From NCBI RefSeq assembly GCF_002197845.1, contig NZ_NIDE01000006.1, forward strand, positions 1 to 64,000: 64,000 nucleotides of DNA, read 5' to 3'. The stretch is from Fimbriiglobus ruber (lineage in GTDB: Bacteria > Planctomycetota > Planctomycetia > Gemmatales > Gemmataceae). A model generated the notes under the pieces. That model had not been told where the DNA came from, made no database searches, and saw only the letters and a program-made list of their open reading frames with translations. The stretch's first letter is position 1. Each line of letters starts with the position of its first letter. This document shows, piece by piece, positions 1 through 64,000 of the stretch. Made by a program: the position numbers and the translations under genes.

Positions 1-246
1 CGGCCCACGGGTCGCGAGTCCGATCCCAGTCGTCCTCGTCGTCCGCCCACCGGTCCGCCGGGCGCCGCCGGGATTCGGATACGGGTTCGGTGGTGCGGCC
101 GGCGGCGACGGCCTGGACGACCTGCTGGACGGCCGCGCTGACCGCCCGGGCCAACTCCCCGGCGACGGCCACCCGGACCCGCTCCTTCAGGTCGGCGATG
201 GTCGCCGCCAGGGTCGTCAATTGCGTGCGCGGAGGACCCCGGTCAC
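1..246 (-). CDS. hypothetical protein, N-terminal part, runs off left edge
   Basis: The frame read leftwards from a TTG at 220 is open to the window edge and encodes a helical segment followed by a charged, Asp/Arg-rich stretch (ADDEDDWDRTRDPW). A GTG at 246-244 overlaps the stop of the preceding small gene (GTGA), which is the expected translationally coupled start. It is one base out of frame with the TTG frame, so a single base seems to be missing near 220-225. I do not recognise the family. It is the last visible gene of the minus-strand operon. Confidence 0.5.
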
Positions 247-468
247 GGCTGTCCCCCCGGCCCGAGGTTGAGTTGCCGGAGCCCGGCCCACACCTGGGTC
301 AGGACCTTCTTCTCCCGCTTCTGCCCCTTGAGGGCGGCCACCAGCCGACCGCCGACCGGCCGCCTCCGCCAGGCCGCGCGGAGGCCTCGGCCTCGGCCAG
401 CGGGTCGGCCGGATCAAGCGGCGGGTCGGGCGGGTCGGGCGGCGGGGGCCGTTCGTTTCGTGCTTCAT
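243..468 (-). pseudogene. small basic protein gene with two apparent 1-base deletions
   Basis: An ATG at 468 overlaps the stop of the clamp-like gene (ATGA) and follows GGAGGAGCGAC, a good ribosome site. Coding character then moves through three frames: MKHETNG, then a Pro/Asp-rich linker (PPLDPADPLAEAEAS), then a convincing tail (KGQKREKKVLTQVWAG, stop at 243). Two missing bases restore one frame of about 75 codons. The product would be a small, basic, partly disordered protein of unknown role. It is either decayed or affected by sequencing indels. Confidence 0.5.
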
Positions 469-1595
469 GTCGCTCCTCCTGGGCGTTCGATCGGGGTTGT
501 GAGAGCGGCGGTGTCGGCGGGTTCGACCACGTGGGCCGGGTCGAGGGCGACGCACATCAGGCCCGGTCCGCCCCCGCGAACACGACGGCTTGCCCGGGGT
601 GACGCGGACGGTCCCGCACCCGAAGGTGAGGGCGCGGGCCAGAATTCGCCGGTCGATCGCTACCTGGATGGGCGGGCCGGCCGCGGTCGACCGGGCCAGG
701 CGGACCTCCTCGAACCGCCCGGTCGCCTCGTCCTGCGCCCGGACCGCGACCCCGCCCCCGGTGTCGAGGGTCACCGATCGATCGTCGGTCTCGGCCCCGG
801 AAGCGAGGCGAGTTGCACCGCCAGCGCGGCCGCGTCCCCGTCGGCGATTTCGATTGTGGTCGTCGCGGTCTTCGGGACCAGGCCGGCCACGTCCGGGTAC
901 CGGCCGGCGGTGTCGATCGACAGGAACACACGCCACGGGCCGGCCGCCACGACCAGGTGGCCGCCCGCCCGGCCGACCCGGACATCCGGCTCGGCGGTCC
1001 ACTCGCGGGCCCCGAACACCGGGACGGCCGGGATCAACACGTCGTCGCGGAACGGCAGGGTGAACCCGCCGCACACGAGCGCCGACCGGCCGTCGGTGCC
1101 GATCACCTGCCCGGTCGCACCCCGCACTTGCACCCGGTTCAGGGCGAACCGGGCCGGTTCGGTCGCGGCCGTCCGCCCGCACTCGTGGAGGGCACTCACG
1201 AACCCGTCCGGCACTGGGTGCCACTCGTCCGGTAAGCCGGGCAGCCGGTGCGACTTGTCGGGCCGGACGGCGTCGAACGAGGTGGTCCGCGGGACGCCCC
1301 GGTCGGCCCACCGGGCGGTGCCCGTGAGCGGGGTTTCCACTCCCCACTCGACCGGCTCGTCCCCACCTCCCTCGACATCCGCCAGCGTGGCCATCGGGAC
1401 CAATAGCCGCCGGTCGGTCCCGTCGGTCGGGGCGGTGTACGCGAGCCCGGCGTCGGCCGTCCGCGTCCACACGGTCAGGGTGCCGGCCCGGACCTCGAAC
1501 ACGACCACCGGGGCCGGCCCCCGGGGCCGCCCGGCCACACACTTGCGGGCCAGGGCCCGGAACGCCCGGGCCGACCCGCGACTCCACACGATCAC
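465..1595 (-). pseudogene. DNA polymerase sliding-clamp (DnaN)-like protein, three apparent frameshifts
   Basis: Restoring three single missing bases (near 797, 588 and 563, in or next to G/C runs) gives about 377 residues, the usual length of a bacterial beta clamp. Clamp features are visible: a middle-domain match ending RYPDVAGLVPK (compare the clamp pattern FPDY..VIPK), and a third domain with RILARALTFG, TVRVTPGKPVVF and LMCVALDP, matching the family's last strands. The start is the GTG at 1595, five bases after GGAGGTGA. As a second, divergent clamp in an operon with MoxR and VWA genes it is probably an element-specific paralogue rather than the housekeeping clamp. This is inferred from pattern; no search was run. 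Confidence 0.6.
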
Positions 1596-1617
1596 GGCGG
1601 TCACCTCCGTTCGGGGT

Positions 1618-1911
1618 TCAATCGACCCGCCACCCGTGGTGGACGACCTCCTCGGGCGCGTCGTACACCTCCCGCGGGAGGGCCAGCAGGGCGGCCACGG
1701 TCGGCGGTAGGGCGAACAGGTTGCCGTGGAATACGGTCGCGCGGTACCCGGTCAGCCCGCACGCCCCGAGGGCGTCGAACACGACTCCCAACTCCTCCTC
1801 CCGGTCCGCCGCCCGGCGGACGACCGGGAGAAACGGCCACCCCGGCCACAGGGTCGGGGTCGACACGAACAGCACGTCGCGGGCGGGCACCGGCCCGGCT
1901 TCGGGGGACAC
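1618..1911 (-). CDS. hypothetical protein, 97 aa
   Basis: An intact frame from GTG 1911 to TGA 1618 lies between the 288-residue gene and the clamp-like gene, with short gaps on both sides. The product is a small soluble alpha/beta-looking protein with a hydrophobic core (VLFVSTPTLWPGWPFLPVV). I see no signal peptide, metal motif or known domain. The spacing places it in the same operon. Unlike its downstream neighbours it needs no frame correction. Confidence 0.6.
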   Translation of the reverse strand: MSPEAGPVPARDVLFVSTPTLWPGWPFLPVVRRAADREEELGVVFDALGACGLTGYRATVFHGNLFALPPTVAALLALPREVYDAPEEVVHHGWRVD

Positions 1912-1948
1912 AGACAGGATCGGTCTCCGGGCGGTGGGAAACGGGGGG

Positions 1949-2815
1949 TCACGCGACGGCCAGGACGGCGGCCAGCCGCTCGACCTTCTGCCGCAACGCG
2001 TCCCGGGCGGCCGTCAGCTCGCGGTCGAGCTTGGCCTTCTCGTCGCTCAGATACTCGGCGTACGCCTGGATCTTGAATTGCGTCACCCGGATCTTGCTCG
2101 CGGCCCGCTTGAGCGTCTCGTCCCGGGTGTCGTCCCCGAACTGGGCGACCGCCTTGCGGTGGTCGTCGACCAGGGCGGCCAGCCCGGCGGCCACCGACTC
2201 CTTGACGCTCCGGTCCCCCTCGGGCGTCCCGCCGGGGACCGGGAACCGCAGGATCTGGCCGTTGATCCGCCCGAGCATGGCCTGCACCCGGTCGACGAAC
2301 CCGGTGTGCCGGTCCGGCATGAAATAGACGCCGCCCTGGGGCCGCACCGGGAACAGGTCGGCGTGCCGGTCGAACAACTTCTGAATGACGCGGGTCACGT
2401 CGGCGCCCGAACGCGCGTCGATCGCGTGGTCGAGGTGCTCCTGGGCCAGGGTCGCCAGCCCGGGCAGGTCGCAGGTGACCTGGCCCGTGGTCTTGTCGAG
2501 GGCGAGCAGGGTCTCCAGGGTGTACGCGAACCGGTCCCCGTCCCGGCTCTCGTGGGTGAACTGGAACCGGACGGTGGCCGCGTCCTCGGCCACCTGGCGG
2601 ATGATCCGCTGGTCGGACAGCTTCTTGCACGCCCGGGTGAACGCGTGCTTGGGGGCGAGTTCGCGGGCCACCCCGTCGTCCAGCCCGGCGTCCCGGAGGG
2701 CGGCGACCAGGGCCGGGTGGGTGACGGCCACCCCCGAACACGTCCACGCGATCACCTCCCCGAGCAGGCGGGCGCCGGCGGCGACCGGGAACGGGGCGGG
2801 CGGGTTCGTCGTCAT
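1949..2815 (-). CDS. hypothetical protein, 288 aa, alpha-helical C-terminus
   Basis: An intact frame from ATG 2815, preceded by GGAGTG, to a stop at 1949. The N-terminal two thirds is mixed alpha/beta with conserved-looking stretches (KKLSDQRIIRQV, GGVYFMP, KLFDRHADLFPV). The last 90 residues are a charged helix with heptad character (YLSDEKAKLDRELTAARDALRQ), probably a coiled coil. It reminds me of uncharacterised DUF-type proteins found with phage or plasmid genes, but I cannot name the family securely. It lies directly downstream of the VWA gene and upstream of the clamp-like gene. Confidence 0.75.
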   Translation of the reverse strand: MTTNPPAPFPVAAGARLLGEVIAWTCSGVAVTHPALVAALRDAGLDDGVARELAPKHAFTRACKKLSDQRIIRQVAEDAATVRFQFTHESRDGDRFAYTLETLLALDKTTGQVTCDLPGLATLAQEHLDHAIDARSGADVTRVIQKLFDRHADLFPVRPQGGVYFMPDRHTGFVDRVQAMLGRINGQILRFPVPGGTPEGDRSVKESVAAGLAALVDDHRKAVAQFGDDTRDETLKRAASKIRVTQFKIQAYAEYLSDEKAKLDRELTAARDALRQKVERLAAVLAVA

Positions 2816-2918
2816 GGGTTACACTCCTGGGGAACGGGGCGAGGGGAAAAGGATCGGCCCGGCCGCGGTCCCGCCACGCGGGCGGGTCGCGACCGGGCCG
2901 GACGAACGACACGGGTCA

Positions 2919-3454
2919 TCAGAGCGACAGCACCCGGCCGACGGCGGCCGCGTCCGGGGCCAGGGACCGGACCGCGTGAACCTCGTCGCTGATCGCGCTC
3001 AGGTCGCCGGGCGGGTTGTCGACGACCAGGCTGACGAGCCGGGCCTGGACCGATCGCTTCCAATCCAGAAAGCCCTTCTGGACGTCCGCCGGCAACCGGC
3101 ACCGGGCGTCGGTCACGAACACCAGGTCGGTGACCCCCGGCGGAGCCTTCAGGGCGGCGTACATCCGCGGCATCTCGCGGACCGGGACATCAATGTCGGA
3201 CCCACACCCGATAAACGCCGACAGCCAGTCCAGCAACTTCGTTTCGTCCCACCGGCCCGGGGGGAGCGGCAACAGCCGTTCGCCCGAGTCGCCGCTGTAC
3301 GCGATCAACGCGCACCACCGACGTTGCTGGCGGGCGATCCCGGCGAGGGCCAGGGCCAGCGCCTTGGCCGTGTGGATCTTGTCCCCGGCCATGCTCCCAG
3401 ACTCGTCCAGGGCGACGACGACCGGGCCCTTCCCGGCCGGCTCGACCGCGTGGT
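2919..3454 (-). pseudogene. 3' exon of the VWA-domain gene, with MIDAS motif
   Basis: This is the second part of the VWA gene cut by the group II intron. Reading from the intron end the frame gives HAVEPAGKGPVVVALDESGSM, where the DxSGS motif is the metal-ion-dependent adhesion site of VWA domains. The conserved core follows (HTAKALALALAGIA, ALIAYSG, TDLVFVTDARC) and the stop is at 2919. Joined to the 5' exon with three single-base corrections it makes a protein of about 462 residues resembling CoxE/VWA partners of MoxR ATPases. Such proteins are thought to act with MoxR in assembling or remodelling targets; that role is inferred here. Confidence 0.7.
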
Positions 3455-3463
3455 GTTGTTACC

Positions 3464-5260
3464 CTAAGCCGGAGTGTCGCCACTCCGACTCGGCTTCAGA
3501 ACCGGACGTGAGACTTTCGCCTCATCCGGCTCCTCAGTTACTCGGTGATTGTCATTCACACCTCGACGGCGGTCCTCCGCCGTCTTCCCCTGGTGGCAGT
3601 GCAGATGTAAGAGCTGGATGTTCGACCCACCGGCCGCCCCGCCTTGGGACTTCGGCTGGATGTGATCGACGCACGTCTCGTCATCGTGCTTGAAGAACAG
3701 TCCGCACCGCGGGCACCGACCCTTCTGGTTCTTCAGCAGTCTCGCGACCGCCGGGAACACGTCCGGGTATCGCCCCAGTCGGCTACCCCAGTAAACCCAG
3801 TCGCCATCGAACGGGCTGCGGGCATCCTGTACCTTGGCATGGCGCACGATGTTCGTGTCCATGTGGCTGGCAAGTCGGACCGCCTTCCCGGGCGGTTTGA
3901 AGATCCAGCCGAGGCCGTCGCCGGCCCGCCAGTACTTCCGTCCGACCCACCGACCGCCCTTGTTCGGGTGCCGCCGGTTGGCCCAGCCGCGGAGCATCTG
4001 GAACAGCACGTGATGGACCTTCGAGAAGGTCTGGCTGCTGACCACCGTCGAGTAGTACATCGACCACCCGCGAATGACCGGGTTCAGGTGGCCGATGAGG
4101 GCCTCCTGCGGGGCATTCCTGTGACGGTCGAGTATCTCTCGGAGTCGAGCCACGTGCCGTTTCACCGCCTCCGCGCTGGGTCGGATGAGGGTCTTGAAGC
4201 CGATCCGCTGTCCGTTGGACTTGCTACCAGATCGCGACGCCCCCACGGGGTACTGTCGGACGGAGAAGCCCAGGAAGTCGAACCCGGCGCGGCCGTCCAC
4301 TTCCCGAAGTGTGTGGCCGACCCGGGTCTTGCTCGGTTTCAATTCCAGCCCCATCCCTTTCAACCACTCCGCGATGACCTGTCGGGCCTCCCTCACGACC
4401 GCCTCGTCCCTGTGCAAGACGACGAAGTCGTCGGCGTACCGGATGACGTGTGGGGGTGCGATATTCTGCTCCTTTCCGTTGACCCACTCCCGTCGTCTCG
4501 GGAACCGCGCCTGGACCAGTTCCTCCAGTCCGTGCAGCGCGATGTTGGCCAGGAGCGGCGAGATGGCCCCGCCCTGCGGGGTGCCCTGTTCCGAGGGGAA
4601 CAGCGTCTCGCCGTCGAGGATGCCGGCTTCGAGCCACGCCCGGAGTTGCCGGGTGATGGTCGGGCCAGCGTTGACCTTCTTGAGCAGCGCGTCATGGTCG
4701 ATGCGGTCGAAGCACTTCGCGATGTCGGCGTCGAGGACGTACTTGTCCATCTTCGAGACGGATTGGAAGATCGCTCCGATCGCATCCCAGCAGGACCGTC
4801 CCGGGCGGAACCCGTAGCTGTTGGGCTCGAACCTGGCTTCCCATTCGGGTTCCAGGGCGAACCGCACCAGCGTCTGCAGCGCGCGGTCGTGCAGCGTCGG
4901 AATGCCCAGGGGCCGAAGTTCTTCACTCCCCGGCTTGGGAATGTAGACCCGGCGCACGGGCGTGGCCTCGGCCCCGACCTTGAGGCCATCGGCCAACTCC
5001 AGACGGTCTTCCGGGGCCAGCGCGCTGACCCCATCAACCCCGGCGGTGTTCTTCCCCCGGTTGTCTTGAGTGACGCGACGAACGGCGAGCAGTTTGGCCG
5101 CCCGGTTGTTGATCATGAGTCTCTGGAGCGTGCGAACCGTCTGACTGTCGCCTCGGGCCGAGGCTCGGTAGATCCGCTTCTGGAGCTTGAAGACGTCCCG
5201 TTCGATTTGGCGCCACGGGAGCGCCTCCCACCTATACATCGGATTGAGGTCCGTGTTCAT
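3464..5260 (-). CDS. ltrA: group II intron reverse transcriptase/maturase with HNH endonuclease
   Basis: This is a 598-residue intron-encoded protein; the ATG at 5260 is the likely start, although the frame is open upstream to 5536. RT blocks are clear: RVYIPKPGSEELRPLGIP, FRPGRSCWDAI, the catalytic RYADDF, then GFDFLGF. The maturase X region follows (GHLNPVIRGWSMYY). The C-terminus is an HNH nuclease with paired cysteines (CPRCGLFF, DHIQPKSQGG, LHCHQGKT). It would splice the intron and drive retrohoming. Oddly the frame continues through domain V and most of domain VI and stops nine bases before the intron end. Confidence 0.93.
   Translation of the reverse strand: MNTDLNPMYRWEALPWRQIERDVFKLQKRIYRASARGDSQTVRTLQRLMINNRAAKLLAVRRVTQDNRGKNTAGVDGVSALAPEDRLELADGLKVGAEATPVRRVYIPKPGSEELRPLGIPTLHDRALQTLVRFALEPEWEARFEPNSYGFRPGRSCWDAIGAIFQSVSKMDKYVLDADIAKCFDRIDHDALLKKVNAGPTITRQLRAWLEAGILDGETLFPSEQGTPQGGAISPLLANIALHGLEELVQARFPRRREWVNGKEQNIAPPHVIRYADDFVVLHRDEAVVREARQVIAEWLKGMGLELKPSKTRVGHTLREVDGRAGFDFLGFSVRQYPVGASRSGSKSNGQRIGFKTLIRPSAEAVKRHVARLREILDRHRNAPQEALIGHLNPVIRGWSMYYSTVVSSQTFSKVHHVLFQMLRGWANRRHPNKGGRWVGRKYWRAGDGLGWIFKPPGKAVRLASHMDTNIVRHAKVQDARSPFDGDWVYWGSRLGRYPDVFPAVARLLKNQKGRCPRCGLFFKHDDETCVDHIQPKSQGGAAGGSNIQLLHLHCHQGKTAEDRRRGVNDNHRVTEEPDEAKVSRPVLKPSRSGDTPA
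3499..3532 (-). ncRNA. group II intron domain V catalytic hairpin
   Basis: On the minus strand the 34-nt hairpin begins GAGCCGGATGAG, has a GCGAAAGT apical region and ends CACGTCCGGTTC. It shows the characteristic AGC triad side and GNRA-type loop of domain V. The adjacent stem downstream (about 3464-3498) fits domain VI. It overlaps the last codons of the intron-encoded protein. Confidence 0.8.
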
Positions 5261-5843
5261 AGTTTGTGTACTCCTGCTTCGCGACCCTACCTTCCGAGTA
5301 ACCGTGCCCACGTCTGCGTATCCCCGGGCTTTCCCCGAGGCGTTGGCTTCTTGGGCAATCCTTCCCCCGCCGGGCGTGCGGTTGACACTTGCTCCGGGCG
5401 TGTTGCGCCCGGAGAGCTCGACGGGGGTTACTTCGTTCCTCATTCCGGTCGTGTGCTGGGTGAAGGGCCTTGCTATTCGCCGGGTTACTTTGTGGATGCG
5501 TGTGGGTGTCGCCGTGAAGACCCCACCGTTCACCATGCCCGTTTTGGACCGAGCCCATAACTCGCGTAGGCTCGTAGCGCTTGACGGCGATTCGGACGCA
5601 AGTTCGTGTTCCTACCCATACCCAGCCGTGCTAGGCGGGATTCCCGGTCGAGTTCCGGGTAACCGCCGTTCGGGCCCGCTTCAGGGGTTGATGGTCAGTC
5701 GCGACCCTGGGGCCAGTGCATCACCTCCGCATCAGGAGGGGCGGGAGTCGCACCCGCACAGGAATGAAGTTGTCACCGTGCCGAAGCACGGTGCCGCTGA
5801 TCCCCGACTGCTTACGCAGCCGTTTCCAGCGAACGAGTCACAC

Positions 5844-6693
5844 CGCGACACAGGGCCTGGCGCTCACGATTCGCCGGAGGGTGTCGAGTTCCAGTTCGGG
5901 GACCACGAGCTTGGCCAACTCGGCGGGTAGCAGGCGGCCGACGTCCCCGCCCGGTTCGACCCCGACCACGTCGTCCAGCCGTGGGTCACCTTCATCCGCT
6001 GCCTCGACTGGGCGACCCGCCGGAACCGCCGGCCAGGTCGCAGATCCGCCGCAGCGCGGGGTCGCTGCGGACTCGCTGGAACATGGCCGCGACGGCCGCC
6101 GGGTCGTGGCGGCCGGGCGTCCCCGGTCCCATCCCCATCCCGAGCCCGGCCGCCGCCTCGTGCAACTCGGCCACCTCCTTGCCGGCCTCGGCCACGGCGC
6201 GGCCGACCGCCCGCAGGGTCGCCATCTCGTCGCCCGATGAATCACCCGCGCCGGGCGGGGGCTCGGTTGCATCCTCCGGTTTCAGACTGGCAAACTGTTC
6301 GGCGAAGTGGGTGGCGGCGATCCCCGCGGCGGTGTCGTCGAGCCGCGTCGCGGCGTGCAGGGCGCGGTACTCGGGCGTCCCCAGCAGGTGGGTCAGGAAC
6401 TGGTGCCGCCGCGGGTCGACACAGGTTTCGTTCAACCGCGGGCCGGGGTCGAACGCCGCCGTGAAGAAGTCGGCGGCGGCGAACGCGTCGGTCCCGGCCC
6501 GCTTGAGCCGGTCGCTCTCGGCGAGCAGGTCGCGGCCCCGCCGCAGTCCCCAGGCGTCGACCACCAGGGCGGTCGGGCCGGCGTCGACCCTGGTGGCGGT
6601 CGCGGGGACCGCCACCACCGCGCCGGACTCCACCGGGCGATCCGGCGACCGGCCGTCGAGGTCGAGTAGTTTGAGCAACTCCTTCGGGTCCAT
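5844..6693 (-). pseudogene. 5' exon of the VWA-domain gene
   Basis: It starts at ATG 6693 after a strong GGAGGAGGT site (MDPKELLKLLDLDG). The first 220 residues are a helical N-terminal region typical of VWA partners of MoxR. Near 6027 and 5970 and again near 5863 single missing G/C bases shift the frame. With them restored the protein reads LAGRFRRVAQSRQRMK, then LDDVVGVEPGGDVGRLLPAEL, then RRIVERQALCR at the intron boundary. The RMK...GLDDVVGVEPG...LLPAEL pattern is characteristic of this VWA family. The corrected exon lengths sum to a whole number of codons, which supports both the intron ends and the indel count. Confidence 0.7.
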
Positions 6694-6725
6694 ACCTCCT
6701 CCGTTGAGGTTCGGGTTGTGATCGG

Positions 6726-6845
6726 TTACGGGACGTTTTGGAACAGAAGGCGGACGATGGCGGCGAACAGGATCCGGTCGTGCCGGTTGCCCAGCCCGTC
6801 GGCCACAACGAGCGGCCAGTCGGGGTGGGGGCGCACGGGGTCCAT
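6726..6845 (-). CDS. small ORF, 39 aa
   Basis: ATG 6845 follows CGGAGGAGTTC, an excellent ribosome site, and the frame MDPVRPHPDWPLVVADGLGN... ends at 6726, about 30 bases before the VWA start. It begins MDP like the VWA protein. No family is recognised. It is supported by the ribosome site and operon position only. Confidence 0.4.
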   Translation of the reverse strand: MDPVRPHPDWPLVVADGLGNRHDRILFAAIVRLLFQNVP

Positions 6846-6913
6846 GAACTCCTCCGGGTGGGTAAAAGGAAAACCGGCGTGGCCCCTCGACGGGTCCCTA
6901 CGCCGGTCGTGGG

Positions 6914-7094
6914 CGGGTCGTCGGGGGGGGTCGTCGGGGGGGGGCGTCGGGGGTCGTCGGGGGGGTCGTCGGGGGGGGTCGTCGGGGGGGTCGTCGGGGG
7001 GGTCGTCGGGGGGTCGTCGGGGGGGGCGTCGGGGGGGGGCGTCGGGGGGGGCGTCGGGGGGGGTCGTCGGGGGGGGTCGTCGGGGGGGGGTCGT
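6914..7094. repeat. G-rich minisatellite, GTCGTCGGGGGG-type units
   Basis: About 180 bp of imperfect tandem units of roughly 9-13 bp, each GTCGTC or GCGTC plus a run of 5-9 G on the plus strand. It lies just downstream of the MoxR stop and upstream of the small ORF at 6845. At least a dozen G-runs of four or more make it a strong G-quadruplex candidate on the plus (non-coding) strand and a C-rich tract in the operon mRNA. The different run lengths look like slippage. Confidence 0.9.
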
Positions 7095-7098
7095 CCGC

Positions 7099-8230
7099 TC
7101 AGACGGCCTCGATGCTGGCAAGCTTGAGCTTCTTGAGCTGCTCCTTCACGTACCCGCGGGCCTTGTCGACCCGCCCGTTGCCCTTCAGGCCCGCCAGTTG
7201 CCGGTCGATCTCGGCCAGCTTGGCGGCGGCCTTGGCCGCGTCGGCCAGGTCGCGGACATCGGCCGCGGCCAGCACCTGCTCGACTTCGAGCAAGCAGTTG
7301 GGTGACCCGCATGCCGGTCGGGTTGGCGACCCGGGCGATCACCCGGGCGGCCGCCTGCGGTTGCTCGCCCGGGTCGTCCCACAGGCAGTGCTGGGCGACC
7401 TCCAGGTGTTCGGGCCGCACCTCGTCGGCCCCGGTCAGGTACGCGAACGCCTGGACCACCCCGACGGTCTTGAACTGCCGCCGGTCGCCCGGCTGGACGC
7501 CCTCCTTCGCGAGTTCCTTGAGGACGGTTTCGAGGGCGTCTTTCGCGTCGTCCGCCCACGGCAGGGTGAGGGCCCGGAGGCGCGCCTGCCCGACCTCGGC
7601 CGGGGTGATCGTGGTCGACAACCGGGGGGCGTGGTCGCGGGTCCACAGGAGCTTCTGGCGGCCGGCCTGGGACCGGATCGGGGCGACCGTTTTCCGGAGC
7701 AAGAACCGGTCGGCGATGGCCGCGAGTTCCTTCCCGTTGTCGGGCGATGCCCACTCGTTGCTCGCGGCCAGGCACAGCTTCAGGGGCACCGTACGGGCGA
7801 CCCCGTCGCCGGCGTCGTACACCCGCTCGTTCAGCATCCGGAGCAGGGTGTTCAGGATCGCCGACGACGCCTTGAACACCTCGTCCAGGTACGCGAACTC
7901 GGCCTCCGGCAGTTTGCCCGCCGTAACCCGCAGGTACTTGTCCTCCTTCAGGGCGGCCAGGCTGACCGGCCCGAAGCACTCCTCCGGGGTCGTGAATTTC
8001 GTCAGCAGGATCGAGAACTTGGTCCCGCCCGTCCAGGACAGCACGGAATCGAGGAGCAGGCTCTTGGCCGACCCCGGCGGCCCGACCAGCAGCACATGTT
8101 CGTTGGCGACCAGGGCGGTGAGGACGAGGTCGATCTCGTCCTCCCGCTCGATCAGGGCGGACGATAGTTCATGGCGGGCCTGAGCGAACTTGTCGCGGAC
8201 GGGGTCGATGTCGGGCCGAAGCAGTTTCAT
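7099..8230 (-). pseudogene. MoxR-family AAA+ ATPase, one apparent frameshift near the C-terminus
   Basis: ATG 8230 starts MKLLRPDIDPVRDKF. Walker A is VLLVGPPGSAKSLLL (about residues 52-66), Walker B is EFAYLDEVFKA, followed by sensor-like NTLLRMLNER and LAASNEW. This is the MoxR/RavA branch of AAA+ ATPases, which typically work with VWA proteins. Near 7297 the frame moves from TGMRVTQLL to LEVEQVLAAADV. Removing one base gives one reading frame of 376 residues ending KLKLASIEAV at 7099. The gene lies directly upstream of the VWA gene. Confidence 0.85.
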
Positions 8231-8300
8231 GCAGAGATCCTCGGGTGACAGGATGAGGGCCGGACGGGGCGTCCGGCGACGAATGCGGGTGGGAAACGAC

Positions 8301-8333
8301 GCGACCGCCCCGGGATTCGTCCGGGGCGGTCGC
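8301..8333. terminator. strong GC hairpin between the GYF_2 and MoxR genes
   Basis: A perfect 13-bp stem (GCGACCGCCCCGG / CCGGGGCGGTCGC) with a 7-nt loop GATTCGT lies in the 212-bp gap. It lacks a clear U-tract, so it may be a factor-dependent terminator, an attenuator between the first gene and the MoxR-VWA part, or a processing site. Nothing else is evident in this gap. Confidence 0.5.
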
Positions 8334-8442
8334 GCCAGCTTCGAAATCCGGCGATCCGACGAGACGAGGATCAGGCGCAGGAGCAGGCATCCCGGGGCAC
8401 GCCGGGCGATCGGCTCGTGGGCCGGTGGTGGCGGGCCGCCGG

Positions 8443-9425
8443 TCAGCCCGACCGGTTCTCCGGATCGGGCGGGCTCACCGGCCGGGCCGCCCGCCGAGCC
8501 CACGCCGCGAACCCGGCCACGACCGCGACCGCGGCGGCCACGAGGGCTTTCAGCCCCGCCGACTTCCCGGCCCAGGCGATCACCCCCTTGATCGCCAACG
8601 GCACCCACCCCAGGTTGCGCAGCCGGGGCGGACCGGCGGGGGGAGCGGCCCCACCCGCCGGCGGGGGCGGGAGCGTCGCGGCTAGCGACGCCGGGGGGTC
8701 GATGACCCGCCCGTCGAACGTCCGGAAGACCAGGTCGTCGATCGCCCACCCGTCCCGGTCGACCAACTGGAAGTACCCGTCGACGGCCACCCTCCGCCCG
8801 ACATCCGGGTCGTGATACCGCCCGTGGAACTCGACCCAGTGGCCGCCGACGGCCGCCGGGGCCGGCCCGTCCCGGGTGACCTCGAACTCGGCTGCCGGAT
8901 CCCCCGTCGGGTCGGCGAACAGGCCCCGGACGAACGGGGCGAACCGCGGGGTCGTGCACCGGCACGCCTCGTCGGCCGTGTCCGCCCGGTTGAACCGGTC
9001 GAACACCTCCCGCGGGGTCGGCCGGCGGACGACCTCGTACCCGAGGTAGCCGACCCCGATCAGCCCAAGGGCGAACAAGACGCGGACGACGACCGGGGTC
9101 CGGGCGGTGGCCGGGGCCGGGCCAGTCGGGGTTGCACCCCCTTGCGGTAGGACCGTTGCCACGGGACGGGCAACCGGAGGGCCGGTTGCCCCATGAGCCG
9201 GGACGGTCGGGGTCCGGTGGGGGCGGGGAACCGGGGCGGCCGGGGCGACCCCCAGGACGGCCCCGACCGGGCTCCACGCCGTCCCCCCGACCGGGCACGC
9301 CGGGGTGTCGGGGTGGACAGTCCCGGCCGCCACCCAGGCGGCCACATGGGCGACCGGGTACGGGCCGGTCGGGACCGGGCCGGTCAGCAGCCAGAGCCCC
9401 GGGCCGGCTCGTTCGACGGGGTCAT
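8443..9425 (-). pseudogene. GYF_2-domain membrane protein, one apparent frameshift near the start
   Basis: The start ATG at 9425 follows CGGAGATGACC. After MTPSNEPARG one base seems missing in a G4 run (near 9402). The continued frame reads LWLLTGPVPTGPYPVAHVAAWVAAG, a GYF_2 (DUF4339-type) domain of about 50 residues. A Pro-rich linker follows, then a TM segment (VVVRVLFALGLIGVGYLGY), an extracytoplasmic NTF2-like-looking domain (FDRFNRADTADEAC...) and a C-terminal hydrophobic segment. The corrected length is 327 residues. It is the first gene of the minus-strand operon. The ligand of the GYF_2 domain is unknown. Confidence 0.65.
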
Positions 9426-9694
9426 GGTCATCTCCGAGAGGGATCGAGCGATGGACCGGACGACCGCTCCCTTCGGGGCGGCCGGCGCCGGCCGGTGAGA
9501 CCGGCCGCGGACCTCTCCGGGGTCCGGCGGCCGTCTGGTTCGAGACGATGGTTCGGATCGCAAGCCGGCCGGGCACACACCCGCGCCGGCCGGGGCGTCA
9601 AGCGGCCCGGTCGGAACGGGAACGGGGTTCCCGGCGAGCGGACATTCGGCGACCGCAAGCCGCCGTTGTGCGAATGGCACGCAGGCATTGTCAT

Positions 9695-9715
9695 TTGACA
9701 CGCAACTAGTGTCAA
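9695..9715. promoter_or_regulatory. inverted repeat operator in the divergent promoter
   Basis: TTGACAC-N7-GTGTCAA is a perfect 7-bp inverted repeat with a 7-bp spacer, 28 bp before the XRE start codon. The left arm contains a TTGACA -35-like hexamer and TATGTT lies about 16 bp after the repeat. It is the natural candidate site for the adjacent XRE protein, controlling itself and the divergent operon. Confidence 0.55.
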
Positions 9716-9742
9716 GCGGGCCGCAGCGTATGTTCGCCCGGA

Positions 9743-10036
9743 ATGGCCACCAAAGCCCAGCACGGGGACGATTACGCCCGCCTGCCGGGGTTCCTCCGGG
9801 ACCTCCGGGAGGCAGCCGGGCTGACCCAGCGGGACCTCGGGCGGGCCGTCGGCCGCCCCCAGAGCTGGGTGTTTAACTGCGAGACCGGGAACCGGCGGGT
9901 GGACGTGACCGAGTTCGCCATCTGGGCGACCGCATGCGGGACCGACCCGCGGGTCGCGTTCGCCCGGTTCCTGGACGCCGGGACCCGTCGCCGGCCCCGG
10001 CCGTCGCCCCCCGCCGACACCGGCCCGGGCGGCTGA
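9743..10036 (+). CDS. XRE-family transcriptional regulator
   Basis: A 97-residue protein. Residues about 13-65 form a helix-turn-helix of the XRE/Cro type (LRDLREAAGLTQRDLGRAVGRPQSWVFNCETGNRRVDVTEF), followed by a short Pro/Arg-rich tail. It is divergent from the GYF_2/MoxR/VWA operon and preceded by a dyad at 9695, so it probably regulates that operon and itself. The size fits a single-domain repressor. Confidence 0.88.
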   Translation: MATKAQHGDDYARLPGFLRDLREAAGLTQRDLGRAVGRPQSWVFNCETGNRRVDVTEFAIWATACGTDPRVAFARFLDAGTRRRPRPSPPADTGPGG

Positions 10037-10118
10037 TCGGTCGGCCGCTCGAGCCGGCCAAACCGTTGCGGGCTAACTCGCGGTCCATCATGAGTTATGC
10101 CCGAACGGCCGCGAGAAT

Positions 10119-10916
10119 TTAGGCGTTCGCGGGGTTCTGACGCCCGGGGCTCGCGGGGCGGCCGCCCAGGGCCTCCCGCACGAGATCGCGGACGTCGTCC
10201 AGGAACCCCTGCCCGAGCATCCAGTCGAGATACCCCGGGTCGGTGCGGGCGACGGCGGCCAGCGGCCGACCGGCGTGCTTGCCGAACGCGAACGTCACCC
10301 GCCCGGCCGCGTCCCGCCGGAACCGCCGGGCGACGTCGACCTCGACCAGGGTCGCGTGCAGGGCGGCCGGCGCCGGCGGCAGCCCGTACGCCCCGACCTG
10401 GGCGTCCAGGACGGCGGCCGCCGCCCGCACGTCGGCGGCCGCCGCGTGGGCCCGCGGGTGGGCTCGCCCGAGGTAGAACTTGACCGCCGCGGTCAAATCC
10501 CGAGGCTCCATCCGGTGATACACGGTCAGGGCGTCGAGGACGGCCCGCCCGCCGACCCGGAACTCGACCCCGGCCCGGGCGAACTCGGCGGCCAGGACCG
10601 GGAGATCAAACCCCGCAATTCCAAACCCGGCCAGGTCGGCGTCGGCCAGGAACCCAGCCAGGCTGCGGGCGATCGCCCGGAACGGCGGGGTGGCGGCCAC
10701 GGCCGCGTCGGTGATCCCGTGGACGGCCGTCGCGGCCGGCGGAATCGGCACCCCGGGGCGGACCCGCTGGTGGCACAACTGGGACCGCCCGTCCGGGGCG
10801 ATCTTGAGGACGGCGAACTCGACGACCCGGTCCCGGGCCGGGTCGACCCCGGTCGTTTCCATGTCGAGGACCGCGAGCGGGCGGGCGAGCGTCAGGGACG
10901 TCAGTCGAACTTGCAA
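10119..10916 (-). CDS. DnaQ-like 3'-5' exonuclease
   Basis: The DEDD exonuclease motifs are all visible: ExoI LDMETTG, ExoII with FGIAGFDLP, ExoIII HAAAADVRAAA. The last 60 residues carry FAFGKHAGRPLAAV...YLDWML, the short C-terminal module often found on exonucleases of this type. I place the start at TTG 10916, which follows GAGGAC; the frame is open to an ATG at 10997, which lacks a ribosome site. The enzyme probably trims 3' ends. It lies next to the clamp-like operon, facing away from the XRE gene. Confidence 0.85.
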   Translation of the reverse strand: MQVRLTSLTLARPLAVLDMETTGVDPARDRVVEFAVLKIAPDGRSQLCHQRVRPGVPIPPAATAVHGITDAAVAATPPFRAIARSLAGFLADADLAGFGIAGFDLPVLAAEFARAGVEFRVGGRAVLDALTVYHRMEPRDLTAAVKFYLGRAHPRAHAAAADVRAAAAVLDAQVGAYGLPPAPAALHATLVEVDVARRFRRDAAGRVTFAFGKHAGRPLAAVARTDPGYLDWMLGQGFLDDVRDLVREALGGRPASPGRQNPANA

Positions 10917-10962
10917 AGTGTCCTCCCCGTGTGGGTATCGCCGGGCGTTCCGGGTGGTTTTC

Positions 10963-11217
10963 TCATCGGCGATCGCATGTCTCGATCCGGCCGGCATCCA
11001 CGGCGCGGCGTGATGGGAAATCCCGCTCGCCGGTCAATGCATCGTGACCGGGCGTGGCTTCGGGCTCGGAGATCGGTGGCGTCATCTTTCGCGTCTCACG
11101 AAGGCCGTCGGCGACCATTCGAGACAACCGATTCAAAAAATCCTCCAGTGCCTGGCGGGCGGCCGGACCGTCGGGCGCCGGCGCGTGTGGATTCGGTTCG
11201 GCCCCGGGGTTTGACAT
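10963..11217 (-). CDS. small hypothetical protein, 84 aa
   Basis: ATG 11217 follows ACCGGAGGTCAGCC. The product has a helical segment (ARQALEDFLNRLSRMVADGLRETRK) and a charged tail. It precedes the exonuclease on the same strand with a short gap, so the two probably share a transcript. No family is recognised. Confidence 0.6.
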   Translation of the reverse strand: MSNPGAEPNPHAPAPDGPAARQALEDFLNRLSRMVADGLRETRKMTPPISEPEATPGHDALTGERDFPSRRAVDAGRIETCDRR

Positions 11218-11243
11218 GGCTGACCTCCGGTAGGTGGTGGAAA

Positions 11244-11283
11244 CGACCCGACCCCGCACGGCGGGCCGTGCGGGGTCGGGTCG
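11244..11283. terminator. 19-bp perfect stem-loop terminator
   Basis: A long GC-rich stem (arms 11244-11262 and 11265-11283, starting CGACCCGACCCC) closed by two bases lies between the end of the interrupted recombinase (stop 11313) and the 84-aa gene. It is the natural transcription end for the recombinase. There is no U-tract on either side. Confidence 0.6.
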
Positions 11284-11312
11284 GGCGATCCTCGGGGAGC
11301 CGAGCGGACCGA

Positions 11313-11417
11313 TCAGTTCGGCCAATTCGGATAACCGGGTCGGGGTTCGAACACGTACCGCGGGTGACGGTGGCGGGCGTTCGACCGTGCCTCCTCGGTC
11401 GGCGGTGAGGTCACTAA
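11313..11417 (-). pseudogene. 3' end of the serine recombinase, cut off by the IS1031-like element
   Basis: Reading from the TTA target duplicate at 11417, the frame VTSPPTEEARSNARHRHPRY continues with VFEPRPGYPNWPN and stops at 11313. It joins in frame to codon L of the main recombinase ORF once the 931-bp insertion and one TAA copy are removed. The HPRYVFEPRP ending is a common terminus of large recombinases of this type, as far as I recall. Confidence 0.8.
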
Positions 11418-12348
11418 GAAACCATCTCAAAATAGGCGTCAACCTAACCCATTGAGGCGGAAGAGTCTACGATACCAGATCAAGGAACACGCTAACTGGA
11501 CTAAGCCCAAATAATTCTTTCCGTTTTTTGCATAACGGACCAAGATGGCTCGGCAACGATTCAGCCAACTCAGGGTACGCTCAACCACCCAACGACGCGG
11601 CTTGCCATCCGGGTGCTTGGCCGTGACCGTTGTCTTCTCCTCGCCGATTCGGCGGATGTGAGGGGTGTATTGGGCCTCACTCGCCGCAGACTGGCCGGAC
11701 GGATTATCGTACGCTTTATCCAAACACAGATGTTGCTCGTGTTCTTTGGGATCCGGCCGCTCGATGACGATCGCCTCGATCGTCGCCTTCAATAACTTCG
11801 CATCGTGTCGATTCGCCCCGTCAATGACCACCCCCAGTGGTCCACCCTGTTCGTCCACCACGATGCTCCGCTTCGTCCCGTTTTTCCCTCGATCCGTTGG
11901 GTTTTTGCCGATGTGGTCGCCGCCGTGACGGGCCTTCCCCATGCACCCGTCAGCGCTCTGCCAGTCCCAATGGACTTGCCCCAGATCATCACATGTCTGG
12001 ACCAGATCCGCCCAGATCTTTTCCATCACACCCAAGCGACACCAGCGTTGATACCAACGGTGAACCGTGCTGTCGTCACCCAGCACCTTGGGCAACGCAT
12101 TCCATTGGCACCCGGTCCGCATCTGGTAGATGATCCCGTTCAGGCACCTACGCCAATCCGCGTGATGCCGACCACGGGGGTCTCGCCGAGGCCAGGCCGC
12201 CGCAAGGATCGGTTCGATCCTCGCCCATAAATCATCGGATACCTCCCAGATCGTCGGAAGGATCGATTCTCTGTCCGCCGTCATACACTCGCTCCGCGAT
12301 TTCCCGTAACCTCCTGCCCTGGTACATTATACTTTCTGAGATGGTTTC
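11418..12348 (-). mobile_element. IS5-family (IS1031-like) insertion sequence, 931 bp
   Basis: The ends are inverted repeats: left GAAACCATCTCAAAAT, right reading inwards GAAACCATCTCAGAAA. The flanks are a 3-bp TAA duplication (11415-11417 and 12349-12351); a TNA duplication is characteristic of the IS1031 subgroup. One complete transposase fills it. It is inserted within the 3' part of the serine recombinase gene. Confidence 0.9.
11439..12284 (-). CDS. IS5-family DDE transposase
   Basis: 281 residues. The N-terminal DUF4096-type helix region has DDLWARIEPILAAAWPRRDPRGRHHADWRRCLNGI. The DDE core shows SADGCMGKA (first D), KRSIVVDEQGGPLGVVIDGANRHD (second D) and WVVERTLSWLNRCRAI with the catalytic Glu. 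Length is normal and the frame is intact, so the copy may be active. It catalyses cut-and-paste movement of the surrounding 931-bp element. Confidence 0.93.
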   Translation of the reverse strand: MTADRESILPTIWEVSDDLWARIEPILAAAWPRRDPRGRHHADWRRCLNGIIYQMRTGCQWNALPKVLGDDSTVHRWYQRWCRLGVMEKIWADLVQTCDDLGQVHWDWQSADGCMGKARHGGDHIGKNPTDRGKNGTKRSIVVDEQGGPLGVVIDGANRHDAKLLKATIEAIVIERPDPKEHEQHLCLDKAYDNPSGQSAASEAQYTPHIRRIGEEKTTVTAKHPDGKPRRWVVERTLSWLNRCRAILVRYAKNGKNYLGLVQLACSLIWYRRLFRLNGLG

Positions 12349-12351
12349 TAA

Positions 12352-14178
12352 GACGTACGGGTCGGAGATCCCGGCCGCCGCCATTTGCCGGTGGAGGTCC
12401 ATCGCCCGTTGGGCCGCCGTCAGCGTTAAGCCGAGCTGCCGGGCCGCGTCCCGCTCCGTCGCCCCGGACGCCCTCAGGGCGACGACACGTTCGCGGAACG
12501 CGGCCCGCTGGGGCGGGTCGAACAGGTCGACGAACAGTTCCCGGCGGACGACCCCCTCCAACCCGCCCGGGAGGAGCGAGGCCAGATCGACGGTGACTCG
12601 CGCCCGGAGAACGAGCGAGCCACCCCCCAGGAGCCGGTACGGCAATAGCTCGAGGCGGGGAATCAGCCGGTTCAGCACCCGACTCAACTCGGGGTCATCG
12701 AAGTCCATCCCCCCGACGGCCGCCCGCGCCCGCGCCTTGAGTTCGGCGACCGGTGGGAGGTCTGGGACCGGGACGGGTCGCCCGCACAGTACCGCTCGAT
12801 CGGCGGCCACATCTCCCTTTCGGGTCTCCAGGGTCCGCAATTTCTCCAGCAGACCCGGACTCTGGCCGACCGCGGCGATCGCCGCGGTCACGTTCTCGAT
12901 CTGGTGAACGAGGGTGTCGAGTTCCCGGTCGAGCCGGGCCCGTTCCGTGTCCCGGGCCGCCGTCCCGGTCGCGATCTGCTCCCGGACCTTGGCCGCGAAC
13001 TCCGCGTCGAACTCGGGCAGAGCCTCCACCATCCCCAGGACGGCGGACACGATCCGCCGGGCGGCCTCCGGGCCGTCGAAACTGACCCCGTTCCAGCATC
13101 GGTAGTCGACCGCCCCCGAACACAGCATGACTTTCCTCCCTCCGGCATATTTGCCCCAGTACACGAATCGCCCACACACGCCACAGACGGCGTGCTGGCC
13201 CGGCCACGTCGTCCGCTTCCGGGGAACTCCGGCCCGCTTATCCGCCCGCCCGTCGTGTTCGCGGGAATAACCCGCATTCCGCCGCGCGAGAAGCGCGATG
13301 ACCCGGTCGTACCGCTCCGGGGCGACGAACGCCAAGTGCGGACAAACCCGCTCGAGCCGTTCGGATTCCGGGGCCGGCACGGTTTTCCGCCGCCCCGTCT
13401 TGTTCACCCGGCGGCTCATTTTCCCGTTCCGTACCCGGACGCCTTTCAAAATCGGGTTCCGGACGGCCTGTGCGAGCAGTTGAGGGTTCCATTGGCGGGA
13501 ACGGACCCACTTACCGGGCGGGACGCCGGTCGCGTTCAGCCAGTCCGACACCTCTCCGAACGAGGCCCCGTCCTCGAGCCGACGGAAGACCTCGTCCCAC
13601 ACCGGCTCGGCCGCGGGGTCCTTGGTCACTTCGGCGTCCGACGTCGCCCCCGGCGGCTTGATGTACCCGTACACGAGGGTCTGAACGACACCCCCCTCGC
13701 GGAACCGCTGACGCAACGTCCGGCGGATGCGTTTGGACGTGTCCGCGTTGCTCGATTCGTGCTTGAACGAGGCGAAGAACGCGCTCATCCGCCACCCGTC
13801 ACTCGCCGTATCGATAGTGTCATTGAGCGCGAGGAAGCGGGTCTCGGCGTCCTCACACTGTTCGCAGAAATCGATCGCCCGGTTCCGGCGGCAGATCCGG
13901 CCGAGATCCTCGACCACGACCAGGTCGTACTCCCGCGATGCGACCGCCTGCTCCGCGCGGAGGAGTTCTTCGCGATCTAGAAGCTCACCACTTCCGCGGC
14001 TCTGGATGTGCGTGAATTCGATCGGACCTGGGTACATTTCGCGAACCCGTTGCTCGCAGAGGGCGATCTGATCGCCGAGGCTTCGGAGATCCTGGTGCAC
14101 GGTACTAATTCGCGCGATGATCAGAACACGAAGAACCCGCCCATTTCGGGGGCGGAGTCCGAGCTCGACAAAACCCAT
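12352..14178 (-). pseudogene. large serine recombinase, tail displaced by an IS
   Basis: ATG 14178 follows GGGAGGCTGAACA. The N-terminal resolvase domain has VLIIARISTVHQDLRSLGDQ with the nucleophilic Ser, and YDLVVVEDLGRICR. The recombinase domain and a zinc ribbon (CGVCGRFVYWGKYAGG...MLCSG) follow, then a coiled coil (ARLDRELDTLVHQIENV). The native protein would be 643 residues; residues after VL(610) lie beyond the IS at 11313-11417. The uninterrupted portion still contains all catalytic parts and ends in IS-derived codons, so partial function is possible. Confidence 0.85.
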
Positions 14179-14220
14179 TGTTCAGCCTCCCAGAGGGAGG
14201 CGCCGAACGCGACCAAGGGT

Positions 14221-14237
14221 TTGGCACAGTGTGCCAA
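14221..14237. promoter_or_regulatory. perfect palindrome upstream of the serine recombinase
   Basis: TTGGCACA-G-TGTGCCAA is a perfect 8-bp inverted repeat 43 bp upstream of the recombinase ATG. It may be an operator or part of the crossover/binding site of the recombinase. No TG or other dinucleotide crossover evidence is available. Confidence 0.4.
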
Positions 14238-14363
14238 TCCCACTGACCATTCCTGAGAATCCGTGACCACCCTTGACTCCTCTTGGTCAGTCGTAACATG
14301 AGGTTGCCATGGGATTTGTAGTCGTTACTACAGCCTGGGCAACCACTTGCGACGACCTTCAAG

Positions 14364-14383
14364 TCGAATCCCTCCCTCTCCGC
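14364..14383 (+). other. tRNA-Ser 3'-end-like sequence, possible integrase attachment remnant
   Basis: TCGAATCCCTCCCTCTCCGC matches the usual 3' quarter (T-loop to acceptor) of bacterial tRNA-Ser, but no acceptor 5' strand or anticodon arm is found upstream. It lies 325 bp downstream of the tyrosine integrase stop (14708), where an att site would be expected, and just before an intrinsic terminator. Reading it as an att duplicate is inference. Confidence 0.35.
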
Positions 14384-14387
14384 TGTG

Positions 14388-14420
14388 AAAGAGCCTGCAT
14401 CCGCAGGCTCTTTCTGTTTC
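14388..14420. terminator. intrinsic terminator
   Basis: An 11-bp stem AAAGAGCCTGC / GCAGGCTCTTT with loop ATCC, followed by CTGTTTC on the plus strand and flanked by A/T on both sides, so it may work in both directions. It could end the tRNA-Ser-like remnant or the integrase transcript. Confidence 0.6.
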
Positions 14421-14470
14421 AGGACTTGTGACACGGCCACCGCGGAACTGAACCCTGTTGTCCCGATTTT

Positions 14471-14660
14471 GTCCGGGGGTCGATCCCTCGTTGTACCCCA
14501 CAAGTCTGCAACGTCTTTCGTAACAAGATGTTGCGGAAACGGCATTCGGAAGGCCCAAATCCGCTTCGCCGTTTGGAAAACGCTTGTTTTCCAGGCCATT
14601 CGGAAGGGGCATTTTCGCTGCTTCCGACTTATGGGGTACAACGAGGGGTCGATCCCGGGA
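14471..14660. repeat. 190-bp element bounded by inverted repeats
   Basis: The arms around TCGTTGTACCCCA (14488-14500) and TGGGGTACAACGA (14632-14644) are inverted copies and similarity extends outwards. The interior carries two direct copies of CATTCGGAAGG (about 14545 and 14597). There is no convincing coding sequence. It looks like a small non-autonomous palindromic element or MITE, sitting between the terminator and the integrase 3' end. Confidence 0.5.
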
Positions 14661-14707
14661 ACAACTGGCAACGACCAGCAACAGCAGGCCAACCACGAAT
14701 CCGTTCG

Positions 14708-14815
14708 TCACGCACCCTCCCGGCCGGCATCGGCTGCCGGCGTGCCCGCCCCGAAGGGGACTTTGCCCATGAAGACTTGCGAGTCCTCGTCGCGCAACTT
14801 GTAGTAGACTGCGGC
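14708..14815 (-). pseudogene. 3' fragment of the tyrosine integrase with the catalytic Tyr
   Basis: Reading from the duplicated target GACTGCGGC (14807-14815), the frame continues the integrase as MAAV-YYKLRDEDSQVFMGKVPFG and stops at 14708. The first Tyr pair follows the GHRSDKSMAAV box, the position of the nucleophile in tyrosine recombinases. It is separated from the rest (21108-22151) by 6.3 kb of nested transposons. Confidence 0.85.
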
Positions 14816-14927
14816 TAGGCTGATCGGAAGGGTGCCCCTAGGCTGATCGGAAGTTGGGCTTGTCGTGGATTATTCTTGCGGTTCTACTTCCGGGAATTGT
14901 TTCCCGTTGGTCGGGCACGAGGCGGGC

Positions 14928-16480
14928 ATGGCGACCGCAACGGCATTCCATACCCCACCCCGGATTCTGATCCCCAAACTGGTCCGCTCGCGGGACGCCT
15001 GGAAGGCGAAAGCGACCGCCCGCAAGGCCGAGCGGAAAGCCCTGACCATTCGCGTCCGCGATCTGGAGGCCTCCCGCGCCGGACACCGGGCGCGGGCCGA
15101 GCAACTCCAGGAGCGCGTCACCCAGCTCGAGCAGCAACTCGCCGCCGCCCGCCGCCCGACTTCGGAACCACCGGCGGGCCCACCGCCGGCGCCTCAAAAA
15201 AACAGGACCGGCCCCGGGGTGGGCAGTACGACGTCGCGGTCATCGCCCTCGCCGTAACGTTAGTGCGGCAGGCCGGCTTGTCGTTCCGCGGGACGGCGGC
15301 CGCTCTCGCCGTCTTCGCGACCGCGGGTGACACCGACCGGACCCCCTCCGCCACCACCGTTCGCGCGTGGGTCCTGCGGTTGGGCTACGCCCACCTGACC
15401 CGACCGCTGTCCCACGACCACCGCTGGGTGTGGTTGATCGACCACACGCTGCCAATCGGCGCGACCAAGCTGTTCGTCATCGTCGGGGTACCGCTCGACC
15501 ACGTCCCGTTCGGCGTCCGCCCCCTGCAACTCGCCGACCTCCACCTCGTCGCGATGGTGCCGATGGCGACGTCGAACCAGGAGCGGGTGGCCGACGCGTT
15601 GGAGGTGGCCGTCGCCCGGACCGGGGTGCCCCACCAGATCGTGGCCGACGGCGGGTCGGATTTGCAACGGGGGATCGACCGCTTCCGGGACCAGCATCCG
15701 CAGACGGTGTCCGTCCCGGATGCCGCCCACCATGCGGCCAACCTGCTGAAGTACTACTGGGCGAACGACCCCCAGTGGGCCGCGTTCACCCGGCGGATGA
15801 CCGAGACGGCCGCGACCATCCGCCAGACCCGTGCGGCGCATCTGCTGGCCCCCAAGCTGCGCAACAAGGCGCGGTTCCTGAGCGCCGGGACGTTCGTCCG
15901 CTTCGGCCGGCTCGTGCTGCGGAGGTTACGGGATGCGGCCCCGGACGCCGACGTGGTCCGGCATTACGCCTGGGTGTCGGAGTACGCGAACGCCGTGCAG
16001 GCGTGGGGCGAGCAGCACGACCTCGTCCGCGCGATGCTGGATCAGGTGCGGGTGGACGGACTGTTCACCCGGGGCGAAGCCGCGCTCGACGACACGTGGG
16101 ACCGGTTGGGCGTCAGCGACCACCCGACGACCGCGGCCTTGCGGAATCGGTTGCGGGCGTACGTGGGGCGGTACGGCCGTGGGTTGCCGGTCGGGGAACG
16201 CCTGGTCGGATCGACGGACGTGTTGGAATCCGCGTTCGGAGTCCAGAAGCGGCTGTCCCGGGACCAATCCCAGAGCGGCCTGACGGTATTGAGTGCCGGT
16301 CTGGGCGCATTGCTGGGGGAGGTGACGCCGGAGCAGATGCGGGCCGAGATCGATCGCGTCCCGGAGAAAGCCGTGAACAACTGGGCCGCCCGAACCTTCG
16401 GGAAAACCGTGCAATGGCTCCGTCGCCGATTCGTGAATCCGGGCCCATGCACGACTAACGGCGAACCAAATCCGGGATGA
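14928..16480 (+). CDS. DDE transposase made by -1 frameshifting (transposon A)
   Basis: The first frame, from ATG 14928 after a GAGG site, gives MATATAFHTPPRILIPKLV and a 70-residue coiled coil (RVRDLEASRAGHRARAEQL), ending at 15257. At 15197-15203 the heptamer A_AAA_AAC lies exactly in phase for a -1 slip into the second frame. That frame continues with QYDVAVIALAVTLVRQAG and the DDE core: WLIDHTLPIG (D), IVADGGSDLQRG (D), VLESAFGVQKRL (E). It ends at 16480. The fusion is about 517 residues. Programmed frameshifting is inferred from the slippery site and the split. Confidence 0.85.
15197..15203 (+). promoter_or_regulatory. -1 programmed frameshift heptamer, transposon A
   Basis: A_AAA_AAC is in the zero-frame codon phase (AAA AAC), the classic X_XXY_YYZ site. 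The downstream GC-rich sequence (GACCGGCCCCGGGG) can fold and may act as a stimulator. The same heptamer is kept at 18287-18293 in the A' copy. Confidence 0.75.
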
Positions 16481-16554
16481 ACCCTCGCACCTCAAAAGAC
16501 CGACTTCCGATCAGCCTAGGGTGCCCCTGTAGATTTTGGGGTTTGGTACGGGAT

Positions 16555-17860
16555 TTATGCTGCGACCCAGAGCGTATTCCAATCGGGCGTGTCGATCAAC
16601 GCGGCCAATTCCACCAGCGGGCCGACGTGGGCGACCTTCCACTTCGCCCCGGTCTGCTTCAGACGCCGGTTGACGAACTGCGTGATCGACCCTTCCACCA
16701 GCCCGCTGCCAATGCTCCGGCCTCGGGCCAGACGAGAGGCATACTCGAGTCGCGTCGCGTGCGGCAGCAGATACGCGGCCAGACCGATCAGCGGTTCGCC
16801 ATCCGCCCCCGCCGGCAACTCGCCGAACCGATCCGCGATCCACGTTTCGATCCCGACCTTGCCCTGGCCCAGCAACGCCCGCCGGCCGGTGGCGATCCGC
16901 TCGGCCGCGGCCGACGGCTCGGTCCCGATCGCCTTCACCGCGTCCGCCACATGCGCGATGGCGTGGAAGGCATCCAGGACCCCGGCCGCCTGGGGGACGA
17001 CGGCCGCGCTCAGATTCCAGATCCACTCGGCCCCGTCGCCCAGGACCGTGAGGTCGGCGGCGGTCGTGACATTCAGTCGATCCGACTCGGCCCGCACCCG
17101 TCCGGCGAACGCACTCGCTTCTTCAATCGCGGCGACCACCGCGCGGACCGACGGGGTAGGAAGTGTCCGGTCCTTCCACTGGTCCAACCCCACCGGCGGC
17201 CCCGCTTTCCGCCGGCAAAAGACGGCCAGTTTGACGTCCCGCCAGCCCGTGTCGGTGTTGACCTTACCGGCGTCGATGGCGACTTCGAGGTCGCCGGGTG
17301 CCCGGGCCATACGTTCGTCGTCGGTCCGCGTCTCGCGGTGAGCCGTGGCGCGACGGGCGGCCGCGTGCGTGAGCTGGCGGATGACCTCATCGTCGAGGTG
17401 CCAACCGCACAATTCCCGCAGGGTGTGCTGGGCGTGGGCGAACGAATCCCGGGTGCCGGCGAACACGGCCATGCGCTCGGCGGCCGGGCTCACGTAACCG
17501 TCGATGCCGAGGGTGTCGTCGGCGAGGAAGTGTCCGCCGTCGGCGGTGGTGGTGTACTGCCGACCGAAGCGGAGGGTGCCGAGGGCGGTCAAAATCCAAC
17601 GGGTGTGCCGCCCCTTGCGGCGGTGGCCGGGAACTTTTTTTTTTCGCGTCGGTCGTGTCGGCCCGGGTCTGGAGGGTGGCCGCCAGGGTCTCGCGGAGGA
17701 GTTGCCGCCCGCCGCTCAGGGCGAGTTGCTCGCAGACCGCGAGGACGGTCCCGTGTTCGGCGGTTTGCGCCAGTTGGTTCAGGTTCTGGACGTAGGCGAT
17801 GGCCTGTTCCAGAGCCATCCGTTCCGCATCCGTCTGATACTCGATCGTGAGCGTCGGCAT
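16555..17860 (-). CDS. ISKra4-like transposase in two frames joined at an A10 run (transposon B)
   Basis: The first frame starts at ATG 17860 after GGAGGCAAGG (MPTLTIEYQTDAER) and leads into TTDAKKK. On the coding strand a run of ten A (plus-strand T10 at 17635-17644) precedes the main frame, which runs to 16555: TADGGHFLADDTLGIDGY, VAIDAGKVNTDTGWRDVKLAVF (D), LTVLGDGAEWIWNLS (D), GSGLVEGSITQFVNRRLKQTG (E). These motifs are typical of ISKra4 transposases. The frame change is probably bridged by polymerase or ribosome slippage at the A-run. Confidence 0.82.
17635..17644 (-). promoter_or_regulatory. A10 slippery run linking the two transposon B frames
   Basis: Ten consecutive A on the coding strand sit between AKKK of the first frame and the start of the main transposase frame. 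Slippage there would fuse the two. A sequencing length error in the homopolymer is the alternative. Confidence 0.5.
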
Positions 17861-18017
17861 CCTTGCCTCCGAAAACGAGAACTGGGGCAAGACTTATACC
17901 AGAAACCGCCCGCCAAAATCTACAGCGGCACCCTGATCGGAAGTTGGGCTTGTCGTGAATTATTCTTGCGGTTCTACTTCCGGGAATTGTTTCCCGTTGG
18001 TCGGGCACGAGGCGGGC

Positions 18018-19086
18018 ATGGCGACCGCAACGGCATTCCATACCCCACCCCGGATTCTGATCCCCAAACTGGTCCGCTCGCGGGACGCCTGGAGGGCGAA
18101 AGCGACCGCCCGCAAGGCCGAGCGGAAAGCCCTGACCATTCGCGTCCGCGATCTGGAGGCCTCCCGCGCCGGACACCGGGCGCGGGCCGAGCAACTCCAG
18201 GAGCGCGTCACCCAGCTCGAGCAGCAACTCGCCGCCGCCCGCCGCCCGACTTCGGAACCACCGGCGGGCTCACCGCCGGCGCCTCAAAAAAACAGGACCG
18301 GCCCCGGGGTGGGCAATACGACGTCGCGATCATCGCCCTCGCCGTAACGTTAGTGCGGCAGGCCGGCTTGTCGTTCCGCGGGACGGCGGCCGCTCTCGCC
18401 GTCTTCGCGACCGCGGGTGACACCGACCGGACCCCCGATCGGACCCCCTCCGCCACCACCGTTCGCGCGTGGGTCCTGCGGTTGGGCTACGCCCACCTGA
18501 CCCGGCCGCTGTCCCACGACCACCGCTGGGTGTGGTTGATCGACCACACGCTGCCAATCGGCGCGACCAAGCTGTTCGTCATCGTCGGGGTACCGCTCGA
18601 CCACGTCCCGTTCGGCGTCCGCCCCCTGCAACTCGCCGACCTCCACCTCGTCGCGATGGTGCCGATGGCGACGTCGAACCAGGAGCGGGTGGCCGACGCG
18701 TTGGAGGCGGCCGTCGCCCGGACCGGGGTGCCCCACCAGATCGTCGCCGACGGCGGGTCGGATTGGCAACGGGGGATCGACCGCTTCCGAGAGCGGCACC
18801 CGCGGACGGTGTCCGTCCCGGATGCCGCCCACCATGCGGCCAACCTGCTGAAGTATTACTGGACGAACGACCCCCAGTGGGCCGTCTTCACCCGGCGGAT
18901 GACCGAGACGGCCGCCACCATCCGCCAGACCCGTGCGGCATATCTGCTGGCCCCCAAGCTACGCAACAAGGCGCGGTTCCTGAGCGCCGGGACGTTCGTC
19001 CGCTTCGGCCGGCTCGTGCTGCGGAGGTTACGGGATGCGGCCCCGGACGCCGATGTGGTCCGGCATTACGCCTGGGTGTCGGAGTA
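18018..19086 (+). pseudogene. 5' part of the A' transposase (cut by transposon C)
   Basis: Same layout as copy A: coiled-coil first frame from ATG 18018, heptamer A_AAA_AAC at 18287-18293, then the DDE frame with WLIDHTLPIG and IVADGGSDWQRG, down to AWVSEY at 19086. Compared with A it has a 12-bp in-frame tandem duplication (TPDRTPS) near 18435 and a few substitutions. The continuation is at 20574. Confidence 0.85.
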
Positions 19087-20568
19087 CCTGTACTTTCCGC
19101 GAAATTGTGTAACGGAGTGTGGTAGCGAGCTCGGGTAGACAGAAGACCGGGCCGTCCGGGACGATGGGGGTTACGACACCAACCCATGCCCCGAACGGAC
19201 TCGGCTATGTCATCCTCGCACACAACCCCGCCCCCGTGCCACTGGTTTTCCCGCCTCGGCGGGGCTCTCGATTGCCGGTCCGGCGCCCGACTGGCCCGGT
19301 TGTTCGTCGGGGCGGTCGTCGCTCGGGGTCGGCGGACGGTCACCGGGTGGATTCGGGCGGCCGGGTTGAGCGACCAGTTCCGGTCGTGTGACACGACCGT
19401 GGCGGCCGTCGGCCGGCGGACGGATGCGTGTGCGACCCGGCTCATGAACGCCGTCGTGAAGCCCCTGGTGGCGGCCGACGAGTCCCTGACACTGGCTCTC
19501 GATGACACCCCAACCGAACGGTACGGGCCGCAGGTCCCGGGGGCCGGCGTGCATCACAACCCGACCCCCGGCCCGGCCGGGTCGGCGTACGTGTACGGGC
19601 ACGTGTGGGTCGTCCTCGGGTTGCTCGTGACCCACCCGACGTGGGGGATCACGGCCCTCCCTCTCCTCGCCCGGTTGTACGTCCGGGCCAAGGACGTGGC
19701 GGGCATTCCGGCGGTCGACCGGCCGGTCTTCCGGACCAAGCACGCGATGGGCGTCGAACTCGTCCGGTGGGCGGTCGGGTGCCTGGGCGAGTGGGGGAAA
19801 GTCTTGTGGGTGGTGGCCGACGGGGCGTATGCCACGGCTCCGTTCCTGAAGCCGGTCATCGCCCTCGGGGTCCGGGTGGTGAGCCGCCTGCGGTCGGACG
19901 CGGCCTTGTGGACGGAACCGGGTCCGCGGCGGCCGGGCCAGCGGGGGCGGCGGCGGATCTACGGTGACCGGCGGATGTCGCTGGCCAAGCGGGCCGCCCA
20001 GAAGGGCGGGTGGTCGACCGGGACGTTCGTCCTGTACGGGAAGCCGACGACCAAGCGATACAAGACGTTCGTGGCCACGTGGCGGCCGGCCGGCGGGGCC
20101 ATCCGGGTCGTCGTGGTCGACGAACCGACCGGGTGGCGGGCGTACTTCTGTACCGATCCGTCCGCGACCGTCGCCGACATCCTGACCCGGGTGGCCGGTC
20201 GGTTCGCCCTGGAAACCACGTTCCGCGACCTCAAGCAAGTGGTCGGCGCGGGTCACCAGCAAGTCCGCCGGTTCGCCGCCAACGTCGGAGCGTTCCACGT
20301 GTGCCTGTGGACGTTCGTGATGACCGAGGCGTGGGCGTCGACCGCGACCCCGGAGGCCCTCGTCGGGCACCGGGCGACGGCTCCGTGGGACGACGCCGCC
20401 CGGCGCCCGAGCCACGCCGACAAGCGGCGGGGATGGCAGCGGGAATGGCAGGGAAAAGAGATTCGGGCGGCTCTGCGGCCGGGTATGACCGAGGCGGAAA
20501 TCCAGGCCGCCGCCGAGCGGCTATTAGACCTGGCGGCTTAACAGGGACGATTTCGTGGAAAGTACAGG
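19087..20568 (+). mobile_element. transposon C, inserted in the A' transposase
   Basis: 1,482 bp with inverted ends CCTGTACTTTCC-N-CGAAAT-N-GT (left 19087, right 20568), flanked by the 5-bp duplication GAGTA (19082-19086 and 20569-20573). Removing it and one GAGTA restores VSEY-ANAVQ, exactly the sequence of intact copy A, which proves the insertion point. Confidence 0.9.
19186..20541 (+). CDS. DDE transposase of transposon C (IS701/DDE_5-like)
   Basis: An intact frame of 451 residues. The catalytic pattern is LALDDTPTERYG (D), LWVVADGAYATAPFLK (D) and FALETTFRDLKQVVGAG (E), with YVYGHVWVVLGLLV between the first two. This resembles the DDE_5/IS701 type of endonuclease; the family call is by pattern only. 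A second possible start is ATG 19207. It probably moves the surrounding 1.48-kb element. Confidence 0.85.
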   Translation: MPRTDSAMSSSHTTPPPCHWFSRLGGALDCRSGARLARLFVGAVVARGRRTVTGWIRAAGLSDQFRSCDTTVAAVGRRTDACATRLMNAVVKPLVAADESLTLALDDTPTERYGPQVPGAGVHHNPTPGPAGSAYVYGHVWVVLGLLVTHPTWGITALPLLARLYVRAKDVAGIPAVDRPVFRTKHAMGVELVRWAVGCLGEWGKVLWVVADGAYATAPFLKPVIALGVRVVSRLRSDAALWTEPGPRRPGQRGRRRIYGDRRMSLAKRAAQKGGWSTGTFVLYGKPTTKRYKTFVATWRPAGGAIRVVVVDEPTGWRAYFCTDPSATVADILTRVAGRFALETTFRDLKQVVGAGHQQVRRFAANVGAFHVCLWTFVMTEAWASTATPEALVGHRATAPWDDAARRPSHADKRRGWQREWQGKEIRAALRPGMTEAEIQAAAERLLDLAA

Positions 20569-20573
20569 GAGTA

Positions 20574-21069
20574 CGCGAACGCCGTGCAGACGTGGAGCGA
20601 GCAGCACGACCTCGTGCGGGCGATGTTGGATCAGGTACGGGTGGACGGACTGTTCACCCGCGGCGAGGCCGCGCTCGACGACACGTGGGACCGGTTGGGC
20701 GTCAGCGACCACCCGACGACCGCGGCCTTGCGGAATCGGTTGCGGGCGTACGTGGGGCGGTACGGCCGTGGGTTGCCGGTCGGGGAACGCCTGGTCGGTT
20801 CGACGGACGTGTTGGAATCCGCGTTCGGGGTCCAGAAGCGGCTGTCCCGGGACCAATCCCAGAACGGCCTGACGGTATTGAGTGCCGGTCTGGGCGCATT
20901 GCTGGGGGAGGTGACGCCGGAGCAGATGCGGGCCGATATCGATCGCGTCCCCGAGAAAGCCGTGAACAACTGGGCCGCCCGAACATTCGGGAAAACCGTG
21001 CAATGGTTCCGTCGCCGGTTCGTGAACCCGGGCCCATGCACGACTAACGGCGAACCAAATCCGGGATGA
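20574..21069 (+). pseudogene. 3' part of the A' transposase
   Basis: It resumes right after the GAGTA duplicate with ANAVQTWSEQHDLVRAML and includes the catalytic Glu region VLESAFGVQKRLSRDQ. It ends at 21069 as in copy A. It is nearly identical to copy A over its whole length. Confidence 0.88.
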
Positions 21070-21107
21070 ACCCTCGCACCTCAAAAGACCGACTTCCGAT
21101 CAGCCTA

Positions 21108-22151
21108 GACTGCGGCCATGCTCTTGTCCGACCGGTGCCCCAGCCAGGAATCGATGACCCGGTGGGGAATCCCGGCGTTCACGGTAAACGTCTCGAAAAA
21201 GTGCCGCAGCGAGTGGGCGACAAACCCCGCGTCCCGGCCGACCGGCATCCCGAGCCGGCCGACCAACCGGGTGAACTGCTCGTTCAGCCGCTTCACGTTG
21301 ATGTGGTGGTCGCCGGCCGGGTACTTCTTGCTCGGCCCGGCGGTGAACAGCCACGACCGGCGGTTTGCCGGGAGCCGTTCCAGGACCGCCCGCAGGCGCG
21401 GGTGGATCGGCACCTTCCGCGACTCCCGCGTTTTCGTTTCCGCTCCCGGGCGGGACCGGATGTGGACCCACCCGCCGTTCAGGTCGACGTCCTCCGGGCG
21501 GAGTCGCTGCAGTTCGCCCGCCCGCATCCCGGTGAACGCGAGGCCGGCCAACTGGCTCTGGAGTGGTTCCCCGGCTGCGGTCAAAAGGTCGTTCACCTGG
21601 GCCAAGCTCGGCCCCTCCTTCGGCTCCAGCGGCGGCTTGTCCAGTTTCACGTCGGCCAGTGGGTTGTCGGCGATCAGCTTGCGTGACCGGGCCCACTTGA
21701 ACAGCTGCTTGAGGATGTTCGCCTCGTTGTAAACCGTTTTCCGGTGCCGGGTGTCTCTTCGCTCGGCCCGATACCGGTCGAAGTGCCCGACCGTCACCTG
21801 GCCGAGCCGGGTCACCCGATGCCGGGCCAGGTACTCCGCGAATTGGTTCAACACGCCCGTGTCCTTCACGAGGGTCCGGCGGGCCCGGTCGTTGGCCGCT
21901 AGTGACGCAAGGTAGGCGTCTACCGCCGCCCGGACGATGACCGGGGGCGGGGGCGGGTGGTATCCACCGTGGGCCAGGTCGGCGGCCAACTTCAGGGCTC
22001 GCTCGACCGCTACCTTCTTGTTGCTCGTCCGCAGGGAGACCCGGCGGTGGACATTGTCTTGCCAGAAGTCGGCGACCCACGTCTGCTTCTTCCCCCGCGG
22101 TGAGATGGTGACGCGGTCGCCGATCCGGACGCGGTTCGGGTCATCAGTCAT
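21108..22151 (-). pseudogene. tyrosine recombinase/integrase, disrupted before its catalytic Tyr
   Basis: ATG 22151 overlaps the end of the Xis-like gene. The N-terminal SAM-like core-binding domain (VDAYLASLAANDRARRTLV) is followed by the catalytic domain with Arg in FTGMRAGELQRL, HSLRHFFET (H-x-x-R), and WLGHRSDKSMAAV. The insertion of A' creates a stop right after AAV, and the Tyr is left on the other side (14708-14815). The native protein would have 380 residues. As it stands it should be catalytically dead. Confidence 0.9.
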
Positions 22152-22458
22152 GAGTCCATTCCTTTCCGTTGAATAACAGGTCCAGGGCTCGGTCGCGCCA
22201 GAGCAAGACGTGCTTGCCCCGCTTCCGGTAGGCCCCGTCCAGCCGGCCCTTGGCCAGTCAGTCGTAGACGGTCTTGCGGCTCTTCCCGAGCAACTCCGCG
22301 AGCTGCTCGGGGGAAACGATGGGGGGAAATCGCTGGCTTAGTTCGCCATCGAACGGGCGGGCGATCTCGTCGGGGGTGAGGCGGGTCTTACGGGTACTTA
22401 TCGCGGACCAGGGTGACGGCACGGATAAACTCGTGTCCCGGATCCTGACGAGTAACAC
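22144..22458 (-). pseudogene. Xis-like helix-turn-helix protein with a TGA in place of Trp
   Basis: The frame LSQRFPPIVSPEQLAELLGKSRKTVYD meets TGA at 22258-22260, then continues LAKGRLDGAYRKRGKHVL and WRDRALDLLF to a stop at 22144, overlapping the integrase ATG. Proteins of this helix-turn-helix_17 type normally have VYDW at this place, so TGG to TGA is a single-base nonsense change. The start is uncertain (ATG 22458 is the furthest). The pair looks like an excisionase/integrase module, now inactive in both genes. Confidence 0.75.
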
Positions 22459-22506
22459 GGGAAGAAACCGGGGCGCAGGATCGGATTGGTGCGCCCCGGT
22501 GGCGGG

Positions 22507-23745
22507 TCAGCGCGGGGGTCGGCGGAACACGCGGGTGCGGTGCCCCCGCCGGCACGCCGCGAGGTCTATGCGAAGCCGTCTGACCCGGTCCGTGGAGAGG
22601 GACAAGACGACGGCCGCGGCTTCTTCGATGTGGTCGATTAAACCTCGCGGTCGGTGGCCCGGGAACCGGGCGCGGATGGCTCGCTCCAGGTGTTGCAGGC
22701 GGACCAGGTAGGCGTGCGTCTCGGGATGAGCGAGCCCACCGAATGACAGGTCGATCCCGAGGTCGGCGGCCTGCGCCCGCTGCTCGTCCCGCACGCGCCG
22801 GAGCAGGTCGTCGTCTCCCTGGAGCGGGTAGTGAATCGGGACGAACAAGTGAACCCCGTGCCGGGGATGGGCCGGACTGCTCGCCGGTAGCGGGTTCGGC
22901 AAGAGTGGTCCCTGTGGGACGGGCAGATCCCAGGTGGCGAACCCGGTCAGTCCCCACCGATCGAGGACGGGCTCAAATGCGGCAACGAATTCCTCCACCA
23001 CTCTCACTCTGGGCGTTGCGGCATCGTCGGCGGAGACGCACCCCCGGTCGAGCGGGAATCGGGGCCGCAGGAATGGTGGCAGGGCTTCCCAACGGGTCCG
23101 CAGGTCGCCGACCGCGTGGAGAAAGGTCGGCTCAGTCATCAGCCACCCGGCTACGCCGACGAGTCGTTGATTCGCGCCGGTCGTTTGGTCGACGAGCCCG
23201 CCGATGGCGGCCATCTGGGCAACGGACCATCCGCGTGCCCGCATGGCGGCCGTGTCGGGCGGTGGTACGGGCGGTCGCAAGAGGGGGAACGACACCGGGG
23301 TTGTACCCCAGACACCGACCGCATTCAGACCGCGGCACAGACGGGCGAACGCCCGCTCGACATCGACGGTGGCACGATCGAACCGAGCCGGGGGGTGGGA
23401 ACTCGTCGGGCGGGCCAGGGACCCCAGAGCCACTTCCGGGATCGCGTACACCAGTTCGCCCGACGGGAATCGTCCCGCCCAGTCATGGTGTTCCGTCAGG
23501 AACTCGGCCACCAGGTTTCGGGATCGAGGAACCGAAATCGTCGGCTGAGGAAGCGGAACACGGCTCACCACCCACCTCGGACAAAGCGTGCGGCCGGAGA
23601 CGCCCGCGGGCGGGCGGTCCGTCGGTTCCCGCGGGCCGAGCCCCGGAGGGCCGTCGGGGATTTCGTCCCGCGCGGGCGGCGGGTCCGGACGCGCCTGCTG
23701 TCGGCGCCAGTGCCGAGCCAGGAGGTGACCCAGCAGTGCCGCCAC
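22507..23745 (-). CDS. hypothetical protein, up to 412 aa
   Basis: A long intact frame with ordinary amino-acid composition, unlike the Arg/Pro-rich shadow frames. Hydrophobic and aromatic blocks repeat (FLTEHHDWAGRFPSGELVY, MRARGWSVAQMAAIGGLVDQ, GVHLFVPIHYPLQGDDDLLRRV). The C-terminus has a helical segment (GLIDHIEEAAAVVLSLSTDRVRRL). The start is uncertain; ATG 23745 is the furthest and a start near 23550 is as likely. No family is recognised. It lies upstream of the Xis/integrase pair and is probably cargo of that element. Confidence 0.6.
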   Translation of the reverse strand: MAALLGHLLARHWRRQQARPDPPPARDEIPDGPPGLGPREPTDRPPAGVSGRTLCPRWVVSRVPLPQPTISVPRSRNLVAEFLTEHHDWAGRFPSGELVYAIPEVALGSLARPTSSHPPARFDRATVDVERAFARLCRGLNAVGVWGTTPVSFPLLRPPVPPPDTAAMRARGWSVAQMAAIGGLVDQTTGANQRLVGVAGWLMTEPTFLHAVGDLRTRWEALPPFLRPRFPLDRGCVSADDAATPRVRVVEEFVAAFEPVLDRWGLTGFATWDLPVPQGPLLPNPLPASSPAHPRHGVHLFVPIHYPLQGDDDLLRRVRDEQRAQAADLGIDLSFGGLAHPETHAYLVRLQHLERAIRARFPGHRPRGLIDHIEEAAAVVLSLSTDRVRRLRIDLAACRRGHRTRVFRRPPR

Positions 23746-23911
23746 CGCGGCCCGGGGGCCGGGCGACGAACGGGGCGTACACTCAGGTTTCCTGTGAACT
23801 TCCTTGGAAACGACAACCCCCGCTCGGCGTCCGTGACACCGGGCCGGGCGGGATCGGAACGTCGAACGCCGCGGCGGCCGACGGAGACGGGATTCGCGAT
23901 CGCCCGGACGG

Positions 23912-24911
23912 TTACTTGCGGGCGGCGGGATACATCCGGGCGATCTCCTCCTGGAACCCGGCCCGGAACCCGGCGTTCCAGTCCGGGCTCGCGTTCGGGT
24001 TCGTCGGGATCAGGTCGATCAGGTTCGCCGCGTTCATCCCGGCCCGGAGGAACGCCCCCTTCATGCTCACCTCCCGCACGTGTTGAACGCCGGCCTTCCG
24101 CCCCTGGTCGTAGTCGCCGAATTCGGCCTGGTACCAGTAGTACCCTCCCACGAGGGGCACCGCCGCACCGACGACCAATCGCCACGGCACCCCCCGGCCG
24201 TGCTGGGTGGCTTGGCTGCTTTGCTCCCGGGCCCGCCGCTCGGCTTTGGTCCGCCGCTGGACGTCGGCCCGCCGCTCGGCTTCCACCCATTCCCACTCGC
24301 CCAGCCCAGGCGGATCCCACTGGCTCGCGTGCCGGTACCAATACCACCGACGGAGGGCCCACATTGCCTTGAGCCCCGCCGGCGTCCTGGCCACGAGCCC
24401 GAGTACGATGCCGACGGCCGTGGCCAGGACGGGGCCGGTGATCCATCCCAGGATCAGGTCGACCACCCAGCCGACGACCACGGCGGCCGCTCCGGCGGCC
24501 GCAACCCCAGCATACGTGCCAACAAAGGCGGACTCCTGGAACAACGCGTCCAACTCCCGCTCGTAGATTTCTTGCGGGTGGCACGCCGCTCGCGGCCGTC
24601 CGCAGCCCCGACACGCCCCGTTCCGGAACGTCCCGTCGACTGCGGTGATCGCGTTCGTGGCCAGGCAGTACACGCACGTGGCGACCCGGTCCTGCCGGGC
24701 TGCCCACTCTCCGACCGGCTGGGGATGGCCTCAACTCGGGCAGGCCGGAGCCTCGACTGCGAGCCGGGCGTGACACCCGGGACAGCCAACTCTCCCATCC
24801 GGTGCCGCCGGCCGGTCCACTGGGGCGAACGCCGGGATCAGACCGGGCACGTCCACGGCGGGCGTCCAAACAGGGGACGCGCTCGACCGGGCAACCGGGT
24901 CGTCTGGGGCC
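23912..24911 (-). pseudogene. zinc-ribbon membrane protein, internal TGA, 5' end lost at the IS21
   Basis: The frame enters from the IS21 border at 24911. It reads a double zinc ribbon (GCPGCHARLAVEAPACPS, TGA at 24731-24733, GHPQPVGEW, CVYCLATNAI, CRGCGRPR). Two hydrophobic segments follow (AAAVVVGWVVDLILGWITGPVLA and WRLVVGAAVPLVGGYYWY, given here as approximate spans), then a soluble tail to 23912. The TGA stands where the last Cys of CPSC is expected, one base from TGC. The part from ATG 24673 is intact and could be made alone. Function unknown. Confidence 0.6.
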
Positions 24912-25023
24912 TGATGAGCGACAATTAGCTTTCCCGATCAACGACAGTTACACTTCCCGGCTCCTGGGGCCCGATCGCAGGTGGTTGTTACGCTGACGGA
25001 ACCCACATCGTTGAGGGTTCGTC

Positions 25024-26483
25024 ATGCTCGCCACCGATCCGCAGGTTCGTCGATTGCGTCACCCGGACGCTCAGGGCATGGCCGCGGGGATCGCCGCGGC
25101 TCGGTCGGGGAGGGATCCCAAGACCGCACGCACGTATCGCCGGCTCGGCCGGCTTCCCCGCGAGGTCCGGATGCCACACTCCTGGCGGACTCCCCCGGAC
25201 CCGTTTGCCGACGTCTGGGCGGGCGTCGTCGCGCGACTCGCCCTCCCTCCCGGGCTCGAAGCATGGACGCTGTTCCGACCGCTCCCGCGGGACCATCCCG
25301 GTCGCTTCCCCGACGGGCCACGCCGCACGTTCCGGCGGCGGGTCCAGACGTGGCGCGCGACCCACGGGCCGGCGAAGGACGTTTTCTTCGCCCGGGTCCA
25401 CACGCCGGGCCGATGGTGCGCGTCCGACGTCACGCACCGGACGGACCTGCGGGTGACGATCGCCGGCCGGCCGTTCGAACACCTGCTCGACCACTTCGTC
25501 CGGACGTACTCGAACTGGGAGGCCGGGACCGTCGGCTTCGCCGCGTCCTTCGAGACGCGCGCCGACGGATGGCCGAACGCGGTGGCGGAACGCGGCGGGG
25601 TACCGGCCGCTCCTCGCACCGACCGGCTCACGGCCGCGATCCCACCGGGCACGACGGGTGCGGCCTTCCCCCCCCGGTACCAGGCGCTCCTGGCGCACGA
25701 CGGTCTGGACGGGCAGGCCATTCCGGCCGGTCACGGCAATGAGAACGGGGACGTCGAACCGCGACACCGGCGGTTCACGCCGGCTCTCGACCCGCAGTTG
25801 ATGCTCCGCGGTTGCCGGGACGTCGCGAGCCGCGACGCCGGCCAGGCGTATCGGCGTGACGTGTTCGGCCAGTGGAACGCGAACCGAGGCACCAAGACGT
25901 CCGAGGAGAGGGCCCCCTGCGACCGCGGCCCGCGAACCGGTTCGCGGCGGCGGGGCGGGTCGCGGCCCGGGTGGACGCGGGGAGTACGATCCACGTCCGC
26001 GGGAACACGTAGTCCGTGTCCCGCCGGTTGATCGGGGAGCGGGTCGAGGTCCGCCGACGCGCCGAGCACGTGGAGGTGTGGTACGCCCCGCCGTTGGTGG
26101 CGCGGATGCCGCGGTTGCGGGGCCGCGGTCGGCACCGGATCGCGTACCGGCATGTGATCGACTGGGTGGTCCGCAAGCCGGGCGCGTTCGCCGCAGACCG
26201 CGACCGGGACGACCTGTTCCCGGCGACCACGTTCCGGATCGCCTACGATGTCCTACGGTCCCGCCACCCGCCCCGCGCGGACCGCGAAGACCTGCGCGTG
26301 TTGGAGCGGGCGGCCCCGGACGGGGAGGCCGCGGTCGAGGCCGCGATCCGCACCCTCCTCGCGGCCGACGGGACGCCGACCGCGTCCACGGTCGGGGACC
26401 GCTTGCGAGAAGGAACGCCCCCCCGACGGTCCCGGTCGTCGTCGTCGGGCCGGTGGATTTGCATGCGTACGACCAACTCCTGA
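25024..26483 (+). pseudogene. istA: istA, inactivated
   Basis: ATG 25024 starts MLATDPQVRRLRHPDAQG. An HTH-like region is followed by the integrase core (CASDVTHRTDLRVTI, LLDHFVRTYSNWE). After NRGTKTSEE the frame shifts, and the continuation reads STIHVRGNT, then a TAG where Tyr is expected, then SVSRRLIGERVEVRRRAEHV and further tail to about 26483. One frameshift and one nonsense codon make it non-functional. Confidence 0.75.
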
Positions 26484-26504
26484 GTGCCACGGAGGGCACC
26501 CCCG

Positions 26505-27286
26505 ATGACGGTGATCGAGAACGAGAACGAGACGTCGACCGGGAACTTGAAGGAATTGGGCCTGCCGACCATGCGGCGGACGTTCGCGGCGGCCGCGAAC
26601 ACCGCCCGGGCGAACGAGCAGACGTTCGAGCCGTACCTGCGGGGCCTGAGCCACGCGGAGGGGAGTGACCGCCGCGAGAATCGGATCGGGCGTGTGCTGC
26701 GGGCGTAGAAACGACCCCGGGAGAAGAGTGGGGCGGCGTGGAACACGAAACGCCGGCCGGGGAAGGTCTCCCATCCGGCGAAGGCGTTACTCGACGGCGG
26801 GTTCGTGGACCGGCGGGAGAACGTCCCGGCGTTCGGGCCACCGGGCTCGGGCAAGACGCACCTGCGGTGCGCGGTCCCTCAGGAGTTGGTGCGGTCGGGT
26901 CGGGAGGTGCTGTTCACGACGTGCCATCTGCTGATGCAGGAGTTGTTGTTGGCCAAACGCGAGTGGAAGCGGCCGAAGGCGTTGAAACGTCTGGGCGGTG
27001 ATCCGGTGCTGATGCCGGACGACCTGGGGTACGTGCAACAGAGTCGGGACGAGAGGGAAGTGCGGTTCCCGTTGCGGGCCGAGCGATACGAGCGCGGGAG
27101 CGTGCTGTTGACGAGTAACCTGGCCTTCTCGGGATGGGAGCCATTTTCAAGGATCCGATGACGACGGCCGCGGCGATCGACCGATTGGCACACCACAGCG
27201 TGATCGTGGAGTTGAACGTGCCGAGTGACCGGGCCGAGCAAGCCAAAAGCCGGCGAGCGAAAGCCGCCCCCGATGTGATGACGTAA
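26505..27286 (+). pseudogene. istB: istB, inactivated
   Basis: It begins MTVIENENETSTGNLKELGL with the usual IstB N-terminal helices. The frame breaks after RENRIGRVLRA (stop 26708) and resumes VDRRENVPAFGPPGSGKTHL, with the AAA+ Walker A; LMPDDLGYV is Walker B. It shifts again after LTSNLAFSGWE and ends ...APDVMT at 27286. IstB is the ATPase helper of IS21 transposition. This copy is dead. Confidence 0.78.
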
Positions 27287-27360
27287 CGCACGCGGGCCGC
27301 CAGTCGTTCACAAGGGAAAGGTAACTGTCGCTGATCGGGAAAGCTAACTGTCGCCAATCA

Positions 27361-29187
27361 GTGCGCCCTGTTCCAGGTGCTGATCGCCGACGCCGACGGG
27401 GTGTATGACCCGGCCGACCCCGCGGACCGCTTGTTGCTCGGGTTGCGGGGAATGATGTCCGAGGCCGAACTCCACGTCCTGACGGCCCGGATGTACCAGG
27501 GCCGGATGAACACGGCCCGACGGGGGGAATGGTTCTCCTGCGTCCCCATCGGGTACGTCCGGTCGCCCGACGGGGGGATCGCCCTGGACCCGGACGAGCA
27601 GGTCCGGTCGGTCATCGCCCGGGTGTTCGCCACGTTCACCGAACGCGGGTCGGGAACCAAAACGCACGCCCGTCTGGTGGCGAACAACATCCAACTCGGG
27701 TATCGGGTGTACAACGGGCCGGGGAAAGAACGGCGGGTGTGGCAGCGGCCCCGGCGGAGCACTCTGTACGACATCCTCCACCACCCGATCGACGCCGGGG
27801 CGTACGCCTACGGCCGCTGTCCGAGTGACCCGACCCGGCGACTCGCCGGGGGGTCGGGGGCGAGTCGCCGAGTGGTTCCGCCCGCGGAGTGGGTGTGCGG
27901 GCTCAAGGACAAGGTCCCGGCGGACATCCCGTGGGACCAGTACGAGCGGAATCGGGCCACGCTGGCGGCCAACAACCGCGGGGCGGGACACGGGCCGCGA
28001 CTGGCCGGGGTCCGACGGTGCTCAACGGGATCATCCGGTGCGGCCGGTGTGGCCGGCCGATGGCCGCCCGGAACGCCCGGGCGTCGGCTCACCCGCGGTA
28101 TGCCTGTGACGCCGAGTACCAGGAATACGGCGGGCCTCGGTGCCAGAGCCTGGTCGCCGCGGACCCGGACCGGGAGATCGCGGCTCTGGTCCTCCGGGCG
28201 GTCGAACCGGCGGCTCGGGCGTTAAGCCTGCGGGCGGGCGAGCGGGCCGAGCGGGACCGGGACCGGTTGCACGCTCACTGGCAACAGCGGGTGGAACGGG
28301 CCGGGTACGAGGCCGACCGGGCCCGGCGGCCGGACGACGCGGTCGACCCGGAGAACCGGCTGGTGGCCCGGGCGCTGGAGCGACCGTGGGAAGAGAAGTT
28401 GGTCGAGCGGGAGCGGTTGACCGAGGACGTCGCCCGGTTCCAGGCCGATCACCCCCGGCACCTGAGCGGCCCCGAGCGGGACCAGATCCGGGCCCTGGCG
28501 GCCGATCTCCCGGGCTTGCGGGACAGCCGGACGACCACCGGGGCGGATCGCCGGACCATCGTCCGGCTGTTGATCGAGTCGGTGGAATTGACCCGCGCCG
28601 TCGAGTCGGAACGGATCGCGATGGTGGTCCACTGGCGGGGTGGGGCGGTCACCCGACACGAGGTCCGACAGGGGTTGCGGACGTACCGCGGACGCGGCGG
28701 GTTGGAGAAGCGGAGGGCGCGAATCCTGGAACTCCGGGGCGACGGGCTGACCGCGGACGCGAGTGCGGAAGTCCTCAACCGCGAGGGGTACGTGGTGGCC
28801 CGGGGTGACCGGTTCACCGGGCACCGGGTCCGCCTGTTGCTAGTCCGGTTCGGACAGGCGGGCGTTCCCCCGGGTGTGCGGGACGTGAGTGATCTGCCGG
28901 GGCCGGACGAGTGGTGGCTCTCGGAATGGGCGGAGCATCTGGGGATCGAGCCGATCATCGTTCACCGGTGGCGGTGGTCGGAATGGGTTCACGCCCGACA
29001 ATTACGGGGTCCGAACGGGCGGTGGATCGTATGGGCCAACCCGGGCGAAGTGAAACGGCTTCGCCGGCTCCGGGCATTCGAGATCAAGTACCGCGGCCGG
29101 CGAACTCCTCCGGTGGAGTTAACGCGCCCGGCAAAACGAGTGGTGCCGAAGGGCTCAACAACGCGTTCGCCGAGTGGAGGTCGCTGA
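27361..29187 (+). pseudogene. large serine recombinase lacking its catalytic N-terminus, one frameshift
   Basis: Directly after the IS21 end the frame starts CALFQVLIADADGVYD, which is already near the end of the resolvase domain, so the nucleophilic Ser is absent. The recombinase domain (RGEWFSCVPIGYVRSPDGG) and Cys-rich ribbon (LNGIIRCGRCGRPMAARNA) follow, then a coiled coil and a long C-terminus with HTH-like segments (GDGLTADASAEVLNREGYV). Near 28010 one G appears missing in GGGG; restoring it gives GPRLAGGPTVLNGIIR. The end at 29187 may include IS3 sequence. Confidence 0.8.
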
Positions 29188-29353
29188 TGCCTCGTTCAAG
29201 CGGGAACTCGAAATGACCGAATACGACACGGTCGCGGCGGCCCGGACAACCGTCGCCGAGTACGTGAGGTATTACCGGTTCGAGCGGAAGCATTCGTCCC
29301 TCGGCCACCTCACCCCGTACCAGTTTGAAACTCAGGATCAGGCCAAGTTATAA
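29160..29353 (+). pseudogene. IS3-family transposase orfB, C-terminal remnant
   Basis: SFKRELEMTEYDTVAAARTT, then [26 protein letters not shown], and a stop at 29353. The [20 protein letters not shown] block is the conserved end of IS3-type integrase cores. Upstream, NAFAE matches the ENAVAES region with a frame disturbance between. No IS3 left end or orfA is present. Confidence 0.75.
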
Positions 29354-29802
29354 GCAACTGCACTGCCCGTGAAATCGTCAGCATCCCACAGCACGGGAAC
29401 CTGAAGAAGGACCACGCGAAGAACGCGCTGGAGGTGGATCGGCCGATCGCCGGCCTGCTGACCGACCTCGGCCGCCGCGGTTTACTCAAGGACACGCTCG
29501 TCTGGTGGGGCGGCGAGTTTTGCCGTACCCCAACCGCCCTGGACAAGGACGGCTGGGATCACAACCCGCACGCCTTCAGCATGTGGCTCGCGGGCGGCGG
29601 CGTGAAGCCGGGGATGACTTACGGGGCGACCGACGACTTCGGGTATTACGCCGTCGAGAACAAGGTCCACATGCACGACCTGCATGCGACCATCCTGGCG
29701 CTGCTCGGTCTCGACCACGAAAAGCTCACATATAAGCACGCCGGCCGCGACTTCCGATTGACGGACGTTCACGGCCGGGTGGTGAAGGAATTGTTCGCGT
29801 AA
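29354..29802 (+). pseudogene. DUF1501 (sulfatase-like) protein, C-terminal remnant
   Basis: The open segment [20 protein letters not shown] is followed by [20 protein letters not shown] and [40 protein letters not shown] and [18 protein letters not shown]. These are the final 130 residues of DUF1501 proteins, which are secreted and abundant in planctomycetes. The N-terminal two thirds are missing; the break is next to the IS3 stub. It probably marks where the native chromosome resumes. Confidence 0.82.
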
Positions 29803-29810
29803 CAAAGAAT

Positions 29811-29880
29811 TTTCGCCGCAGATTTCGGATTTGCGTTTTCTGCGTCAATTTGCGTTTTCTGCGTCAATCTGTGGCGAAAG
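29811..29880. repeat. imperfect inverted repeat with internal direct repeats
   Basis: TTTTCGCCGCAGATTT at the left and AATCTGTGGCGAAA at the right are inverted copies. Between them TTTGCGTTTTCTGCGTCAAT occurs twice in tandem (29831-29870). It lies between the DUF1501 remnant and the tRNA-Cys 3' end, where it may serve as a terminator. Confidence 0.6.
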
Positions 29881-29887
29881 AGGTAAG

Positions 29888-29958
29888 AGACGCCGGTGGG
29901 AGTCGAACCCACAGTGAGCGGCTTTGCAGGCCACTTGACCCCCCGGGGCCACAGCGTC
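29888..29958 (-). tRNA. tRNA-Cys (GCA)
   Basis: Acceptor stem GACGCUG/CGGCGUC, anticodon loop CUGCAAA with anticodon GCA, T-arm GUGGGUUCGACUCCCAC and discriminator U as expected for Cys. CCA is not encoded. It is the last member of a minus-strand cluster. Confidence 0.92.
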
Positions 29959-29974
29959 TTTCAGTTCAAATTCA

Positions 29975-30056
29975 TTAGCCACAGAGAGCGCGGCGGAAAA
30001 CAAGAATCTCATTTTCCTCTGCCTTTCTCTGTGCCCTCCGTGAGCTCTGTAGCTAA
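29975..30056. repeat. inverted repeat of the CACAGAG type
   Basis: TTAGCCACAGAGAGC on the left and GCTCTGTAGCTAA on the right are inverted copies around a pyrimidine-rich centre with CTCTG repeats. It lies between the small CDS stop and tRNA-Cys. Similar hairpins flank the whole tRNA cluster. Confidence 0.5.
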
Positions 30057-30325
30057 TCTCTTTTGGCCGCCGTTTCCGCGTCGCCGCTCGCGCGGAGGTG
30101 AGCCTTGCTGTCCTGGTGGAAGTCGGGCAGGTCCGCCTCGGCCAACTTCGTCCGGCCGACGTGCGCGACGATCCAGCCGGCGTTCCACGACTTGTCCGGC
30201 TCGCGCAGCCGAATCTCCTTGCCGGCCGTGGCAAACTTGTCGGGTATCCAGGCGACCTGGCGCATCTCGCCGGTCGGGATCGGCTTCACGAGTTGACACT
30301 GACGGTAAAACACGACCTTGGCCAC
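30053..30325 (-). CDS. small protein encoded inside the tRNA cluster, 90 aa
   Basis: GTG 30325 follows AAGGAGCGCATC. The product is VAKVVFYRQCQLVKPIPTGE, then MRQVAWIPDKFATAGKEIRL, EPDKSWNAGWIVAHVG and a charged tail, an all-beta looking soluble protein. It sits between tRNA-Arg and tRNA-Cys on the same strand, so it is probably co-transcribed with them. I recognise no domain. Its position suggests a conserved tRNA-array companion, which is inference. Confidence 0.75.
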   Translation of the reverse strand: MAKVVFYRQCQLVKPIPTGEMRQVAWIPDKFATAGKEIRLREPDKSWNAGWIVAHVGRTKLAEADLPDFHQDSKAHLRASGDAETAAKRD

Positions 30326-30358
30326 GATGCGCTCCTTTCTCCGGCCGCCGCCGGATAG

Positions 30359-30430
30359 TGTCCCCGCCAGGAATCGAACCTGGCCTTCGACCTTCGCAGA
30401 GTCGCGTGCGATCCGACACACCCCGAGGAC
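30359..30430 (-). tRNA. tRNA-Arg (GCG)
   Basis: All arms pair: acceptor GUCCUCG/CGGGGAC, D-arm GUGU/GCAC with GG in the loop, anticodon stem CGACU/GGUCG with loop CUGCGAA, T-arm CCAGGUUCGAUUCCUGG, discriminator A. The anticodon is GCG. Bacteria normally read CGN with an ACG tRNA modified to inosine, so a G34 Arg tRNA is unusual, and position 8 is G instead of U. Confidence 0.85.
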
Positions 30431-30436
30431 GCAAAA

Positions 30437-30508
30437 TGTCCCGACCCGGATTTGAACCAGGACCAAGAGCTTCGGAAACTCTCGTGCTATCCGTTACACC
30501 ATCGAGAC
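30437..30508 (-). tRNA. tRNA-Arg (CCG)
   Basis: Acceptor GUCUCGA/UCGGGAC, anticodon stem AGAGU/GCUCU with loop UUCCGAA (anticodon CCG), T-arm CCUGGUUCAAAUCCGGG, discriminator A. It reads CGG. It is six bases upstream of the Arg-GCG tRNA on the same strand. Confidence 0.9.
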
Positions 30509-30561
30509 GTCGCGTTCGATAGAAGGGAGACGCGGCCTGGGGAAAGGTTCGTGAAAAGTGT

Positions 30562-30653
30562 TTGCCGCAGATTCACGCGGATCAGAAAAAGCAGATAAGA
30601 TCTGTTCTCGAATCTTCTTCTGATCCGCGGTGATCTGCGTGAATCTGCGGCAA
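30562..30653. repeat. long inverted repeat upstream of the tRNA cluster
   Basis: TTGCCGCAGATTCACGC at the left and GCGTGAATCTGCGGCAA at the right are perfect inverted copies; GGATCAGAA/TTCTGATCC adds to the stem. It is followed by an A-run. It resembles the 29811 repeat, so the tRNA cluster is bracketed by related hairpins. It may terminate the WD40 gene transcript. Confidence 0.65.
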
Positions 30654-30667
30654 AAAATCGGTGTTGG

Positions 30668-31615
30668 TCACGTCGTCGGGTCGAGATCCCACACCAGGAC
30701 GCCGCCGTCCCGCCCGGCCGCCGCGGCGGTACACCCGTCCGGGGCGACGGCCACGCCGTTCCGGGCGTCCAGGTTCACCGCCCACGGAAACTGTCGGACC
30801 AGCTTTCGGTCGGGGATACTCCACACACCGACCGTTTCGTCGGCGCTCGCGGTCACGAGCGTTCGGCCGTCGGGTGCGATGGTCATGGACGTGACGTAAT
30901 CCCGGTGTCCGCGCAGTGTCCAGACCACACGCCCGGCGGATACGTCGAAGCAGACGACGTTGTCGCCGACCGCGGCCAGGAGTCGGGCGTCGTCAACGAA
31001 CCGGACGACGCCGACCGGCCCGGGCGGTTGCCAGGTCGTGACGCGGTCGCCGGTCGCGGCGTCCCCGATCACCACCCGCCCTTCGATCTTCGACGCGGAT
31101 GCGACCCACCGACCGCCGGGAGCCAGTGCCACGCTACCGACCGCGTCGGCGTGGTCCCACAGATGTCGGCGGACCGGCGGGGCGTCGACCTTCCAGAGGT
31201 AAACGCGGGCGGGACCATTCAGGCTCGGGGAATGAGCCCCGACCGCGATGCGATGGGCGTAAGAAAAGGTGACGTGGTGGATGGTTCGCCTGAGAGTGGG
31301 TGCGTCGTCCCGCTCTCGGGGGTCATCGGCTGCCGGGCGGATTTCGGTCGGGTCGTACCGCTGCAGGACCGCGCCGTCGGGCCACCGGCGCAGGTCGATT
31401 TTGCCCTGCCCGCCACAAACGACCACGGCGGTCCCGTCCGGGGCGAACGTGAACTCCCCGATTCCCCCCGGAAGCGCGGCCCACTCGGCCCGCACCTCGC
31501 CGGCCGCCAAACACCATGTGCGGATGCCGCCGGCTCCGCCGCAGAGCAATTCCCGGCCGTTCGGGTGGTAGGCGACGGCCGTGACGGGTTTCGCGTGGCA
31601 CTGGAAAACAAGCAT
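30668..31615 (-). CDS. WD40-repeat protein
   Basis: 315 residues. At least five WD40-type units are visible, e.g. HAKPVTAVAYHPNGRELLCG, HADAVGSVALAPGGRWVASA, GHRDYVTSMTIAPDGRTLVT, with ends VGVWSIPD and VLVWDLDP. Seven blades are likely, forming one propeller. No signal peptide is seen, so it is probably a cytoplasmic scaffold. Partner unknown. It is monocistronic, with a 170-bp gap upstream. Confidence 0.88.
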   Translation of the reverse strand: MLVFQCHAKPVTAVAYHPNGRELLCGGAGGIRTWCLAAGEVRAEWAALPGGIGEFTFAPDGTAVVVCGGQGKIDLRRWPDGAVLQRYDPTEIRPAADDPRERDDAPTLRRTIHHVTFSYAHRIAVGAHSPSLNGPARVYLWKVDAPPVRRHLWDHADAVGSVALAPGGRWVASASKIEGRVVIGDAATGDRVTTWQPPGPVGVVRFVDDARLLAAVGDNVVCFDVSAGRVVWTLRGHRDYVTSMTIAPDGRTLVTASADETVGVWSIPDRKLVRQFPWAVNLDARNGVAVAPDGCTAAAAGRDGGVLVWDLDPTT

Positions 31616-31787
31616 GCGACGAGAACCAACCGTCGAAACCGCCCCGCCGGATGACGTGTGGGGGCTACGTAGAATCGTATGTCGTTCCCGCGGGCTTGCG
31701 CGCCGGATCTCAAGAAAGGGGACAGGTTAGCGCACCGGCACGTCGACTATTCGGACTGTCCCGACCTCTCGGCGGTCGGGAAGCGGA

Positions 31788-32150
31788 TTATTTCACGACG
31801 TCCACCGGCCCGTGGTCGTCGCAGTGGTCGCCGTGCGGGTGGTGCAAGTGTCCGTCGACGATGTAATCGGTGTGGTCCCCGTGCGGAACCTGTTCGTGCC
31901 CGCAGCCGGCCCCGTGAACATGGTCTTTCGGGTGACTGGCACACTCGTGGGTCGGGGTGCAGACCGCCGGGTTCGTTCCGGTCACCGGCAGTGCGTGTTC
32001 CTCGACGACCCCGCCCGGTATTTGATGGTGCAGGTGGCCCTCGTGCAGGTAGTCGACGTGGTCGCCGTGTTGAACGGCTGTGTGGCCGCACCCGGCGCCG
32101 TGCTGGTGGGTGTGGTTGGCGTGCGTGTGCTTGTCGTGTGCGTGGCTCAT
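31788..32150 (-). CDS. His-rich metal-binding protein with a duplicated motif
   Basis: From ATG 32150 (MSHAHDKHTHANHTHQHGAG), 120 residues with about one His in four. Two internal repeats are GCGHTAVQHGDHVDYLHEGH and GCGHEQVPHGDHTDYIVDGH, each followed by LHH, plus CTPTHECASH between. It surely binds transition metals such as zinc, nickel or cobalt; the role (storage, chaperone or buffering) is inferred. No signal peptide or TM segment. It is not obviously in an operon. Confidence 0.8.
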   Translation of the reverse strand: MSHAHDKHTHANHTHQHGAGCGHTAVQHGDHVDYLHEGHLHHQIPGGVVEEHALPVTGTNPAVCTPTHECASHPKDHVHGAGCGHEQVPHGDHTDYIVDGHLHHPHGDHCDDHGPVDVVK

Positions 32151-32506
32151 TCGTCCGTCCCCGTGTGGTGGAAATTGCCGGCACCTCGCGTGCCACAAAC
32201 CACCAAATAACATCCGATGATCCGACGGGCAAGACGCCGGATCGATTTTAGTGCGGGGCGCCGTCACATCTTACCGCAACGGCACGGTTTTACCTGCGCA
32301 CCTGGAAAATTCAGTGGTTCAGATAGCCCGACGATCACGCGATTTACCCAACCCGCTCCTATCCGCGAAGATCATGAGAAATTGGCCGATAGCCGCTGTC
32401 GAGCGGTCTAACGGCTGATAGGCTTCTACGTGTTGATCGACGGTCGCCCGCTGCGTAACATTTGTCGGGTCGGAATCCGGTTTGCCACGAATCAGGAGGA
32501 TGCGTC

Positions 32507-32863
32507 ATGATTTTGCGTGCCTTACAGTTGTTGCTCGTCGGGTCACTGGTCTTCGCGCTCGGGGCCACGGCCCGCGCCAACAACCTCAAGAACGAAAAGC
32601 TGGTCGAGGCCATCAAGGAACTGAAGGAAGCCAAGAAGTTTCTTGAGGTGAAAGACAAACACGATCAGGTCAAAAAGGCCCACGTCGCCGTTCAGGAGGC
32701 GATCAAAGAGGTCAAGGAAAGCAAGGAAGAGTACGGCGGGCGGCGTGTCCGGTTACTCGAACGGCTGGAGTTAGTCGAGAAGAAGCTGGACACCGACCAC
32801 GTCAACGCGGAAAAAGCCCTCGACGAAGCCCTGGAAGACCTGGAATTCGCGGTCAAGAACTAA
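32507..32863 (+). CDS. secreted small coiled-coil protein
   Basis: ATG 32507 follows AGGAGGATGCGTC. A signal peptide (LLLVGSLVFALGATARA, cleavage after ARA) is followed by about 95 residues of highly charged helix (KNEKLVEAIKELKEAKKFLE, NAEKALDEALEDLEFAV), 118 aa in total. It is a periplasmic or exported helical bundle of unknown function. Confidence 0.8.
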   Translation: MILRALQLLLVGSLVFALGATARANNLKNEKLVEAIKELKEAKKFLEVKDKHDQVKKAHVAVQEAIKEVKESKEEYGGRRVRLLERLELVEKKLDTDHVNAEKALDEALEDLEFAVKN

Positions 32864-32917
32864 TTAAACCGACGAATCGGTCCGCCGGCGCGGAAATGCC
32901 CGGCGGACCGCCCGACG

Positions 32918-34102
32918 CTACGCTACCTTCTCGCCTCCCACGTACACGCCTTTCACCGTCAGCGCGGCGTCCAGCACGATCAGGTCGGCCGCCTTCCCGA
33001 CTTCCAGGCTGCCGTATTCCGCGTCCACCCCGAGAATTCTCGCCGGGGTAAGCGTCGCCATGCGAACGGCTTCGTGCAGCGGCGCGCCGGTGAGCCGGTG
33101 GAACGTTCGCAGGCAGTGGTCCATTCCCATTACCCCGGACGCGAGTGCTTTTCCGTCCCGCGTCACGCCCACATCGTCCATCCGGCGGACTAACTCGCCC
33201 GAGCCGTCCGGACCGAACCAGTATTCGCCGTCCGGGCAGTCGACCGCGCGCATCGTGTCGGTCACGAGGCAGAGCCGGTCCGACCCTTTGACCTTATACG
33301 CGAGCCGCAACAAGTCGGCGGTCAAGTGTTTGCCGTCGGCGATGACCTCGCTCGTCATTTCGTCAAAATAAAGGATTGCCTCCAATACCCCGCCGCGCAT
33401 CGGGTACGTCTGCGTCGGTCGTAACCGTGCCCGGTCGGACATGGCGCAAAACAGGTGGTCCGCGTGCCGCACGCCCCAGCCGATCGCGGCTTCCAGTTGC
33501 GAAAACGTGGCGTAACTGTGCCCGGCGGTCACGAGCAGGCCCGCGGCCCGGGCGGCGCGGACGAGCCGCTCGGTGCCGGGCGTCTCCGGGGCGACAGTGA
33601 GCGTGACCAGCCCGCGGCCGGCGAACGCCAGGAGTTGGTCGTCGCGGGCCGGATCGGGCGTCAAGAACTCGGCGTCCGGGTGGCACCCCTTCGCCTCGCG
33701 CAGGAAGTACGGCCCGTAGAGGTGTCCGCCGAGGACGCGGGCGCCGCCGGTCGCCGTGCCGGTGAACCGTTCGCACAGGCGGAGGAAGCCGAGGTACTGC
33801 TCGTAAGTGGCGACGGTACTGGTCGGCGTGAGAGCCGTCGTCCCGTGCCGCGCGTGGCACCGGCAGACGGCCTCAAACGCCGCCGGGGTGAGGTCCATGA
33901 AATCCGCGCCGTCGCCGCCGTGAACGTGTAGGTCTATGAACCCAGGGCAGAGGTAGGCACCGCCCAGGTCGACGGTCGTGCCACCGGTGGTAGGGGCGCG
34001 GCCGATGTCTCGAATTCGTCCGCTCTCGGCGGTCAACGTGGTGGCGTTCAGCAGGCGGTCTGGCAAGACGAGGGTGGCGTTAAGAAACGTGACGGTACTC
34101 AT
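32918..34102 (-). CDS. nagA: N-acetylglucosamine-6-phosphate deacetylase
   Basis: 394 residues, normal for NagA. The metal-binding start is CPGFIDLHVHGGDGADFMD. The GTTALTPT motif, LGGHLYGPY (H for substrate), VTAGHSYAT and VRHADHLFCAM follow, then LVTDTMRA with the catalytic Asp. It is an amidohydrolase that deacetylates GlcNAc-6-P during amino-sugar recycling or chitin/peptidoglycan use. No nagB or transporter is adjacent. Start at ATG 34102. Confidence 0.9.
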   Translation of the reverse strand: MSTVTFLNATLVLPDRLLNATTLTAESGRIRDIGRAPTTGGTTVDLGGAYLCPGFIDLHVHGGDGADFMDLTPAAFEAVCRCHARHGTTALTPTSTVATYEQYLGFLRLCERFTGTATGGARVLGGHLYGPYFLREAKGCHPDAEFLTPDPARDDQLLAFAGRGLVTLTVAPETPGTERLVRAARAAGLLVTAGHSYATFSQLEAAIGWGVRHADHLFCAMSDRARLRPTQTYPMRGGVLEAILYFDEMTSEVIADGKHLTADLLRLAYKVKGSDRLCLVTDTMRAVDCPDGEYWFGPDGSGELVRRMDDVGVTRDGKALASGVMGMDHCLRTFHRLTGAPLHEAVRMATLTPARILGVDAEYGSLEVGKAADLIVLDAALTVKGVYVGGEKVA

Positions 34103-34290
34103 GCGGTGGCTCGTGATAAAAACTCGTTGCCAATACCCGACTATTTGTCATATGTGGTGAAAGGGTATCATATCGTCGGCCGAACTCATACATCCGCCAA
34201 AATCCCGTTCGCAACCGTGACCTGCCCATCCGAAAGTCTCTTCTCGCCTGGTCAAAATGCGCCGAATTGCCTAGAGTTTTACCAAGTTGT

Positions 34291-34464
34291 CAGGTGCCCC
34301 GCCGCCGTTTCGCGGTGTGTCGGGGTGAAAAGGGAAGCCGGTGAGAATCCGGCGCAGGGCCGCTGCTGTGTTCGGCTAGAGGCCCGGGGCAATTCGCCAC
34401 TGCGGGAGACCGCGGGAAGGCACCCGGGCGTCGTTGGAGCCGTAAGCCAGAAGACCTGCCTGCC
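34291..34464 (+). ncRNA. cobalamin riboswitch
   Basis: The AdoCbl-family landmarks are in order: GGTGCC at 34293, the conserved core AAAAGGGAAGCCGGTGAGAA followed by TCCGGCGCAGGGCCG, GCCACTG, GGGAAGGC, and the 3' GCCGTAAGCCAGAAGACCTGCC. It is directly followed by a terminator stem that reuses the AAGACCTGCC strand. It controls the cobalamin transport and assembly unit downstream, beginning with the DUF1559 gene. Confidence 0.93.
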
Positions 34465-34517
34465 AACGTGTGTTCGGTGCCTCGGACCCAGGCGACCGGG
34501 CTGGCAGGTCTTTTGTT
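34451..34517 (+). terminator. riboswitch-controlled terminator
   Basis: AAGACCTGCC (34451) pairs with GGCAGGTCTT (34503-34512), followed by TTTTGTTT. The 5' strand belongs to the riboswitch closing region, so ligand binding and terminator formation can be linked. It lies 80 bp before the DUF1559 start. Confidence 0.75.
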
Positions 34518-34596
34518 TGCGTGAGTGCGCAGGCGCTGCTGGTCCGTCCCGGTCCCAGGCGGTTCATCGCCCGGCCCGGCGAGAAGGAGCAGACCT

Positions 34597-35400
34597 GTGT
34601 ACCGCGTTCCCGCGGCGAGTCGCCGCGCGTCTCCTCCCGCTTTTACCCTGATCGAACTGCTGGTGGTGATCGCGATCATCGCGATCCTGATCGGCCTGCT
34701 GCTGCCCGCAGTGCAAAAGGTGCGTGCGGCCGCCGCCCGTGCGAAATGCCAAAACAGCCTGAAACAGCTCGGACTGGCTCTGCAAAATCAGGCCGGCGTT
34801 AACAAGGACACGTTTACCGTGTCCGCCCTGAAAACAAACCCGCCACTCGGCGACCCGAACGTCAACCCGGACCTCTACTGGTTCGGTCTGATCACCAACA
34901 ACAGTTCGACCCCGCCGATCATCGACCCGACACGCGGCATCCTTGCCCCGTTCCTGGAGGGTAACACGGCGATCGTCCAGTGCCCCATGTTCACCCCGGA
35001 CCGCTTCACCCTCCGCTTCAACGTGCCCGTCGCGAGTTACGCGTACAACGACCAGTTCGCGAGCTGGTCCGTCGCCGGCAGCACCATCGTGTCGGTCACA
35101 AACGGCCGCGGGACTTCGAACACAATCGCGTTTGCCGACTCGGCCAACGTCCCGTTCTCGCCGCCGTACACCATGTTGACCGAGAACTGGTACCTGTCGG
35201 CCCCCATTCAACAATTCCCGAACACGCACTTTCGCCACGACGGCATCGCCAACGTCGGCTTCGCCGACGGGCACGTCGAGACGCGGACCCCGACCAACAA
35301 CGGTCCGCCGTCGTGGGAAGCCCCGGCTGGCACGGCTCTCCGCATCAAAGAGATCGTCTGGGACATCGGTTCGGACAACACCGCGTTCGGAATGTATTAA
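34597..35400 (+). CDS. DUF1559 protein with type IV pilin-like N-terminus
   Basis: GTG 34597 follows GAGAAGGAGCAGACCT. The N-terminal [10 protein letters not shown] helix is the prepilin/pseudopilin signal, then [19 protein letters not shown], typical of the planctomycete DUF1559 family. The C-terminus has [18 protein letters not shown], the conserved H-x-G DGHV box. It is normally an exported pseudopilin-like surface protein of unknown role. Being the first gene after a B12 riboswitch is notable and suggests a part in B12 uptake. Confidence 0.9.
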
Positions 35401-35486
35401 CGCACTCAAACGGGCTTACCGGACCGGCCGAACCGCGGTCCGATTCGTGCGACTACGTTTCTTCAACCTCGTGAAAGGAATTCACC

Positions 35487-36215
35487 GTGTTCAAGCGTCT
35501 GTTACTCGGCACTGTGTTGTTTCTCGCTTCGGCCAGCGTCGGGCGGGCCGACTTCCTCTCCCTCAGCGACCTCCAGGTCGTGGTCGGTTCGGGAAGTAAC
35601 GAGGCGGGCTTTGTGGTCGACTGGAACGACGGCGGCGTGAACCACTCGCTGGCCTGGGGCTACCGGTGGAACGGGACCGCGACCGCCGAGGACATGCTCC
35701 GCGCCCTGGCCGCGTCGCCGCTCACGGGGATCTACGCCACGCTCGGCGACTTCGGCCCTGGTCTCGGCTTTGCCGTGTTCGGGATCGGCGTCGACCTCAA
35801 CCAGAACGGCACGTTCGGCGTTACCCCGACGCTGACGTTCACGAACGGAATCGCGACGCTCTCCGGTACTACCGGCCTGGACGAATCCCGTCAGCCGACG
35901 GACCCGGGCGACTTGTATCGGGAAGGCTGGTTTACCACCGGCTATTGGAACCTGTGGTCGAAAGCCAACTCCACGGACGACTGGGTGTCGAGCAACGTCG
36001 GGATGTCGAGCCTTACCCTGACCGACGGCAGTTGGATCGGCTGGGGGTTCGCCAACGATTTCAACGTCCTCACGCCCGCGGACCCCATCGCCGCCACCCC
36101 GATTGGTGGCCCGCCGCCCACGGCCACCCCGGCCCCGGGGGCGCTCGTATTGTTGATTACAGCGGCGCCAGTCGTTCTCGGATTCCGTCGTCGGAAGGCT
36201 CCGGCGCGCGCCTAA
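35487..36215 (+). CDS. secreted surface protein with PEP-CTERM-like tail, B12-regulated
   Basis: 242 residues. Signal peptide FLASASVGRA; the body begins DFLSLSDLQVVVGSGSNEAG and contains many aromatic/Gly segments (WAYR-like LAWGYRWNGTATAEDMLRAL). The C-terminus is PAPGALVLLITAAPVVLGFR followed by RRK, a PEP-CTERM-like sorting signal with hydrophobic helix and basic end. It lies 86 bp after DUF1559. It might be an extracellular cobalamin-binding or capture protein; that is inferred only from position. Confidence 0.8.
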   Translation: MFKRLLLGTVLFLASASVGRADFLSLSDLQVVVGSGSNEAGFVVDWNDGGVNHSLAWGYRWNGTATAEDMLRALAASPLTGIYATLGDFGPGLGFAVFGIGVDLNQNGTFGVTPTLTFTNGIATLSGTTGLDESRQPTDPGDLYREGWFTTGYWNLWSKANSTDDWVSSNVGMSSLTLTDGSWIGWGFANDFNVLTPADPIAATPIGGPPPTATPAPGALVLLITAAPVVLGFRRRKAPARA

Positions 36216-36292
36216 GCGCAGCGTTATTCGGGTGCCTCGGGCTCGCCCGGGCACCTTTCGACCAACCCTACCACCCTGCCAGGAATCGCGCG

Positions 36293-36817
36293 ATGAACGT
36301 CAACCGTTTTCTGGTCGTGGCGATCATGATCGTCTCGGCGGCGCTAACCGTCATGCTCCCGCACCCGCCGAACTTCACTCCGATCGGGGCCATGGCACTG
36401 TTCGGTGGCGTGTGCGTCGTGGATCGACGGGCAGCCGTTCTTTTGCCGCTCGCCCCACTTTTTCTGCACGACCTCTGGGCCGGTCTGCACGTCCTGATCC
36501 CGTTCGTTTACGTCAGTTTCGCGATCAACGTACTTCTCGGCCGATGGCTCCGGTCGCGGCGGCGGCCCGTGCCCGTCGCGGTCGCAACTCTGGCCGGTTC
36601 GCTGCAATTCTTTGTCGTCACCAATTTCGGGAGTTGGCTGGCCTTTTACCCACACACGCCCGAGGGGCTGATCGCCAATTACGTCGCGGGTATACCGTTT
36701 TTTCAGTACACTCTGCTCGGCGACGCGACGTATTCGGTCATGCTGTTCGGCGGTCTGGCTATCGCTGAGACACTGTTCCCGACCCTGCGAGAGCGGGTCG
36801 TGCCTACGACCGCCTGA
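36293..36817 (+). CDS. DUF6580-type membrane protein, putative vitamin transporter component
   Basis: 174 residues with about five TM helices. NFTPIGAMALFGGVCVV, then a loop with LHDLWAGLHVLIPFVYVSF, GRWLRSRRRPVPVAVATLAG, FFVVTNFGSWL and ATYSVMLFGGLAIAETL. The family is annotated as a putative transport protein and resembles small ECF S-components. In this B12-controlled unit it probably helps cobalamin or cobalt passage. Start ATG 36293 is 75 bp after the PEP-CTERM gene. Confidence 0.8.
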   Translation: MNVNRFLVVAIMIVSAALTVMLPHPPNFTPIGAMALFGGVCVVDRRAAVLLPLAPLFLHDLWAGLHVLIPFVYVSFAINVLLGRWLRSRRRPVPVAVATLAGSLQFFVVTNFGSWLAFYPHTPEGLIANYVAGIPFFQYTLLGDATYSVMLFGGLAIAETLFPTLRERVVPTTA

Positions 36818-36834
36818 TCGCGGAAGGTTTTCGT

Positions 36835-37767
36835 ATGCGAATCGTTTCACTCCTGCCGAGCGCGACGGAAATCGTCTGCGCGCTCGGCCTCGGCGATCAA
36901 CTCGTCGGGGTGACGCACGAGTGCGATTACCCCGATTTCGTTCGCAAGCTGCCGACGGTCACGCGGACGCTCATCCCGCACGACGCGACGAGCTTGGAAA
37001 TCGACGCCCTCGTCCGCGAGCGCCTCAAGAGCCAACGCGCCCTCTACACGCTGGACCTGCCGGTTTTGGAACGATTGCGGCCGGACCTGATCGTCACCCA
37101 GGCGCTGTGCGACGTGTGCGCGGTGGCCGAAGCCGAGGTGACGGCGGCTGCGTGTTCGCTCCCGGGCCGGCCGCGGGTCGTGAACCTGGAGCCGACGACG
37201 CTGGCCGACGTTTACGACACCCTCCGGCTCGTCGGCGAGGCGGCCGGCGTAAACGACCAGGCGGCTGAGGTGGTCGCGCGTCTCAAAGCCAGGACTGCGG
37301 CCGTCGCGTCCCGCACGGCCGGGCTCGGGCACCGCCCCCGTGTGGTATTGTTGGAATGGATCGCCCCGCTGTTCGGCTGCGGGCACTGGTCGCCGGAACT
37401 GGTCGAATTGGCCGGCGGTGTCGAGTGCGTCGGCCGACCGGGCCAGCCGTCGCGCACGACCCGGTGGGAGGAAATCGCCACCGCTGAGCCCGAGGTACTA
37501 TTCATCGCGTGCTGCGGCTTCTCGGTCGAGCGGACACTGCAGGACGTACCGCCACTCCACCAGTATCCCGGGTGGGCAAACCTCCCATGCGTTCGGGACG
37601 GCCGTGTGTACGTAGTGGACGGGTCGGCGTATTTCAGCCGCCCGGAACCGCGCCTGGTCGACAGCCTGGAAATCCTGGCCCACACCCTTCACCCGGACGT
37701 TCACCCACTGCCGGATGGCCTACCGGAAGCCGTCAGGTTTACCAGAGATGCACTCATATCGGCCTGA
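36835..37767 (+). CDS. cobalamin-binding protein, BtuF-like without signal peptide
   Basis: 310 residues of the class III periplasmic-binding fold: MRIVSLLPSATEIVCALGLG, LVGVTHECDYPDFV, PDLIVTQALCDVCAVAE, VVLLEWIAPLFGCGHWSPEL, WANLPCVRDGRVYVVDGSAY. No signal peptide or lipobox is visible, unlike the second homologue at 40299. Proteins of this kind are annotated as cobalamin-binding proteins and often accompany cob genes. It follows DUF6580 by 17 bp. Confidence 0.88.
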   Translation: MRIVSLLPSATEIVCALGLGDQLVGVTHECDYPDFVRKLPTVTRTLIPHDATSLEIDALVRERLKSQRALYTLDLPVLERLRPDLIVTQALCDVCAVAEAEVTAAACSLPGRPRVVNLEPTTLADVYDTLRLVGEAAGVNDQAAEVVARLKARTAAVASRTAGLGHRPRVVLLEWIAPLFGCGHWSPELVELAGGVECVGRPGQPSRTTRWEEIATAEPEVLFIACCGFSVERTLQDVPPLHQYPGWANLPCVRDGRVYVVDGSAYFSRPEPRLVDSLEILAHTLHPDVHPLPDGLPEAVRFTRDALISA

Positions 37768-37830
37768 TACGGAAACACAAATCGCGGACGGCTGTGGCAG
37801 ACCCAACGTAAACGATCGAGCGTCAGGCTT

Positions 37831-38913
37831 ATGGGCGAAAGCGATCACAATCCGACCCCCAACGCACCGGGCGTCAGCCCCAAACGAGGCACGCACCTCG
37901 CGACCTACCGCATGGTCGTCGTGTTCGCCTGTCTGATCGTCATGACGGCGGGAGTCGGGGTCGGGTCGCTCGCAATCGGTACGGAGCGGTTGGGCGTTGC
38001 CGACGTGACCGCCGCGGTGTTCGGATACCCAACGAGCCCGGTGACACACGCGATCGTCGTCAAAATCCGCGTACCCCGAGCGGTATTGGGCGTCCTGGTC
38101 GGGGCGGCCCTCGGCGCGGCCGGGGCCGCGTACCAGGCACTTTTCCGCAACCCGCTGGCTGATCCGTTTGTGGTGGGCGCGTCGAGCGGGGCGGCCGTCG
38201 GCGCGGCGATCGCCATCGTGAGCGGGTGGGGCGGGTGGGTGGCAGGATTCGGGCCGACCTCGCTCGGCGCGTTCGCCGGAGCCCTACTCGCCGTATTGTT
38301 GGTCTATGCCGTCGCGGCGGTCGGTCGAATGCCCCCCGTTACCCTCCTACTTGCCGGCTCGACCGTCAGCACCATGCTCGGCGGCGTTCTCTATTTAATC
38401 ATGACGCTCGCCGACAAGCAGTTGCACCAAATCTTCGCGTGGCTCATGGGCGGGTTAGCCGGCCACGGGTGGGACACGGTCGCCGGCGCGTGGGCGCCGA
38501 TCGTGATCGGCACGACGGTACTGAGCTTGCTCGGCCGCCCGCTCGACGCCGTCTGCTGCGGCGAGGACGTGGCCCGCGCGCTCGGACTCCGCGTCGGTGG
38601 AGTGGTAGCGATTGTGCTGCTGGCCGCGAACCTGGCGGTCGCGGCCGCGGTAGCGGCGGGAGGCGTCATTGGGTTCGTTGGCTTAGTCGCGCCTCACCTG
38701 GCCCGCCCCCTCGTTGGCGCGGCTCACGCCCGACTCATCCCCGCAAGCGGCCTGATCGGTGCGACATTGCTGTTGATCGCCGATTGTGCCGCGCGGTCGC
38801 TGGTGCCCCCGCTTGAACTCCCCATCGGCGTCCTCACGGCCGTCGTCGGCGGGCCGATCTTCCTGATCGTTCTCCGGAGTAAGTCCGCGAGCGCGGCGGA
38901 AGGTATGGGATGA
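37831..38913 (+). CDS. btuC: cobalamin ABC transporter permease
   Basis: 360 residues of the FecCD/BtuC family with about ten TM helices. Signatures: VKIRVPRAVLGVLVGAALGA, ALFRNPLADPFVVGASSGAA, LGLRVGGVVAIVLLAANLAV and VGLVAPHLARPLVGAAHARL (the FVGLVAPH box). It overlaps btuD by 4 bases (ATGA). It forms the inner-membrane channel for B12/cobinamide. Confidence 0.93.
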   Translation: MGESDHNPTPNAPGVSPKRGTHLATYRMVVVFACLIVMTAGVGVGSLAIGTERLGVADVTAAVFGYPTSPVTHAIVVKIRVPRAVLGVLVGAALGAAGAAYQALFRNPLADPFVVGASSGAAVGAAIAIVSGWGGWVAGFGPTSLGAFAGALLAVLLVYAVAAVGRMPPVTLLLAGSTVSTMLGGVLYLIMTLADKQLHQIFAWLMGGLAGHGWDTVAGAWAPIVIGTTVLSLLGRPLDAVCCGEDVARALGLRVGGVVAIVLLAANLAVAAAVAAGGVIGFVGLVAPHLARPLVGAAHARLIPASGLIGATLLLIADCAARSLVPPLELPIGVLTAVVGGPIFLIVLRSKSASAAEGMG

Positions 38914-39689
38914 CCCTCTCTGCTACCGATCTGAAGTGTGGCTACCGCGGACGTCCGGTGTTTGCCGGGGTCTCGTTGACGGCCCGTCGGGGAGAATTGT
39001 TGGCCGTCCTCGGACCGAACGGGGCGGGTAAGACAACGCTCCTCCGGGCCTTGGCCCGACTCACGCGGCCGCTCGCTGGGACGGTGACACTGGACGGTCG
39101 CGACCTTTGGGCGACTCACAACCCGGGCATGGCGGCCGTCGCATTCGCCCCGCAGGTTCTCGCCCCGACCTGGCCGTTGACCGTTCGCGAGTTCGTCGCA
39201 TTGGGCCGCGCCCCGCACCGCGGGTGGTGGCGGCCGTTATCGAAGGCCGACTGGCGAACGGTCGAAGCGACCCTCGACCTCCTCGCGCTGGGGCCGTTCG
39301 TCGACCGCCCGGTAACAGAGTTGTCCGGCGGTGAATGGCAGCGGGTGCGGCTGGCAAAGTCCCTGGCTCAAGAGCCTACCGTACTCTTATTAGACGAGCC
39401 TACGGCACACCTCGACCCGCGGGCTCAGTTTGAACTGCTCTCGGCGGTCCGTGCGTTGGCGGCTGACCGGCAGTTGGCCGTCGTCATGACGCTCCACGAC
39501 TTGAACCTTGTGGGTCCGTGGGCCGACCGGGTCGCCGTGTTGGCGTCCGGCGGTATTCTCGCCGAAGGTACGCCGGCCGAGGTTTTGACGGAAGCCACAC
39601 TGACCCAGGCGTATAACGTCCACTTACACGTGGCGCCGCACCCGTTGACCGCCGCTCCGGCGGTTTCACTCGCGCCTGCCACGCCCTGA
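38910..39689 (+). CDS. btuD: cobalamin ABC transporter ATPase
   Basis: 259 residues. Walker A GPNGAGKTTLLRAL, Q-loop FAPQVLAP, signature ELSGGEWQRVRLAKSLAQ, Walker B VLLLDEPTAHLD, H-switch MTLHDLNL. FecE/BtuD type; it energises import through BtuC. It overlaps the end of btuC. Confidence 0.95.
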   Translation: MTLSATDLKCGYRGRPVFAGVSLTARRGELLAVLGPNGAGKTTLLRALARLTRPLAGTVTLDGRDLWATHNPGMAAVAFAPQVLAPTWPLTVREFVALGRAPHRGWWRPLSKADWRTVEATLDLLALGPFVDRPVTELSGGEWQRVRLAKSLAQEPTVLLLDEPTAHLDPRAQFELLSAVRALAADRQLAVVMTLHDLNLVGPWADRVAVLASGGILAEGTPAEVLTEATLTQAYNVHLHVAPHPLTAAPAVSLAPATP

Positions 39690-39723
39690 CGCGAGCCCCA
39701 ATACATTCCGGAGAGGTGCCCGC

Positions 39724-40302
39724 GTGAATCTCACCCTGATTACCGGCGGCGCGCGGGCCGGGAAGAGTACGTTCGCCGAACGACTGGCCCGCGAGTCGGG
39801 CGGGTTGTCCGACGTCTGGTATGTGGCGACGGCCGAGGCCGGCGACACCGACATGGCTGCCCGGATCACCGCGCACAGGGCCAAACGCCCCCCCGACTGG
39901 TCGACGCTGGAAACGCCGCGCCACGTGGCCGCGAGTCTCGCCAGCTTCCGCGCGGCACCCGCCCGGGTGATTCTCGTTGATTGCCTGACGATGCTGGTCA
40001 GTAACGTGCTACTATCCCAACCCGAGGCGGCGGGCTTTGAAGTTATTTGGGAAGCCGTCGAACGCGAAGTCGATGGATTACTCGACTTCGTTAAAGCGAA
40101 TCAGACGTTAGTAATTGTCGTCACCAACGAAGTCGGCTCGGGCGTCGTCCCCGCGACGCGACTCGGCTGTATCTACCGGGATCTCCTGGGCCGCGCGAAT
40201 ATGAAACTGGCTGCTGCCGCGACGGACGTTTACCTCGTGGTGGCGGGGATTCCCATCGTCGTCAAGTCGGACACTGCCCAACGCCAGGGAGCCATCGCGT
40301 GA
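39724..40302 (+). CDS. cobU: adenosylcobinamide kinase/guanylyltransferase
   Basis: 192 residues. The P-loop is LITGGARAGKSTFAERLA, then WYVATAEAGDTDMAARITAH with RAKRPPDW, VDCLTMLVSNVLL and VIVVTNEVGSGVVP, all hallmark CobU/CobP blocks. It phosphorylates adenosylcobinamide and converts it to the GDP form for CobS. It overlaps the btuF start by 4 bases. GTG/ATG choice: ATG-equivalent at 39724 follows GGAGAGGTGCCC. Confidence 0.94.
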   Translation: MNLTLITGGARAGKSTFAERLARESGGLSDVWYVATAEAGDTDMAARITAHRAKRPPDWSTLETPRHVAASLASFRAAPARVILVDCLTMLVSNVLLSQPEAAGFEVIWEAVEREVDGLLDFVKANQTLVIVVTNEVGSGVVPATRLGCIYRDLLGRANMKLAAAATDVYLVVAGIPIVVKSDTAQRQGAIA

Positions 40303-41228
40303 TCCGTCTGCTTGCCGCCGGCCTGATGATCGCGACGTTTGGGTGCGGGCAGCCAACGGCCCCGCCGTCCGCGATCGGACCACCAGACGCAACCGGGTCG
40401 TTCCCGGTTACGACCACCGACGATCTCGGTCGTTCGGTCACCATCCCAACACGGCCAGCCCGCATCATTTCCCTTTCGCCCGCCGTCACCGAGACCCTAT
40501 TCGCGATCGGCGCGGGGCCGCAGGTCATCGCCGTCACGACGGTGGACACCTACCCCCCCGAGGCGACCCGACTTCCGAAAGTCGGTGCATTCGGGCCGGA
40601 AACCATCAGCACGGAGACGCTCCTCGCGCAACAGCCGGACCTCGTCTTCGCCGCCGGCCGCTTCCATAAGCCGGTCGTCGATACTCTTGAAAAACTCGGC
40701 GTCGTGGTCCTCGCGGTTGACGCGGGTACGTTCGAGGACGTGGAGCGCGTCACCACGCTCGTCGGCCGCCTGAGCGGGCAAGAGGCGCGGGCCGCGACGC
40801 TCGTGGCCGACATCCAACGCCGCCGGGCGGCCGTCCGCCAGCGAGCGGCGAAGGCCGCCAGTAAGCCGAAAGTGCTGTACGTACTCTGGGACGATCCACT
40901 CCAAACCGCCGGCCCGAAAACGTTCGTCGGCCAGATGATCGAGGAAGCCGGTGGGATCAACATTTTTGCCGACACCGAACGGGAATACCCGCGCGTGAGC
41001 GACGAGGCGGTGCTGGCGCGAAATCCGGACCTCATCATTGCCCCCGACCACGGAGACGGTAGCATCCCCGCCCGGGTCGCGCGGCGGCCGGGGTGGGATC
41101 AACTGACGGCCGTGCGCGCGGGGCGAATCGCGATGTTGGACGGCGACCTCGTCAACCGCCCCGGGCCGCGACTGATCGAAGGACTCGAGGCGATCGAGAC
41201 CGTAATCCGAACGGGGCGGGCGCCATGA
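40299..41228 (+). CDS. btuF: cobalamin-binding lipoprotein
   Basis: 309 residues. Lipoprotein signal LLAAGLMIATFGCGQ (lipobox FGC). The binding fold follows: TDDLGRSVTIPTRPARIISL, SPAVTETLFAIGAG, LLAQQPDLVFAAGRFHKPVV, VLYVLWDDPLQTAGPKTFVG, EAGGINIFAD. It delivers cobalamin/cobinamide to BtuCD at the inner membrane. Its signal and lipobox distinguish it from the homologue at 36835. Confidence 0.92.
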   Translation: MIRLLAAGLMIATFGCGQPTAPPSAIGPPDATGSFPVTTTDDLGRSVTIPTRPARIISLSPAVTETLFAIGAGPQVIAVTTVDTYPPEATRLPKVGAFGPETISTETLLAQQPDLVFAAGRFHKPVVDTLEKLGVVVLAVDAGTFEDVERVTTLVGRLSGQEARAATLVADIQRRRAAVRQRAAKAASKPKVLYVLWDDPLQTAGPKTFVGQMIEEAGGINIFADTEREYPRVSDEAVLARNPDLIIAPDHGDGSIPARVARRPGWDQLTAVRAGRIAMLDGDLVNRPGPRLIEGLEAIETVIRTGRAP

Positions 41229-41953
41229 CCGCCGAAGTCAATTCCTGGGCCTTTTCCGACACCGACCGCGCGGCCGTCTACCGCGCGATCCAGACGCGGC
41301 GCGATGTCAGATCGCATTTCCGTCCGGCTGCCCTTCCGGACGAGGTGTTGTTCCGCATTCTCGCCGCCGCGCACCACGCCCCGTCGGTCGGGTTTAGCCA
41401 GCCGTGGGATTTTATTGTCGTCGCCGACGCGGTCGTGCGACAGGCCGTCAAGGTCTCCTTCGACCGTGAGAACGCCCGGGCCGCTGAGAACTACGAGGGA
41501 GAACGACACGAGTTGTACCAGTCGCTCAAATTGGAAGGCATTCTGGCGAGCGCGGTGAACGTGTGCGTAACGTGCGACCGCGCCCGCGGCGGCCCACACG
41601 TACTCGGGCGGAACACCGTCCTCGACGCCGACTTGTTCAGCACCTGTTTGGCGGTCCAAAATCTCTGGCTCGCCGCCCGGGCAGAAGGTGTCGGCGTCGG
41701 GTGGGTGAGTATCCTCGCTCCCAACGATCTGGCCCGTTTGCTCGGCTTACCGGACCATGTCGTTCCGGTCGCTTATCTTTGTCTCGGGTACGTCACCGAT
41801 TTCGCTCCCACGCCAGATCTCGAACGGGCCGGCTGGGGCGAGCGGATCGCCGTCGACACGTTGGTTCACCGCGACCGCTGGGGCCACCCTTACAAGCATT
41901 CAGATGACACGGCTGCGCAACCTTTACCGGAATCACCCGAGCCACCATGCTGA
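41225..41953 (+). CDS. bluB: 5,6-dimethylbenzimidazole synthase
   Basis: 242 residues of the flavin nitroreductase fold. Features: YRAIQTRRDVRSHFRPAALP, APSVGFSQPWDFIVV, LYQSLKLEGILASAVNVCVT, GRNTVLDADLFSTCLAVQNLWLAA (shown in parts) and GVGVGWVSILAPNDLARLLG. BluB fragments reduced FMN to give the lower ligand DMB. ATG 41225 overlaps the btuF stop (ATGA). It supplies the base that CobT activates. Confidence 0.93.
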   Translation: MTAEVNSWAFSDTDRAAVYRAIQTRRDVRSHFRPAALPDEVLFRILAAAHHAPSVGFSQPWDFIVVADAVVRQAVKVSFDRENARAAENYEGERHELYQSLKLEGILASAVNVCVTCDRARGGPHVLGRNTVLDADLFSTCLAVQNLWLAARAEGVGVGWVSILAPNDLARLLGLPDHVVPVAYLCLGYVTDFAPTPDLERAGWGERIAVDTLVHRDRWGHPYKHSDDTAAQPLPESPEPPC

Positions 41954-42978
41954 CGCCCGCCGACATTCGCCGCCACCTCGACCACCTGACCAAGCCCGCC
42001 GGCAGCCTGGGCCGTCTGGAAGACCTGGCATTGCGGCTCTGCGCGATCCAACAAACCTTTACGCCCCAAACCCGCCCCAGACGCATTGTGCTGTTCGCCG
42101 CCGACCACGGCGTGGCCGCGGAAGGCGTAACGTCGTGGCCGTCCGACGTCACGCACCTCATGGTGCGAAACATTGTGACCGGCGGCGCTGCCAGTAGCGT
42201 CCTGGCGCGGACGACCGAAACCGGCCTGCGATTGATCGACGTCGGCACGTTCGGTCCGGACCTCACGACCGACCTCGACCCGACCAACCAATATGTGTGC
42301 GCCAAAGTCCGCCACGGCTCACGGAACCTGGCCGTCGGTCCTGCATTGACCGTTGAGGAATTCGACCGCGCATTGGCGGTCGGCCGCGAGCAGGCGGACG
42401 CGGCCTCGCGCGACGGCATCCGCGTCGTCGCGGCCGGGGAGATGGGCATCGGGAACAGTACGCCCGCCAGTTGTCTGACTGCGTTACTCGCTGGCGTGCC
42501 GCTCGAAACCGCCGTCGGCCGCGGTGCGGGGGCGGACGACGCAGTCTTGGCCCGCAAGCGCGACGTTGTCGCGCTTGCAGTGGCGGCCGCCCGTCCGCGT
42601 CTGGGCGTCGACCTTCGGGCGGCCATCGCGTCCGTCGCGGGCCTGGAGATTGCCGCCCTGGCTGGCTTCTTCGTTGGGGCCGCCGACGCGGGGTTAACCA
42701 TCGTCCTCGACGGGTTCATCGCCACTGCCGGTGCGCTCGTAGCCGAACGGCTGCGACCAGGCACGGCAACCGCGATGATTGCCGCCCACCGTTCGGCCGA
42801 ACCCGGCCACGCGGCCGCTCTGGCCGCACTCGGCCTGACCCCAATGCTCGACACCTGGAACTTGCGCCTTGGGGAAGGCACCGGGGCCCTCCTCCTGATG
42901 CCGCTGCTCGACGCCGCGGCCGCGATCGTCACGCAAATGGCGACGTTCGATTCGGCGGGGATCGCGGCCCATGAATAG
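41947..42978 (+). CDS. cobT: nicotinate-nucleotide-dimethylbenzimidazole phosphoribosyltransferase
   Basis: 343 residues, the family's usual length. LDHLTKPAGSLGRLEDLALR, VLFAADHGVAAEGVTSWPSD, AAGEMGIGNSTPASCLTALL (the hallmark box), GRGAGADD, and catalytic Glu region WNLRLGEGTGALLLMPLLDA. It makes alpha-ribazole phosphate from DMB. It overlaps bluB and cobS by 7-8 bases. Confidence 0.95.
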   Translation: MLTPADIRRHLDHLTKPAGSLGRLEDLALRLCAIQQTFTPQTRPRRIVLFAADHGVAAEGVTSWPSDVTHLMVRNIVTGGAASSVLARTTETGLRLIDVGTFGPDLTTDLDPTNQYVCAKVRHGSRNLAVGPALTVEEFDRALAVGREQADAASRDGIRVVAAGEMGIGNSTPASCLTALLAGVPLETAVGRGAGADDAVLARKRDVVALAVAAARPRLGVDLRAAIASVAGLEIAALAGFFVGAADAGLTIVLDGFIATAGALVAERLRPGTATAMIAAHRSAEPGHAAALAALGLTPMLDTWNLRLGEGTGALLLMPLLDAAAAIVTQMATFDSAGIAAHE

Positions 42979-43765
42979 CCTCCCCCACATGCACGCTTTC
43001 CTGGCCGCCGTACAGTTTCTGACGCGCGTGCCCGTGCCCGGCGGGATGAATCGACCGGACGCCGACCGTTCACTCCTCCGAGCGGCCGTCGTTTTCTTCC
43101 CGCTTGTAGGCGGAATGATCGGCGCGACAACCGGCGGTTTGATTTGGATTGCGGCGCACGTTTGGCCCCCAACGGTGGCCGTCGTTCTCGGCTTGGCGTT
43201 CGAGGCAATTCTGACGGGGGCGTTTCACGAAGACGCGGTCGCCGATTGTTGTGACGGATTCGGCGGCGGATGGACCCGGGCGGACGTGTTGAGAATCATG
43301 ACCGACAGCCGGGTCGGTGCCTTCGGCTCACTCGGGCTCGCGCTCGCGGTTCTCCTGCGTATTGCCGGCCTGACCGCGATCGATCTCCCCACAATGGTGG
43401 CGGTGAGCGCCGCGGCCGGCGCTCTGGGCCGCTGGGCCGGCGTGTTCGTCATGTCCGTCGTCCCACCGCTCCCCGACCACACCGGTCTGAGCAAAGACGT
43501 CGGAGCCCGCGTCGGCCCGAGGCACGTCGCCGCCGCGGCATCCCTGACGATGCTCGCCGCGGCATGGTACGCCGCAATCGACCCCGTGCGGTTCGCCGCC
43601 GCTGTCGGCTGCGTCGTTATGGCATCACTGGTATGGGCCTACTACGTCCGCCGGCGGCTAGGCGGCATTACCGGCGACTGTGCCGGCTTCGCCTGTTACC
43701 TGGGGCAACTCTTGGTTTTACTCGTCGCGGCCGCTCACCCTCTATCGGCCTGGGTCGGATCGTGA
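42971..43765 (+). CDS. cobS: adenosylcobinamide-GDP ribazoletransferase
   Basis: 264 residues with six or more TM helices. AVQFLTRVPVPGGM at the start, then FHEDAVADCCDGFGGGWTRA (metal-binding box), IMTDSRVGAFGSLGLALAVL and RRLGGITGDCAGF. It joins alpha-ribazole to AdoCbi-GDP at the membrane to complete cobalamin. It overlaps cobC by GTGA. Confidence 0.94.
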   Translation: MNSLPHMHAFLAAVQFLTRVPVPGGMNRPDADRSLLRAAVVFFPLVGGMIGATTGGLIWIAAHVWPPTVAVVLGLAFEAILTGAFHEDAVADCCDGFGGGWTRADVLRIMTDSRVGAFGSLGLALAVLLRIAGLTAIDLPTMVAVSAAAGALGRWAGVFVMSVVPPLPDHTGLSKDVGARVGPRHVAAAASLTMLAAAWYAAIDPVRFAAAVGCVVMASLVWAYYVRRRLGGITGDCAGFACYLGQLLVLLVAAAHPLSAWVGS

Positions 43766-44319
43766 CCCGCCGCCTCCTGCTCGTCCGCCACCCGCCTGTG
43801 GAGGATCACTACCGCGGCTACTGCTACGGCGTGAGCGACATCGCACTCGGCGTGACGGGCTTCGCGCGTGCCGCCGAGTTGGCCATTCGGCTCGCCGCCG
43901 AGCCGATCACGTTGTTGTTCCACAGCGGCCTATCTCGCGCGGCCGCCGTGACCGACCGAATCACCGCACTGACCGGGCAACCGGCGGTCGCCGATACCAG
44001 GCTGTGCGAACGTGACTTCGGCTCGTGGGAACTGCGACCGTGGGCAGCGATCTATGCCGAGAGCGGCAACGCCATGGACGGCATGCTCGACGACCCCACT
44101 GGTTGGCGACCGCCCGGTGGCGAAACGACTTATGAAATGCGCGACAGGGTTTTGGCGTGGTATCGCGCGTTGCCAGACGCGGGCACAATCGTGGCTGTCG
44201 CGCACGGCGGACCGATCGCGGCATTGCGTGGCACGTTGACGGGTGTGCCCGTGCGGGGATGGCTAAAGCTTGTACCGGAACCGGGCAGTATGATCTCTTG
44301 GGAAGATAATCCGAGCTGA
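43762..44319 (+). CDS. cobC: alpha-ribazole phosphatase, histidine phosphatase family
   Basis: 185 residues from GTG 43762, which overlaps the cobS stop. LLLVRHPPVEDHYRGYCYG has the catalytic His (RHP instead of the usual RHG), SGLSRAAAVTDRI the second Arg, LCERDFGSWELRPW the conserved Glu, and VAVAHGGPIAALRG the last His. It dephosphorylates alpha-ribazole phosphate or cobalamin phosphate. It is the last gene of the B12 unit. Confidence 0.9.
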   Translation: MTRRLLLVRHPPVEDHYRGYCYGVSDIALGVTGFARAAELAIRLAAEPITLLFHSGLSRAAAVTDRITALTGQPAVADTRLCERDFGSWELRPWAAIYAESGNAMDGMLDDPTGWRPPGGETTYEMRDRVLAWYRALPDAGTIVAVAHGGPIAALRGTLTGVPVRGWLKLVPEPGSMISWEDNPS

Positions 44320-44441
44320 CAATTCCAGTTTTAGACCCCGCTCCATCTCGCGGTAAATGACCGGCAAAAAACGAGAGCAGAGAATGTGAAAATTCCCCTT
44401 CCCATCCCGCGCCGAGCCCACTATAAAAACCCTCGTTGCAA

Positions 44442-44515
44442 GGGGGCGTAGCTCAATTGGTTAGAGCACCGGACTGTCGATCCGGAGGTTGCGGGTTCGA
44501 GTCCCGTCGCCCTCG
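44442..44515 (+). tRNA. tRNA-Asp (GUC), island attachment site
   Basis: Acceptor GGGGGCG/CGCCCUC, D-arm GCUCAAUUGGUUAGAGC, anticodon loop CUGUCGA (GUC), T-arm GCGGGUUCGAGUCCCGU, discriminator G. The gene is complete. The last codons of the convergent integrase lie within its 3' half, so it is the att site of the island to the right. Confidence 0.95.
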
Positions 44516-46066
44516 CTGAAGACTCTCGATGACATCAAATGACTGGTTCTGTCTAAACCCCTGGGAGACCGGGGGTTCTGCCTTTGTGGCTTCTTGTTTC
44601 GAGGCCCCTGCTTGGTTGTCAGCCACAGCACCGACATGACTCGGATTGCACCCATTCCGTGCAACTGGCGTGCAACCGGAATTGGGTTTTAACTCTTTCG
44701 CGGTGATCTGAGTCGGTAAGATGCTCGGCAACTTTTCCACCGCGCCGGCGAGGTCGTACAACCGGCGATGTGAATAGCGAGCCGTCAGTTCCGGCTTACT
44801 ATGTCCGGCAAGTTCTTGAAGAGTTCGGAGGTCGATCCCGGATCGGCCACCGAGCGTCAGGAATGAATGTCGGAGGCTGTGAAAATCCGCGTACTCGAGT
44901 CCATCCGTTCCTTCGACCGCGTAAGCGATACCGGCCACTTCGAGGTCTCCCCGCAACATTTCAGCCCCTTTGTGATCCCGAGCCCACGTTCCTCCCCAAA
45001 TCGTCCGTCCGGATTGTTTACCCTCGATGTACGATTTGAGTTCCGCTACTACGTCCGTTGGTAGCGGCTGAACTTTTGGCTTCCGAGATTTGTTGAACCG
45101 GGCCGCGAGGGTTACTGTCGGTGAGTCCCTGTCCAGCGCGAAGTCGGTGGGAGTAAGGTTCGCTAAAGCGTTAGCTCGAAACCCCGTGACCGTGGCCGTG
45201 AGATAAAGAAAAAACCGATCCTCTCCCGTTAGTCCTCGGAACGTCCGGTTACTCGCTCGCGTTGCTGCCAGGAGGGCTCGAAGTTCGTCGGCTATGAGTT
45301 CACGCCGACCCCTGCGGACGTCCGTTTGGACGTTCAAAAAGGTGAGCATGTCGAGAGGGTTTGACCCGATTCGCTTTGAACGTACCATCCACCGGAAGAA
45401 ACCGCGAATGGCTCGAACGTAGTGATTCACGGTTTGAGGCCCACAACCTCGGTTCATCCGTTCAACAAGCGCCATAACCGTCGCCAAGGGCAGCCTTCGG
45501 GCTTTCCCTTGCCCTGTCGCTATCAAACCGTGTCGTTTAATGGCAGCTCGGACTGCTGCCCCCGAGATCCCAAGAATGTCGGCGACGAGAGACGGAGTAA
45601 AGTCCTTTTGTCCGGACGGGAGTAGGGCTGTTCCTCGTGCTGATGTACGGAGTCCGTTCAGCCACTCGGCAGCCCGTCCCGCGTCCACGTCGGCGAGAAA
45701 TTGAAACCTGCACCCGTCGAGCAACCCGCGAACCCGTCCGACGGTCAGGCGGACGTGATCATCGGTGTCACCTTTCGATCGTAGGTGTGCGGCATAGTCC
45801 GCCAACTGGTCGGACAACGGTCTGCGTTTGTGTGCGGCAAACGGATCTGCGAGTCCGACCCCGGCCAAGTCAGCGTCCGCCTCCAGTTTACGGAGCATTT
45901 TTTCTGCTGCCTGCTTGTCCGCACACAACGGTACTTGCCGACCGCCGCCGGTACCGTACCACTTGCGGGAGAGAACGATAGACCGCTCGGCGCCGGGCGT
46001 CCCGGTCGGTACTGTCTTCCCATTCAGCCGGAAAACAGTCTTCTGCTTTTTCCACACCTTTGTCAT
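44453..46066 (-). CDS. int: tyrosine integrase of the tRNA-Asp island
   Basis: 537 residues. The N-terminal arm-binding and SAM-like domains are followed by the catalytic domain: VTGFRANALANLTPTDFALD (Arg), DFHSLRHSFLTLGG (H-x-x-R), QELAGHSKPELTARYSH (GH and the nucleophilic Tyr). A 100-residue tail follows, and the last 20 residues (RDSNPQPPDRQSGALTN) are encoded by tRNA-Asp sequence, so the stop at 44453 depends on integration or on the tRNA itself. ATG 46066 overlaps the HTH gene stop. Confidence 0.95.
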   Translation of the reverse strand: MTKVWKKQKTVFRLNGKTVPTGTPGAERSIVLSRKWYGTGGGRQVPLCADKQAAEKMLRKLEADADLAGVGLADPFAAHKRRPLSDQLADYAAHLRSKGDTDDHVRLTVGRVRGLLDGCRFQFLADVDAGRAAEWLNGLRTSARGTALLPSGQKDFTPSLVADILGISGAAVRAAIKRHGLIATGQGKARRLPLATVMALVERMNRGCGPQTVNHYVRAIRGFFRWMVRSKRIGSNPLDMLTFLNVQTDVRRGRRELIADELRALLAATRASNRTFRGLTGEDRFFLYLTATVTGFRANALANLTPTDFALDRDSPTVTLAARFNKSRKPKVQPLPTDVVAELKSYIEGKQSGRTIWGGTWARDHKGAEMLRGDLEVAGIAYAVEGTDGLEYADFHSLRHSFLTLGGRSGIDLRTLQELAGHSKPELTARYSHRRLYDLAGAVEKLPSILPTQITAKELKPNSGCTPVARNGCNPSHVGAVADNQAGASKQEATKAEPPVSQGFRQNQSFDVIESLQRGRRDSNPQPPDRQSGALTN

Positions 46067-46284
46067 GTCGTTGCATCCTTCCGCTTTTTCGTCGAGGCCA
46101 GGGTCAGTCCAAAGTACACAGCGAGTTTGTCAGCCACGTCGAGCCGGAGGGAATTCGTCCCCCGGACGAACCGCATGATGCTCGCCCGCTGGACCCCGGT
46201 GTCCTGTTCGATCCGAAGGTACGGCAGTCCACTGTCTAGGATGGCTTGCCGTAGGACGTCGGAGAGAGGGTTGTCGGTTGCCAT
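46063..46284 (-). CDS. XRE-type regulator upstream of the integrase
   Basis: 73 residues from ATG 46284 (MATDNPLSDVLRQAILDSGL). Helix-turn-helix PYLRIEQDTGVQRASIMRFVRG followed by LRLDVADKLAVYFGL. It overlaps the integrase start by 4 bases, so the two are coupled. It probably represses its own promoter, which is rich in palindromes (46338-46446). A longer start at 46320 is possible. Confidence 0.88.
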   Translation of the reverse strand: MATDNPLSDVLRQAILDSGLPYLRIEQDTGVQRASIMRFVRGTNSLRLDVADKLAVYFGLTLASTKKRKDATT

Positions 46285-46337
46285 CGTGACAATTATCACG
46301 GCCGACCGCCGACCTGTCAACTCGATTGTGTTCCCGG

Positions 46338-46446
46338 CGGCCGCGCTGAGCGGGCCGCCGCTTATGGTCCCATTCTGGGATACCGGAAGCCGGCTTCCGT
46401 AGATTTGGCAGCCGGTTTCCGGTTGCAGCCGGAAGCCGGCTTCCGG
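46338..46446. promoter_or_regulatory. palindrome cluster upstream of the regulator-integrase operon
   Basis: It holds an 8-bp stem hairpin (CGGCGGCC/GGCCGCCG, about 46334-46360), a perfect 16-bp palindrome CGGAAGCCGGCTTCCG (46384-46399) and a perfect 18-bp palindrome CCGGAAGCCGGCTTCCGG (46429-46446). A degenerate half-copy (GCCGGTTTCCGG) lies between them. The two perfect sites share a core and are 45 bp apart centre to centre, suggesting cooperative operator binding by the XRE protein. The right site touches the stop of the upstream gene. Confidence 0.6.
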
Positions 46447-46857
46447 TTACTTTTGGGCGGGCGGACCACGACCTACATTCACTCCCCGCACCCGATAAGT
46501 CGTCGGACCCGACCCGAGCCGGCCTTTTCGCACGACCTTGACTAACCCCACGCCGATCAGTTCCGCGAGCGCCGACCGGACGGTGCGGTCGGTTACGCCA
46601 GCCCGTCGGCCGAGGTCGGTTTGGCCGGTCCGTGACAGCCCATCGGACTTCGTATCCCGCCAGAGGATGAGCCAGACGATCGCCGCCGAACGGGAGAGCG
46701 TGGCCATGCTTTCGTCGACGAACCCATTGATCTCCGCGAATCGCCCCCGCGCATTCTTCCGGGTCGTCGGACGAGCAGTCGGAGTCGGGGCGACCGGCGG
46801 GAGCATTTCGGCACCCTTGAGCCCGCCAGTCGGTGCAGGGGCGTTTGTGGCCGTCAC
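46447..46857 (-). CDS. winged-helix DNA-binding protein
   Basis: 136 residues from GTG 46857, which overlaps the stop of the ATPase gene (GTGA). After a Pro/Thr-rich N-terminus comes a winged helix: SMATLSRSAAIVWLILWRDT, GLSRTGQTDLGRRAGVTDRT, VRSALAELIGVGLVKVVRKG. It resembles the HTH proteins that accompany replication genes of plasmids and phages. A role in replication initiation or its control is inferred. Confidence 0.8.
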   Translation of the reverse strand: MTATNAPAPTGGLKGAEMLPPVAPTPTARPTTRKNARGRFAEINGFVDESMATLSRSAAIVWLILWRDTKSDGLSRTGQTDLGRRAGVTDRTVRSALAELIGVGLVKVVRKGRLGSGPTTYRVRGVNVGRGPPAQK

Positions 46858-47768
46858 CAATCGCCCCCTTCGGCTTCTCCGGCCTGCTGGCCCCAGATGT
46901 TGCGGACAGCGGCCGCCAGCGGGCCGTCGTCGGGTGTGTCGCCGACCGGGTCGAACCGCTGGACGTGCCCGGTGAACCGAAGGGGGATGTCGAGGGACTC
47001 CCCGTGCCGGCTCTTGACGTGCTTTAGGGTAATGCCGGTCGGGTCGTCGGGGCTGTCGCGAACGAGCAGGAAGGCGTCGTCTGCCCCGTACTCCAACTCG
47101 CTCGACTCCCGGAAGCTGGCGAGGTTCAGGCCGCCGTACCCACTTCGCCCCTTGTCGTCCCGTTGTCGGCCGACGGCCGCAATCACCAGGACCGCGACTC
47201 CACAATCGGCCATCCCGCGGACGTATTCCATCACCGCGTCGACGGCTGCTTTCTTGTGGGACTGCTCCCCGGGCGCAGTGAATCGCTGGATGTAATCCAT
47301 CACGATCAGGTCGGCCCCGGACGCGTCGCCCGCCCGCGCGACGTTCTCGACCGTCCACGGCGGGCGGGCGAACGCCAGCCGGGTGCCGAGTTCCACGAGG
47401 GCCCGGAGCCCGGCGGCGATGCGGTCCGCGTGTTCGGCGCCGAGTTTCCGGTAACGGATGGTCCGCAGGTCGACCCCGGACAGCCGGGCCAGTTGGCGGT
47501 CGAGGAGGGCGGCCGGTGCCATCTCGACGTTCGCGACCAGGGCCCGGAGTGTCGGCGTGAGCCGGAGGGCGTCGATCACCAGTTGCATGACGAACGCGCT
47601 CTTGCCGACCCCGGGTGGGCCGCCGAGTAGCGTCACCAGACCCGGGCCGATCTCGATCCGGCCGAGGTCGCCCTCGCCGCCCGGGTACAAGGTCGGGGGC
47701 TTGCCCGAGAGGACGTCGGCTTGCCACTCGGCGATCAGATCAGCGGCGGGAACGAAGTGGGCGGTCAT
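46854..47768 (-). CDS. DnaB-like RecA-fold ATPase
   Basis: 304 residues from ATG 47768, which overlaps the primase stop (ATGA). Walker A VTLLGGPPGVGKSAFVMQLV, Walker B ADLIVMDYIQRF, and the DnaB-type segments VANVEMAPAALLDRQLA and FRESSELEYGADDAFLL. It matches the C-terminal motor of DnaB/RepA-type helicases without the N-terminal domain. Together with the primase it forms an island-encoded replication module. Confidence 0.87.
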   Translation of the reverse strand: MTAHFVPAADLIAEWQADVLSGKPPTLYPGGEGDLGRIEIGPGLVTLLGGPPGVGKSAFVMQLVIDALRLTPTLRALVANVEMAPAALLDRQLARLSGVDLRTIRYRKLGAEHADRIAAGLRALVELGTRLAFARPPWTVENVARAGDASGADLIVMDYIQRFTAPGEQSHKKAAVDAVMEYVRGMADCGVAVLVIAAVGRQRDDKGRSGYGGLNLASFRESSELEYGADDAFLLVRDSPDDPTGITLKHVKSRHGESLDIPLRFTGHVQRFDPVGDTPDDGPLAAAVRNIWGQQAGEAEGGDW

Positions 47769-48754
47769 GCGGCACCCCCTGCGCCGGTGGCCACGCGGCG
47801 GCCGTGGTCGATCCCACACCCGATCTGTCGGTCCACCTCACCCGGTGGCAGTCCGGTGTCGAGGGCGGGTTCGGTCAGCAGCGCGCGGATCAGGGCGTCG
47901 ATCCCGCGGACGGCGGCGAGTTCGGCCATGTCGGCCGCGGCCCGGAACAGGCGCGGGTGCCGCTCGCCCTCCTCGGCCCCGGAATGGAGGAAATCGATCG
48001 TCGCCCGCTGCAATCGACCGGGGTGGTCACTTCCGGCCATCACCGTTCGCTCGCGCCCGGCGGCCGCGGCGTCCTCCCAGTCGGCTTCGAGTTCAGAACT
48101 CAGTTCCCCGATCCGCGGGAGGTCAAACGGGAGCGGCTCCCGGGCCAGTTCGGTCACGCGGGCCACGGACAGATTCATCAGCTCGGCGTGGGAGACTCGC
48201 CGTTTGTGGTAACCCGTCCGCGGGTGGCGGGAGTTTGGAGCCCGGAAACACCGGACACGATCGTAAACCGATGTGTCAATTCGCACCCCGGCTCCGGCTG
48301 CGAGCCGTTCGGCGAGTTGTCGGGCCGTTCGGTGGAACATTGGCGATGGTGGCGGATTGTGGGTGAGCGGGAGCCCGAGGTGAAACCCCTTGGCCCCGGA
48401 AAAGAAGGCGAGCAAGTCGTCCTCGTCCAGCTGACGGTAGCGGTCGAGGACGAACCCGGCGAGCTTGCGCGCGTCGCTCAGCGCGGCCTCAAGGTCGCCC
48501 GGGTGGTCGAGGTCGAACCAGAGCCACGGAGACCAGCACGGGCCGGCGAATCCCTTCGGGCTCCCGCGCTCCCGGAGCAGTTGCTGGAAGTCGGGACCGT
48601 AGTGGAATGCGGACAGGTACGCTTCGGCGTCAGGTTGCGATCGGGGATCAGCGGCGCAGTGGGCCGAGAAGGCGGCGGCCGCGTCAACCAGCCGCCGCCC
48701 CTCGGTCACCGGCCCGACCACCCGAAACCCGTACGGGGAGTCGGTTCGGATCAC
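47765..48754 (-). CDS. archaeo-eukaryotic-type primase
   Basis: 329 residues from GTG 48754, overlapping the upstream stop. The AEP signature is WLWFDLDHPG (D-x-D) followed by LLAFFSGAKGFHLGLPL (S-x-H). Then YDRVRCFRAPNSRHPRTG is the third conserved block. This is the small-subunit primase fold used by many plasmids, phages and satellites. A helical C-terminus follows. It is coupled to the DnaB-like ATPase. Confidence 0.87.
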   Translation of the reverse strand: MIRTDSPYGFRVVGPVTEGRRLVDAAAAFSAHCAADPRSQPDAEAYLSAFHYGPDFQQLLRERGSPKGFAGPCWSPWLWFDLDHPGDLEAALSDARKLAGFVLDRYRQLDEDDLLAFFSGAKGFHLGLPLTHNPPPSPMFHRTARQLAERLAAGAGVRIDTSVYDRVRCFRAPNSRHPRTGYHKRRVSHAELMNLSVARVTELAREPLPFDLPRIGELSSELEADWEDAAAAGRERTVMAGSDHPGRLQRATIDFLHSGAEEGERHPRLFRAAADMAELAAVRGIDALIRALLTEPALDTGLPPGEVDRQIGCGIDHGRRVATGAGGAA

Positions 48755-49285
48755 GTCTGGCCCTCCCCGTTGGCCCCGAACGGGAATTCGGCGCTCGAAT
48801 CGCCCGGCATGCCGCTGTCCAACTTCGGGGCGAATGGGTCGACCGCGGCGTCCTGGACCCGGAGGAGTTCGAGGTTCCGGATCTCGTTCCGCTCGATCCC
48901 GTCGTCGTCCGTCCGCACGACGACCGTGACCTTGCACACCAGCCGGTTCGCGGGCAACGGCTGTTCGAGCTTCTCCCGGCTGGTGATGCCGAGCTTTGAC
49001 AGGTCGCGCTTCGTATATGGCAGGGCGGCCGGGGTGAGATACTTGTCCCACCAGAGCCGCCGGCCGGCGTGTTCCCTCGATCACCCGGAACTCGACCTTG
49101 TAACACCGAGTTCCGGTACGGGCCTGGTCGAGGCGGCCGCCGGTGGCCAGGACAACGTACACGCCCTTCGGTAGAGGGCCGAAGTCGTCGGCCGCTTCGG
49201 TCGCGTCGAACTGGTTGAAAATGTCGTCATCGCCCCCGTTCCGACCGGGTAAAATGCCGGCGAGGGGTTTTCGTGGCGTACTCAC
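48751..49285 (-). pseudogene. DUF669-like ssDNA-associated protein, one apparent frameshift
   Basis: ATG 49285 begins MSTPRKPLAGILPGRNGGDD, then FNQFDATEAADDFGPLPKGV and CYKVEFRVIEG. Near 49079 the frame changes and continues HAGRRLWWDKYLTPAALPYT, KLGITSREKLEQ and the acidic tail AEFPFGANGEGQT. One extra (or two missing) bases explains it. The TRCYKVEFRVIEG...AGRRLWW pattern is like DUF669 phage proteins found beside primases. Corrected length is about 177 residues. Confidence 0.65.
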
Positions 49286-49383
49286 GGTTCAAATTCTCCT
49301 CATGTGACGGCCGGCGGGGTCAGATCCCGTCGGTCTTCGCGTTGGGTGGCCTGATACTGGGTTTGAAGGCGGATGGTTCGCAG

Positions 49384-49590
49384 TCAGCAGCCGTTGCTGG
49401 CGAGCCGCTGGACCTCGGCGTCGGGAATCAACCGCCGGCGGCCGAGGCGGACCGCTTTCACTTTCTTGGCGTCAATCAGTCGGTGCATGTGCCGCTCGGA
49501 GATGGACAGGAACGCGGCGGCGTCCGGGATCGGCCACGGCGCCCCGGGCGTGCGGCCCGGGGGCGCGGTGGTCAGGGTGGAATGGGTCAC
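49384..49590 (-). CDS. AlpA/Xis-like helix-turn-helix protein
   Basis: 68 residues: PWPIPDAAAFLSISERHMHR, LIDAKKVKAVRLGRRRLIPD, AEVQRLA. This is the MerR-like excisionase (helix-turn-helix_17) fold. It stands first in the minus-strand replication-integration block, 98 bp upstream of the DUF669-like gene. It could be an excisionase or the island's activator (AlpA role). Confidence 0.85.
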   Translation of the reverse strand: MTHSTLTTAPPGRTPGAPWPIPDAAAFLSISERHMHRLIDAKKVKAVRLGRRRLIPDAEVQRLASNGC

Positions 49591-49719
49591 AAGTACTCCC
49601 GATAAAACGTAGTCACCCCGTGAAACGGCCCGGCGGGAGGCGCGTCACGGGGTACTCGGCCGTCCGCGGGGGACGGCGGTCGACTCGGTGCGCCGGGCCT
49701 TGCCTCTACAGGACAAAGG

Positions 49720-49757
49720 GCTACTTCCGGCGTAGCGGCCGCTACTTTTCGTGTAGC
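49720..49757. promoter_or_regulatory. two tandem GCTAC-N7-GTAGC dyads
   Basis: GCTAC-N7-GTAGC occurs at 49720-49736 and again at 49741-49757, separated by GGCC; the second overlaps the last codons of the QueC-like gene. They lie about 130 bp upstream of the AlpA-like start. Spacing and duplication suggest operators or excisionase-binding sites controlling the replication block. Confidence 0.5.
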
Positions 49758-51823
49758 GGAAATGATTTTTCGTTATTTCCTGCTTGCCATTCAATCCTCG
49801 GACTTGCGGCGTAGATGACCCGCTGACCACCGCGGATGCTTGAGCGGAGGTGTTCGGCGACCTCGGAGCCGCGGTTGACCCGGATCTCCTCCACCACTCG
49901 CCGGATCGCGATCCCGACCGATTTGCGGATCTTCTCCCAGGTGCCCGCATCCTGGCGGATCCGACCGCGAGGCGTCATCACCCGCTTGATCTCCGACTCA
50001 ATGTCCCGGAAGTCTCGGTCGACTTCTTCGAGGACGAGTGTGTCATTTTCCTCCTCAGCCTTCTCCCGGATGGCCTGGAGTTCGATCAATCGGGCCTTGT
50101 AGGCCGCTACCGCATCCTTGTCGGCCCGCGGACCCGTGGTTTCGATGGCGAACTCCGTTCCCCGCCGGGACACCGTGCAAAAGAGTTCGATCGCCGAGAC
50201 CGGGGTGTTCGGGCGGGACAGCAGGATGTTCAGATAGGCCGCCCCGCGACTCGGCCGTAGGAGGATGTACGGGCCGCCGGCGAACCGCACCGCCCACACG
50301 CTGTTCCACCGGCGGAACACGTAGTCCGTTTCCTCGAAAGGCGGACGGGGGTCAAATGCCGTGGCGGACGGGGGATCGACCCTATCCGGTCGCTCGCCCG
50401 AATCGGACACCAGGCGGACCAGACATGACTGAGGTAACTCGCGTTGACGGATCGCCGTGGCGTTCGCCGCGATCGCCCGATCGACCACCCCGTTGACCTC
50501 CCGGGCGTGCCGCTGGTATAGGTCATACACTTGATGTGCGACGGTCTCCGCCCCGCCTTCGACGTGTCGGAAGACGCGGGTGGCCTCTCCGAACTTCGAG
50601 AAGAACTGGATCGGCGACATCCGCCCGACCTGGTTGGCCGTTTCCAGGTAGCCTGCGAGAAGGCCCCGTGAGATCCCGTCCGCCCGCTCGCCGGTCAAAA
50701 GGTCGACACCATACTCCGACCCCGGGTCGAGCGCCTCTTGCCCGGCGGCCAGGGTCGCGAACCGGCGGTCGATGCACTGAGAGCAGTCCCCGCAATGCGG
50801 ATGATCCTTGGTCTGTGCCCACGTGTGGGCACAACTCGTCGACAACCGGAGCAAGTCCCCACACCCGGCGTCCGCAATCAACCGTACCACGTCCGTCTTC
50901 GTCCGCCACAAGAACGGGTTCTCGATCGCGAACGGCCGCCCGGCGACCGCAGACATGAGTTCGGCGTAGCCGCGAAGGACACGAGGGTGGGTGGTCCGGG
51001 ACGCCCGTGCCCCGAGCACCTGGGCCGACAGGGGCAGGTTCAGGCTGATGACCCCGTTCTCGTAGAACCGGAGCCGGTTCAGCCCGATCATGGCGGCGAA
51101 CGTCGCCCCGAGGGCCGCGAACAGGAACGAGCGGGTCCGCTGGGTGTATTCGCGGCCGAGGTCTGAGTCCTTGTTGACCCGGACGTACAGGTTGAGCGGG
51201 TTCGCATCCCCGGCGTGTGTCCGCAACCCCGCCAGTAGATTCCGATAGCGCTGGGCCACCTTCGGGGTCGACCGGTGATTGACGAGCAGCACCTTCCGTT
51301 GGTCGAGGACGGATTCCTGCACGGCCCCGGCAAGTGAGTCGAGCCCGCCCGAGAACATCACCACCTCATCGACGACCCCGTCGTACATGGTCCCGTCGAA
51401 CTGGATGCAGTTCCGCAAGAGCGGGGACGTGCGAAGGGGGACGAATTCAAACCGGAAGTCGTCGTCCGAGGCGAAATTCAGGACCGACGCGAGCCGGTCA
51501 CAGGTCGACGCGCTCCGCCAGAAGTCCGGGTCGCGGACGGGGATGTGGAACAGGAAGTGGCGGCGCCAGTGCTGCTCGAAATCTTCGACGCGGCCGCCCT
51601 TTCTCGGGGTCGCCTGGTCGGCCGCGTAGACGTAGGCCGCGATGTCGAGCAGGTCGAGGAACCGGTCGGGCGGATCCTGGTACATCCGCTGCCGCATGTC
51701 CTCGATGGTCAGGAAGACGTTGCTGTCCGGCCCGGTCCGGTTCAGCCGGAGGGCGGAGGGATCGGTCCGTCGGTCGGCCTCGAACGAGGGGCCGCAGATG
51801 ACGTGGAGTTCAGGCGGCATCAA
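49742..51823 (-). CDS. QueC-like PP-loop protein with N- and C-terminal extensions
   Basis: 693 residues. The PP-loop is VVMFSGGLDSLAGAVQESV (SGGLDS at about 158-163) and a QueC-type zinc site follows with Cys at about 331 (STSCAHTW) and 344, 347, 350 (CGDCSQCIDRRFA). QueC makes the 7-deazaguanine nitrile preQ0, but normal QueC is about 230 residues. Here 150 residues precede and 330 follow the core, the tail being helical (YKARLIELQAIREKAEEEND). QueC-like proteins occur in anti-phage systems (Qat, some CBASS). With its coupled partner on an island this is a candidate defence protein. Confidence 0.85.
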   Translation of the reverse strand: MMPPELHVICGPSFEADRRTDPSALRLNRTGPDSNVFLTIEDMRQRMYQDPPDRFLDLLDIAAYVYAADQATPRKGGRVEDFEQHWRRHFLFHIPVRDPDFWRSASTCDRLASVLNFASDDDFRFEFVPLRTSPLLRNCIQFDGTMYDGVVDEVVMFSGGLDSLAGAVQESVLDQRKVLLVNHRSTPKVAQRYRNLLAGLRTHAGDANPLNLYVRVNKDSDLGREYTQRTRSFLFAALGATFAAMIGLNRLRFYENGVISLNLPLSAQVLGARASRTTHPRVLRGYAELMSAVAGRPFAIENPFLWRTKTDVVRLIADAGCGDLLRLSTSCAHTWAQTKDHPHCGDCSQCIDRRFATLAAGQEALDPGSEYGVDLLTGERADGISRGLLAGYLETANQVGRMSPIQFFSKFGEATRVFRHVEGGAETVAHQVYDLYQRHAREVNGVVDRAIAANATAIRQRELPQSCLVRLVSDSGERPDRVDPPSATAFDPRPPFEETDYVFRRWNSVWAVRFAGGPYILLRPSRGAAYLNILLSRPNTPVSAIELFCTVSRRGTEFAIETTGPRADKDAVAAYKARLIELQAIREKAEEENDTLVLEEVDRDFRDIESEIKRVMTPRGRIRQDAGTWEKIRKSVGIAIRRVVEEIRVNRGSEVAEHLRSSIRGGQRVIYAASPRIEWQAGNNEKSFPLHEK

Positions 51824-52598
51824 GGAGTGCCCCCTGTCGGAGTTCTGCGGTCAGTTTGGTCATCGCGTAGGCGGTGAATTCCCCGACTTCCTCCCGCGAG
51901 ATCCGACCGTCGTCCTCCCAGTTGTGCTTCATCAGCCACCCGCCGGCGAACGTCTCGACGATCTTGGCCGCCTCCCGGCAGTGGGTGTCGAGGGCGTCGG
52001 TGAACGCGGCCTGCTCGGTGAGGGTGCCGAACCGTCGCCCCTCGCCGACGTGGTCGGGCAGAGTCTGGCTTAGGAAGAAGTTGAGCGTCTTGAACACGAA
52101 CCGGGCAAAGAAGTCGCGGGCGAACAGGCCGAACTGCTTGGCCGTGCGGAGGCGGGCGAGTTCGGCCTGGAGCTGGCCCGGGGCCGGCCCGAACAGTGAC
52201 TTCAGGCGCGTCCCGACGACCTCGGTGAGCGTTTCGACGGCCGCCGTCTGGGCCATTTCCCCGAGGTCTGACCGGTTGCCGGTCCGCTGGGCCTTCGCCT
52301 CGATCGCCTCGGTGACGGCGGCGGTCAGTTCCATCAACCCCGGATCGTCCGATACGTCGAGCCCGGCCCGGCGGAGGGCGGCGGGAAAGTCATCGGCCCG
52401 CGCGGCGACCGGGAGCCGCATGAGGAGCCAGACAGTTTCGATCACGACGGGGTCGGAACCAGCCTTCTTGAGTCCCTTCTCGGCCGCCGACAGGGTCGCG
52501 CTGGCGGCCTGAGCGGCGCCGGCCCCACCGCGGAGGAGTTCGACCACCTGCCGCCACTTGCGTGTGCGGGGCAGGGTTTTGAGACGGACATGGCCCAC
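51810..52598 (-). CDS. helical partner of the QueC-like protein, unknown function
   Basis: 262 residues. It starts MGHVRLKTLPRTRKWRQVVE and is mostly alpha-helical: AASATLSAAEKGLKKAGSDP, VWLLMRLPVAARADDFPAAL, LFARDFFARFVFKTLNFFLS and DALDTHCREAAKIVETFAGG. No TM helix or catalytic motif is seen. Its end overlaps the QueC-like start by 14 bases, so the two are translationally coupled and likely act together. I do not recognise the family. Confidence 0.8.
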   Translation of the reverse strand: MGHVRLKTLPRTRKWRQVVELLRGGAGAAQAASATLSAAEKGLKKAGSDPVVIETVWLLMRLPVAARADDFPAALRRAGLDVSDDPGLMELTAAVTEAIEAKAQRTGNRSDLGEMAQTAAVETLTEVVGTRLKSLFGPAPGQLQAELARLRTAKQFGLFARDFFARFVFKTLNFFLSQTLPDHVGEGRRFGTLTEQAAFTDALDTHCREAAKIVETFAGGWLMKHNWEDDGRISREEVGEFTAYAMTKLTAELRQGALLDAA

Positions 52599-52885
52599 GG
52601 CCCGGCGCTCCGGGGATTGAAGAAAATGGATGGTGAGGGGATGAGCGTACTTCTGGTGGTCGAGGGGTCTCGATGCCAGTAGTGAACAAATGAGTAGATT
52701 TAATGGCGAAAGGTTGTGTACGCGGGCACAGATTCAAAAGAAACCAGCTGCTTTGAAGCTGTCAGCGATGAAGTGAGGGTCGGACCGTGACGCGGAGTCA
52801 CGATTGGGTAATAATCGCCACAACCATTTGGTGTGGTTTCAGTTGCAACTGGGGAGATCGTCGCTGTTAGTTCCATCTTGACCAG

Positions 52886-53198
52886 TCACGCAAGCAGCCC
52901 GATCCCGGCCGTCGACCCGGTCACAAGAGTGGCCGCGAGCGACCCGGACGGGTACTCAGACTGGCCGCGACGAGCGACCCGGCCGCGTCGTACCCGACCG
53001 CTTCCGTGGCCCCCAGCGAGTCGGTCACCAGGGTGGCCCGCCCGTCCCCGTCGTAATGGAACGTGAGCGTCACCCCGCTCGGGTCGGTGCGGGATGTCAT
53101 CCGCCCGTCGGCATCGTACCCCATTACCAACGTCCCGGCCGCGTTCGCGGCGGAGAGCAAGTTGCCGTCCGGGTCGTACACGTAGCTCCGGTTGTCGG
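52886..53198 (-). pseudogene. orphan YD-repeat (RHS) fragment
   Basis: YVYDPDGNLLSAANAAGTLV, GYDADGRMTSRTDPSGVTLT, HYDGDGRATLVTDSLGATEA and GYDAAGSLVAASLST are nearly identical to the segment at about 60130-60424 of the large RHS gene. It ends soon after a frame disturbance. It is a displaced piece of a duplicated RHS gene, itself cut by the IS21 at 53199; a few more bases of it follow the IS at 55656. Confidence 0.85.
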
Positions 53199-53301
53199 TT
53201 GGTGATTAGCATCGAAAAGGGAAGCGCGGTGAGCTTCTCAAAGGGAAGCGCGTCCCTCATCCTTCCACGAAGGCCATCCGGTCACTCGTGGGAGGGGAAA
53301 G

Positions 53302-54918
53302 ATGCTCACCGTGGATCGTTTCGCACTCATCCGCCAGCGGTACCGCGACGGACTCACCGTCCGCCAAATCGCCGCCGAACTCGGACACTCACCCAAGACC
53401 ATCCTCAAAGCCCTCGCGAACCCCGAACCGCCACCCGACACCCGATCCACCCCACGTCCCGCTCCCGTCTTCGGGCCGTTCGAAGCGATTGTCGACGCCA
53501 TCCTCGACGCCGATGAGCACGCCCCACGCAAACAGCGTCACACCGCCACCCAGATCTTCCGACGACTCGTGCAAGAGCACCACTACACCGGCAGCTACCA
53601 CCCCGTCCAACGCTACCTGAAAGACCAGCGACGCGATCGTCGCGAGACCTTCGTTCCCCTCGACCATGCCCCCGGTCAGCGGTGCGAGGCCGACTTCGGA
53701 CACATCCACGTCGACATCCCCGAGGGTCGGCTACTCGTCCCCGTTCTCATCCTGACCTGGAGCTACTCGAACGCTCCGTTCGCCATCGCCCTGCCCACCG
53801 AACGCACCGAAGCCATCCTCCACGGCATGGCCGAGGCGTTCGGGTTCTTCGGCGGAGTGCCCCGCGAAGTGTGGTGGGACAACCCGGCCACCGTGGCGAT
53901 TCACGTGGGGCGAGGTCGGGAACGGACGTTGCATCCGCGGTATGCGGCGTTGTGTAGTCATTACTCCTTCGCCGGCCGGTTTTGTTTGCCCGCGACCCCC
54001 CGAGAGAAGCCGCGGGTCGAGAACCGAGTGAAAGACCTGGAGCGGATGTGGGCGACCCCGGTGCCCCAGGTGAAGGATCTCGCGGCACTCAACGAACACC
54101 TGCGGCGGTGTTGCCTCCAGGCCCGGGAACGCACCTGTGGCACGAACACCGAGACGGTGGGCGTACGGTTCACGCGCGATCTCGCCGCGGCCGGTCCGTT
54201 ATCGTTGCGTCCGTTCGAGGCGTGCGTGTTCGGCACCGGGGTCGTGGATAAGTACCAGACGGTGGCGTTCGATGGCAATCGGTACAGCGTGCCGCGACGA
54301 TACGCCTTCCGGAGTGTGACGGTCAAGGGGTTCGTCGATCGTGTCGAAATCGTCGCCGATCACCAGGCCGTGGCGAGCCACGTGCGGAGCTATGGATCCC
54401 ACCAGCGAGTGCTGAATCCGCTGCATTTCCTGGCGATATTGGAGCAAAAACCGGCCACGCTCGATCACGCCCCGGTGTACCGCGACTGGGCATTGCCGGC
54501 GGTGTTCACCGCCCTACGAACGGACCTGGAACGTCGCCTGGGACCGCGAGCGGGAGTGCGTCAGTACATCCAGGTCCTCCAACTCCTGGCTCGGTTCTCC
54601 CTGGACCATGTGACCCAGGCCGTCACGGTTCGTCTGGCCCGGGGCGACCCCACGGTGGCGTCCATCACCACGACCGCCGAACGACTCGTCCAGACCAGTG
54701 ACACCGCGATGTCACCGCGTGATGCCCGCTTGTCCCAGGTCACCGTACCGCGTCCCGACCTCGCCCGCTTCGACCGACTCTTACCTCGTTCCCCGGAAGG
54801 AATCGACCATGACCGATCCAAGCACGATGCTGTTGAAGGCGAACCTCAAGACCCTCAAGTTGCCGACGGTGCTGGCCGAGTACGAGAAGCTGGCTCGGGA
54901 GGCAGCCAGTCGCGATGA
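53302..54918 (+). CDS. istA: IS21 transposase
   Basis: 538 residues. The N-terminal HTH is RQRYRDGLTVRQIAAELGHS followed by PKTILKAL. The DDE core has CEADFGHIHVDIPEGRLLVP (D), ALPTERTEAILHGMAEAFGF, VPREVWWDNPATVAI (D) and the Glu region EKPRVENRVKDLERMW. The C-terminal domain follows. Its last 110 bases overlap istB, the usual IS21 arrangement. Intact. Confidence 0.95.
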   Translation: MLTVDRFALIRQRYRDGLTVRQIAAELGHSPKTILKALANPEPPPDTRSTPRPAPVFGPFEAIVDAILDADEHAPRKQRHTATQIFRRLVQEHHYTGSYHPVQRYLKDQRRDRRETFVPLDHAPGQRCEADFGHIHVDIPEGRLLVPVLILTWSYSNAPFAIALPTERTEAILHGMAEAFGFFGGVPREVWWDNPATVAIHVGRGRERTLHPRYAALCSHYSFAGRFCLPATPREKPRVENRVKDLERMWATPVPQVKDLAALNEHLRRCCLQARERTCGTNTETVGVRFTRDLAAAGPLSLRPFEACVFGTGVVDKYQTVAFDGNRYSVPRRYAFRSVTVKGFVDRVEIVADHQAVASHVRSYGSHQRVLNPLHFLAILEQKPATLDHAPVYRDWALPAVFTALRTDLERRLGPRAGVRQYIQVLQLLARFSLDHVTQAVTVRLARGDPTVASITTTAERLVQTSDTAMSPRDARLSQVTVPRPDLARFDRLLPRSPEGIDHDRSKHDAVEGEPQDPQVADGAGRVREAGSGGSQSR

Positions 54919-55585
54919 ATCGTACGACGCGTACCTACTGAAGTTGACCGAGTTGGAGGTGGCGACCCGGACCGCCAACGCAGTCGCCGCTCGGATCCGA
55001 TCGGCCGGGTTCCCGATGGTCAAAGAATTCGACACGTTCGACTTCACCGCAATGCCGAGTCTGCCGAAACAGAAGGCGTTGGAGTTGGCTCGTGGGGAGT
55101 GGGTCGATCAACGGACCAATGTGTGCCTGATCGGCGGGAGCGGAACGGGCAAGACGCACGTGGCCGTGGCCTGGGGCTTGTCGCTGTGTCGACTCGGGAA
55201 GAAGGTGCGGTTCGTGACTGCCGCGAGCCTCGTGACGGAGTTGGAGGAAGCGCAGCAACAACACCGGCTGGACCGCATGCTGAGCGCGTTGGACCGGCTG
55301 GATCTGCTCATCGTGGACGAGTTAGGATACCTGTCGTTCAGCCGTGGTGGAGCGGAGTTGTTGTTCCAGGTGTTCGCGGACCGGTACGAGCGACGGAGCC
55401 TGTTGATCACGAGCAACCTGCCGTTCAGCGAGTGGGGCAGCGTATTCCAGGGCGAGCGGATGACGGCGGCCCTGCTCGACCGGCTCACCCACCGCTGCGA
55501 GATCTTCGAGATGAACGGCGAAAGTTATCGGTTCCGCGAGTCGATGAAGAACAAGCCGACCAAGACGAACACCTCGAAGAAATGA
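54809..55585 (+). CDS. istB: IS21 helper ATPase
   Basis: 258 residues from ATG 54809 after GGAAGGAATCGACC. N-terminal helices (LLKANLKTLKLPTVLAEYEK), Walker A LIGGSGTGKTHVAVAWG, Walker B LLIVDELGYLSFS and sensor SLLITSNLPFSEW. The AAA+ regulator selects the target for IstA. Intact. Confidence 0.95.
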   Translation: MTDPSTMLLKANLKTLKLPTVLAEYEKLAREAASRDESYDAYLLKLTELEVATRTANAVAARIRSAGFPMVKEFDTFDFTAMPSLPKQKALELARGEWVDQRTNVCLIGGSGTGKTHVAVAWGLSLCRLGKKVRFVTAASLVTELEEAQQQHRLDRMLSALDRLDLLIVDELGYLSFSRGGAELLFQVFADRYERRSLLITSNLPFSEWGSVFQGERMTAALLDRLTHRCEIFEMNGESYRFRESMKNKPTKTNTSKK

Positions 55586-55661
55586 CGACATTCTAACCCC
55601 GGCTCGTTTCCCTTCTCGGTGCTCTTCGCGTTTCCCTTTTCCGTGCTATTTACCAGTCGGT

Positions 55662-55850
55662 CACCGCTTCGCCCCTCAATACTCGTAGGGGAGCAGGTCG
55701 AGGTGCGGTCGGCCTCGGTAACGAGCCACAGGTCTTCGCCCTTTCGAGTTTGGTAAGCACTGAGTAGACGGCCGCCGTCACGCAGAGCAAGTTGGTTCTG
55801 CTTGAAGTCGTGCCCGTCAACGAACTCGCCTCAATCCCCGTTGACATGTC
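55662..55850 (-). pseudogene. short degenerate coding remnant after the RHS fragment
   Basis: On the minus strand GGRLLSAYQTRKGEDLWLVT and EADRTSTC look like the conserved end of a small uncharacterised protein (pattern LLSxYxxRxGxxLWxITExDR), but no start is found and the tail is disturbed. It borders the RHS fragment. Weakly supported. Confidence 0.35.
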
Positions 55851-56219
55851 GCCGCAGAAAGTCAGCTGGCGATTGCCCAGATGAGCGGATTGCTCGCAAA
55901 GCGCCGGGTGTTGCTACTACCCGGCCAAACTCGAACTTCGGCATTGGCGTCTCCCTGGTGCGGCAGACCAGAAAAGGTCATTGCTCGCATCAAGGGACGG
56001 CGATTTATTCTGAGAGGATGGGCGTTACAAACAGTTCAGACCGAACCCGAGGACGTGCTTGGATGTGCTGCATGCTGGCGTGCGAAAGGTTTGAGCAAGC
56101 GAGCAAAGCCTGCCTGTTGTCCGGACCTACCCTTTACTCGCTTACTCGCAAGATCACAGATCACGGTACCTGGGTCGGTTCCATTGGCCCTCGGGTGGAG
56201 CATAGGCACTCCAGCTCTT
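55851..56219. other. no recognisable feature
   Basis: About 370 bp of lower-GC, unstructured sequence between the remnant and the immunity gene. Short frames on both strands have no coding character. I see no promoter, repeat or RNA gene that I can support. Confidence 0.5.
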
Positions 56220-56969
56220 TCATGCAGGCCCTGGAGTTGTGTCCGCTTGCCCCAGAACACGCTCAAGATCTGCTGCGGATTGAGGAGCCATTCCCTCTGC
56301 ACGCCAGTTCTGTAATAACTCTCGGGCTTTTTCGCCGGCCAAGTCGTCGCTGAGCATGTTGAGGGCTTGCTCCCAATATGGGGTGGACTCCAAACTCCGC
56401 AGTATGGCCATCGAGCATTCGGGGGAAATGGTGGTGGGCGGAACAGCCACGAGGGTTAGGTAAGCTTGTGCGGAAGTAGAACCTCGGGTGGTTAGCACCA
56501 CCATCCAGCCCAAGTCAGTGGCTTTGTACGAGGACCGGTACTCAGTATAGCACTTGATGACTAATGTCTCGATGAGGTTTCCCATCGTCTTCGTGAGTTG
56601 ATTGGCGAACTCACCCAGCACACCGTACAGAGCGTGCAGCAGGTCACCGACGCTCCCACCTGGGTTGCCCATAACGGCTTGGAGCAGGCGGTCGAGCATC
56701 CAACTGGACCAAGCAGGAGTGCTGGTGTCAGCGTAGAGCGACAGCAGCATCAGCCTCGACGCTCGGATGCGGTCTGGTTCGGGAGTAGAACTAGTGTTCC
56801 CCGAGGGCACTTCCACCGACTCACAGCCGAGGAATTGCATTGTTCTAGCATAGGCAGTAAAGGTACTCGGCGGCAGGTCAACGAAGTTCCGGCAGGTTGG
56901 ATCGCTGACCATCCTCGCCGTCCGGATCTCGTGTTCAACCTGCTGTAGGAAGTCGTTCGAGCTAGTCAT
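56220..56969 (-). CDS. putative immunity protein of the RHS toxin
   Basis: 249 residues from ATG 56969, which overlaps the toxin stop by 8 bases. MTSSNDFLQQVEHEIRTARM, MLLSLYADTSTPAWSSWMLD, RLLQAVMGNPGGSVGDLLHA, ATDLGWMVVLTTRGSTS, then a helical end. It is soluble, with no signal and no known domain. The position immediately after a toxin tip, on the same strand, is that of an immunity gene. Its GC content is lower than its surroundings, as is common for swapped toxin-tip/immunity cassettes. Confidence 0.75.
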   Translation of the reverse strand: MTSSNDFLQQVEHEIRTARMVSDPTCRNFVDLPPSTFTAYARTMQFLGCESVEVPSGNTSSTPEPDRIRASRLMLLSLYADTSTPAWSSWMLDRLLQAVMGNPGGSVGDLLHALYGVLGEFANQLTKTMGNLIETLVIKCYTEYRSSYKATDLGWMVVLTTRGSTSAQAYLTLVAVPPTTISPECSMAILRSLESTPYWEQALNMLSDDLAGEKARELLQNWRAEGMAPQSAADLERVLGQADTTPGPA

Positions 56970-59900
56970 GCACCACCACCCTAATGAGCGTGTTCGGGGA
57001 CAACTGGCCTGACTTAACTCTTCGTATGATCTCGGCAATCCGGTGGTGCCCGCCCGTGAGAGACAAGTTACCGCCCGGAGCTTCAGTGGCACTAATGGGG
57101 TCTTCTATCCGAAGACGAGTCAAGTCCTCGTTACTCAGTTTACCCACAGGTCCAGCTTGTTGCGGGTTCTCCGGATGCATTCGTGCAGGGTTAGTCTGCG
57201 TAAGATCACCTGCACGAACCTCCCGAATCCGGGGGTTGAACTGCTGAACGGTCGGCGGGTCAGGATTGCCGGGGGTTCCATAACGGCGTCCCTTTCGGTC
57301 CCGGAGTTCGGTTCGGTAAAGAGTGCTATCCGGCAACTCGTTGAAGTTTGGTGCCGGTTCACCCGCTGGCCTCGCTGCTCCTGAGGCATGTGGAATAGTT
57401 GTCGTGCCCTTCTTGGCCTTCTCTGCTCGCTCAAGTACTCGATCAGCAATCTTCTTGGCCTTGTCTGGAGGAATGCCAGCGGCCACCAGCTTCTCGATCG
57501 CCCCCTCTCGATTGCCCTCCTTTAGTAATTGAGAAATTTGTCTATAAAACCATTTCTTAACTGATAGATCTTTGAATACTATTCCTTCACTTCTTATTGC
57601 CGCCTTGACAGTTTTGACGCAGACCTGGTCGTTGTGAGCCCAGACCGCAAACCCCCACTCGATACACCCGACGAAGTAAGTATGGTAGTCGGCTACCTCG
57701 ACGTTGTACACCCGCTCCCACGCCCCGGATGTCCCAACCGCCGCCACTTCCGCCCAATCGCCTGTTTCGGTCAGGATCCGATCCCCTGCGATCAACTCGT
57801 TGCACCTCACCCACCCTCGCCCGGCTACATGGAACGGGTGCTCGGCCGTCGTCCGAATCACCTGGCCCCGAATCTCCAACTCCCACACCGCTCCCCACCG
57901 CTCGAACACCTCCTTGATAACCTTCGGAACCACGTCACCCAGCGGGTCATGTTCGTCCCGCGAGAGGACCACGTCCCCGGGCCGCAACGCCTCGATCGCC
58001 CGGGCTCCGTCCGGCGTCCGCAGCGGTGTCCCGGCCGCGAAACACACCTTGTTCAAGGCTTGAATGAACGACAGAGACGCCCCCATCAGGTGGAGGGTGG
58101 CTTCCCCCAAATACCCCCACTGATTCTCCGGCGCGGCGGTCAGCGCCTGCCCGGCCGCCACCCCGGCTAACCCGAACTGAATTCCGGCGCTGGCCGCGAG
58201 CATAATCTTCCCGGTCGTACACCCGGCCCGGCCCGCCCACCCCAAGACGGGCAACAGATTCGCCACGTCTCCCGCCACCGTCTTGGCCGACTCCAAATCC
58301 CACCGTAGGGTTCCGTCGTGGGCAGCCAACGTTGTTCCACCCCCGGGGACCGCCCGAAGGGCGAACTCGGCCACCCCGACTCCCACCTCCCACCGATCGA
58401 CCGACTGTCCCGACAGCCGCTTCTCGTACAACCGGCGGAACGACGCCGCCTGGGCTTCCCTGGACCGCAGCCGGGCCACCACCGCCACCGGATCCCTGCC
58501 TTCCTGCCCGCGGGTCGAAATCTGGTTGTAATACGCGACGTGGTAGAACGGGGATACGACTTCGCGGGTCCCGTCGCTCGCGACCTCGATCTGACTGCCC
58601 GGGATCGGAAGCGCTAAACCGGTCGTGCGCGTCGGGGACAGGATCATCTGGTAGTACCCGGTCCCGTCCGGGGACACATCGCACACGTACACGTCTTTGG
58701 TCTTGGGATCCTCCCACGCGAGCGGGTTGCCATCAACGGTCTGAGATAACAAACCCTTGACCCGAGCCCGCGGCACCTCCGCCGGATTCAGCGTCAGGCT
58801 CCCGGCCTCTTTCCGGATGACCTCGCCGGCCTCTTTCTGGGCCTGGCTGACCAGCATCGGACCATCGTCTCCGGCCAGGGATAGATACCGGTTCTCGGCC
58901 CCGAGATCCCCGGTCGGACTTGCTTTCTGGGCGTCCCGGTCGCCCCCGTACAAGGGGCCCATGACGAACGGCACGTCGGCGTCCGGCACCCCCGCCAACA
59001 GGAGACCGTCGACAATCGCTTCGTGGGTGTCTACCGACCGATCGGCGTCGACGATCGAGAATCCGTTCCCGGCATCCCGGAACGTCACCTTGCCTTCCCC
59101 GGCTATCTCCTTCCACAGATCCCGCTCTTGATTCGGGACGTACAGCCACCGGCCCGTCGGATCGGTCCCGTCCATCGGCCCGTTGCCGACGTACCGATAC
59201 GGGTTGCTGTCCGGTCCCAAGCCCGTCGGATCCTGAGTGGTGAAGCGCCCGGTAGTGGGGTCGTATTCGCGGGTTTGGGTGAGGTAGTGTCCGGTCACTG
59301 GATCGTACCGGTATCCGTCGAACAACACCTGCCCGCTCAGCCCGGGGACCGTCTGGGCGGTGATCGCCCCGAAGGGATCGTACCCGATCTGGTCGAGGAC
59401 TACCCCGGCCGCGCTGGCCACCGCCACGACCGACCCCAGCGGGTTGGTGAAGTCCCAGTACACGGCACCCCCGGCGACCGAGTCGACGCGGCCGAGCCAG
59501 GCGTCAGGCCCGTTGCCCGCCAGGTACCACGTCGTCCCCACCCCGGCCGTCACGTCGGCCCACGCCGTCGTCCCGTCGGTGGTCACGAACGCCGTCGTCT
59601 GTGTAACGCCGTCGACCGTCGAAGTCTGCGATACCCGGTCGCCGAGGGCATCGTAGGCAAACGCGTCGGTCTCGATGAGCGACCCGTAGACCGTCTCGGT
59701 CGCCGATGTCATTTCGTTCGCGTCGTTGTATGCGTAGTCCCACTCGGTCCCGAGGGACGCGCTCGACTTGGTGACCGTGTTCCCGGCCGCGTCGTACGTG
59801 TACACCCACGTCCCGTCCGTGTGGATGCGGTTGCCCGTGTCGATCACCACTCCCGGCCCCGTCCGGTTGCCGTTCGCGTCGTACGTGTACGTGGCCGGCC

Positions 59901-62900
59901 CGGCCGACGTCATCTGGTTGGTCGCGTCGTACCCGTAGGTGAGCGATGTGCTGTGGACCACCGACGTGGTCATCCGACTACCGGTGTCGTACCCGTAGGT
60001 GTCGGCTTCGACGGTGGTGCCGTCGCCGGCCATCTGGGTGACGCCGGTCACCCGCCCGCGGTCGTCCCGGGCGTACGTCGCCGTCCCGCCGGTGCCGCCG
60101 TCCCGAGTGATGCTCGTCAGCTCGCCGGCCCCGTCGTACCCGAGGGTGGCCGCCAGCGATCCCGAAGGGGTACTCAAGCTGGCCGTTAGCAACGACCCGG
60201 CCGCGTCATACCCGGTCGCCTCGGTCGCGCCCAGCGAGTCGGTCACCAGGGTCGCCCGCCCGTCGCCATCGTAATGGAACGTCAGCGTCACCCCGCTCGG
60301 GTCCGTCCGGGACGTCATCCGCCCGTCGGCGTCGTACCCCATCGACACCGTCCCGGTCGCGTTGGTGGCCGAGAGCAGGTTGCCGTCCGGGTCGTACACG
60401 TAGCTGCGGGTGTCGGTCACCGTCCCGCCCGCGTCCTTCCACACGACCAGGGTGGCGTGCCCCTCGGCGTCGTACGCCGACTGGGTCGTCCGCCCGTCCG
60501 GGTCGGTCAGAGCGGTCGGCCGCCCGTCCCCGTCGTATTCCGTGACCGTCGATTCCCCGAGGGCGTCGACCTGGAGGGTCAGCCGACCGTCCTCGTCGTA
60601 GCTGTAGGTCGTGGTGGTGTTGTCCGGGTCGGTCTCGGACAGCGTCCGCCCGTCGGCGTCGTACGTGTACGAGGTGACGGCCGCGGCCGCCGTCCCGGCC
60701 CCGGCGGTGACGGCCGTCGTCCGCCCCTCCGCGTCGTACGCGGTCAGCGTCGTGTCCCCGTTCGCGTCGATCAGAGCCGTGACGCGGTTGTCGGCGTCGT
60801 ACACCGAGGTGGTGATCCCGGCTGTCGCCCCGGTCCCGTCGACTGTGGCCGTTACGTTCCCCCGCCCGTCGTACAGAGTGGCGGTCGTGTGCCCGGCCCC
60901 GTCGACCGTCTGGGTCAGCCGCCCGTCGGCGTCGTAGGAACTGGTCACGGACGCGGCCACCGCCCCGGCGGCCGACGCGGTCGACGCGGTCAGGACGTTG
61001 CCGTCGGCGTCGAACGTCGTGAGGGTGACGTTCAGGGCCGGGTCGGTGACCCGCGTGGCCCGGTGGTCGCCGTCGAACTCGGTCGTGGTGGTCAAGTCCC
61101 CGGCGACCGTCAACGTCTGGTTCCCGTCGGCGTCGTACCCGTACTGGGTGACGTGCCCGTCCGGGTCGATCGATTGGGTGAGGCGGGCGTCCCGGTCGTA
61201 GGCGCTGGTCGTCGCCGCGGCCACCACCCCGCCGACCTCGGTCACTTCGGTCGTCACATTCCCGGCCGCGTCGTAGGTCGTGCTGGTCACGATCCCGGCC
61301 GGGTCGGTCACTTTGGTCGCCCGCCCGGCCGGGTCGAACTCGGTCGTGGTGGTCAGATCCCCATCGATAGCCAACGTCTGGTTCCCGGCCGCGTCGTACC
61401 CGTCCTGCGTGACCGTCCCGACCGCGTCGATCGACTCGGTCAGGTTCCCGTCGGCGTCGTACACGCTGGTCGTCGCCGACAGTAGGGTCGTGCCGAAGTA
61501 CACGGCCGAGGTGAGCGGGCGGCCGGCGTCGTCATACGTGACCGACGTGACCGTGCCGAGCGGGTCGGTCGTGGTCGTCGCGTTCCCGGCCGCGTCGTAC
61601 GCCGTGACCGTGTCCACCGCGGCCCCGTCGCGCAGGTCGGCGATCAGGGTCTGCCGGCCGGCCGCGTCGTACTCGTAGTCGATCGATTTGCCGAGCCCGT
61701 CGGTCGTCGCGGTCAGATGCCCGGCCAGGTCGTACGTGTTGGTGGTCGACGACACCACGGTCGTCCCGGCGTACACGGCCTCGGTCAGCACATTCCCGGC
61801 CGCGTCGTAGGTCGTGCTGGTGACGTTCCCGGCTCCGTCCGTCAGACTGGTGACGCGGCCATCCCCGTCGAACGCCGACGTCGTGTCGGCCGGTTGCTCG
61901 CCCGCGACCGCCGGTTCGTCGACGGCGGTCTGGTTCCCCTCGGCGTCATACCCGTACGTCGTCGTGTTGCCGAGCCCGTCGGTCATCCCGGTCATCCGCC
62001 CGGCCGCGTCGTAGGCGTTGGTCACGGCGGCGACGACCACCCCGGCGGCCGACTCGGTCACCGCGGTCAGGACGTTGCCGGCCGCGTCGTAGGTCGAGAG
62101 CGTGACGTCCCCGTCCCCGTCGGTCACCTTCGTGGCCCGCTGGTCGGCGTCGTATTCGGTCGTGGTCGTCTGGTCCCCGACCGCCACCGACGTGACGTCC
62201 CCGTCCGCGTCGTACCCGGTCAAGGTGACGTTCCCGTCCGCGTCGGTGAACTGGGTCAGGTGTCCGTCCGCGTCGTACACGTTCGTCGTACTCGCCACCT
62301 GGCCGGTGACGGCGTCGGTGATCGCTTGCGTCAGCACCCGCCCGTCGGCGTCGTACGTGGTCGCCGTCACGTCCCCCTTGGGGTCGGTCGCCAGGGTCAC
62401 GTTCCCGTCCTCGTCGTACGCCGACGTGGACACCAGGTTGCCGCCGGGCATCACGACGGCCATCGTCGTCTGCCGGCCGGCCGCGTCGTACGCGTACGAC
62501 GTCGTCGTCCCGTCCTGGTCCTGCTCCTCGACCACCCGCCCGTCGGCGTCGTACGTGTTCGTCTTGGCCGACGCCTCGGTCCCGTCCGCGTCGTACACCT
62601 GCTCGGTCAGTACCCACCCCTCGGGGTTGTACGTGCTGAACGTCTGGTTCCCGGCCCCGTCCGTTGCGTCGATCACCCGGCCCTCGTGGTCGTACACGTC
62701 GGTCGTGGCCACCGGCGTGTCGGACCCGACCCCCTCGGTCGTCGTCAATACCCGCCCGTCGGCGTCGTACGTCCACGACGTGACGTTCCCGTCCCCGTCC
62801 GTTTCCAGGGTCCGGTTCCCGTCCCCGTCGTACGCGTCCGTGACCGACACCGGGGCCGCCCCGGACTCGGCCGACGACGTCGTCGCGGTCAACACGTGCC

Positions 62901-64000
62901 CGTCCGCGTCATAGGTGGTGACGGTCGTGTTGTGGTCCCCGTCGACGGACAGGGTGACCCGCCCGTCCCCGTCGTACTGGGTGGTCGTGGCCGCCCCGGT
63001 CGGGTCGAGCGTACCGGTCGCGTCCCCCTCGGGATCGAACGCCATCAGCGTGGTCGCGGAGAGGGCGTCGGTCGTGGCGGTCTGGCGGCCGCCATCGTCG
63101 TACCCGTAGTAATGGGCGTCGGCGGTCGGCGCGCCGGTCCCCGGCCCGGACAGGACCTGGGACAGCATCCGCCCGAGCGGGTCGTACCCGTACGACGTCA
63201 CGTTCCCGTCCCCGTCGGTCCCGGACAGGAGCCGGCCGGCCAGGTCGTACGCGCTCGCGGAGGCGGTCACGGTCGTGGCCCCGGACGGATCCGTCCCGGC
63301 CTCGGACACGACCCGCCCGAGGGCGTCGACGACGTCGCTCGTCAGGTTCCCGAGGGCGTCTGCCGTCTGGGTGGCGTGCCCCTCGGCGTCGAACGCCGTC
63401 AAGTTGACCACGATCTGGCTCGCCGACCCGACCCCTTCGGTCTCGCTCGTCTGATTCCCCTCGGCGTCGTACGCGAAGTCGGTCACCGTCTGCTGCCCGC
63501 CACCGTCCACGTCGATCTGGGAGAGCAGGTTGCCGTCCCCGTCGTATGCGTAGCTGGTCAGGTCAACGGCGACCCCGAGCAGGCTGAACACCTCCTCGGT
63601 CGCCTTTTGCCCGAGGGCGTTGTACGTGTCGTCCGTCTCGTTCCCGTCCCCGTCGGTCGTCTCGCTCAACAGGCCGGCCAGGTCGTACGCCATCGACTTG
63701 ACGGACTCGACCGTCCCGTTGGCGTTGAACACCGTCTCGGTGAGCGGCTGGCCGTCCGGATCGTACGCGGTGAGGGTGGTCCCCAAGGCCCCGTCGACCG
63801 CCGCAGTAAGAATCTCGGCCGGGTCGTATTCGCTCCGGGTGGTGACCGCGTGCGTGGTCCCGACCCCGACCGTCACCGCGGTCGCCAGGTCGTCGGCGTC
63901 GTACGCCGTGACGGTCGTCACCCCGTCCCCGTCGACTGCCGCGGTGAGCAGCCCGGCCTCGTCGTACTCGCTCAGGGTGGTGATCGGGTGGGCGGAGTTG
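56962..64000 (-). CDS. RHS/YD-repeat polymorphic toxin with HINT and ParB-like C-terminal domain (5' end off window)
   Basis: At least 2,340 residues, open to the right edge. About 1,500 residues are YD repeats (YDADGRVL, YDGDGRPT types). The RHS core ends with FDGYRYDPVTGHYLTQTREY, DPTTGRF, DPTGLGPDSNPYRYVGNGPM. After about 400 residues comes a HINT domain (about 57630-58050: CFAAGTPLRTPDGARAIEAL ... TTAEHPFHVAGRGWV ... FAVWAHN), which cuts off the tip. The final 130 residues are ParB-like (RIREVRAGDLTQTN, DPISATEAPGGNLSLTGGHH, RIAEIIRR). The tip is likely a nuclease or NTP-dependent effector. Delivery is presumably by secretion; no secretion gene is in view. Confidence 0.9.
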   Translation of the reverse strand, partial: NSAHPITTLSEYDEAGLLTAAVDGDGVTTVTAYDADDLATAVTVGVGTTHAVTTRSEYDPAEILTAAVDGALGTTLTAYDPDGQPLTETVFNANGTVESVKSMAYDLAGLLSETTDGDGNETDDTYNALGQKATEEVFSLLGVAVDLTSYAYDGDGNLLSQIDVDGGGQQTVTDFAYDAEGNQTSETEGVGSASQIVVNLTAFDAEGHATQTADALGNLTSDVVDALGRVVSEAGTDPSGATTVTASASAYDLAGRLLSGTDGDGNVTSYGYDPLGRMLSQVLSGPGTGAPTADAHYYGYDDGGRQTATTDALSATTLMAFDPEGDATGTLDPTGAATTTQYDGDGRVTLSVDGDHNTTVTTYDADGHVLTATTSSAESGAAPVSVTDAYDGDGNRTLETDGDGNVTSWTYDADGRVLTTTEGVGSDTPVATTDVYDHEGRVIDATDGAGNQTFSTYNPEGWVLTEQVYDADGTEASAKTNTYDADGRVVEEQDQDGTTTSYAYDAAGRQTTMAVVMPGGNLVSTSAYDEDGNVTLATDPKGDVTATTYDADGRVLTQAITDAVTGQVASTTNVYDADGHLTQFTDADGNVTLTGYDADGDVTSVAVGDQTTTTEYDADQRATKVTDGDGDVTLSTYDAAGNVLTAVTESAAGVVVAAVTNAYDAAGRMTGMTDGLGNTTTYGYDAEGNQTAVDEPAVAGEQPADTTSAFDGDGRVTSLTDGAGNVTSTTYDAAGNVLTEAVYAGTTVVSSTTNTYDLAGHLTATTDGLGKSIDYEYDAAGRQTLIADLRDGAAVDTVTAYDAAGNATTTTDPLGTVTSVTYDDAGRPLTSAVYFGTTLLSATTSVYDADGNLTESIDAVGTVTQDGYDAAGNQTLAIDGDLTTTTEFDPAGRATKVTDPAGIVTSTTYDAAGNVTTEVTEVGGVVAAATTSAYDRDARLTQSIDPDGHVTQYGYDADGNQTLTVAGDLTTTTEFDGDHRATRVTDPALNVTLTTFDADGNVLTASTASAAGAVAASVTSSYDADGRLTQTVDGAGHTTATLYDGRGNVTATVDGTGATAGITTSVYDADNRVTALIDANGDTTLTAYDAEGRTTAVTAGAGTAAAAVTSYTYDADGRTLSETDPDNTTTTYSYDEDGRLTLQVDALGESTVTEYDGDGRPTALTDPDGRTTQSAYDAEGHATLVVWKDAGGTVTDTRSYVYDPDGNLLSATNATGTVSMGYDADGRMTSRTDPSGVTLTFHYDGDGRATLVTDSLGATEATGYDAAGSLLTASLSTPSGSLAATLGYDGAGELTSITRDGGTGGTATYARDDRGRVTGVTQMAGDGTTVEADTYGYDTGSRMTTSVVHSTSLTYGYDATNQMTSAGPATYTYDANGNRTGPGVVIDTGNRIHTDGTWVYTYDAAGNTVTKSSASLGTEWDYAYNDANEMTSATETVYGSLIETDAFAYDALGDRVSQTSTVDGVTQTTAFVTTDGTTAWADVTAGVGTTWYLAGNGPDAWLGRVDSVAGGAVYWDFTNPLGSVVAVASAAGVVLDQIGYDPFGAITAQTVPGLSGQVLFDGYRYDPVTGHYLTQTREYDPTTGRFTTQDPTGLGPDSNPYRYVGNGPMDGTDPTGRWLYVPNQERDLWKEIAGEGKVTFRDAGNGFSIVDADRSVDTHEAIVDGLLLAGVPDADVPFVMGPLYGGDRDAQKASPTGDLGAENRYLSLAGDDGPMLVSQAQKEAGEVIRKEAGSLTLNPAEVPRARVKGLLSQTVDGNPLAWEDPKTKDVYVCDVSPDGTGYYQMILSPTRTTGLALPIPGSQIEVASDGTREVVSPFYHVAYYNQISTRGQEGRDPVAVVARLRSREAQAASFRRLYEKRLSGQSVDRWEVGVGVAEFALRAVPGGGTTLAAHDGTLRWDLESAKTVAGDVANLLPVLGWAGRAGCTTGKIMLAASAGIQFGLAGVAAGQALTAAPENQWGYLGEATLHLMGASLSFIQALNKVCFAAGTPLRTPDGARAIEALRPGDVVLSRDEHDPLGDVVPKVIKEVFERWGAVWELEIRGQVIRTTAEHPFHVAGRGWVRCNELIAGDRILTETGDWAEVAAVGTSGAWERVYNVEVADYHTYFVGCIEWGFAVWAHNDQVCVKTVKAAIRSEGIVFKDLSVKKWFYRQISQLLKEGNREGAIEKLVAAGIPPDKAKKIADRVLERAEKAKKGTTTIPHASGAARPAGEPAPNFNELPDSTLYRTELRDRKGRRYGTPGNPDPPTVQQFNPRIREVRAGDLTQTNPARMHPENPQQAGPVGKLSNEDLTRLRIEDPISATEAPGGNLSLTGGHHRIAEIIRRVKSGQLSPNTLIRVVVHD

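Follow-up and report, generated by a model that had tools for sequence, protein, structure and literature searches.

The window analyzed here is a 64,000-nt stretch of the Fimbriiglobus ruber genome, which comprises 12.36 Mb in 20 contigs. On its reverse strand, the window carries two overlapping genes: gene B (51810-52598), which encodes a 262-aa helical protein with a predicted QatB fold, a putative N-terminally modified substrate, and gene C (49742-51820), which encodes a 692-aa QatC-like enzyme with an extra C-terminal module. A check of the open reading frames found both genes where an earlier sequence-only reading had placed them. The ATG at 51820, which is the second codon of the listed TTG open reading frame, is the more likely start of C and gives the length of 692 aa. 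B begins at the first start codon available in its frame, a GTG at 52598, and a GGAG ribosome-binding-like site lies 9 nt ahead of it (52608-52611, reverse strand). The end of B and the start of C overlap by 11 nt (51810-51820, reverse strand).

The earlier description of the pair held, both for the coupling of the genes and for their place in a mobile island. The island has its edge at a tRNA-Asp(GTC) gene (44442-44516, forward strand), followed on the reverse strand by a tyrosine integrase that overlaps the tRNA (44453-46066; PF00589, 5.7e-14), a DnaB-like helicase (46854-47819; PF03796, 1.1e-19) and a primase-like protein (47765-49285; phrog_16345 primase, 9e-16, and a weak match to the DNA primase small subunit), and then by the pair. 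A search of the window for a direct repeat of the tRNA end, which would mark the distal border of the island, returned none. An RHS fragment is located just upstream of the pair (52921-53181), and positions 56962-63921 encode a 2319-aa RHS protein that has a HINT-like stretch in its interior, with an IS21 pair (53302-55585) between the RHS parts. Two further copies of the B-C pair are present in the F. ruber genome. A second island, on contig C4 (locus L004, C4:1396000-1415999), is 84% identical over 6.5 kb and is likewise bordered by RHS sequence like that of the window; it contains tandem B genes, the first truncated or chimeric and the second intact, and a C protein 72% identical to that of the window (7779-11542 of the locus). 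The third pair, on contig C10 (L005, 9488-12196), is distant: its C shares 39% identity and has an OmpR-like C-terminal domain, its B is frameshifted, and a transposase adjoins it.

Profile and sequence searches relate C to QueC and QatC. It matches the Pfam QueC family (PF06508, E 3e-7) over the cut-off, the PADLOC QatC profile (6.8e-52) and, in a sequence search of the PDB, the solved QatC 9zee (2.2e-28). The NCBIfam QatC model gives 191 bits (E 3.2e-56), which is under the equivalog cut-off of 280 bits. An AlphaFold2 model of C (mean pLDDT 83.7) aligns over residues 3-473 with QatC 9y01_B (Z 32.3, rmsd 3.3, 407/428 residues), whereas QueC (Z 13.9 over 188 residues) and Cap9 (Z 13.2) match the core alone. 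Residues 1-473 (50402-51820, reverse strand) thus form a complete QatC-like part in the model, with an N-extension, a QueC core and a C-extension. The protein had previously been described as about three times the length of biosynthetic QueC, which is accurate (692 aa versus about 222 aa; PMC13329287), and as keeping the QueC-type PP-loop and zinc site, which is borne out when 162 family members are aligned with 10 QatC proteins. In the PP-loop S157-G-G-L-D161-S162 (51335-51352), S, G, G, D and S are invariant across the alignment, as are the zinc-site cysteines C330, C343, C346 and C349 (50774-50833), which are spaced C-x12-CxxCxxC. The other invariant residues are D56, W85, R228, R230, E254, G256, N261, R275, H278, P279 and R352. 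Residues S274-R275-T276 (50993-51001, all three features on the reverse strand) are equivalent to QatC T278-R279-T280 (PMC13279940); position 274 is T or S and R275 is present in 162/162 relatives, and T276 in 161/162. In QatC, T278 and T280 stand where QueC and Cap9 have the deazaguanine-binding Tyr/Asp (PMC13279940). All QatC active-site positions examined are kept in C. On the combined grounds of the modeled full fold, the extensions and the active-site residues, C is a QatC in the wider protein-family sense.

The C-terminal part of C is a separate module. In the model, residues 500-681 (49778-50323, reverse strand) form a winged-helix-like unit with an inserted helical hairpin, and a profile comparison weakly matches it to OmpR-type wHTH modules (62%). 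This module type makes up the largest group among the C-terminal regions compared (117, including that of the window), and it also occurs without the QatC part in many unrelated planctomycete proteins, in TPR, helicase and zinc-ribbon-like contexts. In other members of the family this position is taken by Trans_reg_C (9.6e-11), by a DpnII-MboI nuclease (7.3e-11) or by HTH domains, and parsimony on the tree implies at least seven gains or losses of the common module. As judged from these sequences, the tail of C is exchangeable and mostly DNA-binding-like across the family. For the module of the window, its topology and its weak profile similarity suggest that it may bind DNA.

Protein B has no match in Pfam, PADLOC, NCBIfam or among PDB sequences. 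Its AlphaFold2 model is all helical, with a pLDDT of 89.5, and its best match in the PDB is QatB 9y01_A, with a Z-score of 11.2 (rmsd 4.1, 199/215 residues) that lies below the caution level for helical bundles, yet is well clear of the next matches, an unrelated chain at 7.3 and then 5.4. Foldseek likewise relates the model to QatB (probability 0.97) and returns no match among viral models. At the sequence level, the hhalign match of B to QatB is weak and short of significance (39% probability, P 3e-4), and a QatB HMM reaches E 0.0074 for two B proteins. Profiles and sequence comparison did not resolve B; it was fold comparison that related it to QatB, and on the strength of the models B has the QatB fold. 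QatB has been reported to be without structural relatives.

The start of B is strongly conserved. The N-terminal tail MGHVRLKTLPRTRKW (52554-52598, reverse strand) contains Gly2 and lies within residues 1-30, which have low pLDDT values (57-61); the first 25-30 residues are flexible in the model. Only five of the 262 columns of B are invariant in 68 diverse sequences, and M1 and G2 account for two of them. An MG start is found in 149/149 intact B proteins with a readable N-terminus (144 MGH, 2 MGT, 2 MGN and 1 MGQ); the start choice favored MG within six residues, but in all 149 it agreed with model position 1. It is kept in 76/76 proteins at 75% non-redundancy, and two additional, interrupted B copies also read MGH. 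QatB starts with MGTS and the Cap9 substrate with MGGS, and Gly2 is needed in both (PMC13279940).

With the C core as query, searches returned 339 related stretches from GTDB genomes and a further 151 from viral contigs, of which the best 80 of each were taken as 160 loci. B lies beside C in 156 of them, most often with the same 11-nt overlap as in the window (89 loci). Three of the four loci that lack an adjoining B are cut by a contig end, and in the fourth (L078) the sequence upstream is unrelated. Such pairing, which the sequence-only reading had proposed to look for in other islands, goes far beyond what chance would give. The nearest named relatives of the window C come mostly from Gemmataceae and other Planctomycetota, and the family as a whole spans about a dozen bacterial phyla (Planctomycetota, Pseudomonadota, Verrucomicrobiota, Acidobacteriota, Thermodesulfobacteriota, Myxococcota, Bacteroidota, Kiritimatiellota, Omnitrophota, Melainabacteria and others). 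The Leptospira noguchii plasmid NZ_CP091938 carries a distantly related pair (L228, 5171-7815) that starts with MGH and ends in a DpnII-MboI-like nuclease tail; this sole annotated copy that we saw is listed publicly as "hypothetical protein". A search of plasmids with the window B alone gave no match. Two atypical arrangements were also observed. At L121:4964-7756, B and C share one 930-aa open reading frame that starts with MGTT, either a natural fusion or the product of a one-base indel. On a Halobiforma plasmid (L229, 5009-7278), a QatC-like protein is preceded by an open reading frame that starts with MGTA; this arrangement, whose tree placement is not reliable, may represent the same principle in an archaeal branch. 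Our literature search found no published description of such a B-C pair.

The sequence-only reading had argued mainly from the absence of other Qat members that the pair forms a separate two-gene system. For QatA (KAP NTPase) and QatD (TatD nuclease), the absence is confirmed: HMMs built from annotated proteins found neither in the 160 loci or in the 64-kb window, whereas classical Qat loci had all four genes in 10/10 cases examined and scored positive with both HMMs in 10/10. For the partner the argument falls, because B has the QatB fold. The earlier view of a mobile, probably defensive two-gene unit built on a QueC homologue with conserved pairing is upheld; because the enzyme is QatC-type and the partner has the QatB fold, this unit is a stand-alone QatBC and not an unrelated system. 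In a tree of 78 proteins, one supported branch (99/98) splits the C family from the QatC proteins of qatABCD. The best reading is therefore a natural, stand-alone minimal QatBC that stands outside qatABCD proper. QatBC alone has been shown to protect against some phages, with a requirement for the N-terminal Gly of QatB and the QatC active site; the QatC reaction, and why QatBC alone protects, are named as open questions in that work (PMC13279940). In a separate observation, a Bradyrhizobium plasmid encodes QatC fused to QatD (709 aa; L226, 5186-7965), and the annotated qatB of this locus starts far too late, so that its MGTS start was missed.

We consider it likely that the pair serves as such a minimal QatBC in anti-phage or anti-mobile-element defense on integrative islands, with C modifying Gly2 of B and the tail of C replacing QatA and QatD. 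By homology to QatBC, C would bind B through QatC-type surfaces. Once Met1 has been removed, the N-terminal tail of B, which is short and flexible (G-H-x-R-L-x-x-L-P-x-T-R-x-W), would enter the active site of C, which would use ATP to activate a carboxylate-bearing substrate and attach it to the Gly2 amino group. The DNA-facing role of the missing QatA and QatD would fall to the exchangeable module at the C-terminus, which would sense or act on invading DNA. We infer complex formation, N-terminal modification, DNA binding and defense alike, and the homology to Qat together with the island location makes a defense role probable. The donor may be 7-carboxy-7-deazaguanine, which is available in the host genomes, and the altered pocket leaves room for other donors. 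The sequence-only reading had proposed conjugation of a deazaguanine-like group to a protein or nucleic acid. The invariant N-terminal glycine of B makes protein conjugation the likely chemistry, and the nucleic acid alternative found no support. A deazaguanine-like group is possible in view of the host pathway, but the substrate-site residues of C follow the QatC-like [S/T]-R-T pattern and not the Tyr/Asp of QueC and Cap9.

A broader interpretation, which we put forward only tentatively, is that the family represents a distinct and very widespread protein-conjugation system of islands. Its QatC-type ligase would place a group other than deazaguanine on the N-terminal glycine of a small helical protein, swappable HTH or nuclease tails would determine what the modified complex recognizes or cuts, and QatABCD would be just a single, more complex branch within a broader class.

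Most family loci are on serine-recombinase islands: 94 loci have a large serine recombinase no more than 3.5 kb upstream, and 84 have DUF2924. Other neighbors include primases, Sak4-like proteins, RusA and sigma factors, as well as the defense-type DISARM- or BREX-like helicases, GmrSD and type ISP proteins. Among loci L064-L223, islands with a serine recombinase, DUF2924, a sigma factor, a Sak4-like ATPase and DUF669 carry the pair across phyla, and many of these loci are catalogued as viral contigs; the 25 top-listed PHROG families of their scanned neighbors include neither a capsid nor a terminase. A search of annotated GenBank phages yielded no B-C pair, and many of the IMG/VR matches are therefore probably integrated elements and not phages. 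The steady position beside a recombinase in most loci and the many kinds of HTH-type tails would suit an island control circuit, in which the HTH tail of C would bind DNA of the island, and excision, replication or copy control would be switched according to the modification state of B. We regard this function as unlikely, since the pair also occurs with unrelated integrases, such as the tyrosine integrase of the window, and on the Leptospira plasmid, some members have nuclease tails, and for the homologous QatBC core a role in defense is proven (PMC13279940).

The link to queuosine was examined in the window and in the host genomes. No queuosine genes lie near the pair, in agreement with the sequence-only reading; the true QueC, QueD-like (PTPS) and QueE-like genes of F. 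ruber are on contigs other than that of the pair. A weak QueC match (48 bits, under the cut-off) also lies beside a PTPS gene at G000:C19:414387-415516, and the true QueC is on C14. In 8/8 planctomycetes and 4/4 other genomes tested, a true QueC distinct from C scores above the family cut-off. QueC, QueD-like and QueE-like matches were found in 8/8 host genomes and PTPS in 21/23, and both genomes without PTPS still have QueC. The pathway is thus compatible with a deazaguanine donor but does not discriminate. Together with the QueC fold, PP-loop and zinc site of C, its presence would also be expected if C were a metabolic or nucleic-acid-modifying QueC variant that makes a 7-deazaguanine destined for tRNA or DNA and has B as its accessory subunit. 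This is very improbable: the hosts have their separate true QueC, the substrate residues of C are QatC-like, E. coli QatC cannot substitute for QueC (PMC13329287), and the listed neighbor families include no transglycosylase or tRNA-modification gene, the kind of link that had been named as evidence against a defense role. Against the model of biosynthetic QueC (TIGR00364), C scores 21.9 bits with a cut-off of 150.3, and preQ0 biosynthesis was rejected on this basis. Decay of a qatABCD operon with loss of qatA and qatD would account for a QatC-like C, a QatB-like B and the missing A and D, but is hardly credible given that A and D are missing from 160/160 relatives over many phyla, which form their own supported group with an MGH start in place of MGTS and an added C-terminal module.

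With QueC, C shares the PP-loop and zinc core, but it has three times the length and none of the canonical substrate motifs, is not linked to queuosine genes and comes from a genome that encodes a true QueC elsewhere. With Cap9/CdnD of type IV CBASS, the pair shares a QueC-family enzyme and a partner with a Met-Gly N-terminus. The Cap9 partner is a CD-NTase, whereas B has the QatB fold and no CD-NTase match; Cap9 measures about 185 aa, and its deazaguanine-binding Tyr/Asp are replaced in C by T/S274 and T276. Type IV CBASS was rejected on the partner and on the replaced Tyr/Asp pair. With the QatB-QatC core, the pair has in common the full-length QatC fold, the QatC active-site and zinc residues examined, the [S/T]-R-T substrate-site motif, the predicted QatB fold, the N-terminal Gly2 and the B-C gene order with overlap. 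It differs from qatABCD in the lack of QatA and QatD, from QatB in the MGH start (144/149) and in a tail of about 14-24 residues instead of the long disordered 30-90 residues, and from QatC in the added C-terminal HTH or nuclease module, a score under the equivalog cut-off and a tree branch of its own. The family provides a two-gene version that occurs naturally without QatA or QatD, and a second set of sequences with the predicted QatB fold. Its invariant but differently spelled N-terminus and much shorter tail make substrate recognition and modification directly testable, and its members in about a dozen phyla of bacteria show a putative QueC-type conjugation core put to new use with interchangeable tails of DNA-binding or nuclease type.
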